From contig JADIME010000037.1 of assembly GCA_017694935.1 (NCBI GenBank), positions 1-39,998 on the forward strand: a stretch of DNA of 39,998 bases, written 5' to 3'. A model generated the notes under the pieces. That model saw only the letters and a list, made by a program, of their open reading frames with translations, searched no databases and was not told where the DNA came from. How positions within the stretch are numbered: the stretch's first letter is position 1; each line of letters starts with the position of its first letter. This stretch comes from Candidatus Merdivivens pullistercoris. GTDB lineage: Bacteria; Bacteroidota; Bacteroidia; Bacteroidales; UBA932. Below, piece after piece: positions 1 to 39,998 of this stretch. Position numbers and translations under genes: made by a program.

Positions 1-164
1 GTGGCATCATTCCGGCACGTTTTCGCCATTTTTATCGTAAAATAGCGCTGCTATTCTCCTCAAAAAACGACAAAAACCTGCGCGGAAGCTTGCCTCAAAT
101 GTTCTGAGAAAAAATTTTAAACAGCTTCTAAAAATATTGAGGTTAGTAAATATATTAAATTAGT

Positions 165-248
165 TGATTATCCGCAAAATTACCCCAAATATGATTGTGT
201 ATGCAATTACTGCTTTCATCTTCATAGGGGTAATTTTGCGGATAATCA
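165..248. repeat. Perfect 22-bp inverted repeat with 40-nt spacer
   Basis: Positions 165-186 and 227-248 are exact reverse complements over 22 bases, separated by 40 bases. The repeat begins 14 bases beyond the stop codon of the last BACON lipoprotein gene, so a role as a long 3' hairpin is possible, but no T-run follows it on the minus strand. Each arm contains TAATTTTG or its complement, matching the Bacteroidota -7 box and pointing outward; no -33 box is correctly spaced. The rest of 1-261 shows no gene. Confidence 0.85.
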
Positions 249-261
249 TTTAAAATTAAAA

Positions 262-1380
262 TTATTTAGTCATGAACTCTACTTTTGTCATTGCGGAATT
301 GAAAGTGTAGTCCCATATCTCCACACCGAATGCTATGGCATAGTATTCCGTGGCAGGTGCAAGGTCGTTTACTTCGATGCCCAGAGTATTGCCCATATAC
401 GCGAGCAGTCCCAATACATAACCGTATTCGTCCACGATTTCCTGCATTATCTCCTCGTCTGTCTTGTCCAAAGTCGTCTCTATCGCCGTGGCAAGGAAAT
501 AGGCGCTTTGATCGGAAGGGTACACATTCAGGACCGCGCTTGTGCTGCCTGCCGAAACTTCGATGTCGAAAGTGAGTCCGCCTATCTCGATTTCCTTTGT
601 CTTGAATTCAGGTCCCCAGTAAAAATCCGTCGTGAAGTTGCCGTCCAGATCCATGCCTACCGAGTAAGTCATGAACTCTGTTTCCGAAGTAAGTTTCGAA
701 TACTCATAATCATCGGTATATGCGCCAAAATTCAAGAATGACGGCAGATAATCGCTAATGGATTCATAACCGTTGAGCGCCGCGTCATTGTTCAATGTTT
801 CAAGAAGGTAATTTCCCATATTGGATTTGTCACCGACTTTCTCCTCGAAGTCCACCTTCCTCATGATCTGAGTACACCACCAGAGGTTCGGATCTATGCA
901 ACTCGATATCACCCTTGCGGAAGATGAGGTTATTTCTTCTTCAGGGACTTCTATGGTGAAAGGATCCTCTATGGGCTCCTGCTTGGACACACCGGCCTGG
1001 AGAATGACCGTCTCGAAAGTCTGAGGGTCGCCTGACGAGTATTCGTAAATGGCTGTTATGGTGCCTTGGCGTTCTTCTTCGGATTCATTCGGGGAGACAG
1101 TGAACGTAATGATTCCCGGGGTTTCACAGTTCAGTCCGCCAATCCAGTCTTTCTGTCCGGCTGATGCGCGTACAGTCCCGTCTTCGGCAGGATTTTCTAT
1201 ATTGTATGTGATTGTATATTCGCCTCCGTCCGCCGTCACTTCCATGCTGCCTCCTTCTATTGTAGAAGTAAACACAGGCTCTTGCCCGGGAACAGGATCG
1301 ACTCCCGTGTTCTCTTCGCAACTGACGGAAAAGAATACGGCGCTAAAGACGGCTGCTAAAAAATAAATATGCTTTTTCAT
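262..1380 (-). CDS. BACON-domain lipoprotein, short paralogue (paralogue 1)
   Basis: A predicted secreted, lipid-anchored protein of 372 residues with no known enzymatic role. A hydrophobic signal peptide ends at lipobox S-V-S-C with Cys21, followed by acidic residues, compatible with outer-membrane and possibly surface export. Residues about 35-130 form a BACON-type beta domain with the GG-x-Y-x-I and NPAEDG motifs shared with the three upstream paralogues. Residues about 145-372 hold two FN3-like modules, including the YPSDQSAY motif and an A-T-E-Y-Y-A-I-A strand. The protein stops at V-E-F-M-T-K, where the paralogues continue for another 150-200 residues, so the C-terminal module is absent. 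BACON domains often occur in glycan-binding or host-mucin-associated proteins of Bacteroidota; the ligand here is unknown. Confidence 0.85.
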   Translation of the reverse strand: MKKHIYFLAAVFSAVFFSVSCEENTGVDPVPGQEPVFTSTIEGGSMEVTADGGEYTITYNIENPAEDGTVRASAGQKDWIGGLNCETPGIITFTVSPNESEEERQGTITAIYEYSSGDPQTFETVILQAGVSKQEPIEDPFTIEVPEEEITSSSARVISSCIDPNLWWCTQIMRKVDFEEKVGDKSNMGNYLLETLNNDAALNGYESISDYLPSFLNFGAYTDDYEYSKLTSETEFMTYSVGMDLDGNFTTDFYWGPEFKTKEIEIGGLTFDIEVSAGSTSAVLNVYPSDQSAYFLATAIETTLDKTDEEIMQEIVDEYGYVLGLLAYMGNTLGIEVNDLAPATEYYAIAFGVEIWDYTFNSAMTKVEFMTK

Positions 1381-1414
1381 TGTAATGCAAGTTGAAATTA
1401 TTGTGGCAAAAAAA

Positions 1415-1448
1415 GCGGAAGGCGGCCCGCAACATGGCCGCCTTCTGC
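1415..1448 (-). terminator. Intrinsic terminator after paralogue 2
   Basis: Thirteen-base arms at 1415-1427 and 1436-1448 pair with one mismatch (GC-rich, 8-base loop). On the minus strand the hairpin is followed by seven T residues. It lies 5 bases past the stop of the lipoprotein gene at 1454-3055. Only about 34 bases separate it from the start of paralogue 1, and I see no convincing promoter there, so paralogue 1 may depend on read-through. Confidence 0.85.
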
Positions 1449-1453
1449 ATATT

Positions 1454-3055
1454 CTATTTGGTAATCAACATTGTAGGCGACATGGCCTTTACGGAACTTC
1501 CGCTGCTTCCGAAGAAATTATTGTAATACTCGTCGAACAATGCGTAATCGTGGGAAGTGCCGTCTTCGTCAAGATTAACAACTGTCAATGACATTTCACC
1601 GTTGTATCCTTCCGCATCTTTGCCTATGACACAAAGGCTGCACGGGTCATTATAACTCATGTATACAAGTCTTGCAGCATCGCCTTTGTTTACAAGGGAT
1701 CCTTGGACAAGCGTAGTCCTGTACAGCTCATATTGATCTACATCGCTCAGATCTCCTACGAATACCGCGCATACTGCGCTTGCGGCCGAATCATTGAAAC
1801 GGATGTCGAGCGCGGCTAAAAGATCTTCGCTTCCTGCCAACGATGCGTAATCAGGATTATAGTCCGTCAGGTCTGTAATAAGCCAATAGTTGTCCATGGA
1901 CCCTTCGGCGTATGCATCGCTTTTTTCCGGCTGTATTGTCTTGAACTCATATTTAAACAGACCGGTATTGTAAAAGCCTGTCTCAGGGTCTACTCCGAAA
2001 GCTATGGCGTAATAGTACAGATCGGGAATCATGCCGCCGGACTCAAGCCCTGTCAGGTCGTCTTGGTAAAGATTGTATATAAGATCCGCTCCATATTCTC
2101 CTAGTATGTCCATCATGATTTCATTGTCGTGGAATCCTGCGCCGAAATACGAACTGTCTATGAAAGTGGCATAATAATATGCCTCCTTGTCGGAAGGATA
2201 TACATTCATGGTAGCACTTGTTTCCATTGCGTCCACCTCAAACTCGAATGTCAGGTTCCCCTTGGGCGGGTCAGCCGTCGAAAACTCTTGGCCATAATGG
2301 AAGGCTGTTGTGAAATTCATGTTAAAATCAATGCCTACTGCATATGGGATGAAGTCGGTTTCCGGTATCAGGCCGGTCAGTACTTTATCCTGTTCTGAAC
2401 AGCCTTGAAAAAGGTATTCAGGCAGAAAATCCTTTATTGAAGTATAGCCATATGACAAGGCTATGTCCTGCAACACCGCAGTCAGGTATGATTGCATCAA
2501 GGATTCTATGCCGGCTATATTCAGATCGAAATCTTCTTTGTCTATTATATCCGCCGTCCAGTACAGTTCATCGTATTTGCATACGGCTTTGAGCGTTGCT
2601 TCGGATTCCGTGATATCGGTTACTTCTATAGAAAATGCATCGGCGTAATCAGGTTCCGTACCGGGGTCCGGCCCGTCCGCGCCTGAGGCCCCGTCCTGCG
2701 ATACGTATACTTCAAATGCCTGCCTTCCGCCGGGCCACTCATATGCAACGGAGATTGTCCCTTGGCGCGCTTCCTGAATCTCATTGGCCGCCACATCGAA
2801 GCTTACACTTCCCGATGTTTCAGTGTCCAGATTCTCAATCCAGTCGTTTTGCCCGGTAATGGCCGTCACTTCTCCGTCTTCTGCCGGGTTTTCGACAGAG
2901 TAGAAGATATTGAATCTTCCGCCGTCAGATGAAACATGTACTTCGGCTTCAGATGCCAGTGAAAATTCCGGCTGAAGGATGCTGCTTTCCTCGCATGAAA
3001 CGAGCGTGGCGGCGGCGACAAGTGTCGCCGCCATCATTCTAATATATTCCGCCAT
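1454..3055 (-). CDS. BACON-domain lipoprotein (paralogue 2)
   Basis: A predicted lipoprotein of 533 residues with signal peptide and lipobox L-V-S-C at Cys21 followed by E-E-S. Residues about 28-130 are a single BACON-like domain (NPAEDGEV motif, then a strand ending in V-S-Q-D-G). Two FN3-like modules follow (about 145-370) with the family motif YPSDKEAYYYATFID. The C-terminal module (about 375-533) has a DNYW motif and the shared N-P-D-Y and LFDEYYN segments. It starts 26 bases after the stop of paralogue 3, so the two are probably cotranscribed. The ATG used gives the same Cys21 spacing as all paralogues; internal Met7/Met8 are alternatives but would shorten the basic n-region. Function unknown; cell-surface binding is an inference. 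Confidence 0.85.
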   Translation of the reverse strand: MAEYIRMMAATLVAAATLVSCEESSILQPEFSLASEAEVHVSSDGGRFNIFYSVENPAEDGEVTAITGQNDWIENLDTETSGSVSFDVAANEIQEARQGTISVAYEWPGGRQAFEVYVSQDGASGADGPDPGTEPDYADAFSIEVTDITESEATLKAVCKYDELYWTADIIDKEDFDLNIAGIESLMQSYLTAVLQDIALSYGYTSIKDFLPEYLFQGCSEQDKVLTGLIPETDFIPYAVGIDFNMNFTTAFHYGQEFSTADPPKGNLTFEFEVDAMETSATMNVYPSDKEAYYYATFIDSSYFGAGFHDNEIMMDILGEYGADLIYNLYQDDLTGLESGGMIPDLYYYAIAFGVDPETGFYNTGLFKYEFKTIQPEKSDAYAEGSMDNYWLITDLTDYNPDYASLAGSEDLLAALDIRFNDSAASAVCAVFVGDLSDVDQYELYRTTLVQGSLVNKGDAARLVYMSYNDPCSLCVIGKDAEGYNGEMSLTVVNLDEDGTSHDYALFDEYYNNFFGSSGSSVKAMSPTMLITK

Positions 3056-3081
3056 AATGAAAAATCATGTTTTTGAACATA

Positions 3082-4893
3082 TTACTCATTATACAGCCGA
3101 TCAAAAAGACTGTAATCGGTGGATACGCCGTCTACGGTAGGAGTGATGCGGATTATGTATGCTTCATCGCCGTAGTTGCCGTTTTCATCCATTCCCAATA
3201 CGCAGACAGTATATTCAGTATCGTATTCCCAATTTACCATAGGAGCAGGATCTCCGGCATTGACGGGCGTTCCCATTATTTCGGTATTGTCCACTATCTC
3301 GGCATCGCTCAGATTAAAAAAGTTTTCGAACTGATAGTACATGGCTCTCGGTGTCGAACCTTCGAATACGATATCCAATGCTGCGACCGCCGGCCCGTAA
3401 AATACATTGCCATACTCGGGATTATGGCTGTTCAGACCGTCAATGTCCCAATATGTGACTTCAGCACTTGCGTACAGATCGCTCGAGGATTGACCTTCGA
3501 GGGTTCTGAACTCCAGCTTGGACAATACTGAGCAGGAACTTTGAGTATATGGGTCGACTCCGAAAGCGTATGCGTAGTATTCTGTGCCTGCCTTGAGATT
3601 CTTCACCGTATAGTTTGGCCTGTCACCGAGGAACGAAGAATAAATCAAATCGCTTCCGTATTCCTCGCATATTTCTTCCATAAGGCTTTCATCGGTATAG
3701 TAATCTTCGAACAGTTCCTTTTCTATTGCCGAACCAAAGAAGTATGTGCTTTGATCGGACGGGTAAAAGTTGAGTACCGCCGAATTGACATCAGGCACGA
3801 CTTCTATTTTCACACTGAAATCCGCTTTTTCGGTAGTGGTGAATTCCGGCCCGAACTGGAAATCGGTGATGAAATTCATACTGTAGTCCATGGCCACCGC
3901 GTATGTCATGTATGTCGTCCCTTCGGATAGATTCTGGTGTTGCCAATTCTCGCTCTTGTCTCCCGGAAGCAGGAAGAAGCCCATGAAACCTTCCATGTCT
4001 TCATATCCGTATTCCACGGCAAGAGTATAAAGCAAATCGATAAAATAATCCCTCATGGCCGACATGTCGCCGCCTATGCGCTCCTCGTATTCATCTTTGG
4101 ATATGATTTGCGCACGCCACAGCAATTCAGGGTAATTGCAGGAAGACTCTACCCATGCCATGGAAAAACTTACATCGTGGTACGATATGTTGAATGCATC
4201 CGGATACGAGTCTTCAAGGGAGGCCTGTACCACTTTTACCTGGATTGTCTGTTCATCATTTCCTTCATTATATGAGTATTTTACAGTTACGGTACCCTCG
4301 CGTGGCTCGCCGTCGTTCGCGGCCACTGTCACCATCAAGGACTGGCTGCCGATATTAGGGTCTGGCGTGATCCATGTGTCTCCAATGGCCGACACTTCAC
4401 CGTCGGAGGCAGGGTTGTCTATCTTGAACTTAATCTCGTATTGTCCCCCTTGGGCAGGTGCGGATATCTCGTCCTCGCTTGTAAGAGTAAGCACCGGATC
4501 AGGGGCAGGGGCAGGAGTGGTGCTGCCTTCCTGGATTACGTTTATCTCAAATGACTGAGTTTCTCCCGTATATTCGTAAAATACGCTGATTTTGCCTTCA
4601 CGCGGGGTTTCTGACTCGTTAGGCGTGACTTCAAAGACCACTTCTCCCGAGGTTTCGCAGTCGATTCCTGTTATCCATTCGGATTGCTCTGATGTTGCCG
4701 ACACCTTTCCGTCCTCGGCAGGATTTTCAATCGAGTAAGCGATCTTGAAAGTACCTCCCTCGGCAGGCGCATTGATGTCATCTGACGAGACAGCCCCGAA
4801 TACCGGTACAGGTGCTGGTTCCGGCTCTTCACAGCCAGTAAGTGCGGTAAAAGCGACAGACAAGACAGTCGCAAATAAAGATAAACGTTTCAT
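3082..4893 (-). CDS. BACON-domain lipoprotein with two BACON repeats (paralogue 3)
   Basis: A predicted 603-residue lipoprotein. A longer reading frame starts at 4929, but the ATG at 4893 gives MKRLSLFATVLS followed by lipobox L-T-G-C with Cys21, nearly identical to paralogue 4, so that start is preferred. A proline-rich linker precedes two BACON-like repeats (about 30-125 and 130-225), each with N-P-A-x-D-G-x-V. FN3-like modules follow, with YPSDQSTYFFGSAIE and a G-T-E-Y-Y-A-Y-A strand, then a C-terminal module with V-T-Y-W and L-F-D-R-L-Y-N at the very end. It lies downstream of the terminator of paralogue 4 and 26 bases upstream of paralogue 2. Role unknown. Confidence 0.85.
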   Translation of the reverse strand: MKRLSLFATVLSVAFTALTGCEEPEPAPVPVFGAVSSDDINAPAEGGTFKIAYSIENPAEDGKVSATSEQSEWITGIDCETSGEVVFEVTPNESETPREGKISVFYEYTGETQSFEINVIQEGSTTPAPAPDPVLTLTSEDEISAPAQGGQYEIKFKIDNPASDGEVSAIGDTWITPDPNIGSQSLMVTVAANDGEPREGTVTVKYSYNEGNDEQTIQVKVVQASLEDSYPDAFNISYHDVSFSMAWVESSCNYPELLWRAQIISKDEYEERIGGDMSAMRDYFIDLLYTLAVEYGYEDMEGFMGFFLLPGDKSENWQHQNLSEGTTYMTYAVAMDYSMNFITDFQFGPEFTTTEKADFSVKIEVVPDVNSAVLNFYPSDQSTYFFGSAIEKELFEDYYTDESLMEEICEEYGSDLIYSSFLGDRPNYTVKNLKAGTEYYAYAFGVDPYTQSSCSVLSKLEFRTLEGQSSSDLYASAEVTYWDIDGLNSHNPEYGNVFYGPAVAALDIVFEGSTPRAMYYQFENFFNLSDAEIVDNTEIMGTPVNAGDPAPMVNWEYDTEYTVCVLGMDENGNYGDEAYIIRITPTVDGVSTDYSLFDRLYNE

Positions 4894-4957
4894 GATAAAA
4901 AATGATTTAATACTTTGGTTGAAAAACAAGATAAGATTTACTTTTTATGATAAAATA

Positions 4958-4988
4958 TATCCCCTCCTGTGGAAAGTAGGAGGGGATA
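4958..4988 (-). terminator. Hairpin terminator after paralogue 4
   Basis: Arms 4958-4968 and 4978-4988 are perfect 11-base complements around a 9-base loop. Read on the minus strand the hairpin is followed by TATTTTATC. It lies 33 bases beyond the stop of the lipoprotein gene at 5022-6983 and separates that gene from paralogue 3. Confidence 0.8.
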
Positions 4989-5021
4989 GGTTGTCATTGC
5001 ATATGAACCGAAGTTATTTCG

Positions 5022-6983
5022 TTATTTCACACGGACAAACTTTGTAATCTTGCCGTTCGGCTCTGCCTGTTTCTTTGAAGATGCGGCAGTTATTACTGTG
5101 CGGGCCGGTGTTTCTGTCATTTCGACAGGTTTCTTGATCAACTCGCCCTGTGATACGGACGACACTGAATAACTGCTTCCGCCCATCAATGCGTTGTAGT
5201 ATTCATCAAACAATGCATAATCGGTAGACTTGCCGCTTTCAGGGAATGTAACTACGTCCATGTACATGTCACCATAGTTGCCGTTTGCATCCGTTCCTAT
5301 GACGCAGAGCGTAGTAGGATCGCTGTCGAATGCCACGTAGAACAGTGGAGCCGGATCTCCCTTGAGAGCTATGTCTCCCTGTGACAATGTAGCAGAATAC
5401 AGTTCATCTTTATCAGCTGCCGACTGGTCTCCTATCCAAAGGATATATATGCATGAAGTAGCTTCTTCGTTGTACTCGAAATCTACTGCAGCGAGGACAG
5501 GATTCGTAGGATCTGAAAGCAATCCGCTGTAGTCAGGATTGTATGCAGCCAAATCTTCTATCGACCAATAGTTGTCTATGCTTGCCGTTGCGTATGCGTC
5601 GGTAGGCTGGCTTTCGAGCGTAGTGAACTCGACTTTGGCCATTTCGGAATTGTATGTCAGTGCTGTTTCGTCCACACCGAATGCTACGGCGTAATAATGT
5701 GTCTGAGGAGACATTCCCGTAATCTCCAAACCTGTCTGATCTCCGTAATAACCCATTCCAAACATAATGTAAATGCCTATGTTGTTGATTATTTCGGTCA
5801 TTATGTCTTCATCGGTATATCCTGCATCATAGAAAGAATCGTCTATGACTGTAGTCCAATAGCATGCGCTTTTGTCAGATGGGTATACATCCAGAAGCAC
5901 ACTTGTGGTTTTAGGAGTGGTCTCGATGTCGAATGTCAGATTGCCGAGCTGCATTTCCAAAGTAGTGAAATCCTCTATGCAGAAATCAGTCGTAATATTT
6001 CCCTCCAAATCAACTCCTACGGCGTATGCCTTGTATGCTGTCTGTGGAGAAAGTCCTGTATATGTATAGTCGTCTTCGTCATAGTCATACGCAAAACCGC
6101 CGGCCAACAGATCCGGGATAGTCGTGTAGTTGTACTCTGCCATGTATTCAAGGACATAAAGGAAATACTCTTCCATGTCTCCTCCGTAGTAGTCGTAATC
6201 GGACTGGGACATGACATCTGCATGCCAAGTGAGAGAAGCGTCAAGACGCGTGGAGATTACATGTGCGGAGGAAGCCGTTATTTCATCCTCGGGTATTTCT
6301 ATGGTAAACGGAATTTCACCACTTGTTCCGCCGATCCCTTTTTGAGTGACTTTTACTGTGAAGGACTGAGGTTCTCCGCTCCATGTGTAAGTTACGGTTA
6401 CATTACCCTCGCGTGCTTCCTCGCTTTCATTGGCCGCTACTTTGACTGCGATTGAGGATGCGTTTACGGTAGTCGTGATCCAGCTGTCGGCCTCTGCTTT
6501 AAGCTCGCCGTCCTCGGCAGGGTTTTCCAAAGTGAAAGTGATTTCGAAATCTCCGCCTGTTGCTTCGGCAGCGATTTCGCTGTCACTTGTAAGAGTCAAT
6601 ACAGGATCTGCTCCTTTGGCTGCCTGTGTTACTTTTACAGTGAATGACTGCGGATCGCCGGAATATTCGTAAACGACAGTAACTTCGCCTTCACGCGGAG
6701 TCTCCGCCTCGTTAGGGGCTACTTTGAATGTTACTGTTCCTGAGGTTTCGCAATTGAAATCGCTGATCCAGTCGAATTGATCCGCTGTCGCGTGTACTTT
6801 TCCGTCTTCAGCAGGATTTTCCAAAGTGTAAGTGATTTCAAAATCACCTCCCACTGCGGGTACGACGATGTCTCCTTCTGTGGTGGATGTAAAGATAGGT
6901 TTAGGTGCTGTTTCATCCTTGCAGCCTGTAAGAGCCGTGAAAGCAATAACGAAGATTGCTGCTATCAAAGAAAAACGTTTCAT
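5022..6983 (-). CDS. BACON-domain lipoprotein with two BACON repeats and a C-terminal tail (paralogue 4)
   Basis: The longest of the four tandem paralogues (653 residues) and the first in transcription order. The signal peptide ends at lipobox L-T-G-C (Cys21), followed by K-D-E, resembling a Bacteroidota surface-export signal. Two BACON repeats (about 32-127 and 130-222) share N-P-A-E-D-G and E-A-R/P-R-E-G-x-V-T-V motifs and are more similar to each other than to the rest, suggesting internal duplication. FN3-like modules contain YPSDKSACYW and T-H-Y-Y-A-V-A-F-G. The C-terminal module has I-D-N-Y-W and LFDEYYN, then a tail of about 50 residues rich in S, T, K and P not seen in the other copies. 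The AT-rich 130 bases upstream probably hold its promoter, but I found no clean match. Confidence 0.85.
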   Translation of the reverse strand: MKRFSLIAAIFVIAFTALTGCKDETAPKPIFTSTTEGDIVVPAVGGDFEITYTLENPAEDGKVHATADQFDWISDFNCETSGTVTFKVAPNEAETPREGEVTVVYEYSGDPQSFTVKVTQAAKGADPVLTLTSDSEIAAEATGGDFEITFTLENPAEDGELKAEADSWITTTVNASSIAVKVAANESEEAREGNVTVTYTWSGEPQSFTVKVTQKGIGGTSGEIPFTIEIPEDEITASSAHVISTRLDASLTWHADVMSQSDYDYYGGDMEEYFLYVLEYMAEYNYTTIPDLLAGGFAYDYDEDDYTYTGLSPQTAYKAYAVGVDLEGNITTDFCIEDFTTLEMQLGNLTFDIETTPKTTSVLLDVYPSDKSACYWTTVIDDSFYDAGYTDEDIMTEIINNIGIYIMFGMGYYGDQTGLEITGMSPQTHYYAVAFGVDETALTYNSEMAKVEFTTLESQPTDAYATASIDNYWSIEDLAAYNPDYSGLLSDPTNPVLAAVDFEYNEEATSCIYILWIGDQSAADKDELYSATLSQGDIALKGDPAPLFYVAFDSDPTTLCVIGTDANGNYGDMYMDVVTFPESGKSTDYALFDEYYNALMGGSSYSVSSVSQGELIKKPVEMTETPARTVITAASSKKQAEPNGKITKFVRVK

Positions 6984-7112
6984 AATAGATAAATTTTAAT
7001 TAATAAATAAAGGTTTATTTCAAAAACGCGAGCAAGTTAATGTTTAATTTTTAAATTAACAAATATTTTAGTTAAAACTTAAAATAAACTTTTGCGTGCA
7101 GCTATGAAACTT

Positions 7113-8327
7113 TTACTTCTGCGCATATCTTTCGGCGGCCGACTTTCCAGCCGCGTTTCCGGTGGCCCAGGCTATCTGAAGATTGTAGCCGCCGGTATCC
7201 CCGTCAAGATCAATGATTTCCCCGGCGAAGAACAGTCCCGGAACCAGTTTGGACTCCATTGTTTTCGGGTTGATTTCCTTTGCCGGTACGCCACCGGCTG
7301 TTATCACGGCCCTTTCATAGCCGGTGTGGCTTTCTATGGCGAAATCCCATCTTTTCAAAGAAGAGTTCAGCCCGTAATGCCTGATGTTTGCTTTGTTGGT
7401 AGCCATGAACGCCCTCGCTATCGCGGCTGGAAGGAGCTTTTCAATCGGAAGGTTGCCTTTTGCCTGAAGCTGATCGTCGCTCAGGGCAGGTTTCAGGTCT
7501 ATGCGTGTTTTTACGGTGGAACCGTTACGCAATGCCTGCACGGCCTTCCTGCTTACCCTGAAGCCCAATGCCCCTTCAATGCCCCCGTCGGTAAAATCGA
7601 GTTCTCCGGTTTCTTCCTGCACCATATTGCCGTCCACGTACAGTCGCATGCATATATTTATAAGGTGTAGCCCCCGAAGCCACCTGGAAGACATATTGTA
7701 GCCGGCCGGTCTCAATGCCGTGAGCGAAGGGAAACACGGCGTAATCCTGTGCCCGAAATCCTCGGCAAACACATAACCGTCCCCTTCCGAGCCTGTTGCC
7801 GGGTAGGAGAGGCCTCCTGTTGAGATTATCACGGCTTTGGAATATGCCACCTGTCCGTTGGCGCAGCGTATCGTGAATGTCCCGTCTTCATCTTTTACTA
7901 TTCCGACGGCCTTGCATCCGCAGCGTATTTCTACGCCTTTTGCCTTCAAGGCGCGCACGAGCGCATCCACGACGTCCATCGCTTTCATAGATGCGGGGAA
8001 GACCCTTCGTCCGCGCTGTGTCACGCATTCAAGGCCTATTTTCTTGAAAAAGGATATGGTGTCCGAGGGGGAGAATGCTTCGAACGGGTGCCTTAACAGA
8101 GCGGCATCGGGATGTATGTGTGTTGAAAACTCTTCCCATCCGCAGGCATTCGTCAGGTTGCAACGTCCTTTGCCTGTGACGAGTATCTTTCGCCCGGGAC
8201 GCGGCATCTTTTCGAAGACGGTCACTTTGATGTTTCCGCCTGCTGGCTTTGCGGCTAAGGCCGCCATCATGCCGGCGGCCCCGCCACCGATTATTGCGAC
8301 ATCGATTATCCTGTCCTTTTTCCCCAT
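7113..8327 (-). CDS. HI0933/RdsA-family FAD-dependent oxidoreductase
   Basis: A cytoplasmic flavoprotein of 404 residues in the HI0933 (YhiN/BaiN/RdsA-like) family. The N-terminal Rossmann motif G-G-G-A-A-G at residues 14-19 binds FAD, followed by the family signature P-G-R-K-I-L-V-T-G-K-G-R-C-N-L-T-N at about 42-60. The C-terminus has the conserved D-G-D-T-G-G-Y-N-L-Q motif that closes the FAD site, and ends in W-A-T-G-N-A-A-G. Full length for the family. Physiological substrates are poorly defined; some annotations link the family to bile-acid or redox chemistry, which I do not infer here. It is the last gene of the dnaN operon, starting 7 bases after the FAH-like gene. Confidence 0.9.
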   Translation of the reverse strand: MGKKDRIIDVAIIGGGAAGMMAALAAKPAGGNIKVTVFEKMPRPGRKILVTGKGRCNLTNACGWEEFSTHIHPDAALLRHPFEAFSPSDTISFFKKIGLECVTQRGRRVFPASMKAMDVVDALVRALKAKGVEIRCGCKAVGIVKDEDGTFTIRCANGQVAYSKAVIISTGGLSYPATGSEGDGYVFAEDFGHRITPCFPSLTALRPAGYNMSSRWLRGLHLINICMRLYVDGNMVQEETGELDFTDGGIEGALGFRVSRKAVQALRNGSTVKTRIDLKPALSDDQLQAKGNLPIEKLLPAAIARAFMATNKANIRHYGLNSSLKRWDFAIESHTGYERAVITAGGVPAKEINPKTMESKLVPGLFFAGEIIDLDGDTGGYNLQIAWATGNAAGKSAAERYAQK

Positions 8328-8334
8328 CGTGCGT

Positions 8335-8949
8335 TTATCGGATATTTATGGAAAAAATCTCCTTGCCGTCCAGCATTCCGCTTAAGGCGATGCCTGTATC
8401 GGTTGGAACCGAGCAAGGGGCTTGCCGCCCATTGTCGCCGTTGCCGTGTATGGTGCAGGCATTCCAGACAGGCAGTCTTCGTGAGAGTTCCACGGCCACT
8501 ATGTCTCCTGTCCTCAATGAGGTGTATACGGATATGCCATGCAGGATTCCGGGCAGGGAGCCGATGCAGGACTGCAATGTTTTCTGTCCTTCACGGGTCG
8601 TGCTGAATATCTCTTTGCCGTTTGCGTTTACTGAAAACACATTGCTGCCGAGAACGTCTTTGCCATGTAGAGGGAATGGCAGCAAGGAAGTCTTGTCCAA
8701 TAATGAAGCCATCGGAAAACCTTCCGCATAAAGCAGCACGCCGCAGCCGCCCTCGTCAAAATATCTGCCGGCGAACCTTTCGGTTATCGCCTTTCCTGCC
8801 TTGCATATACGGACGAACAGCACAGGGCAGCATGTAAGGGACGGTATCCCGTCGGGGACATAGTAATCGAAACTTTCTTTCTCCAGTGTCGTGTCCGGGC
8901 GGAAACAGTACCTTCCGCCTGCTTCATGCAATGATACTATGATGTTCAT
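8335..8949 (-). CDS. Degenerate fumarylacetoacetate hydrolase-fold protein
   Basis: A 204-residue protein that I align, from memory of the family, with bacterial FAH-domain hydrolases. The matching blocks are F-R-P-D-T near residue 16, a stretch ending V-R-I-C-K-A-G-K at 45-52, R-Y-F-D-E-G-G-C-G at 62-70, V-N-A-N-G-K-E at 107-113, and T-S-L-R-T-G-D at 143-149. In active members an E-x-E pair precedes the ICK block and an Asp follows the G-x-G block; together they bind the divalent metal. Here these positions appear to be Cys41, Val43 and Leu72, so metal-dependent hydrolysis is unlikely. The gene overlaps the upstream exonuclease gene by 4 bases (ATGA), so the two are translationally coupled. 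Function unknown; a diverged pseudoenzyme is the best reading. Confidence 0.65.
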   Translation of the reverse strand: MNIIVSLHEAGGRYCFRPDTTLEKESFDYYVPDGIPSLTCCPVLFVRICKAGKAITERFAGRYFDEGGCGVLLYAEGFPMASLLDKTSLLPFPLHGKDVLGSNVFSVNANGKEIFSTTREGQKTLQSCIGSLPGILHGISVYTSLRTGDIVAVELSRRLPVWNACTIHGNGDNGRQAPCSVPTDTGIALSGMLDGKEIFSINIR

Positions 8950-9719
8950 CGGTCGTTCCGCATAGAAAGGTATATGTCGGTAAGGACTTTTTTCGTGTCG
9001 AGTGTAAAATCCCCCTCCATCATCCAGCTGTAATAGCTCGGCTCGGCCTTCAGGACATCCGTGACGGCCTTGCCCTTGTGTTTTCCGAAATTGAACACCG
9101 GCACGTCCTTGTCGTCATAGACTATTCTTCCCGCATAGTCGGCGAAACGCGACCTCATTGAAAACTCGGCAAGGAAACCCACGTCGTTTTTCAGGTCGTC
9201 CTTGTACCTGTCCAGCTGTGCTTCCAGCACTTCCAGCGTGGCGACAGTGTCGGCCTCCGCCGAATGGGCGTTTTCAAGGTCCTTGTGGCAGTAGAATTTA
9301 TATGCGGCCACAAGTGTGCGCTGTTCCATTTTGTGGAAGATGTTCTGCACGTCTATCATCTTGCGTTTGCGGAAATCGAAGTCCACGCCGGCGCGCAGGA
9401 ATTCTTCGGCAAGCAGCGGAAGGTCGAACTTGAATGAGTTGTACCCGGCGAAATCGCAGCCTTTCATCCACTCCGCGAGACTTTTGGCTATCTGCTTGAA
9501 AGTAGGGCAGTCCTTCACGTCCTCATTGCTGATGCCGTGTATTTTTTGCGCTTCCTCCGAAATCGGTATCGTAGGATTGATACGTCTTGTCTTTATCTCC
9601 CGGTCGCCGTTCAGCAACACCTTCACGGCGCATATTTCGACTATCCTGTCATGCGAAACGCTCAGTCCGGTGCTTTCTATGTCGAAAAAGACGATAGGGT
9701 TTCTCAGGTTCAATTTCAT
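8946..9719 (-). CDS. DnaQ-like 3'-5' exonuclease (DEDDh)
   Basis: A 257-residue DnaQ-fold exonuclease. Exo I is F-F-D-I-E-S-T-G with Asp13 and Glu15. Exo II lies around F-A-G-Y-N-S-F-K-F-D. Exo III is H-S-A-E-A-D-T with the His and Asp of the DEDDh type. The C-terminal region (about 200-257) contains F-N-F-G-K-H-K-G-K, a small domain found in many Bacteroidota exonucleases. It may serve as a proofreading subunit or a repair nuclease; the position directly after dnaN (15-base gap) supports a replication-linked role. It overlaps the next gene by 4 bases. Confidence 0.9.
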   Translation of the reverse strand: MKLNLRNPIVFFDIESTGLSVSHDRIVEICAVKVLLNGDREIKTRRINPTIPISEEAQKIHGISNEDVKDCPTFKQIAKSLAEWMKGCDFAGYNSFKFDLPLLAEEFLRAGVDFDFRKRKMIDVQNIFHKMEQRTLVAAYKFYCHKDLENAHSAEADTVATLEVLEAQLDRYKDDLKNDVGFLAEFSMRSRFADYAGRIVYDDKDVPVFNFGKHKGKAVTDVLKAEPSYYSWMMEGDFTLDTKKVLTDIYLSMRNDR

Positions 9720-9734
9720 GGCTGCCTCATTTGT

Positions 9735-10856
9735 TTAGTTCAGCCGGATAGGCATGATCAGTGCGCATATCTTGTCGGTATCCTCTTCCTCGTATGCCGG
9801 AAGTATGAGAGCCGCCTTGTATGCGTCCCCGAAGCGTATTTCTATCTCGTTGTAAGGCAGGTTGCCCAATATTTCTATCATGAACGAGGCCTTGAACCCT
9901 ATTTCAAGTTCGAAGCCTTCGTACTGGCAGTCCATCTTTTCGAAAGCCGAGGTGGAGAATCCCAAATCCTGTGCGGAAATGTCCAGTTCATTGTCATGCA
10001 GCCTCAGTTTGATCTGGCTTGTGGCCTGGTCGGAGCATACTGCCACCCTTCTCACCGCATTCAGCAGCGATGTGCGGTCGATGGTCAGCACGTTCGGGTT
10101 GTTTGTCGGGATAACGCTCTTGTATGCAGGATACTTGCCTTCTATCAGGCGGCAGACCATGATTGTGCCTTCGAATTCGAAATAGGCGTTCTTCTTGTCG
10201 AAGGATATTTTCACGGTATCCTCGCTTTTCGACAGCAGCCCTTTCAGTATCGCCGCCGGTTTCTTGTGCAGTATGAAACTCGATTCCTCCTCGGATTTCA
10301 CGGTGTCGGTAGTATAGCACACCAGCTTGTGCGCATCGGAAGCCACGAGCGTAAGCCCCTCTTTTTCCATGTCGAAGAGTATTCCGTTCATCACCGGCCT
10401 GAATTCTTCTTCAGCCGTGGCGTAAATCGTATAGTTTATCCCGTTCAGCAGGGTTTCGGCCGCGATGTCCAGACGCGACGCTCCGGCAGGCGTTTCAGGT
10501 ATCTGGGGATAGTCGGATGCGGGAAAATACGGTATCTGCGACTGGCCGTTGGTCCACAGGATTTCCATCGATGTGTCCGTCTTTACCTCGAAACTGAGCG
10601 GCTGGTCCGGAAATTCCCTCAGCGAGTCTGTCAGCAGTTTTGCCGGCACGGCTATCGATCCGTCGCTTTCCACATCATCGATGCTGATGGTCCTTCGCAA
10701 TGTGGTTTCCATATCGGATGCCGTGATTTCCAAAGTATTGCCCTTCAATACGAACAGGAAGTTTTCAAGTATCGGCTGCACTGTCTTTGCCGAAATCACT
10801 CTTTGCAATGAAAGGAGTTCTTTCAAGAGTTCTGAACTGGATATTGTGAATTTCAT
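9735..10856 (-). CDS. dnaN: DNA polymerase III beta subunit (sliding clamp)
   Basis: DnaN forms the ring-shaped dimer that holds DNA polymerase on its template and recruits repair factors. The protein is 373 residues, the usual length, with three clamp repeats. It begins MKFTISSSELLKEL and ends with the typical A-L-I-M-P-I-R-L-N segment (canonical form P-M-R-L), the last strand next to the hydrophobic binding cleft. The middle domain carries E-F-R-P-V-M-N-G-I-L-F, a strong family block. It is first in an operon with a DnaQ-like exonuclease, a FAH-like protein and a flavoprotein. Transcription likely starts from the promoter at 10893-10924. dnaA and recF are not adjacent, which is common in Bacteroidota. 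Confidence 0.97.
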   Translation of the reverse strand: MKFTISSSELLKELLSLQRVISAKTVQPILENFLFVLKGNTLEITASDMETTLRRTISIDDVESDGSIAVPAKLLTDSLREFPDQPLSFEVKTDTSMEILWTNGQSQIPYFPASDYPQIPETPAGASRLDIAAETLLNGINYTIYATAEEEFRPVMNGILFDMEKEGLTLVASDAHKLVCYTTDTVKSEEESSFILHKKPAAILKGLLSKSEDTVKISFDKKNAYFEFEGTIMVCRLIEGKYPAYKSVIPTNNPNVLTIDRTSLLNAVRRVAVCSDQATSQIKLRLHDNELDISAQDLGFSTSAFEKMDCQYEGFELEIGFKASFMIEILGNLPYNEIEIRFGDAYKAALILPAYEEEDTDKICALIMPIRLN

Positions 10857-10892
10857 ATTAAAAAATGTTTGTTTTCCTCATTTAACAAGGTA

Positions 10893-10924
10893 CAAATATA
10901 CGCAAAAGCCGAGAGATGAACAAA
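10893..10924 (-). promoter_or_regulatory. Bacteroidota-type promoter of dnaN
   Basis: On the minus strand, TTTG (10921-10924) is followed by exactly 20 bases and then TATATTTG (10893-10900), a perfect match to the -33 TTTG / -7 TAnnTTTG consensus. The -7 box ends about 36 bases upstream of the dnaN ATG. Confidence 0.8.
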
Positions 10925-10942
10925 TTTATTCATGGTTCCTAA

Positions 10943-11125
10943 GCTTCGGTTGATTATTTATTAGAAAATGTTCAATCATTGAAAAATTGGAGAAGCGATG
11001 ATGTCGGAAATATCTTGGATATTTTGGAACAAGAGATCCAAGAATGGAGTAAACGTAAGGAACGGATATTCAAACGTGCCTTATTGTCTGATGCAGTCAG
11101 TTATTTGCGTGAGAACATGTTATGA
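10943..11125 (+). pseudogene. Remnant of an unidentified gene (C-terminal fragment)
   Basis: A 60-codon open frame follows an in-frame stop at 10940-10942 and ends at TGA 11123-11125. The only ATG lies two codons before the stop, so it has no usable start. The translation looks like real protein, with charged helical segments such as I-L-E-Q-E-I-Q-E-W-S-K-R-K-E and a C-terminus S-Y-L-R-E-N. The DNA is much more AT-rich than the genes on either side. I do not recognise the family. It is most simply the 3' end of a gene lost by deletion between dnaN and the protease gene. The remaining bases of 10857-11218 hold the dnaN promoter and an AT-rich leader for the protease. Confidence 0.5.
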
Positions 11126-11218
11126 CTTGTGATTCTGCTCGGGGCAGTCTTTGCCTGTACTGGCATATATTTTGATTTTTCCGCCTGTCGGTTAAAATTT
11201 TATTAAAGGAAATCAAAT

Positions 11219-12382
11219 ATGAAGAAAAGGCACATCATGCTGACCGTGCTGCTGTCCGTCGCGGCAGGAATCATCGCTGCATACTTTACTGTGGACTACA
11301 TGTTGTCGGGACACGGCGCGGACAAGGACAGCGTTCCGGTTTCCCCGGCAGGCGTTACCCGCACTGTCAATCTGTCAGCGGACGATTATCCCGATTTTAC
11401 ATACGCGGCTGAAACCGCTGTGGAAGCCGTCGTATCCGTGACGGTCATCAAAAGGTCGGAAGAATACGTCCCTTCAGGGATACTCGGCCTGTTTTTCGGA
11501 TACGGGCATAATGTCCCGATGGAACAGATAGGTTCCGGTTCCGGGGTAATCATGTCCCCGGACGGGTACATAGTCACCAACAACCATGTTGTCGAAGGGG
11601 CGACGGACATAGAAGTCACTCTCAACGACAATTCGACATATCCTGCCCGCCTCGTGGGAACGGATCCGGCTACCGACGTGGCTGTCATCAAGATTGATAA
11701 AGACGGCCTGCCAGCCCTTGTTTTTGCGGACAGCGACCAGTTGCGCATAGGAGAATGGGTTCTGGCCATAGGCAGCCCGTACCAGCTCAAATCAACCATA
11801 ACCGCCGGCATTGTGAGCGCGAAAGGCAGGACGATGCCGAACTATACGGGCGAATTCAGGATAGAGTCATTCATACAGACTGATGCGGCCGTGAACCCGG
11901 GCAACAGCGGGGGCGCACTGGTAGACAAGACCGGCGCTCTGGTCGGCATCAATACGGCGATAGTATCCGAAACCGGGGCGTACTCAGGGTATTCTTTCGC
12001 CATTCCGTCCAACATGGCGAGGAAAGTCGCGGAAGACATCATCAATTACGGAGGGGTGCGCAGGGCGGCTCTTGGCATCACCATGCAGAATATTGACAAA
12101 AAAATCGCATCACGTCTGAAACTTTCCGGCCAGGACGGCGTATATATTACCGGAATTGTTTCAGGAGGGGCTGCCGACCGTGCAGGCTTGCGGTCCGGAG
12201 ATGTCATCCTCGGAATCGATTCCGCAAAGGTGGACGACATATACGAGGCCCGGGAAATCATAAGTTCCCATGCTCCCGGGGACACTTCGGCATTTACCGT
12301 ATGGAGAGGGGGCAGGGAATTGTCCCGGGAAGTCATATTCGATGACTCCTCGCGTTTGCCGTCGCTCTTTAACAAAAGATAA
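11219..12382 (+). CDS. Membrane-anchored HtrA/DegS-like serine protease, single PDZ
   Basis: A periplasmic trypsin-like protease of 387 residues. Residues about 7-27 form one hydrophobic segment without a clear cleavage site, so it probably acts as an inner-membrane anchor. The catalytic triad is His123 in T-N-N-H-V-V, Asp153 in A-T-D-V-A-V, and Ser230 in G-N-S-G-G-A-L. One PDZ domain follows (about 275-370), with G-I-V-S-G-G-A-A-D-R-A-G-L near its start. Single PDZ plus anchor resembles DegS more than DegP, which has two PDZ domains; Bacteroidota HtrA proteins are usually longer. Role by family: degradation or signalling of misfolded envelope proteins. It sits 38 bases upstream of rpoD, so cotranscription is likely. 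Confidence 0.92.
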   Translation: MKKRHIMLTVLLSVAAGIIAAYFTVDYMLSGHGADKDSVPVSPAGVTRTVNLSADDYPDFTYAAETAVEAVVSVTVIKRSEEYVPSGILGLFFGYGHNVPMEQIGSGSGVIMSPDGYIVTNNHVVEGATDIEVTLNDNSTYPARLVGTDPATDVAVIKIDKDGLPALVFADSDQLRIGEWVLAIGSPYQLKSTITAGIVSAKGRTMPNYTGEFRIESFIQTDAAVNPGNSGGALVDKTGALVGINTAIVSETGAYSGYSFAIPSNMARKVAEDIINYGGVRRAALGITMQNIDKKIASRLKLSGQDGVYITGIVSGGAADRAGLRSGDVILGIDSAKVDDIYEAREIISSHAPGDTSAFTVWRGGRELSREVIFDDSSRLPSLFNKR

Positions 12383-12420
12383 AAAGCTGGAATTAATGCT
12401 AAAAAGGAGCAGCATAGATA

Positions 12421-13281
12421 ATGAGACAATTAAAAATTACTAAATCCATCACTAACAGGGAAAGCGCCTCTTTGGACAAGTACCTTCAGGAAATAGGACG
12501 TGAAGAACTCATCACTGTGGAAGAAGAGGTGGAACTTGCACAAAGGATCAGGCAGGGAGACCAGGCTGCTTTGGACAAACTGACCAAAGCCAACCTGAGA
12601 TTCGTGGTTTCCGTCGCAAAACAATACCAGAACCAGGGGCTGAGCCTTCCGGATCTTATAAATGAAGGCAACCTCGGCCTGATAAAGGCTGCCGAGAAAT
12701 TCGATGAGACGAGAGGTTTCAAATTCATTTCATACGCCGTATGGTGGATAAGGCAATCCATATTGCAGGCTTTGGCCGAGCAGTCGAGGATAGTGCGGCT
12801 GCCTTTGAACCAGGTAGGCTCGCTTAACAAGATAAACAAGGCATTGTCAAAGTTCGAGCAGGAAAACGAGCGTATGCCGTCTTCCGAAGAGCTTGCCGAA
12901 ATGCTCGACATACCTCAGGACAAAATATCGGATACATTGCGCGTTTCAGGCCGCCATGTTTCCGTGGACGCCCCGTTCGTGGAAGGCGAAGACAACAATC
13001 TGCTGGACGTGCTTCCGAACAATGATTCCCCTAACGCCGACAAAGGGCTTGTATACGAGTCCCTCCACAAGGAGATAGAGCGCGCGCTGTCCACACTCGC
13101 CGACAGGGAAAGGGACATCATAAAATATTTCTTCGGCATCGGATGCCAGGAAAAGACCCTTGAAGAGATAGGGGCGGAGCTCAACCTCACCCGCGAACGT
13201 GTAAGGCAAATCAAGGAAAAAGCCATCAGGAGGCTTAAAAACAATTCGAGAAGCAAACTGCTTAAAAGTTATTTAGGTTAA
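12421..13281 (+). CDS. rpoD: Primary RNA polymerase sigma factor RpoD (short Bacteroidota form)
   Basis: The housekeeping sigma-70 factor that recognises the TTTG/TAnnTTTG promoters seen in this window. At 286 residues it lacks region 1.1 and the large non-conserved insert, as is normal for Bacteroidota. Region 1.2 begins at [10 protein letters not shown]. Region 2 contains N-L-R-F-V-V-S-V-A and the 2.4 helix [13 protein letters not shown]. Region 4 ends with the helix-turn-helix [19 protein letters not shown]. It is followed 24 bases later by argS. The protease upstream may share its transcript. Confidence 0.96.
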
Positions 13282-13305
13282 TAACCGGTAAAACAGGAAA
13301 ATTAT

Positions 13306-15090
13306 ATGAACATAACCGATTTCCTCGCCTCAAAATGCAAAGACGCGGCCGTGTCTTTGTATGGAACCGAAGTCCAGAACAGCAGCATACAGATACAGGC
13401 CACCCGTAAAGATTTCGAGGGTGACTACACTTTGGTCGTATTCCCTTTACTGAGAATATCCAAGTCCTCCCCGGAGGCCACGGCGGAAGCCATAGGCCGG
13501 TGGCTTCAGGACAATGTGGCCGAAGTGGCATCATACAATGTCATCAAAGGCTTCCTCAACATAGTCCTGTCCCCGCTGCTTTGGAACGAAGTCCTGCAGG
13601 AAATCACTTCCGAGAGTAATTTCGGCACTCTGAAACCCAACGGCAAGACGGTGATGATAGAGTTTTCATCCCCGAATACCAACAAGCCGTTGCACCTCGG
13701 GCACATAAGGAATATACTGCTCGGCTGGTCCATGTCGCAACTCATGGAAGCGGGAGGTTACCGTGTAATCCGCGCAAACCTTGTGAACGACAGGGGCATC
13801 CATATCTGCAAATCCATGATTGCATGGCTGAAGGCCGGTAACGGCATTACTCCCGAGTCTTCCGGCATCAAGGGAGACCACCTTGTCGGCGACTTTTATG
13901 TCAAATTCAACGACATGTACAAGGCCGAGGTGGAGGAAATGGTTTCAGCAGGGTATTCCAAGGAAGATGCCGAGAAAAACGCTCCGATACTCAAGGAAGC
14001 ACAGAAAATGCTCGTGAAATGGGAACAGGGCGACAAGGAGACTGTCGATCTGTGGAAAACCATGAACGGATGGGTCTACAAGGGCTTCGACAAGACGTAC
14101 GCCGACCTCGGGATAACATTCGACAAGACCTATTACGAGTCGCAGACCTACCTGCTGGGCAAGTCTCTGGTGCAGAAAGGCCTTGAAACGGGCGTGTTCG
14201 AAAAGGCCGGGGACGGCTCCGTATGGTGCGACCTTACCGCCGACGGCCTTGACAGGAAACTGCTTCTCCGTGGCGACGGCACCTCGGTATATATAACCCA
14301 GGACCTCGGTACGGCGGCACAGCGTTTTTCCGAATACAAACTGGACGAACACATATATGTAGTAGGTAATGAGCAGAATTACCATTTCCAGGTATTGAAA
14401 CTCATCCTCGGAAAGCTCGGTTTCCCATGGGCAAATTCCATCTACCATCTTTCATACGGCATGGTGGAGCTTCCGGACGGCAAGATGAAGTCGCGCGAAG
14501 GCACAGTAGTCGATGCGGACGATCTGATAGCCAAGATGTATGACACGGCCAAGGAAATGACCGTGGCGCACGGGAAAACAGACGGCTTCTCGGATGCGGA
14601 ACGCGAGGATCTGTTCAGGACGATAGGTCTCGGGGCGTTGAAATATTTCATCATCAAGGTGGACCCGAAGAAAACCATGCTTTTCGACCCTAACGAGTCT
14701 ATCGATTTCAACGGGAACACAGGCCCGTTCATCCAATATACCCATGCCCGCATCAAGTCGATTTTGCGCAAGGCCGGTGAAAACGGCATCTCGTTTTTAT
14801 CCGTTCCGCAGGGCATGTCTCCTTCGGCAAAGGAAATCAGGATCGTGAAACTGCTGAATGATTTTCCGGCAAAGGTGGCCGAGGGGGTCAGCCAGCTTTC
14901 GCCGGCTGTCATAGCCAACTATGCATACGAGCTGGCCAAGGAATTCAATCAGTATTATCACGACACGCCTATCCTGAAAGAGCCTGACAAGGATACGCTT
15001 TCATACAGGCTGGTGCTTATATCCGACATCGCCAGGATACTCGTCAGGGCGATGGGGATACTCGGCATAGGACTTCCGGAGAGGATGTAA
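13306..15090 (+). CDS. argS: Arginyl-tRNA synthetase
   Basis: Charges tRNA-Arg with arginine using ATP in the cytoplasm. The 594-residue protein is a full-length class Ia synthetase. The HIGH motif is H-L-G-H at 130-133 in the context S-P-N-T-N-K-P-L-H, and the KMSK-type loop is K-M-K-S-R at 393-397, the usual degenerate ArgRS form. The N-terminal about 100 residues form the tRNA-binding additional domain, and the C-terminal part after about 460 is the DALR anticodon-binding domain (S-Y-R-L-V-L-I). It lies between rpoD and the ygiQ-like gene with gaps of 24 and 8 bases. Confidence 0.97.
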   Translation: MNITDFLASKCKDAAVSLYGTEVQNSSIQIQATRKDFEGDYTLVVFPLLRISKSSPEATAEAIGRWLQDNVAEVASYNVIKGFLNIVLSPLLWNEVLQEITSESNFGTLKPNGKTVMIEFSSPNTNKPLHLGHIRNILLGWSMSQLMEAGGYRVIRANLVNDRGIHICKSMIAWLKAGNGITPESSGIKGDHLVGDFYVKFNDMYKAEVEEMVSAGYSKEDAEKNAPILKEAQKMLVKWEQGDKETVDLWKTMNGWVYKGFDKTYADLGITFDKTYYESQTYLLGKSLVQKGLETGVFEKAGDGSVWCDLTADGLDRKLLLRGDGTSVYITQDLGTAAQRFSEYKLDEHIYVVGNEQNYHFQVLKLILGKLGFPWANSIYHLSYGMVELPDGKMKSREGTVVDADDLIAKMYDTAKEMTVAHGKTDGFSDAEREDLFRTIGLGALKYFIIKVDPKKTMLFDPNESIDFNGNTGPFIQYTHARIKSILRKAGENGISFLSVPQGMSPSAKEIRIVKLLNDFPAKVAEGVSQLSPAVIANYAYELAKEFNQYYHDTPILKEPDKDTLSYRLVLISDIARILVRAMGILGIGLPERM

Positions 15091-15098
15091 AGCCTGCC

Positions 15099-16838
15099 AT
15101 GTCTGCTGCATACATGTTTCCCACGACGGCCAAGGAAGTCGAGGCGCTGGGCTGGGACTATATAGACATCATCATATTTACGGGGGATGCGTTCATCGAC
15201 CATCCGGCATTCGGCACGGCCATGATTGCAAGGTACCTGCAACATCATGGCTACCGGATTGCAATAGTGCCGCAGCCAAATTGGAGGGACGATTTGAGGG
15301 ACTTCCGCAAACTCGGCGCGCCAAGGCTGTTTTTCGGTGTCAATTCCGGAGCCATGGATTCGATGGTAAACCACTACACGGCTTCCAAAAGGCTACGCAG
15401 CGACGATGCATATACACCCGAAGGACGTGCCGGGATGCGTCCGGACCGTGCAGTCACGGTTTACACGAAGATTTTAAAGGAACTGTATCCCGATATTCCG
15501 GTAGTCATAGGCGGTGTCGAAGCCTCGCTGAGGCGTTTTACGCATTACGACTACTGGGCGGACTCGCTGATGCCTTCCGTACTCGTGGACAGCGGCGCGG
15601 ACTATCTTTGCTACGGTATGGGGGAAAGGCCCATGCTCGAACTTGCCAGGGCTGTCGAGGCCCGCAGAAACGCCGGCGACATTGCCGCCATTCCGCAGAT
15701 AGCATTTTACAGGGACGGGAAGGCGCGTCCCGAAGGCAAAGACACAGGCGGCACCACGCTGTTTCTCGCTTCATACGAAAGGTGTCTGAAGGACAGGCGG
15801 GCATTCGCGGAAAATTTTCATAAGATAGAAACCGCCGCCAACATGCTGTATCCTCCTGTGGTCATAGAACCGGTAGGGAAAGGATACGTAAGGGTCAATC
15901 CTCCCTATCCTCCGGCCACCGAACAGGAAATGGACTCGTTCTACGATCTGCCGTATACCAAACTGCCTCATCCGAAGTACAAAGGCAAGAGGATTCCGGC
16001 ATACGACATGATCCGGTTTTCGATAACTACCCACAGAGGCTGTTTCGGCGGTTGCAATTTCTGCACCATAGCGGCCCACCAGGGAAAATTCATACAAAAC
16101 CGTTCCGAATCTTCAATCCTGAAAGAAGTCGCCGCCCTGACTTCATTGCCGGAATTCGCAGGAAACATATCCGATTTGGGAGCCCCGACTGCCAACATGT
16201 ACGGCATGAAAGGCAAGGAACCGGCCATGTGCGCCAAGTGCTTACGCAAATCGTGCCTCTTTCCATCCCCGTGCCGCAACCTCGACCGCTCGCACGAAAG
16301 GCTGACGGCATTGTACCGGCGGGTGGATTCCACGAAGGGCATAAAACACTCGTACATAGGCAGCGGCATACGTTATGACCTCTTTCTTGATCCGGAAGGC
16401 TATGTGGACCGGCATTCACGCACATATCTCGAGGAACTGGTATTGAGACACACTTCAGGCAGGCTGAAAGTCGCCCCGGAACACACTGAAGACCATGTGT
16501 TGAAACTCATGTCCAAGCCTCCGTTCGGGCTTTTCGCCAGGCTTCGAAAAGAGTTCGACCGTATCGTAAGGGATTCGGGGAAACGTTTTCAATTGGTTCC
16601 TTATTTCATTTCCGGGCATCCGGGATGTACGATGGAGGATATGCGAAGGCTGTCCCGTAACCCGTTTCTGCAAGGACTGTACATGGAACAGGTGCAGGAT
16701 TTCACGCCTACTCCGCTTACCGCCTCGTCCGTGATGTTCTATACCGGACTGGATCCGAAAAACATGTCAGGGGTATTCGTGGAGCGCGATATCGAGCGGA
16801 AAAGGATGCAAAAATCCTATTTCTTCAAAAAACATTGA
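15099..16838 (+). CDS. YgiQ-family radical SAM protein
   Basis: A radical SAM protein of the YgiQ (UPF0313) family, 579 residues, of unknown substrate. The iron-sulfur motif is C-F-G-G-C-N-F-C (Cys315, Cys319, Cys322), preceded by T-T-H-R-G. The N-terminal 300 residues hold the family domain with V-I-G-G-V-E-A-S-L-R-R and Y-G-M-G-E-R-P. A later cysteine cluster, C-A-K-C-L-R-K-S-C at about 380, may hold a second metal site. The usual C-terminal DUF3362 tail is largely absent, so this is shorter than the E. coli protein (about 740 residues). It starts 8 bases after argS. YgiQ proteins are conserved but their reaction is not established. Confidence 0.92.
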   Translation: MSAAYMFPTTAKEVEALGWDYIDIIIFTGDAFIDHPAFGTAMIARYLQHHGYRIAIVPQPNWRDDLRDFRKLGAPRLFFGVNSGAMDSMVNHYTASKRLRSDDAYTPEGRAGMRPDRAVTVYTKILKELYPDIPVVIGGVEASLRRFTHYDYWADSLMPSVLVDSGADYLCYGMGERPMLELARAVEARRNAGDIAAIPQIAFYRDGKARPEGKDTGGTTLFLASYERCLKDRRAFAENFHKIETAANMLYPPVVIEPVGKGYVRVNPPYPPATEQEMDSFYDLPYTKLPHPKYKGKRIPAYDMIRFSITTHRGCFGGCNFCTIAAHQGKFIQNRSESSILKEVAALTSLPEFAGNISDLGAPTANMYGMKGKEPAMCAKCLRKSCLFPSPCRNLDRSHERLTALYRRVDSTKGIKHSYIGSGIRYDLFLDPEGYVDRHSRTYLEELVLRHTSGRLKVAPEHTEDHVLKLMSKPPFGLFARLRKEFDRIVRDSGKRFQLVPYFISGHPGCTMEDMRRLSRNPFLQGLYMEQVQDFTPTPLTASSVMFYTGLDPKNMSGVFVERDIERKRMQKSYFFKKH

Positions 16839-16949
16839 AATTTTCTTTACAAATCCTCTGAAATTTGCAGGACATTAGAAAAAATGTACTAAAATTGCGC
16901 CGGATTTCAAAAGCGAATTTAAAGAAAACAAAAAACCGACAATTGTATT

Positions 16950-17291
16950 ATGAATAACGTCACGAATAAGAAAAGGGCTGTAGTAAGTTACGAGAGGATG
17001 TCCGAAGAGTTGGCCAAAGCCTTTGCGGAAAAATACCCGAAAGGATATTCCGATTATTTTCCAGACATACAGAAATACGACAAGCCGGACGGCACTTCGT
17101 TTTATGCGGTGACGATAGAGATTCCCGACGCGGTATATCTCGTCAAGGTCAATGTAAAGACCGACGACTATGACGATGTGGAAAACTGGCTGAACGGTAC
17201 TGACGACGGAGGCGACGAAAGCGCGGAAGGGGAAGACACGCTTCCTGACAACGACATAGCCCAGTACGGCGAAGGCGAGGGCGACGAATGA
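16950..17291 (+). CDS. Small acidic hypothetical protein
   Basis: A 113-residue protein not recognised as a characterised family. It has a basic N-terminus (N-K-K-R-A-V-V-S-Y-E-R-M), a middle part with Y-P-K-G-Y-S-D-Y and a beta-like F-Y-A-V-T-I-E-I-P-D-A-V-Y-L-V-K-V segment, and a strongly acidic, glycine-rich tail from about residue 75 that is probably disordered. No signal peptide or membrane segment is visible. Similar small proteins occur in Bacteroidota genomes, but I cannot assign a role. It ends 14 bases before the TTG start of the ClC gene, suggesting coupled expression. The 111-base gap before it holds only a weak promoter-like pair near 16862-16895. Confidence 0.75.
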   Translation: MNNVTNKKRAVVSYERMSEELAKAFAEKYPKGYSDYFPDIQKYDKPDGTSFYAVTIEIPDAVYLVKVNVKTDDYDDVENWLNGTDDGGDESAEGEDTLPDNDIAQYGEGEGDE

Positions 17292-17305
17292 TAGCGTTAT
17301 AGGAA

Positions 17306-19087
17306 TTGAAGAAAATAACATCATTGATTTTAAGTTGTTCGAGGCGTTTGTTACTGTTATTCCAAAGGATTCCCGAGAAACGCCTCCTGATCATACTTGC
17401 CCTGCTGGTCGGCGCCCTTTGCGGACTGTCCGCCGTAGTGCTGAAATTAATGATAACCCATATAGCGGAATTCGCCGGAGACCTCAGTGTCGGTGAATTC
17501 AGTTATGCCTACCTGATATTGCCGGGCGTGGGCATGTTGGTGTCCATGCTGCTGGTCAGATACCTCATCAGGCGCGATGTCGGGCACGGTGTCACGAAAG
17601 TCCTGCTCGCCATATCCAAGAACGAGTCGAAAATCGAGGGACGGCAGACCTGGGCTTCGCTGCTTACCAGCGCGCTTACAATAGGTTTCGGAGGCTCGGT
17701 CGGAGCCGAGGCCCCGATCGTGTACACAGGGGCGGCCATAGGCTCGAATGTGGCCCGCCTGATGAAACTCTCCTATAAAAACATGACCATACTGCTCGGC
17801 TGCGGTGCGGCAGGCGCCGTGGCGGGCATATTCAAGGCCCCGCTTGCGGGTGTGCTGTTCACATTGGAAATACTGCTCTTCAATATTTCCATGACATCCA
17901 TACTGCCGCTACTGTTTTCCTCGCTGTCGGCCACGGTGATAGCCTACATATTTTTCGGGCAGGAACCGATGTTCGCCGCCAACCTGATTCCTTTTTCCAT
18001 GGGGAATATCCCGTTTTACATCATTCTCGGGTTTTTCTGCGGAGGGGTATCGCTGTACTTCACGCGCACGACGCTTGCCCTGGAAGACAGGATAAAAAAA
18101 ATCTCCAGTCCGTACGGCCGCTGGGCATTGTGCGCCTTGGGACTGGGTGTGCTGATTTTTCTTTTTCCCCCGTTATACGGCGAAGGGTATTCCTCAATAA
18201 TGACACTTTTGTCCGGAAGCGATTTCGTGTTGGACCGGGGTTCGATGCTGTCTAATATATTGGACGGGCCATGGCTGTTGCTTCTTTTCGTGTTCTGCGT
18301 GCTGGTTTTCAAGGTTTTCGCCATGTCTTTCACCAATGCCGGAGGAGGAGTAGGAGGGACTTTCGGGCCTACGCTCTTCATCGGAGGGATTGCAGGGTTC
18401 GTGATGGCGCGTTTTGCCAACCTTTCGGGATTCAGTGTCCCGGAACCTAATTTCGTGCTTGTCGGGATGGCCGGCACGATGGCCGGGGTAATGCAGGCCC
18501 CGCTCACCGCCATATTCCTCATAGCGGAAATCTCCGGAGGCTATGAACTGCTGATACCTCTGATATTTACATCGGCCATATCGTTCGCGTTCACACGGAG
18601 CATAGAGCCGTACTCGATTTATACCAAACGCATAGCGAAGAAAGGGGAACTCCTCACTCACGACAGCGATCAGGCCGTGCTTACCTTGCTGAAAGTCACG
18701 GATGTGATAGAAAACGACTTTAAATGCGTCAAAGTGGAGGACACTCTCGGGGACTTGGTCAAGGCCGTCTCCGAGTCCACAAGGAATATTTTCCCGATAC
18801 TGGATTCCAAAGGCCGTTTCCAGGGGTTCGTAGGCCTGGAAGACATACGTTCCAAGATGTTCGACCGCAGCCAGTACGACAGTCTGCATGTATGGAACTT
18901 TCTGAAACAGGCTCCCGAATACGTCTACATAGACGACCACATGGATGATGTAATGAAGAAGTTCGAAGTTACCGGTGCGTGGAATCTCCCGGTAGTGGGG
19001 CATGACCGCAAATATTACGGTTTCGTATCCAAATCAAAGATTTTCAGTTCTTACCGCAAACAATTGCAGCAGGTCTCGCACGATTAG
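17306..19087 (+). CDS. ClC-family chloride channel/transporter with CBS pair
   Basis: An integral membrane ClC protein of 593 residues with about ten hydrophobic segments between residues 25 and 430 and two cytoplasmic CBS domains at about 450-590, the nucleotide-sensing module. Filter motifs are G-A-E-A-P at 133-137 (the G-R-E-G-P equivalent, gating Glu135 kept), F-K-A-P-L-A-G-V-L-F-T-L-E, and G-G-G-V-G-G-T-F-G-P. The position matching the internal proton glutamate of E. coli ClC-ec1 (Glu203) is Ile189, which suggests channel-like behaviour rather than Cl-/H+ exchange. The start is a TTG at 17306; the nearby ATG at 17288 runs into a stop after four codons and no other ATG occurs before the first membrane segment. 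It follows the acidic small gene by 14 bases. Confidence 0.93.
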   Translation: MKKITSLILSCSRRLLLLFQRIPEKRLLIILALLVGALCGLSAVVLKLMITHIAEFAGDLSVGEFSYAYLILPGVGMLVSMLLVRYLIRRDVGHGVTKVLLAISKNESKIEGRQTWASLLTSALTIGFGGSVGAEAPIVYTGAAIGSNVARLMKLSYKNMTILLGCGAAGAVAGIFKAPLAGVLFTLEILLFNISMTSILPLLFSSLSATVIAYIFFGQEPMFAANLIPFSMGNIPFYIILGFFCGGVSLYFTRTTLALEDRIKKISSPYGRWALCALGLGVLIFLFPPLYGEGYSSIMTLLSGSDFVLDRGSMLSNILDGPWLLLLFVFCVLVFKVFAMSFTNAGGGVGGTFGPTLFIGGIAGFVMARFANLSGFSVPEPNFVLVGMAGTMAGVMQAPLTAIFLIAEISGGYELLIPLIFTSAISFAFTRSIEPYSIYTKRIAKKGELLTHDSDQAVLTLLKVTDVIENDFKCVKVEDTLGDLVKAVSESTRNIFPILDSKGRFQGFVGLEDIRSKMFDRSQYDSLHVWNFLKQAPEYVYIDDHMDDVMKKFEVTGAWNLPVVGHDRKYYGFVSKSKIFSSYRKQLQQVSHD

Positions 19088-19104
19088 ACCCGCCATCATG
19101 GGAT

Positions 19105-19135
19105 TTTGCCGGTTCGCCGATTTTTCGTAATTTTA
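19105..19135 (+). promoter_or_regulatory. Promoter of tex
   Basis: TTTG at 19105-19108, a 19-base spacer, then TAATTTTA at 19128-19135, one base off the TAnnTTTG consensus. The -7 box ends 21 bases before the GTG proposed as the tex start, which argues against starting translation at the upstream TTG at 19106. Confidence 0.65.
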
Positions 19136-19156
19136 CCGGATAAATTTTCTTTAGAA

Positions 19157-21292
19157 GTGAAAGAGGCATATCTTGAATATATCGCCGGAGAACTCGGCGT
19201 GGCCATATGGCAGGTAGAACAATGCGCGGGGCTTTTGGCCGAAGGGGCGACTATCCCGTTCATAAGCCGTTACCGCAAGGAACGTACAGGCGGACTGGAT
19301 GAAGGAGCCGTCGCGAGAATAAAGTATTTTTCCGAAAAATTCGATGAGCTTGAACACCGCAAGCAGACCATCCTTTCCACTGTCAGGGAGGCCGGAGCCC
19401 TTACAGAGGAACTTGAACGGCAGATATCCGAGTGCATTTTCAGCAAGGACCTGGAGGACCTGTATCTGCCTTACCGCCCCAAAAGGAAGACACGCGCTTC
19501 CGTTGCAAAGGAAAAAGGGCTTGAACCCTTGGCAAAAGCCATATTCGACATGGCTGTGCCTGATCCGTACAAAGCGGCACGGGCATACGTGGATGAAGGA
19601 AAGGGGGTGTCTTCCGCAGAGGATGCCGTCAGTGGGGCTTGCGACATAGTTTCTGAATGGATTTCGGAAATGAAGCCTGCAAGGGATTTCGTGCGCGGCG
19701 CCCTGTCGTCGAGAGGCATTTTATCCGCATCGTTGTCGCGGAAAGGCAAAGAGGCGGACAAAGACGGGAAATATGCCAATTACTATGATTTTTCAGAGCC
19801 GCTCCACCGTGTCGCTCCGCACAGGCTGCTTGCCGTGCTGCGTGCCGAATCCGAAGGCGTGCTTTCGATAAAGATCGAGATAGACGCGGCGAAGGTATGC
19901 AATAAGATAGAATACGACATATTCAAGGCCAGGCGTTTTCCTTCCAAGGCTCTTGCCCCTGTGTTCAGAAGCACGGTAGAGGACGCTTATAAACGTCTTT
20001 TGTTACCGTCCCTTTCATCCGAGGTCATCAGGGATGCCAAAGAGCGTGCCGACCTTGCTTCGGTGGAACTGTTCGGGACTAATCTCCGCCAGCTTCTGCT
20101 TGCTCCTCCCCTCGGCGAGAAACGCGTGATGGGCATAGACCCGGGATTCAGGACTGGCTGCAAAGTCGTGTGTCTCGATGAGTCTGGAAATCTTCTTGCC
20201 AATGATGTGATATATCCGCATCCTCCTCAGAACGAGCGCATAGCGTCCATGAACAAGATTTTGTCGCTTGTGGAAAAATACAACATCGAGGCCATTGCGG
20301 TAGGCAACGGCACGGCCGGACGGGAAACGGAAATGTTTCTGAAAAAGACAGCCTTGCCCGAAAGGGTAAAAGTCTTTTCAGTCAGTGAAGACGGCGCTTC
20401 GGTCTATTCGGCGTCGGAGATAGCGAGGGCTGAATTTCCCGATTACGACATTACTGTGCGCGGCGCCGTATCGATAGGCCGCCGCCTGATGGATCCTCTC
20501 GCCGAGCTTGTGAAGATCGACCCCAAATCCATAGGGGTGGGGCAATACCAGCACGATGTGGATCAGAACCTTTTGAAAGAGAGGCTTGACGATGTGGTCA
20601 CGAGCTGTGTCAGCAACGTAGGGGTGAATCTCAATACTTCAAGCAAATACCTTCTTACATACGTTTCCGGCATCGGGCCGGCGCTTGCCGACAACATAGT
20701 GAAATACCGTGAACAGCACGGTGCATTCAAATCACGCCGTGAACTGCTGGCGGTCAGCCGTCTCGGCGGGAAGGCATACGAACAATGCGCGGGGTTCCTC
20801 CGCATCAAAGGGGGAGCGGAGCCGTTGGACGATTCGGCGGTTCATCCCGAGGCCTACGGGGTAGTTCGCAGGATGGCCTCCGATCTTGGAACAAGCGTCG
20901 TGCAGCTGATCGGGAATAAGGAGCTGATAAGCAAAATAATTCCCGAAAAATACGTTTCCGGGCCTGTCGGACTGCCAACTATCCATGATATACTGAAAGA
21001 ATTGCTGAAGCCGGGACTTGACCCGCGTTCCGAAGTCGAAACCGTGGAATTCGACAGTTCCGTAAACAGCATCGAGGACTTGAACGAGGGCTTGGAACTC
21101 TCCGGAATAGTTACGAACATCACCGCTTTCGGCGCTTTCGTGGACATAGGCATCAAGCAGAACGGGCTTGTGCATGTTTCCCGCATGGGAGGCAGACCTC
21201 TGTCATCCTTGAAGATACGAGGCAAAGTCCGCGTTCGTGTCATCGGCGTGGACATTGACCGCAGCCGTATATCCCTGGAGCTGGCGGAGTAG
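19157..21292 (+). CDS. tex: Tex-family S1 RNA-binding protein
   Basis: Tex is a cytoplasmic nucleic-acid-binding protein related to eukaryotic Spt6, linked to transcription. The product is 711 residues from the GTG at 19157. That start fits the family N-terminus (Y-L-E-Y-I-A-G-E-L, then E-G-A-T-I-P-F-I-S-R-Y-R-K-E) and the promoter directly upstream; a TTG at 19106 would place the promoter inside the gene. Domains in order: N-terminal helical Tex domain, YqgF/RNase H-like fold starting V-M-G-I-D-P-G-F-R-T-G-C, helix-hairpin-helix repeats (V-S-G-I-G-P-A-L-A-D-N-I-V), and a C-terminal S1 domain (I-V-T-N-I-T-A-F-G-A-F-V-D-I-G). Length and order are typical. Confidence 0.94.
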   Translation: MKEAYLEYIAGELGVAIWQVEQCAGLLAEGATIPFISRYRKERTGGLDEGAVARIKYFSEKFDELEHRKQTILSTVREAGALTEELERQISECIFSKDLEDLYLPYRPKRKTRASVAKEKGLEPLAKAIFDMAVPDPYKAARAYVDEGKGVSSAEDAVSGACDIVSEWISEMKPARDFVRGALSSRGILSASLSRKGKEADKDGKYANYYDFSEPLHRVAPHRLLAVLRAESEGVLSIKIEIDAAKVCNKIEYDIFKARRFPSKALAPVFRSTVEDAYKRLLLPSLSSEVIRDAKERADLASVELFGTNLRQLLLAPPLGEKRVMGIDPGFRTGCKVVCLDESGNLLANDVIYPHPPQNERIASMNKILSLVEKYNIEAIAVGNGTAGRETEMFLKKTALPERVKVFSVSEDGASVYSASEIARAEFPDYDITVRGAVSIGRRLMDPLAELVKIDPKSIGVGQYQHDVDQNLLKERLDDVVTSCVSNVGVNLNTSSKYLLTYVSGIGPALADNIVKYREQHGAFKSRRELLAVSRLGGKAYEQCAGFLRIKGGAEPLDDSAVHPEAYGVVRRMASDLGTSVVQLIGNKELISKIIPEKYVSGPVGLPTIHDILKELLKPGLDPRSEVETVEFDSSVNSIEDLNEGLELSGIVTNITAFGAFVDIGIKQNGLVHVSRMGGRPLSSLKIRGKVRVRVIGVDIDRSRISLELAE

Positions 21293-21363
21293 GCGGCTTC
21301 TTAGACTTTTTTAGCGATCCAACTGTTTCGCCACGGTATTTTCATGCTTGCGGCTGCAAATGC

Positions 21364-21394
21364 TTTGTAATTTTAAGAAAAATGTGTATTTTTA
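21364..21394 (+). promoter_or_regulatory. Promoter of the lysine fermentation operon
   Basis: TTTG at 21364-21367, a 19-base spacer, then TATTTTTA at 21387-21394, one base off the TAnnTTTG consensus. It lies 34 bases upstream of the atoD ATG, in the only sizeable gap ahead of the 15-gene plus-strand run. No cobalamin riboswitch elements were seen between tex and atoD. Confidence 0.65.
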
Positions 21395-21428
21395 CGTTTT
21401 ATTTGGAAAGTATAAATTCACGTGGATT

Positions 21429-22073
21429 ATGAATAAAATTATTTCAGTTTCGGAAGCTGTCTCCAGGATCGAAAGCGGAATGACTGTCATGGTGGGCGGC
21501 TTTTTGGGTGCCGGAGCACCTGAAAGAATCATCGATGCCCTTGTGGAAAAGGGTGTTAGGGATCTCACTTTAATCTGCAACGATACGGCGTTTCCTGACA
21601 AGTCATTGGGAAAATTGGTCGTTAATAAACAAGCGAAAAGGGTAATCGTCTCGCATATCGGGACCAATCCTGAAACCATTGCACAGATGAATGCCGGGGA
21701 ACTTAAAGTGGATCTTGTCCCTCAGGGAACCCTCGCTGAAAAAATCAGGGCGAAAGGGGCCGGTCTCGGTGCCGTGGTTACCCCTACCGGAATAGGCACG
21801 ATGGCTGCGGAAGGCAGGCAGATCATGACAATCGAGGGGAAGGATTACATCGTGGAGATGCCTCTCGGAGCGGATGTAGCCATACTCGGAGCCTCGATAG
21901 CCGATGAAAGCGGAAACCTGTTCTACCGCGGTACCACCAAGAATTTCAATCCGATAATGGCAATGGCGGCCGATCTCGTGATTGCAGAGCCTTTGGAGAT
22001 TGTCCCGGTCGGCACGATAGAGCCGGAGTGCGTGCATACGCCGAATATTTTCGTCGATTACATAGTTAAATAA
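21429..22073 (+). CDS. atoD: Butyrate/acetoacetate CoA-transferase, subunit A
   Basis: One half of the CoA-transferase that moves CoA from butyryl-CoA to acetoacetate, releasing butyrate and forming acetoacetyl-CoA. The 214-residue product has the subunit A block V-G-G-F-L-G-A-G-A-P and L-T-L-I-C-N-D. The ATG at 21429 gives the normal family N-terminus (MNKIISVSEAV); an upstream in-frame extension to 21348 would overlap the promoter. It is the first gene of the operon, while its partner atoA is the tenth, about 8.4 kb away. Full length. The substrate is inferred from the operon; acetate or other acyl-CoAs are possible. Confidence 0.93.
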   Translation: MNKIISVSEAVSRIESGMTVMVGGFLGAGAPERIIDALVEKGVRDLTLICNDTAFPDKSLGKLVVNKQAKRVIVSHIGTNPETIAQMNAGELKVDLVPQGTLAEKIRAKGAGLGAVVTPTGIGTMAAEGRQIMTIEGKDYIVEMPLGADVAILGASIADESGNLFYRGTTKNFNPIMAMAADLVIAEPLEIVPVGTIEPECVHTPNIFVDYIVK

Positions 22074-22082
22074 GAGATATTT

Positions 22083-22475
22083 ATGGCAGAAGTTTACAAA
22101 TCAATGATCCGCATGAGGATGAGTTGCCATGACGCTCATTACGGCGGCAACCTGGTGGACGGGGCGAAGATGCTCCAGCTTTTCGGGGATGTCGCGACAG
22201 AACTGCTGATAATGAGGGACGGCGACGAGGGCCTTTTCAAGGCATACGACAATGTTGAATTCATAGCGCCGGTCTATGCCGGGGACTATATCGAGGCTGT
22301 CGGGGAAATCGTTTCCGAAGGCAATACGTCGAGAAAGATGATTTTCGAAGCGCGCAAAGTGATTGCCCCGCGTCCTGACATTTCCGATTCGGCCTGCGAC
22401 GTACTTGCAGAGCCTGTAGTGGTCTGCCGTGCAAGCGGGACATGCGTTGTTCCTAAAAAATGCCAAAGGAAATAA
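22083..22475 (+). CDS. kal: 3-aminobutyryl-CoA ammonia-lyase
   Basis: Removes ammonia from L-3-aminobutyryl-CoA to give crotonyl-CoA, the step that commits lysine carbon to butyrate. The product is a 130-residue single hotdog-fold protein, the size of known Kal enzymes. Visible blocks are [10 protein letters not shown] near residue 20 and an acyl-CoA-thioesterase-like strand [11 protein letters not shown]. It sits 9 bases after atoD and immediately before kce, and this neighbourhood distinguishes it from generic hotdog thioesterases. Function is assigned from family resemblance plus context. Confidence 0.9.
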
Positions 22476-22480
22476 AGAAT

Positions 22481-23308
22481 ATGGAAAAACTGATCATAAC
22501 TGCCGCCATTTGCGGCGCCGAGGTTCTGAAAGAACACAACCCGGCAGTGCCTTATACGGTAGAGGAATGCGCCCGCGAGGCGAAATCGGCATACGATGCA
22601 GGTGCCAGCCTGATACATCTCCATGTCAGGGAAGACGACGGGACACCTACCCAGAGCAAGGCGCGTTTCAAAGAAGTAATGGACGCAATCCGTGCGGTCT
22701 GCCCGGACGTTATCATCCAGCCTTCCACAGGCGGCGCGGTGGGCATGACGAACGACGAGCGTCTACAGCCTACCGAACTGCTTCCGGAAATGGCCACCCT
22801 CGACTGCGGCACGCTGAATTTCGGAGGGGACGACATTTTCGAAAACACTGAGAACACTATCAAATATTTCGGGGAGAGGATGATCGAGCGCGGCATCAAG
22901 CCTGAACTCGAGGTCTTCGACAAGAGCATGATAGACATGGCTCTCAGGCTGCACCGCAAAGGCTTCATCAAGGCTCCGATGCATTTTGATTTCGTAATGG
23001 GAGTAAACGGAGGCATAGACGGTACGCTGAGGGATTTCGTGTTTATGCGCGGAAGCATTCCACAGGATGCCACATACACTGTCGCCGGAATAGGCCGTTA
23101 CGAATTTCCTCTCGCTGCAGCGGCAATCATAGACGGCGGGCATGTCAGGGTAGGCTTTGAGGACAATGTTTACCTTTCCAAAGGCGTGCTTGCAAAGTCC
23201 AACGGGGAGCTGGTGGAAAAAGTCGTAAGGATCGCAAACGAATTCGGACGTCAGATCGCCTCCCCGGCAGAAGCCCGCGAGATACTCGGACTTGCCCCGA
23301 GGGGGTAA
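22481..23308 (+). CDS. kce: 3-keto-5-aminohexanoate cleavage enzyme
   Basis: A zinc-dependent BKACE-family enzyme that condenses 3-keto-5-aminohexanoate with acetyl-CoA and yields 3-aminobutyryl-CoA plus acetoacetate. It is 275 residues when started at ATG 22481. With that start the metal ligands in I-H-L-H-V are His46 and His48, the same numbering as the characterised Kce; the distal Glu is in R-V-G-F-E-D-N (Glu227). A further in-frame ATG at 22460 would overlap the kal end by 16 bases and add seven residues, so it is less likely. An AAGGAAATAAAG stretch just upstream could serve as the ribosome site. Confidence 0.94.
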   Translation: MEKLIITAAICGAEVLKEHNPAVPYTVEECAREAKSAYDAGASLIHLHVREDDGTPTQSKARFKEVMDAIRAVCPDVIIQPSTGGAVGMTNDERLQPTELLPEMATLDCGTLNFGGDDIFENTENTIKYFGERMIERGIKPELEVFDKSMIDMALRLHRKGFIKAPMHFDFVMGVNGGIDGTLRDFVFMRGSIPQDATYTVAGIGRYEFPLAAAAIIDGGHVRVGFEDNVYLSKGVLAKSNGELVEKVVRIANEFGRQIASPAEAREILGLAPRG

Positions 23309-23384
23309 ATGTTCCAGAAGGTGACTGAAAAGGGCAATTATATATTGAATTTTATTAATTAATAACTAAAAACTATTTTTGATT

Positions 23385-24425
23385 ATGAAACACGGAAACA
23401 AATACGGATTACACAGGGTAATATCACCTAAGGGCGTTCTTCCTCAGCCTGCCGACAAGATAGACAACAATATGGATGAAATCTACGACAATGAGATCCT
23501 CATCGACGTACAGACTTTGAACATCGATTCGGCTTCCTTCACCCAGATAGAACAGCAGGCAGGCGGCGACCACGAGAAGATAGCACAGATCATGCTCGAC
23601 ATCGTGGCAAAACAGGGAAAACACCGCAATCCTGTAACCGGTTCAGGCGGAATGCTGCTCGGTACAGTCGAGAAGATCGGCGACGCACTTATCGGAAAGA
23701 CTGAACTTAAAGTTGGCGACAAGATCGCGACGCTCGTATCGCTTTCACTGACCCCTTTGCGCATCGACAAGATCAAGGAAATCAGGGCTGAAATAGACCA
23801 GGTGGACATAGACGGAAAGGCAATCCTCTTCGAAAGCGGCATTTATGCCAAGATTCCTGCCGACCTTCCTGAAAAACTCGCACTTTCGGCACTCGACGTC
23901 GCAGGCGCTCCGGCGCAGACCGCAAAACTCGTAAAACCTGGCGACACTGTACTTATCATCGGAGCAGGCGGAAAATCCGGAATGCTTTGCTGCTATGAAG
24001 CAAAGAAACGCGCAGGCGTTACAGGAAAGGTCATCGGGCTTTGCCACAGCGAAAAGAGTACCAAGAGGCTTCAGGAACTCGGTTTCTGTGACTATGTGTT
24101 CTCCGCGGATGCCACACAGCCTGTCCCTGTAATGGAAAAGATCGAACAGCTTACGGACGGCAAGATGTGCGACCTCACCATCAACAATGTGAACATACCC
24201 GATACCGAGATGACTTCTATCCTTTGCACCAAGAATGACGGTCTCGTCTATTTCTTCTCGATGGCTACCAGCTTCACCAAGGCGGCCCTCGGTGCGGAAG
24301 GCGTAGGAAGCGACGTGACAATGATTATCGGCAACGGCTATACAAAAGGACATGCCGAAATAACGCTCCAGATTCTCCGCGAAAGCGAGAAACTCAGGAA
24401 GATTTTCACTGAACTTTACGCTTAA
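23385..24425 (+). CDS. kdd: L-erythro-3,5-diaminohexanoate dehydrogenase
   Basis: Oxidatively deaminates 3,5-diaminohexanoate to 3-keto-5-aminohexanoate with NAD(P)+, releasing ammonia. The product is 346 residues, a typical Kdd length, starting MKHGNKYG. An in-frame TTG six bases earlier is ignored. The nucleotide-binding motif is V-L-I-I-G-A-G-G-K-S-G-M at about 188-199 in a zinc-free MDR-like fold, followed by a Rossmann half with V-I-G-L-C-H-S. It begins 76 bases after kce, the largest gap within the operon, an AT-rich stretch that could hold an internal control signal. It ends 2 bases before kamA. Confidence 0.94.
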   Translation: MKHGNKYGLHRVISPKGVLPQPADKIDNNMDEIYDNEILIDVQTLNIDSASFTQIEQQAGGDHEKIAQIMLDIVAKQGKHRNPVTGSGGMLLGTVEKIGDALIGKTELKVGDKIATLVSLSLTPLRIDKIKEIRAEIDQVDIDGKAILFESGIYAKIPADLPEKLALSALDVAGAPAQTAKLVKPGDTVLIIGAGGKSGMLCCYEAKKRAGVTGKVIGLCHSEKSTKRLQELGFCDYVFSADATQPVPVMEKIEQLTDGKMCDLTINNVNIPDTEMTSILCTKNDGLVYFFSMATSFTKAALGAEGVGSDVTMIIGNGYTKGHAEITLQILRESEKLRKIFTELYA

Positions 24426-24427
24426 TC

Positions 24428-25684
24428 ATGTCGGATATGAACGTATCGAGAAGGAAAGAATTGTTCCCGAATGTCACCGACGAGCAGTGGAATGACTGGC
24501 GGTGGCAGGTAAAGAACAGGATAGAGACATTAGAGGATTTAAAAAAATACGTGAACCTTACCCCGGAAGAGGAAGAAGGGGTGCGCCAGACCCTGAAAAC
24601 GCTCAGGATGGCGATTACACCTTATTATATATCGCTTATCAATCCGGACGACCCGCACGATCCGATCCGCCGTCAGGCAGTGCCTACCATATACGAGACA
24701 CACAGGGTGGCGGCCGACCAGCTCGACCCTCTGCACGAGGACGTGGACTCTCCGGTACCCGGGCTTACCCACAGGTATCCGGACAGGGTTCTGCTCCTTA
24801 TCACGGACATGTGCTCAATGTACTGCCGTCACTGCACAAGAAGGCGTTTTGCAGGGCATACGGATGCGGAAAGTTCTCATGAAAGGGTGGAAAAGGCACT
24901 TGAATACATAGAAAAGACCCCTCAGGTAAGGGACGTGCTGCTTTCAGGCGGAGACGCCCTCATGGTAAGCGATGCCCGTCTGGAATACATCATTTCGCGT
25001 TTGAGGCAGATTCCTCATGTCGAAATAGTAAGGATAGGTTCGCGAGTGCCGGTAGTCTGTCCGCAAAGGATTACGGATGACCTCGTGAACATGCTGAAAA
25101 AATACCATCCGATATGGCTCAATACTCATTTCAACCATCCTAACGAGTTTACCGAAGAGTCGGCCGCCGCTTGTGCGAAACTTGCCGATGCCGGCATACC
25201 TCTGGGCAACCAAAGCGTGCTGCTTCGAGGCGTGAACGACTGCGTGGGAGTAATGCGCAAGCTCGTACACGGACTTGTCAAGATGAGGGTAAGGCCTTAT
25301 TACGTGTACCAGTGCGACCTTTCCATGGGACTGGAGCATTTCCGTACCCCTGTTTCAAAGGGCATAGAGATTATCGAGTCATTGAGGGGACACACTTCAG
25401 GATTCGCCGTGCCGACATTCGTAGTCGATGCCCCTGGCGGAGGCGGGAAAATCCCTGTGATGCCTCAGTATCTCATTTCACAGGCACCGGGCAAGGTAGT
25501 CCTCAGGAATTTCGAGGGCGTGATAACCACGTACACCGAGCCTATGGAGTATGAGAACTGCCATTGTCCGGAATGCGAAGGCCTGCGCACCGAAGGTGTG
25601 GAATCCTTGCTTGAAGGAAAGGAAATGTCGATTGAACCAGCCCGCCTTGAAAGGGTGGAAAGGGCTCACAATTATAAAAAATGA
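24428..25684 (+). CDS. kamA: L-lysine 2,3-aminomutase
   Basis: A radical SAM, PLP-dependent enzyme that converts L-lysine to L-beta-lysine, the first pathway step. The 418-residue protein has the iron-sulfur motif C-S-M-Y-C-R-H-C (Cys129, Cys133, Cys136), preceded by L-L-I-T-D-M. The PLP lysine is Lys341 in D-A-P-G-G-G-G-K, as in the clostridial enzyme. C-terminal zinc ligands are present as C-H-C-P-E-C (Cys378, Cys380, Cys383), with Cys272 as the likely fourth, which marks a genuine oligomeric lysine 2,3-aminomutase rather than EpmB. It starts 2 bases after kdd and overlaps kamB by 4 bases (ATGA). Confidence 0.97.
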   Translation: MSDMNVSRRKELFPNVTDEQWNDWRWQVKNRIETLEDLKKYVNLTPEEEEGVRQTLKTLRMAITPYYISLINPDDPHDPIRRQAVPTIYETHRVAADQLDPLHEDVDSPVPGLTHRYPDRVLLLITDMCSMYCRHCTRRRFAGHTDAESSHERVEKALEYIEKTPQVRDVLLSGGDALMVSDARLEYIISRLRQIPHVEIVRIGSRVPVVCPQRITDDLVNMLKKYHPIWLNTHFNHPNEFTEESAAACAKLADAGIPLGNQSVLLRGVNDCVGVMRKLVHGLVKMRVRPYYVYQCDLSMGLEHFRTPVSKGIEIIESLRGHTSGFAVPTFVVDAPGGGGKIPVMPQYLISQAPGKVVLRNFEGVITTYTEPMEYENCHCPECEGLRTEGVESLLEGKEMSIEPARLERVERAHNYKK

Positions 25685-26706
25685 CATTGATAGATGATAT
25701 AGTGAAGTCGCACTCCGTTTCTGTCGTAGGCATGGAAAAGAACACAGGCAAGACGGAGTGCCTTAACTACATCATCAAGAATCTTCCGTTGGAAGGACTT
25801 ACCGTCGCCGTCACTTCGATAGGAGTGGACGGGGAAACGACGGATATAGTGACAGGAACGCACAAGCCCGAGATCTTCCTGAGGGAAGGCATGATGTTTT
25901 CGACTTCGGAAAAACATTACAGGCAAAGGCACATCCTGTCGGAACTTTTGGATGTAGACGATGAAAGCACCGCATTGGGACGGGTAGTCACCGCGAGGGC
26001 ATTGGATTACGGCAAAATCATGCTGTCCGGCCCCTCTACCGGAAAAGGGCTTGCCCGTTGGATCGGAAGGATGCATTCATTCGGCGCCGGACTTACCCTG
26101 ATTGACGGGGCGATTTCAAGGCTTTCATCCGCGTCTCCAGCGATAAGCGAGGCGATGGTGCTTTCGACAGGGGCGGCCTTGAGCGCAAATATGAACGAGT
26201 TAGTACGGAAAACCGTGCATACTGTCAGTATCATCCTGTCGGACAAGTACGAAGGCAAATGTGCCGACAGGCTTCAGGATGTCGAAACCGGACTGTGGAC
26301 AATCGATGCCGACGGCAATGCGGAACAGATAGAAGAAACGGCATCTGCCTTGTCCCTGTCGCAGGTAAAGACCAGTCTGGCGGCCGGGCACAAAGGCATA
26401 TTCGTGGCAGGAGCGGTCACCGACCGGATTGTGGACAGATTGGTTTCGGACGGGGCCAAAGACGGGTTCGCGATTGTGGCGAAAGATTTTACGAAAGTAT
26501 TCATTTCTCCCGAAAAAATGTTGCTGATGAAACGTTTGGGGTTGAAATTGGAGATGCTCGCTTCCGTCAGGCTTCTTGCCGTATGCATAAATCCGGTTTC
26601 CCCGAACGGGATGTCGCTCGATCCGGACAGACTGCGCGGACGGCTGGAAGAGGTACTGCCGGTGCCGGTATACGACCTGTTCAGGACAACGGGTGGCGCG
26701 GAATAG
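25681..26706 (+). CDS. kamB: MobB-like P-loop protein of lysine fermentation clusters (KamB)
   Basis: A 341-residue soluble protein with no established enzyme activity. The N-terminus has G-M-E-K-N-T-G-K-T at 17-25, a P-loop resembling the G-x-K-N-x-G-K-T form of MobB-type NTPases; the canonical first Gly is displaced. Residues 40-60 (V-A-V-T-S-I-G-V-D-G-E) suit a SIMIBI-type switch. The middle has G-L-T-L-I-D-G-A-I-S-R-L, a Walker-B-like strand. The symbol kamB is used in known lysine clusters for a gene at this position, but its role is not settled. Its place between kamA and kamD, coupled to kamA by a 4-base overlap, suggests help with aminomutase maturation or reactivation; this is inference. 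Confidence 0.75.
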   Translation: MTLIDDIVKSHSVSVVGMEKNTGKTECLNYIIKNLPLEGLTVAVTSIGVDGETTDIVTGTHKPEIFLREGMMFSTSEKHYRQRHILSELLDVDDESTALGRVVTARALDYGKIMLSGPSTGKGLARWIGRMHSFGAGLTLIDGAISRLSSASPAISEAMVLSTGAALSANMNELVRKTVHTVSIILSDKYEGKCADRLQDVETGLWTIDADGNAEQIEETASALSLSQVKTSLAAGHKGIFVAGAVTDRIVDRLVSDGAKDGFAIVAKDFTKVFISPEKMLLMKRLGLKLEMLASVRLLAVCINPVSPNGMSLDPDRLRGRLEEVLPVPVYDLFRTTGGAE

Positions 26707-26723
26707 TTTTTAATGATTTTAAG

Positions 26724-28085
26724 ATGATAAGATTCAAAGACATAGTAGATTCCAAATGCGGGATCCGTTACTGTTTCGAGCAATTGGAACTATGTTCCGG
26801 CGTGGCGAGGAGAATGTTGCTCGAAACATGCATGATGGAATCCGGCGAGGAGATCCGTTCTTCCTACCTGTCTATGCTGGAGGCCGTCCGCATTCTGGAT
26901 GACGCCGATGTCTATGAGTGTATCATCGCAAACCTTTGCCAACTGCACGACATAGGCCCGACCATAGCCAGGCTCGGAAACGGGGAGGTGCTGGACGACA
27001 TTGAACTGTTCGAAATCAAGCATCTGGCCCTGATATCCTCCAAAGTGAGGACAAAACTCGGAACGTTAAGCCTGTGCAGTGACAAGTCCGAATGCAAGTT
27101 GCCTGTCCCGGATGATCTGGAAGCGTTGATAGACATACTTGATCCGGACGGGCTGCGCATTAATTCGTTTTATATTTACGACTCATACAGTCCCGAGCTG
27201 GCGGCCCTGCGTAACAGGATACGGCATTCAGACGGACGGGACAAGGAAGAAGCATACGTTGAAGCGTCCGGACTGGAAGCATCCATACGTGCCGCAATAT
27301 CATCCCGGGCAAAGGGATTCGCGGAGCGGCTTTCCGGCGCGCTTTCGTCATTGGCCTTGCTTGACATTGTCGTCGCAAAGGCAAAAATGATGGAAGACAA
27401 GGGTTACGTGATTCCGAAAATAGTATCCGAGCGGGAGGCCGGGAGCTACGAAGGTCTGTATCATCCTGAAATAGCCTCACGGCTTGAAAAAGAAGGCAAG
27501 AACTTCCAGCCGATAGATTTTTCCTTCTCGCAAGGCCCGACACTGCTCGTGGGAATCAACATGGGAGGCAAAAGCGTACTGTTGAAGATGCTTGCGCTTG
27601 CCCAGTACCTGACACAATTCGGCTTTGCGGTTCCGGCCACGTCGGCAAGGGTATCCGTCATGGAAGACATATTCCTTGTCAGCGGGGACGCGGAATCGAG
27701 CACTGAAGGACTGTCGTCGTTTGCAGGTGAGATAAAATCAATCGAAAAGGTCATAGAAGCATCCCGTTCTGGCAAAAAGACACTCGCCCTCATCGACGAG
27801 CCCGCAAGGACTACCAATCCGGTGGAAGGCACGGCTTTGGTATCCGCATTGACTGTCATTTTGGAGGAAATGGGTACTGTCACCGTGATAACCACGCACT
27901 ATGATACCCCGGATGTGAAATGCCGGTGCATGAGGGTAAAGGGATACATGGACGGGAAGATGGACTATTCGATAATCGATGCCGGTGAAGCGGGCGTGCC
28001 GCATGAAGCCATAGACACGGCAAGAAGACTGGGAGCCGACCGAAGATGGATGGAACTGGCGTACAAATTCGTGGAAAAGAGATAA
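26724..28085 (+). CDS. kamC: Stand-alone MutS-core ATPase of lysine fermentation clusters (KamC)
   Basis: A 453-residue protein with the ATPase core of MutS but not its mismatch-binding or connector domains. Walker A is G-I-N-M-G-G-K-S (277-284), Walker B is L-A-L-I-D-E-P (355-360, Asp358/Glu359), and the switch histidine is T-T-H-Y-D (His392). A helical clamp-like region covers residues about 10-230. The start is ATG 26724, 17 bases after kamB; the frame is open further upstream, but that part overlaps kamB in another frame. In lysine clusters this gene is called kamC. DNA repair is unlikely in this setting; an ATP-driven role on the cobalamin aminomutase encoded next is the simplest hypothesis. 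Confidence 0.8.
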   Translation: MIRFKDIVDSKCGIRYCFEQLELCSGVARRMLLETCMMESGEEIRSSYLSMLEAVRILDDADVYECIIANLCQLHDIGPTIARLGNGEVLDDIELFEIKHLALISSKVRTKLGTLSLCSDKSECKLPVPDDLEALIDILDPDGLRINSFYIYDSYSPELAALRNRIRHSDGRDKEEAYVEASGLEASIRAAISSRAKGFAERLSGALSSLALLDIVVAKAKMMEDKGYVIPKIVSEREAGSYEGLYHPEIASRLEKEGKNFQPIDFSFSQGPTLLVGINMGGKSVLLKMLALAQYLTQFGFAVPATSARVSVMEDIFLVSGDAESSTEGLSSFAGEIKSIEKVIEASRSGKKTLALIDEPARTTNPVEGTALVSALTVILEEMGTVTVITTHYDTPDVKCRCMRVKGYMDGKMDYSIIDAGEAGVPHEAIDTARRLGADRRWMELAYKFVEKR

Positions 28086-28108
28086 TTTATAAAATTAAAG
28101 AAATAAAT

Positions 28109-29662
28109 ATGGCAGGAAAATTAGGATTGGACTTCGGAAAAGTGGAACATGCAAGGTCCCTTGCAGGCTCCATTGCCAAGGATGTCCAGAATTTTGTAAA
28201 CAACTATACGACCGTAGCCGTGGAAAGGACTCTGTGCCGTCTCATGGGCATCGATGGCGTTGATGCCAACGGGGTTCCTCTTCCTAATGTGGTCGTTGAG
28301 CATTTGAAAGAACGCAACGCATTGTCAGACGGCGTTTTGTTCCATATCGCCAACGCGATGGCGCAGTATGGCCTGTCCCCGCAGGAAATAGCTGAAAAGA
28401 TCGCATCTTCGGAAATAGACCTTCTTGAATGCGGCGTGGCTTCCGGACAGGAGAGAGAAAAGATTTTAGAGCCGATCGTGCAGCATAGCCTCGACAGGAT
28501 CAAACAACGCCGCAGCCGCCGTGAAACTTACCTGAAGACTTTGGGAGAAGGTCCAAAACCGTACATATACGTGATAGTGGCCACCGGAAATATCTATGAA
28601 GATGTAGTACAGGCCCAGGCCGCTGCACGTCAGGGCGCGGACATTATCGCCGTGATCAGGACGACAGGACAGAGCCTGTTGGACTATGTTCCTTACGGAG
28701 CGACGACCGAAGGCTTCGGCGGGACATTCGCCACGCAGGAAAACTTCCGCATCATGCGCAAGGCCCTTGACGAAACAGGCGAGGAGGTAGGACGCTACAT
28801 AAGGCTATGCAACTACTGCTCCGGACTTTGCATGCCCGAAATAGCCATAATGGGAGCTTTCGAAGGACTGGATGTAATGCTGAACGATGCCCTCTACGGC
28901 ATACTTTTCAGGGACATCAATATGCAAAGGACGCTCGTGGACCAGTATTTTTCAAGGGTGATAAACGGATACGCCGGTGTCATCATCAATACCGGTGAGG
29001 ACAATTATCTTACTACGGCGGATGCCGTGGAAGCCGCACATACCGTCCTGGCCTCCGACCTGATAAACGAACAGCTGGCATTGCTTGCCGGCCTTCCAGA
29101 AGAGCAGATGGGACTGGGACACGCCTTTGAGATGGATCCGATGCTCGAAAACGGCTTCCTCTATGAACTCGCACAGGCGGAAATGACAAGGGAAATCTTC
29201 CCTAAGGCCACGTTGAAATACATGCCTCCTACGAAATTCATGACCGGAAACATTTTCCGCGGACATATCCAGGACGCGCTTTTCAACATGGTCGGCATCT
29301 GGACACACCAGGGCATACAATTGCTCGGAATGCCGACAGAGGCCATACATACTCCTTTCATGTCAGACAGGTATCTTTCCATCGAAAATGCCAAGTACAT
29401 CTTCAACAACATGAAAGACATCGGCGAGGAAATGGAGTTCCGGGAAGGCGGCATAGTCCGTTCAAGGGCGAAAAAAGTGCTTGACGATGCCATAGACTTG
29501 CTTGAAAAGATGAATAAGGAAGGCCTGTTCGCAGCTTTGGAAAAAGGCATATTTGCGGATGTAAAACGGCCTAAGACAGGAGGAAAGGGACTCGAAGGAG
29601 TATGCCTGAAAGGGGAACGCTATTCGAATCCGTTTATTGAATTGATGAAAAACAGGAAATAA
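28109..29662 (+). CDS. kamD: Beta-lysine 5,6-aminomutase, alpha subunit
   Basis: The large subunit of the adenosylcobalamin- and PLP-dependent enzyme that moves the 6-amino group of beta-lysine to C5, giving 3,5-diaminohexanoate. The 517-residue length is typical. The ATG at 28109 gives the family N-terminus MAGKLGLDFGKVEHAR; the frame extends upstream only through kamC. The central TIM-barrel region includes Y-I-Y-V-I-V-A-T-G-N-I-Y-E-D-V-V-Q and R-Q-G-A-D-I-I-A-V-I-R-T-T-G-Q-S, strongly conserved in KamD/OraE-type barrels. Located 23 bases after kamC and 1 base before kamE, with which it forms the heterotetramer. Confidence 0.97.
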   Translation: MAGKLGLDFGKVEHARSLAGSIAKDVQNFVNNYTTVAVERTLCRLMGIDGVDANGVPLPNVVVEHLKERNALSDGVLFHIANAMAQYGLSPQEIAEKIASSEIDLLECGVASGQEREKILEPIVQHSLDRIKQRRSRRETYLKTLGEGPKPYIYVIVATGNIYEDVVQAQAAARQGADIIAVIRTTGQSLLDYVPYGATTEGFGGTFATQENFRIMRKALDETGEEVGRYIRLCNYCSGLCMPEIAIMGAFEGLDVMLNDALYGILFRDINMQRTLVDQYFSRVINGYAGVIINTGEDNYLTTADAVEAAHTVLASDLINEQLALLAGLPEEQMGLGHAFEMDPMLENGFLYELAQAEMTREIFPKATLKYMPPTKFMTGNIFRGHIQDALFNMVGIWTHQGIQLLGMPTEAIHTPFMSDRYLSIENAKYIFNNMKDIGEEMEFREGGIVRSRAKKVLDDAIDLLEKMNKEGLFAALEKGIFADVKRPKTGGKGLEGVCLKGERYSNPFIELMKNRK

Positions 29663-29663
29663 T

Positions 29664-30473
29664 ATGAGTGGCGGTTTATATTCGATGCAGGCAAAGGATT
29701 TCGACAAGACACTTGACCTTGCCAAGATTAAGCCTTACGGCGACACTATGAATGACGGGAAAGTGCAGCTGAGTTTCACGCTTCCCGTACCGGCCGGAGC
29801 GGAGGCCGTTGAAGCGGCAAAGCAATTGCTCCGCAAGATGGGGCTCGAAAATCCCCAGGTGGTATTCTACCGTGAACTTACCGAAGGCTTCACATTTTTC
29901 AATTGTTACGGAAGCTGCACGCATACGGTCGATTATTCTTCCATATACGTGCCCAAGGTAGAAACTTCGGTAATGGACATGGATGAGACCGACCGTTATA
30001 TAAAGGAAAATATCGGCCGCAAGCTGGTTGTAGTCGGCGCGAGCACCGGCACCGATGCCCATACCGTGGGAATCGATGCCATCATGAACATGAAAGGCTA
30101 TGCGGGGCATTACGGGCTGGAGCGTTATGAAATGTTCGACGCTTACAATCTTGGGAGCCAGGTTCCCAACGACGAGTTTCTTGCCAAGGCAATGGAACTG
30201 AAAGCGGACGCGCTTCTGGTATCGCAGACAGTGACACAGAAGGACATACACATAAAGAACCTTACCGAATTGGTTGAGCTTATGGAAGCCGAAGGCCTCA
30301 GGGACAGGATGCTCCTGATATGCGGAGGCCCGAGGATAACGCACGAACTGGCGAAAGAGCTCGGTTACGACGCAGGCTTCGGGATGAACACATACGCCGA
30401 CGACGTGGCTTCGTTCATAGCCCAGGAATTCGTGAAAAGGGGAATGAACCGGAATAACAAGGACAATCATTAA
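29664..30473 (+). CDS. kamE: Beta-lysine 5,6-aminomutase, beta (cobalamin-binding) subunit
   Basis: The small subunit, 269 residues, carries the cobalamin-binding Rossmann domain and the PLP-linking lysine. The base-off B12 motif D-x-H-x-x-G is D-A-H-T-V-G at 131-136 with His133 as cobalt ligand. Lys144 (M-N-M-K) matches the PLP Schiff-base lysine of the clostridial enzyme at the same number. The C-terminal part has L-L-I-C-G-G-P-R-I-T. All key residues are present, so the enzyme should be active with KamD. One base separates it from kamD. Confidence 0.97.
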   Translation: MSGGLYSMQAKDFDKTLDLAKIKPYGDTMNDGKVQLSFTLPVPAGAEAVEAAKQLLRKMGLENPQVVFYRELTEGFTFFNCYGSCTHTVDYSSIYVPKVETSVMDMDETDRYIKENIGRKLVVVGASTGTDAHTVGIDAIMNMKGYAGHYGLERYEMFDAYNLGSQVPNDEFLAKAMELKADALLVSQTVTQKDIHIKNLTELVELMEAEGLRDRMLLICGGPRITHELAKELGYDAGFGMNTYADDVASFIAQEFVKRGMNRNNKDNH

Positions 30474-30485
30474 AATTTTTATATT

Positions 30486-31142
30486 ATGGATAAAAATCAG
30501 ATAAGAGAGACTATCGCCCGCAGGGCGGCTCTTGAATTACATGACGGGGATGTCGTCAATCTCGGCATAGGTTTGCCGACCATGATACCGGACTATCTTC
30601 CGGAAGGGATATCCGTGACATTGCAGTCTGAAAACGGTGTCATGGGCATGGGACCCGCGCCTGCACAGGGCGAGGAAAATCCGGAGCGCATCAATGCCGG
30701 CGGAGGATTCATCACATTCAACCCCGGAGCTTCCACATTCGATTCGGCCGAATCATTCGCCATCATACGCGGAGGACATGTGGACGCCACATTCCTGGGG
30801 GCGATGCAGGTTGATGAAAAAGGCAACCTTGCCAACTGGATCATCCCGGGAAAACTTACTCCGGGAATGGGAGGCGCAATGGACCTGGTAGTAGGGGCCA
30901 AAAGGGTCATCCTGACTATGGAACACACCAACAAGGGCAAATTCAAAATCCTCAAGGAATGCAACCTTCCATTGACGGCTGCAGGACAGGTGGACATGAT
31001 AATCACCGAAATGGGTGTCATGAACATCACTCCACAGGGAATAGAGCTGGTAGAAATAAACCCTGAATTCACGGTAGAGGAAGTACAGGCAGCTACCGAG
31101 CCGAAACTCATTGTATCACCTGACTTAAAACCTATGTGCTGA
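30486..31142 (+). CDS. atoA: Butyrate/acetoacetate CoA-transferase, subunit B
   Basis: Catalytic subunit of the CoA-transferase whose other half is atoD at 21429. The 218-residue protein has G-I-G-L-P-T-M-I near residue 28 and the active-site glutamate Glu49 in L-Q-S-E-N-G, which forms the glutamyl-CoA thioester. The G-A-M-D-L-V-V-G-A-K-R motif at about 136-146 is typical. Located 12 bases after kamE and 1 base before the MaoC gene. Having the two subunits separated by eight genes is unusual, since atoD and atoA are commonly adjacent. Confidence 0.95.
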   Translation: MDKNQIRETIARRAALELHDGDVVNLGIGLPTMIPDYLPEGISVTLQSENGVMGMGPAPAQGEENPERINAGGGFITFNPGASTFDSAESFAIIRGGHVDATFLGAMQVDEKGNLANWIIPGKLTPGMGGAMDLVVGAKRVILTMEHTNKGKFKILKECNLPLTAAGQVDMIITEMGVMNITPQGIELVEINPEFTVEEVQAATEPKLIVSPDLKPMC

Positions 31143-31143
31143 C

Positions 31144-31551
31144 ATGATTGAAGTTGGAGACAAATTCGAACAGAAAGTACGCTATACCCAGGAAGACGTG
31201 ATAGGTTTCGCCAAAGTAAGCGGCGACTGCAACCCTATCCACCTCGATCCTGAATATGCGGCTAAAACGATGTTCAAGCGCCCTATAGTACACGGTTTTC
31301 TTTCGGCATCGGTATTTTCAAAGGTATTCGGCATGGATTTCCCGGGACCTGGGACTATCTACATGTCGCAGCAGATGAAATTCCTTGCTCCGGTGTATGT
31401 GGACAGGGATTATACCGCACGCTTCGAAGTGGCCGAGATCAAGCGTGAAAAACACATAGGCATTGTGAACTGTTCCTTGACGGACGATGAAACCGGAAAG
31501 GAATGCATCAGCGGAACAGCCATGCTCAAGCATGACGGAGAGTTCATTTAA
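31144..31551 (+). CDS. MaoC-family (R)-specific enoyl-CoA hydratase
   Basis: A 135-residue single-hotdog hydratase similar to PhaJ. The hydratase-2 motif is G-D-C-N-P-I-H with Asp28 and His33 as catalytic pair, followed by R-P-I-V-H-G. Such enzymes interconvert crotonyl-CoA and (R)-3-hydroxybutyryl-CoA. It starts 1 base after atoA. Together with the SDR reductase downstream it could join acetoacetyl-CoA and crotonyl-CoA without a thiolase. It could also act on longer acyl-CoA or acyl-ACP; sequence alone does not fix chain length. Confidence 0.88.
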   Translation: MIEVGDKFEQKVRYTQEDVIGFAKVSGDCNPIHLDPEYAAKTMFKRPIVHGFLSASVFSKVFGMDFPGPGTIYMSQQMKFLAPVYVDRDYTARFEVAEIKREKHIGIVNCSLTDDETGKECISGTAMLKHDGEFI

Positions 31552-31602
31552 CGTATTCGGATTTAAAAATTTTTATTGAAAATAATTTTAAAAAATTGTG
31601 AT

Positions 31603-32346
31603 ATGAACAGATTGGAAAATAAAGTGGCTGTCATTACAGGCGGTACTGCCGGTATAGGAGCCGCAACGGCCCTGCTTTTTGCGAAAGAGGGAGCCAAGGT
31701 CACCGTTTGGGGACGCAGTGAGAAACGCGGCGAAGAATTTGTCCGTTCAGCTGCCGGACAGGGACTTGAAATAGCCTATGACAAGGTGGATACAAGTGAT
31801 TTCGAGGAAGTGAAGACCGGGATGAAAAAGGTTTATGACCGTTTCGGGAAAATAGACATCCTCATCAACAACGCCGGCATAACCCGCGACAGCACAATGA
31901 AGAAAATGACTGTAGAGCAGTGGCAGGAAGTGATAAATGTCAATCTTACCGGAGTGTTCTACTGCACGAAGGCCGTTTCCGAATACATGCTTGCAGCCGG
32001 TTACGGAAGGATAGTAAACGCATCATCGGTCGTAGGACTTTACGGCAACTTCGGACAGACCAACTACGTGGCCACAAAGGCCGGCATCATCGGCATGACA
32101 AAGACACTTGCACGCGAATTCGGACGTAAGGGCATCACCGTGAATGCCGTAGCCCCTGGTTTCATCGCTACCGACATGGTTGCAGCAATGCCTGAGGAAG
32201 TCCTTGCAGGTATGAAGGCGAAAGTGCCTGTCGGCCGTCTCGGGGATCCTATGGATATAGCATACGCCTACCTGTATCTCGCTTCCGACGAGGCTTCATA
32301 CGTAAACGGGGCGACATTGAGCGTGGACGGCGGCATGACTGTATAG
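31603..32346 (+). CDS. SDR-family 3-oxoacyl-CoA/ACP reductase (FabG/PhaB-like)
   Basis: A 247-residue classical short-chain dehydrogenase. The cofactor motif is T-G-G-T-A-G-I-G at 12-19, then V-W-G-R-S-E-K-R, whose arginine suits NADPH. The catalytic set is Ser141 or Ser142, Tyr155 and Lys159, with the N-N-A-G-I-T motif at 89-94. ATG 31603 is preferred over an in-frame upstream ATG at 31576 because it gives the usual SDR N-terminus. FabG and PhaB (acetoacetyl-CoA reductase) cannot be separated by eye; placement between a PhaJ-like hydratase and butyryl-CoA dehydrogenase favours acetoacetyl-CoA as substrate. Confidence 0.88.
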   Translation: MNRLENKVAVITGGTAGIGAATALLFAKEGAKVTVWGRSEKRGEEFVRSAAGQGLEIAYDKVDTSDFEEVKTGMKKVYDRFGKIDILINNAGITRDSTMKKMTVEQWQEVINVNLTGVFYCTKAVSEYMLAAGYGRIVNASSVVGLYGNFGQTNYVATKAGIIGMTKTLAREFGRKGITVNAVAPGFIATDMVAAMPEEVLAGMKAKVPVGRLGDPMDIAYAYLYLASDEASYVNGATLSVDGGMTV

Positions 32347-32416
32347 GACACAGGCATTTCCCGAAAACTTTACCAAGCTTTGAAGGCTTAATTTTTAACT
32401 TATAAACATTTTCAAT

Positions 32417-33559
32417 ATGAATTTTGACTTGACGAAGACAGAGGCGCTTTTCCTCCAGATGATCCGGGAATTTTCGGACAAGGAAGTCGCACCTCTCGCC
32501 GCAGAGATAGATGAGCAGGAAAGGTTTCCATTGGAAACTGTCGAAAAGATGAAAAGCATCGGCCTGTTCGGCATCCCTGTTCCTGTACAGTACGGCGGCG
32601 CCGGCGGTACCAATCTGATGTACACGATGGCTGTGGAAGAACTGTCCCGCAATTGCGCCACTACGGGTGTGATGCTTTCCGCGCACACTTCGCTTTGCGT
32701 TGCCCCTATACTGGAACAAGGCACCGAAGAGCAGAAAATGAAATATCTTCCCAAGCTATGCAGCGGGGAGTGGCTCGGCGCATTCGGACTTACCGAACCG
32801 AACGCCGGTACCGACGCTTCCGCACAGCAGACCACGGCCGTTCTTGACGGGGAAGAATGGGTGCTGAACGGAAACAAGATTTTCATCACCAATGCCGGTT
32901 ACGCGCATGTTTACGTGATTTTCGCCATGACCGACAAATCCCTCGGGACAAAGGGCATTTCGGCATTCATCGTGGAAAAAGGCACTCCAGGGTTCTCTTT
33001 CGGCAAAAAAGAGAAAAAACTCGGCATCCGCGGTTCCGCCACATGCGAATTGATTTTCGAAAACTGCCGCATTCCAAAGGACAATCTTCTCGGTAAACTC
33101 GGCGGGGGCTTCGGAATCGCCATGAAAACCCTCGACGGAGGACGTATAGGCATTGCGGCACAGGCACTCGGAATCGCACAGGGAGCAATGGACGAGACCG
33201 TGAAATATACAAAAGAGCGCAAGCAGTTCGGAAAATCCATCTCGGCTTTCCAGAATACTCAGTTCCAGATGGCCGACCTTGAAACCAAGGTCCAGGCCGC
33301 ACGCCTGCTCGTGCGCAGCGCGGCTTTCAAGAAAGACATGAAGGCTCCGTATTCGGCAGATGCGGCAATGGCCAAGCTGTTCGCGGCCGAGACCGCAATG
33401 GAAGTGACCACAAAGGCTGTACAATTCCACGGAGGATACGGTTATACAAGGGAATACCCGGTAGAACGCATGATGAGGGATGCAAAAATCACCGAGATTT
33501 ACGAAGGAACTTCGGAAGTCCAGAGGATGGTCATCGCCGGAAAACTCTTCAAAAAATAG
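32417..33559 (+). CDS. bcd: Butyryl-CoA dehydrogenase (acyl-CoA dehydrogenase)
   Basis: A 380-residue FAD enzyme that reduces crotonyl-CoA to butyryl-CoA with electrons from EtfAB. Family signatures are G-A-F-G-L-T-E-P-N-A-G-T-D at about 121-133 and Q-F-H-G-G-Y-G-Y near 336-343. The catalytic base is Glu363 in I-Y-E-G-T-S-E, the position used in short-chain acyl-CoA dehydrogenases. Short-chain specificity is inferred from the operon and the adjacent etf genes. It follows the SDR gene by 70 bases and precedes etfB by 36 bases. Confidence 0.94.
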   Translation: MNFDLTKTEALFLQMIREFSDKEVAPLAAEIDEQERFPLETVEKMKSIGLFGIPVPVQYGGAGGTNLMYTMAVEELSRNCATTGVMLSAHTSLCVAPILEQGTEEQKMKYLPKLCSGEWLGAFGLTEPNAGTDASAQQTTAVLDGEEWVLNGNKIFITNAGYAHVYVIFAMTDKSLGTKGISAFIVEKGTPGFSFGKKEKKLGIRGSATCELIFENCRIPKDNLLGKLGGGFGIAMKTLDGGRIGIAAQALGIAQGAMDETVKYTKERKQFGKSISAFQNTQFQMADLETKVQAARLLVRSAAFKKDMKAPYSADAAMAKLFAAETAMEVTTKAVQFHGGYGYTREYPVERMMRDAKITEIYEGTSEVQRMVIAGKLFKK

Positions 33560-33595
33560 GATAAGTTTAACGATACTTAACAGAAAATACTTGAA

Positions 33596-34378
33596 ATGAA
33601 TATAGTAGTTTGTATAAAACAGGTTCCGGACACTACGGAGATAAAGATAAATCCTGTTACCGGAACGCTTATCCGTGACGGTGTTCCGAGCATAATGAAT
33701 CCTGACGACAAGGGCGGACTGGAATTGGCTCTTCGCCTAAAGGACCGGTTCGGCGCGCATGTTACGGTGATAACGATGGGCCCGCCTCAGGCCGATGATA
33801 TGCTCCGTGAAGCCCTCGCAATGGGTGCCGACAGAGCCATACTATTGACAGACAGGCGTTTTGCCGGTGCCGACACTCTTGCGACCTCAAATGCTCTGGC
33901 AGGTGCGCTCAGGATGCTGGACTATGATCTGATTATCACTGGCCGCCAGGCAATAGACGGGGATACGGCCCAAGTGGGACCTGAAATGTCGGAACACCTC
34001 GGGCTTCCGCACATTTCATACGTTGCCGGTCTGGAGTATGACGGAAACAAGACACTCCGCATAAAAAAGGAAACAGAAGAAGGGTACATGCTTCTCGAAA
34101 CGGAGATGCCTATACTTCTTACTGTCCTGGCATCGGCATTCAAACCGAGATACATGTCCGTTCACGGTATCGTGGAAGCATACAGCCGCGAAGTCGAGAT
34201 ATGGACTGCCGACAAGATCGATGTAGACGAATCCAAACTCGGACTGAAAGGCTCTCCGACAAAGGTCTTCAAGGCTTTTGCCAAAGGTCTCAAACAAGCC
34301 GGCGAGGTATATGAAGTCACTCCGGAAGAAGCTGTCGATTTGATTGTGTCGAAACTAAAAGAGAAATATATTCTTTAA
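33596..34378 (+). CDS. etfB: Electron transfer flavoprotein, beta subunit
   Basis: A 260-residue ETF beta subunit that docks on butyryl-CoA dehydrogenase and passes electrons to it. The N-terminus MNIVVCIKQVPDT is diagnostic. The block T-M-G-P-P-Q-A-D-D-M-L-R-E-A-L-A-M-G-A-D, then F-A-G-A-D-T-L-A-T-S, resembles that of flavin-based electron-bifurcating Bcd-EtfAB complexes of anaerobes. If so, reduction of crotonyl-CoA by NADH could also reduce ferredoxin; this is inference from resemblance. It lies 22 bases upstream of etfA. Confidence 0.94.
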   Translation: MNIVVCIKQVPDTTEIKINPVTGTLIRDGVPSIMNPDDKGGLELALRLKDRFGAHVTVITMGPPQADDMLREALAMGADRAILLTDRRFAGADTLATSNALAGALRMLDYDLIITGRQAIDGDTAQVGPEMSEHLGLPHISYVAGLEYDGNKTLRIKKETEEGYMLLETEMPILLTVLASAFKPRYMSVHGIVEAYSREVEIWTADKIDVDESKLGLKGSPTKVFKAFAKGLKQAGEVYEVTPEEAVDLIVSKLKEKYIL

Positions 34379-34400
34379 CGATTGGAAAAACAGTAAGAAA

Positions 34401-35411
34401 ATGGATAAGACTTTATATAAAGACGTTTATGTTTTTGCAGAGCAGAGGGAAGGAGTGATCCAGCCTGTGGCAATGGAACTTCTCGGCAAGGCAAGGGATC
34501 TTGCAGCGGCCCTCGGCGAGAAGGTCGTGGCCATATTGGCCGGCAGCGGTATAGAATCCAAGGCACAGGCTCTGATCGAAGGCGGCGCCGACAAGGTCAT
34601 CGTTGTAGACGAGCCGGAACTGGAAGAATACCTTACAGAGCAATACTCGCAGGCTGTTTCTCAGGTAATCAACGCCGAAAAGCCCAACATCGTGCTTTTC
34701 GGAGCCACTACGATAGGCCGTGACCTTGCGCCGAAATTGGCGGCAAGGCTTTGCACCGGTCTGACTGCCGACTGTACCAAACTTGAAATCTCGGAAGAGA
34801 CCAAGGACCTAATGATGACCCGTCCTGCTTTCGGAGGAAATCTGATGGCTACCATCATGTCACCTGAAACAAGGCCGCAGATGTCCACGGTAAGGCCGGG
34901 AGTGATGCAGAAGACAGCACCGCAACCGGGGCGTCAAGGCACCGTAGAACGTTTCAGGCCGGTATTCGACCCGTCCAAGTTCAAGGTACGCCTGCTTGAA
35001 AACGTGAAGATAAACAAAGGCGCCGTAGATATTTCCGAGGCGAAGATCCTCGTGTCCGGAGGCCGCGGGGTAGGGTGCAAGGAAGGTTTTGAAAAACTCC
35101 GTGCCCTTGCGGATACCCTTGACGCGGAAGTTTCTTCTTCAAGGTCAATGGTGGATGCCGGAATCATGGATCATGACCGTCAGGTAGGCCAGACCGGAAA
35201 GACCGTGCGCCCTGACGTGTATTTCGCGCTCGGTATTTCAGGAGCCATCCAGCACCTTGCCGGCATGGAAGAGTCCGACCTCATCATTGCAGTGAACAAG
35301 GACAAGTCCGCACCTATCTTCAACGTGGCCGACCTCGGCATAGTGGGCGACCTTAACAAGATAGTTCCCCTGCTTACCGAAAGGCTGAAGAAAGAGCGCA
35401 CACAGAAATAA
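34401..35411 (+). CDS. etfA: Electron transfer flavoprotein, alpha subunit
   Basis: A 336-residue ETF alpha subunit, partner of the preceding etfB. The C-terminal FAD domain has the signatures S-G-G-R-G-V-G, G-Q-T-G-K-T-V-R-P, G-I-S-G-A-I-Q-H, and N-K-D-K-S-A-P-I-F-N-V-A-D. The length suits the two-domain form without an extra ferredoxin domain. It is the last gene of the operon and is followed by the hairpin region at 35469-35630. Confidence 0.95.
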   Translation: MDKTLYKDVYVFAEQREGVIQPVAMELLGKARDLAAALGEKVVAILAGSGIESKAQALIEGGADKVIVVDEPELEEYLTEQYSQAVSQVINAEKPNIVLFGATTIGRDLAPKLAARLCTGLTADCTKLEISEETKDLMMTRPAFGGNLMATIMSPETRPQMSTVRPGVMQKTAPQPGRQGTVERFRPVFDPSKFKVRLLENVKINKGAVDISEAKILVSGGRGVGCKEGFEKLRALADTLDAEVSSSRSMVDAGIMDHDRQVGQTGKTVRPDVYFALGISGAIQHLAGMEESDLIIAVNKDKSAPIFNVADLGIVGDLNKIVPLLTERLKKERTQK

Positions 35412-35468
35412 GAAGCTGTTTAAAAGTTGTCCGGTCTGGGCTTTCAAGGTTGTCCGCTTTTGAGACCA

Positions 35469-35630
35469 GGCCACGCAAGTTTATTGGCTAAGTGATATTA
35501 ATCACCAACTTATACTAAGATTATATAAGAAGCACTGTGGCCTGAGGGCTGTATAAAACATGCCTCAGGCCACAGTGCTTCTTACATTAGCGGCTGACTA
35601 CCAACATATTGGCATCTAACATGCGTGGCC
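35469..35630. repeat. Nested inverted-repeat region with perfect 22-bp hairpin
   Basis: An uninterrupted 22-base stem is formed by 35526-35547 and 35563-35584 with a 15-base loop. It lies inside weaker outer arms, a 9-base exact inverted pair at 35469-35477 and 35622-35630 (GGCCACGCA and its complement) whose surroundings also partly match. It separates the convergent etfA and DUF3089 genes and could end transcription from both sides, but neither side has a T-run. No coding potential was seen in 35412-35673. Confidence 0.85.
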
Positions 35631-35673
35631 GCTACTACAAAAGGGAAAAGGTAACACAGTTCAAAATAACCCG

Positions 35674-36729
35674 TTAAAACAGGTATTGCAGTGAAACACT
35701 ACCCTGCACCCGCTGCCTCAGATTGTCCTGGACGTTAAGGAAGTACAGGTTTAGTTCCTGGATATGGTAGTTGCCTTTAGGGAAGATGGAGGATACGCTC
35801 TCGACAAAGTAATCGTCATCATTTAGCCCGTCTATTATCAGGGATTTCAGTTGCTCGTCGAGCTTTGCGCCGACTTGGTTGAAGAGGGTGTCCGATGTGC
35901 GGTCGGAGTTGAAGAAAACACTTCCGGCGTTCATGGAAGCAGGGGCGTAGGTCGAATCGGTCTTCCAGTTCAAAGGATTGATGCATACGGCATTGCCTTC
36001 AAACATTGCCGAAGTGGCCTCAGGCTTTGATATAGAGTTGAAAGCTATTGTCACTCCAGTATCGGAAGAGCCTTGTGCGGGTTTCAGGAAAGGATATCCA
36101 TCCGCTTCTTCCTGCGAAATCGGATAACCGAACACATACGCCGCTACAAGCTTGCCGTATGTCCGAGAGTCAAAACTGTTTTTCAGGAGTTCTATCACGC
36201 ATTTCGCCCCCTGGCTGTGGCCGGCTATGACAAAAGGCCTGTCGCCGTTTATGTTTACGATGAAATATTCAAAGGCATCGTAAATGTCATCCATCGCGTA
36301 GGAGAACCTCTCGGATATGGTTTTCTCATCCTCCATCCATGTGTCCATCGTAAGCTGGCGGTAGAACGGTGCATAAAAGTCGCAGTCTTTGCCGAGCAGC
36401 ATCGAAGCGAGGAAAAGAGAATTGTCCGTGACAAGTTTCCTTTGTCCCTCATTGGATATGTCCATGAAATGGCATAGCCCTCCCGTGCTGTCCTCCCAGT
36501 CCCAGATACATGTAGGGGCTATGTAAAATACATTCGCGATCGCTTCGCCTTCGCCGTATGCCGGGGCGGAAAACCATGAATCTTCTTCGGTATAATCCGG
36601 CTTGGATGGCAGATAGCCTATGATGTCCTTGTTTTTGATGTCCCCGTCCTTGCAGGCGGACATGCAGGTGATCAGGAAAAATGCGGATATGATTCTCAGT
36701 AAAAGGATTTTTGTATTTCTCATTTTCAT
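35674..36729 (-). CDS. DUF3089 lipoprotein, alpha/beta-hydrolase fold
   Basis: A predicted lipoprotein of 351 residues when started at ATG 36729. A TTG seven codons upstream and an ATG two codons downstream are alternatives. A signal segment ends near M-S-A-C with Cys26 as likely lipid site. Y-I-A-P-T at about 69-73 and the nucleophile elbow G-H-S-Q-G (Ser172) are DUF3089 hallmarks, suggesting a serine hydrolase such as an esterase or lipase. The substrate is unknown. It lies 27 bases after pyrC, so it is probably cotranscribed although functionally unrelated. Confidence 0.88.
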   Translation of the reverse strand: MKMRNTKILLLRIISAFFLITCMSACKDGDIKNKDIIGYLPSKPDYTEEDSWFSAPAYGEGEAIANVFYIAPTCIWDWEDSTGGLCHFMDISNEGQRKLVTDNSLFLASMLLGKDCDFYAPFYRQLTMDTWMEDEKTISERFSYAMDDIYDAFEYFIVNINGDRPFVIAGHSQGAKCVIELLKNSFDSRTYGKLVAAYVFGYPISQEEADGYPFLKPAQGSSDTGVTIAFNSISKPEATSAMFEGNAVCINPLNWKTDSTYAPASMNAGSVFFNSDRTSDTLFNQVGAKLDEQLKSLIIDGLNDDDYFVESVSSIFPKGNYHIQELNLYFLNVQDNLRQRVQGSVSLQYLF

Positions 36730-36756
36730 CAATAGTTCAAATTTCAACAAGATAGA

Positions 36757-38106
36757 TTACTTTCCATAAACCTGTTTTCCGCCTACGAATGTCGCCAGAA
36801 TTTCTCCCCGGAGGATTTCCCCTTCAATAGGGGACCAGCCGCATTTGTAAGCTATCACCGAATAACCGAGATCGTTCTCTGGGATTTGAGGCAACTGTCT
36901 GACAACCCTGACGTACCGGTCCGGATCCATGAGCACGAAATCCGCACGGAACCCTTTTGCGATACGTCCTCTGTCATGCAATGAAAATATTTCGGCGGGA
37001 CGGCCGCACATCGAGTCTACGATCCTCCCGACAGTCAGTTCCGGGACATTTTCGGAAATGCTGAGCATCATCTGCAACGAGTGCTGTATGGACGGCATCC
37101 CCGACGGGGCTTTGGCGTATGGCCTGTCTTTTTCAGATTCAAGGTGAGGGGCGTGGTCCGTGGCAATGGTATCTATCGTGCCGTCCGTCACGGCTTTCAA
37201 AAGCGCTTTCCTGTCTTTGGCCGTCTTGATGGCGGGATTGCATTTGACAAAAGCCTTTTTGATGTCATAAATATTTTCATTTCCGGAATCGAGGGCGGAA
37301 TCGTCGAACCATAGATAATTGACGCTGGTTTCCGCCGTAATGTCAGGATTGTGCCGCTTGGCACGGGCTATCATTTTCACTTCTTCGGCTGTGCTTACGT
37401 GGGCGATGTGGAGCCTTGTGCCGTATTTTACCGCAAGATCAAGGGCATAGCCTGTGGATTTTATGCATGCCTCGCGGCTTCGTATGTACGGATGCATCCT
37501 GAAAGGAATGTCGTCACCGTATTTTTCCACGGCCTTGTGCATGTTTTCCGAAATGATCCCGTCATCTTCGCAATGCACGACTACCACATGTTCCCTCTGA
37601 CGGAAAACTTTTTCAATGGATTCCTGCCGTTCAAGAACCATATTGCCTGTGGTAGATCCGAGAAACAGTTTGATGCCGCATGCATTCGGAAAACCGTTGA
37701 GACGTCCTGCATTCTCCTCCGTGGCACCGATGAAGAAACCGCAGCGGATACAGGATTTTTCAGCCGCCTCCCTTATTTTATCATCAAGATCCTTTTCGGT
37801 TACAGTAGGCGGGAGGGTATTCGGCATGTCGAACACGGTAGTCACTCCGCCCGCCGCTGCAGCCCGGCTTTCGGTAAATATGTCGCCTTTGTGTGTGAGA
37901 CCCGGGTCGCGGAAATGCACATGCGTGTCGATAATCCCAGGCATGAGCAGCATTCCCCTGCCGTCATAAACCGTATCGGCCTCTATGTCCGATGGCTGTC
38001 TGGCATAAATGACATCAGTTATGAATCCGTTGCCGTCCGCAAGAACCTGCCCGCGATGGATACCGTCAGGGGAGACTATCCTGACGTTCTTTATCAATAT
38101 CATCAT
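36757..38106 (-). CDS. pyrC: Dihydroorotase
   Basis: Cyclises N-carbamoyl-aspartate to dihydroorotate in pyrimidine synthesis. The 449-residue amidohydrolase has metal ligands H-V-H in D-T-H-V-H-F-R-D-P-G (His62, His64), a probable carbamylated lysine in G-I-K-L-F-L-G-S-T-T-G, and the late aspartate in T-D-H-A-P-H. The F-R-D-P-G-L-T-H-K-G segment points to dihydroorotase rather than allantoinase, though the families are close. Two consecutive ATG codons begin the gene (38106 and 38103). It starts 15 bases after the glycosyltransferase gene and belongs to the same minus-strand cluster. Confidence 0.93.
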   Translation of the reverse strand: MMILIKNVRIVSPDGIHRGQVLADGNGFITDVIYARQPSDIEADTVYDGRGMLLMPGIIDTHVHFRDPGLTHKGDIFTESRAAAAGGVTTVFDMPNTLPPTVTEKDLDDKIREAAEKSCIRCGFFIGATEENAGRLNGFPNACGIKLFLGSTTGNMVLERQESIEKVFRQREHVVVVHCEDDGIISENMHKAVEKYGDDIPFRMHPYIRSREACIKSTGYALDLAVKYGTRLHIAHVSTAEEVKMIARAKRHNPDITAETSVNYLWFDDSALDSGNENIYDIKKAFVKCNPAIKTAKDRKALLKAVTDGTIDTIATDHAPHLESEKDRPYAKAPSGMPSIQHSLQMMLSISENVPELTVGRIVDSMCGRPAEIFSLHDRGRIAKGFRADFVLMDPDRYVRVVRQLPQIPENDLGYSVIAYKCGWSPIEGEILRGEILATFVGGKQVYGK

Positions 38107-38121
38107 TTTATCCTTAAAAGG

Positions 38122-38853
38122 TTACAACTGTTTCTTAGGCCTGATTTTCCTGAATCTCATGGCTATCACGCCCCAGAACGCCTCTCCGAAAATACCGCTG
38201 CTCATCTTGGATGTGCCTTCTTTGCGGTCCATGAATATGATAGGTACTTCTTTTATATTGAACCCGAGCCTGTATGCATTGTACTTCATTTCTATCTGAA
38301 AACCGTAGCCTTTGCAGCGGATATTGTCAAGGTCGATGGTTTCAAGCACCTTGCGACGATAACACTTGAAGCCTGCCGTGGTATCGTATATCTTCATTCC
38401 GAGTACGGTACGCACGTATGCAGATGCGTAGTAAGACATTATCACCCTTCCGATCGGCCAGTTGATGACACTGATGCCGTTGCAGTACCTCGACCCGATG
38501 GCCAAATCCGCCCCTCCGTCATGGCATGCTTCGTACAGCCTCGACAAATCGTCGGGGTTGTGCGAGAAATCCGCATCCATCTCGAAAACATATTCATATC
38601 CATGAGCCAGAGCCCATTTGAAACCTGTGATGTAAGCCGTACCCAAACCGAGCTTGCCTTTTCTTTCCACGATGAAAAGCGATTCGGGAAATTCGCCCTG
38701 AAGCCTTTTCACTATGTCCGAGGTCCCGTCCGGAGAACCATCGTCTATGATCAATATATGGTACCCGCCTTCAAGCGAGAAAATCTTGCGGATTATTTTC
38801 TCGATATTCTCCTTCTCATTATAAGTAGGAATAATAATGACTTTGTCGCTCAT
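38122..38853 (-). CDS. Polyprenol-phosphate mannosyltransferase (DPM1-like GT2)
   Basis: A family 2 glycosyltransferase of 243 residues, resembling dolichol-phosphate mannose synthase, that would transfer a sugar from a nucleotide donor to a polyprenyl phosphate at the membrane. Motifs are I-I-P-T-Y-N-E-K-E-N-I (7-17), I-I-D-D-G-S-P-D-G-T (35-44), and the metal-binding D-A-D at 93-95 in E-M-D-A-D-F-S-H. No C-terminal transmembrane domain is present, as in the short DPM1 class. ATG 38853 is used; an in-frame TTG at 38862 is less likely. Confidence 0.92.
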   Translation of the reverse strand: MSDKVIIIPTYNEKENIEKIIRKIFSLEGGYHILIIDDGSPDGTSDIVKRLQGEFPESLFIVERKGKLGLGTAYITGFKWALAHGYEYVFEMDADFSHNPDDLSRLYEACHDGGADLAIGSRYCNGISVINWPIGRVIMSYYASAYVRTVLGMKIYDTTAGFKCYRRKVLETIDLDNIRCKGYGFQIEMKYNAYRLGFNIKEVPIIFMDRKEGTSKMSSGIFGEAFWGVIAMRFRKIRPKKQL

Positions 38854-38891
38854 ATTTTTCAATTATTTGCCCAAAGATAAATATTTTCTAT

Positions 38892-38927
38892 AAAAAATCC
38901 CGGCGAAAATCATTTTTCTCGCCGGGA
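38892..38927 (-). terminator. Intrinsic terminator of the right-edge gene
   Basis: Arms 38898-38906 and 38919-38927 are exact 9-base complements, with further A-T pairing inside. On the minus strand the hairpin is followed by six T residues (complement of 38892-38897). It lies about 35 bases past the stop of the gene at 38962. Confidence 0.9.
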
Positions 38928-38961
38928 CGGTCAAAAACTGTTAAAAATTTCAAGCAGTCTC

Positions 38962-39998
38962 TTAGAACGCCAGTATCGGTCTTGCTATATAATCACCGTC
39001 TTGGTATTCCTCATACAGTTCAATAGTCCCGTTGTCGCCTAAATTAATTACGCAGGCCGTTTCTCCCAGACTTCGAGGGGTAGAGGCCCAAATTGTAGCA
39101 GTTCTATAATAATCGTGTGTCACGAATATTTCTTCTTTTTGATCCGCAGGAATCATTGACATTACAGAATTGAACTGTGCCACGACATCATAGCTGACAG
39201 TCTCGCTTGCATAGCCGTATGCGGCATTAAGATCTTGCGTAGACCACTCCTTCATGACTTCGGCAACTTCATGTCCAGAGAAGTTGGCTATCATATCCCA
39301 AAGTTGTCCTGTACTCGGCAGGAACCAACCGCTCGTTCCCTCAGGTGCCGGAAGTGAAAAAGCATTGAGTGTCCAATCGAAAGCCGGCATCTGCGACAGA
39401 TTGTCTCCGTACGTTTCTTTTATTGTCATAGTCTCATAATAGCCATTGACATTCTGATACCATGAACTTGAAAGGGTCATGCCGTCAAGACAGTCGAAAG
39501 AATAGTCCAATGACCACATTGTCGTATTTTTGTCCGGACCGTGAGCATTACGTATGGCCATCACATATCCATGGGTATACCCCGCTTCATAGTCTGAGTC
39601 GGCAATCCTTTCACGGAAAGTCTGGCAGACGATGCCAATCACCTGTTTGCCATCGACAGGGGCGGGTTTAGTTTCCGCCCATACAGGATTGAGCCCGTCC
39701 AAGTCTATGGAAATCAAGCCTCCGTCGCTCCATGTGCCATCAGAATAATAGTAATCGCCGATTTTCGGTGCCTGAACTTCCTGAGACGAGCCTATGGCTA
39801 CCTGCTGCTCGGCCATGAAACTCTGTCCGTTTGCAGAGATGAGTATCACGCTGATAACGCCCTCGGTCTCGGCAAATTCGTTTTCAGCGACAGGGGCGGT
39901 GATTACAAGGCCTTCGGCCTCTATCGAAGCACGCCAGCCGTCAGGCTTGGTTATGGTGACGCTTTCCTGTCCGCTCATGGTGTAGTCCAGTGTCTTGC
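38962..39998 (-). CDS. Secreted BACON-like protein, 5' end outside window
   Basis: The frame is open to the right edge of the window, so only the C-terminal part (about 344 residues) is visible and the signal region is missing. An apparent Met at 39978 is internal. The first visible 55 residues resemble the end of a BACON or related repeat (V-T-I-T-K-P-D-G-W, then T-E-G-V-I-S-V-I-L). The remainder resembles a fimbrillin or Lcl/DUF1566-like C-terminal domain: W-F-L-P-S-T-G-Q-L-W at about 225 and the ending Y-I-A-R-P-I-L-A-F are common in Bacteroidota extracellular proteins. It is not a close copy of the four paralogues at the left end. Its own terminator follows. Confidence 0.75.
   Translation of the reverse strand, partial: KTLDYTMSGQESVTITKPDGWRASIEAEGLVITAPVAENEFAETEGVISVILISANGQSFMAEQQVAIGSSQEVQAPKIGDYYYSDGTWSDGGLISIDLDGLNPVWAETKPAPVDGKQVIGIVCQTFRERIADSDYEAGYTHGYVMAIRNAHGPDKNTTMWSLDYSFDCLDGMTLSSSWYQNVNGYYETMTIKETYGDNLSQMPAFDWTLNAFSLPAPEGTSGWFLPSTGQLWDMIANFSGHEVAEVMKEWSTQDLNAAYGYASETVSYDVVAQFNSVMSMIPADQKEEIFVTHDYYRTATIWASTPRSLGETACVINLGDNGTIELYEEYQDGDYIARPILAF

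Follow-up and report, generated by a model that had tools for sequence, protein, structure and literature searches.

Four neighbouring lipoprotein genes lie at one end of the 39,998-nucleotide stretch of DNA analysed here (the window, which is the whole contig), and one of them, c4, is a mosaic of modules with different nearest relatives. They probably belong to an extensive family of modular lipoproteins of the outer membrane, in which whole modules are replaced, gained and lost as genes recombine with dispersed paralogs or with the DNA of related species. The four genes look like recent tandem copies but, judged by their sequence divergence, are old, and the evidence for diversification as such stems mainly from relatives.

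All four genes are on the minus strand, so that c4 (5022..6983, 653 amino acids) is the first transcribed, followed by c3 (3082..4893, 603 amino acids from its ATG, the mechanical open reading frame beginning at a TTG upstream), c2 (1454..3055, 533 amino acids) and c1 (262..1380, 372 amino acids). Behind its signal and Cys21, c1 carries one BACON domain and two modules, FnA and FnB; c2 has one BACON, FnA, FnB, a last module (M3) and a short tail; c3 has two BACON domains, FnA, FnB and M3 and no tail; and c4 has two BACON domains, FnA (residues 220-343), FnB (344-457), M3 (458-604) and a Lys-rich tail (605-653). Cys21, NPAEDG and YPSD, which the first-pass annotation had read in all four proteins, are invariant in their alignment. 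Its BACON counts agree with the Pfam profile (PF13004; 25.3, 17.6, 52.7 and 62.3 bits for c1 to c4, cut-off 25), the sub-cut-off stretch of c2 nonetheless aligning with the other three copies. As had been noticed, c1 ends with '..KVEFMTK*' at the border preceding M3; a search for an M3 remnant past its stop gave nothing better than E 3 in positions 1-300, where the contig ends. The tail of c4, by contrast, had been taken for a gain particular to that copy, and comparable Lys-rich tails end several relatives. The kinship claimed for the four extends beyond BACON, since module profiles find strong similarity outside it.

The C-terminal part of the four proteins is an Fn3-like string with no Pfam match over cut-off, the fn3 matches falling under it. 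In the predicted structure of c4, the one window protein that was modelled, the second BACON domain (128-217) overlays the BACON of 3ZMR (42-129) with Z 10.4 and rmsd 2.0 over 82 residues, and residues 222-582 overlay three-FNIII chains with Z 8-9 and, taken over that entire length, an rmsd of about 13-25. A profile built from the four proteins found no solved-structure relative by sequence at E 0.1. Surface-exported lipoproteins of Bacteroidota carry an acidic export signal (LES) at +2 to +6 from the lipobox cysteine. The residues after the lipid Cys read C-EENT, C-EESS, C-EEPE and C-KDET, with two to three acidic residues in each of the four proteins, although the LES motif of the lineage may differ; the exact export motif varies between species, according to the part of PMC5080379 consulted.

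The mosaic structure of c4 emerged from a module-by-module comparison with 19 other family genes. Its FnA (encoded at 5955..6326, minus strand) is 73% identical in amino acids to that of a paralog on contig C52 of its own genome (G000:C52), the next best match reaching 54%, and its FnB is nearest to that of G020 (69%). Its M3 (5172..5612, minus strand), in contrast, is closest to genes of other species, sharing 81-88% with those of G002, G021 and G020 (88% for G020) and 51% with C52. Module trees were built from 26 genes with domains above 40 bits, weaker relatives such as L035, L037, L039, L042, L044, L045, L052 and L115 being left out. The FnA tree joins c4 and C52 as sisters (100/100); the M3 tree places c4 among the G002, G020, G021 and G130 genes and C52 with C36 (98/83). 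By the AU test, a c4 and C52 grouping is rejected for M3 (p 0.009), and for FnA the groupings of c4 with G002_C34 (5e-16) and with G020_C13 (2e-4) are rejected; for FnB neither c4 with C52 (p 0.095) nor c4 with G002_C34 (p 0.069) is rejected. In a maximum chi-square analysis, c4 shares the C52 state at 42 of 48 informative sites to the left of residues 338-340 and at 6 of 87 to the right, a contrast reached in 0 of 5000 shuffles, the c4 and C52 grouping and the breakpoint pair having been picked after the identities were seen. The breakpoint coincides with the downstream border of FnA, where FnB begins. Fourfold sites in the c4 and C52 FnA segments agree in just 12 of 37 cases, so any exchange in which the window genes took part is old. 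Recombination among the four copies had been suggested earlier; the detectable partner of c4 is instead a dispersed paralog.

Abrupt changes bounded by modules are seen in relatives. G097 and G151, two close relatives belonging to a genus other than that of the window, both carry a c4-like gene. Before M3 the two genes match at 471 of 714 aligned nucleotides (fourfold sites, 22 of 65), while M3 matches at 433 of 435 (fourfold sites, 71 of 71), the tail at 108 of 108, and the flanks at 97% or more in 20 of 28 blocks of 150 nucleotides; one Fn3-like module is present in one gene and absent from the other. Abrupt in-gene divergence marks six of the nine BACON locus pairs of these genomes, the c4-like gene included, blocks at 61-87% or unalignable adjoining blocks at 92-100%. 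The BACON gene is conserved in the other three, and one of those loci diverges outside it, so that among these nine pairs the pattern is not universal, nor is it limited to BACON genes. A comparison of loci between the two genomes took in 12 of 15 G097 loci and all 15 of G151, the three omitted sharing reading frames with loci that were kept. No donor of the variable G097 segment turned up in 19 genomes from the same genus. Between G020 and G021, M3 matches at 429 of 435 positions, the part before it at 1131 of 1629, the part behind it at 91 of 132 and the flanks at about 90%; M3 being more alike than the flanks, it may itself have moved there. BACON and DUF4988 N-termini also interchange ahead of the same Fn3-like modules, including near ppx-ppk or carA. 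Since the genomes behind this argument are each assembled in multiple contigs, some of the assemblies may be chimeric.

These relatives also bear on whether recombination is needed at all. Old paralogs diverging through unequal rates and selection alone, with a slow M3 and fast FnA and FnB, would explain why the M3 of c4 is better kept than its FnA towards the G002, G020 and G021 genes, and some module conflicts, those of FnB, are not significant. We nevertheless regard this explanation as improbable: the order is reversed between c4 and C52 (FnA above M3), with a sharp breakpoint, and the M3 border marks an abrupt switch at synonymous sites in both the G097/G151 and the G020/G021 comparisons, which selection on amino acids alone does not explain.

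Recent tandem duplication with ongoing gene conversion among the four copies is a comparably unlikely account, despite the adjacency of the genes on one strand, their common leader and their shared motifs. The copies are 36-47% identical in amino acids, and their fourfold sites agree in 13 of 63 to 53 of 117 cases, with synonymous sites near saturation. Gene conversion was looked for and set aside, no high-identity tract appearing and the longest identical runs being 10-16 nucleotides. FnA (p 1e-55) and FnB (p 4e-4) reject a single clade of the window copies, and M3 rejects one of c2, c3 and c4 (p 3e-9); FnA further rejects both c1 with c4 and c3 with c4, and c2 has a closer relative in G001_C80 (56-75%, depending on the module) than in its neighbours. 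For the Fn3-like modules this account is thus already contradicted. Local signals in its favour are the sister grouping of c1 and c3 in the FnB tree (95/88), the 67% nucleotide identity of c3 and c4 over their first 370 nucleotides and the N-terminal BACON tree (built without seven loci and without rows below 75 bits), in which c3 and c4 are sisters (88/83) and a single clade of all four is not rejected (p 0.37). The origin by duplication proposed in the first-pass annotation fits the N-terminal BACON part only, one clade of window copies being rejected for FnA, FnB and M3. Its view of a recent or active expansion fails on identity, synonymous divergence and these three modules; of the features of a recently expanded array, one clade and low synonymous divergence, the first alone is allowed by the data, and by those of the N-terminal BACON part alone. 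Its idea of a diversifying surface-type lipoprotein family holds as to module gain, loss and recombination; the setting, however, is dispersed paralogs and species rather than the array.

The array adjoins a conserved block of an HI0933-like oxidoreductase gene, an unnamed gene, an exonuclease gene and dnaN (7113..10856, minus strand), which served as synteny anchor and showed that the array is missing at the corresponding site in one congener. Because the end of c1 lies 262 bases from the contig end, the array may be incomplete. A dispersed palindromic (MITE-like) repeat is present in short form at 160..253, beginning 8 bases past the c1 stop, and a second dispersed repeat (1..135) occurs at no fewer than 40 places in the genome, itself included, roughly half of which lie at contig ends, 40 of 161 candidates having been scored. 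A terminator-like stem-loop lies between c2 and c1 (1418..1445, minus strand), as a consensus match in a region with 9 found against 6.6 expected; another stem-loop, of 13 pairs, lies between c4 and c3 (4958..4988), its minus-strand terminator-like form having 6 and being a consensus match only. TAnnTTTG, the core pattern of Bacteroidetes promoters, is absent from the 260 nucleotides upstream of each gene. Promoter inversion gained no support, no bracketing inverted-repeat pair being listed around the region upstream of c4 in a search that repeats shorter than 14 nucleotides would escape; an inverted pair bracketing the whole array (254-276/6979-7001) is 74% complementary and AT-rich and was judged to be due to chance. 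A phage or plasmid origin was likewise discarded, tblastn with c4 against 50,697 phage records and 72,556 plasmid records giving no match.

The layout resembles that of Bacteroidota BACON lipoproteins such as BoGH5A (PF13004; PDB 3ZMR), in which a lipid anchor precedes BACON and variable C-terminal modules, except that the window proteins carry an Fn3-like string in place of a catalytic domain. The same genomes also encode DUF4988 (PF16378) lipoproteins that share the FnA-FnB-M3 modules, with a DUF4988 N-terminus replacing BACON. A role as glycan-capture accessory proteins (SusE/F-like) of a polysaccharide utilisation locus would suit the tendency of BACON and similar N-terminal Ig-like spacers to precede carbohydrate-acting C-termini (PMC11216935, in the portion consulted). 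That role seems to us unlikely, as no SusC/SusD, TonB-receptor or glycoside-hydrolase match was found in the 10 genes scanned at 7116-21289, the other side being the contig end, and no such domain exceeded cut-off in c1 to c4. Slightly less likely again is an S-layer-like protective coat in which lipoprotein variants are exchanged under pressure from phages or immunity, working like the phase-variable S-layer lipoprotein BT1927 of Bacteroides thetaiotaomicron (a Bacteroidales surface lipoprotein of variable display, similar by description only and varied by promoter inversion instead of module replacement, in the part of PMC12548429 consulted): the genome does hold many related lipoproteins and the Ig-like string overlays S-layer chains, SbsC and Sap among them, though as a common fold, but the upstream region of c4 has no listed bracketing inverted repeats and the four-protein profile no solved relative. 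BSAP antibacterial lipoproteins, also on the Bacteroidales surface, have C-terminal recognition domains that bind receptors, and a small fraction carry an N-terminal BACON (PMC12853789, in part); their MACPF domain, in contrast, has no Pfam match in the window proteins.

The architecture of the family runs from a lipid anchor through one or more BACON spacers to Fn3-like FnA and FnB with helical insertions, and on to a last Fn3-like M3, often with a Lys-rich tail. The proteins are probably surface stalks that show their Fn3-like domains to a variable ligand, for which glycans, host or bacterial proteins and phages are candidates. Under the module-replacement reading, whole modules would be swapped, gained and lost by presumably homologous recombination with dispersed paralogs and DNA of related species, perhaps under selection for variation, and crossovers may resolve in the homologous segments that the conserved ends provide, leader/BACON on one side and M3 on the other. 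The window array would have arisen in this lineage beside dnaN, its N-termini fitting local duplication and its C-terminal modules having separate histories. A broader scheme, possible but doubtful, is a module-exchange system spanning at least five chromosomal sites and two genera, with homology landing pads at both ends of the gene (leader/BACON or DUF4988 at one, M3 at the other), between which incoming paralog or other-species DNA would swap exposed Fn3-like domains as whole in-frame cassettes, so that surfaces come to differ between species with no need for site-specific recombinases.

The role of the widespread BACON domains is still described as unknown (PMC12853789, in the part consulted); exchange of Fn3/M3 modules is not described among the literature matches listed, with subscription journals and preprints outside their scope. 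Neighbouring paralogs with a common leader, the present case cautions, are not necessarily recent duplicates. If the module-replacement reading is true, recombination that respects domain borders and reaches both paralogs and other species, either in place of phase variation or alongside it, is how this uncultured Bacteroidales lineage, whose genomes measure 2 Mb, builds up and renews its large stock of surface lipoproteins, and the segments that are replaced would point to the domains facing selection.

The four BACON lipoprotein genes lie on the minus strand towards one end of the window, which is itself a complete contig (C17) of an assembly of 2.12 Mb in 95 contigs. In transcription order they are c4 (5022-6983), c3 (3082-4893), c2 (1454-3055) and c1 (262-1380), separated by gaps of 128, 26 and 73 nt, and every product carries an N-terminal lipoprotein signal with Cys21. 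Preceding c4 are genes for an HI0933-like oxidoreductase, an unnamed product and an exonuclease, and dnaN. Since terminator-like stem-loops occur behind c4 and behind c2 (nine in the region, against 6.6 expected), a single operon is not assured. Elsewhere in the window, 21348-35411 holds what by eye is a lysine-fermentation/butyrate cluster (kamA, aminomutase subunits, CoA transferase, acyl-CoA dehydrogenase, etfBA), and at the far end of the contig (38962-39996) a partial lipoprotein shares 62% identity with a DUF4988 protein from a relative, G001 (L030 3331-5091), which there adjoins a c4-like chimera.

The first-pass annotation described the array as a recent tandem expansion, perhaps recombining internally. 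The divergence of the copies speaks against a recent expansion: pairwise amino acid identity is 36-47%, fourfold-degenerate sites agree at 13/63 to 53/117, identical runs reach at most 16 nt, and 67 positions match in the best 90-nt block. Neither pairwise identities, fourfold sites nor identical runs suggest that the four copies were duplicated or converted recently.

Over its cut-off, Pfam recognized BACON alone, with one stretch in c1 (25.3 bits) and two each in c3 and c4; c2 scored 17.6 bits, the cut-off being 25. We divided the remainder into three modules, FnA (c4 residues 220-343), FnB (344-457) and the last module, M3 (458-604), and built a profile for each. In trees of these short and diverged domains, whose resolution is otherwise poor, c2 joined the G001 gene G001_C80 for FnA (20 rows; 100/99), FnB (25 rows; 100/100) and M3 (25 rows; 100/99). 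For FnA, c4 paired with C52, a dispersed paralog in its own genome (100/100); for FnB, it grouped with C52 and G020_C13 (91/81), and c1 with c3 (95/88); for M3, C52 paired with C36 (98/83), and c4 fell among genes of G002, a congener, and of G020, G021 and G130. A single clade of window copies was rejected for FnA (p 1e-55), FnB (4e-4) and M3 (c2, c3 and c4; 3e-9) and was not rejected for the signal and BACON part (24 rows; p 0.37), in which c3 and c4 were sisters (88/83). Local duplication could thus account for the front parts; the C-terminal modules have histories of their own. The closest c2 relative, G001_C80 (L036 5287-6525), has neither signal peptide nor BACON part.

Grouping c4 with C52 was rejected in M3 (p 0.009) and not in FnB (0.095); grouping it with G002_C34 was rejected in FnA (5e-16) and not in FnB (0.069). 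Left of c4 residues 338/340, 42 of 48 informative sites share the C52 residue, against 6 of 87 to the right (versus G020_C13), a break reached by 0/5000 shuffles for a pair picked after the module identities were seen. Among six such comparisons spanning residues 222-604, five placed the break between 333 and 347 (each 0/5000) and the sixth, G020_C13 versus G002_C34, at 268-274 (96/5000). The exchange event is old, given that c4 and C52 agree at 12 of 37 fourfold sites in FnA.

Abrupt divergence within such genes is also seen between close relatives. G097 and G151 belong to another genus of the family and share the position of a c4-like gene, outside which 20 of 28 blocks (150 nt) are at 97% or more, the rest at 77-93%. 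Within it, M3 is identical at 433/435 nt and the tail at 108/108, against 471/714 before M3 (fourfold 22/65), with an extra Fn3-like module in G097; one limit of the divergence is the FnB/M3 border and the other lies about the start codon. A donor of the G097 segment was looked for in 19 genomes of its genus, and none was found. Between G020 and G021, M3 agrees at 429/435, the part before it at 1131/1629 and that behind it at 91/132, with flanks at about 90%; M3, being more alike than the flanks, may itself have moved here. Across the nine comparable G097/G151 BACON locus pairs, to which this result is confined (200-column profiles), six diverge abruptly within the gene: four of them (L141/L145, L151/L152, L163/L154 and the c4-like L165/L168) across most of the compared gene stretch, L147/L144 and L149/L140 in inner tracts of ~0.6 kb at 65-90% between blocks of 95-100% (L147 401-1000, L149 1180-1776). 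The BACON gene is conserved in L143/L142, L146/L148 and L167/L156, L146/L148 diverging outside it.

G002 keeps the oxidoreductase-unnamed-exonuclease-dnaN block without c1-c4, the best match in its 19-kb stretch having E 0.7. Searches of G001 found no oxidoreductase and no dnaN, so this genome is silent on the site, and the array is missing from the dnaN-surrounding stretches taken in G020, G021 and G022 (another genus; G183, G201 and G057 by equal coordinates). In the own genome 33 stretches match c4 with E no higher than 1e-3, a count that takes in its own copies, and there are 44 BACON matches. At 1e-30, with at most six candidates scored per genome, c4 matched in 13 of 199 family genomes, its own counted, or 3 of 25 genera. 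With some neighbours named by eye, c4-like genes lie near ppx-ppk or carA (G000:C52, G001:C21, G002:C34, G022:C14), beside an aspartase/fumarase-type lyase (G001:C1, G002:C31) and elsewhere. Of the genes in the carA/ppx-ppk setting, those of G002 and G022 have BACON-BACON as their N-terminal part, those of G001 and the own genome (G000) DUF4988. The G002:C31 gene (L029 5654-7628) runs across two overlapping reading frames, through decay or sequencing error. On G002:C12 a BACON lipoprotein and another lipoprotein (L043 1893-6042) stand between etfA-like and DUF3089-like genes that adjoin each other in the window (35411/35674), which is presence/absence variation in a syntenic block.

The Lys-rich tail of about 36-49 residues, taken at first as a gain in c4, also ends G002_C34, G001_C21, G020, G021, G130 and other genes; being so common among relatives, it was more likely lost from c2 and c3. 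Eight bases past the c1 stop begins the short form (160-253) of a dispersed palindromic MITE-like repeat, whose full form of about 190 bp has terminal inverted repeats and, by eye, apparent short AT-rich target duplications; 123 matched stretches were counted in the genome, arms apart, from 40 of 79 candidates scored. A second, partly palindromic repeat (1-135) has at least 40 copies, judged from 40 scored candidates out of 161, and about half of these copies are at contig ends. On C57 it is fused to a c4-like gene fragment (84% over 98 nt). That fragment, near a contig end (L034 9264-10134), is part of FnB plus M3. It is possible that c1 lost M3 through a repeat-linked event.

An AlphaFold2 model of c4, built from seven sequences, has mean pLDDT 76.3 but pTM 0.41, so it can be used for individual domains but not for how they are arranged. 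Its second BACON domain overlays that of 3ZMR (Z 10.4, rmsd 2.0, 82 residues). Because residues 222-582 overlay three-FNIII chains (Z 8-9, with a large rmsd across the whole stretch), M3, absent from c1, is read as probably a third Fn3-like domain; FnA and FnB have modelled helices between strands. According to excerpts of two reports, no binding was seen for the BoGH5A BACON, which is regarded as a spacer (PMC12853789, PMC11216935), and on this analogy ligand binding is likelier in the Fn3-like part than in BACON.

In kind, c1-c4 are ordinary modular lipoproteins, putatively surface-exposed, and most likely variable stalks that would bind a ligand at the surface. Their points of note are the replacement of segments at module borders across species and the case against a recent tandem expansion.
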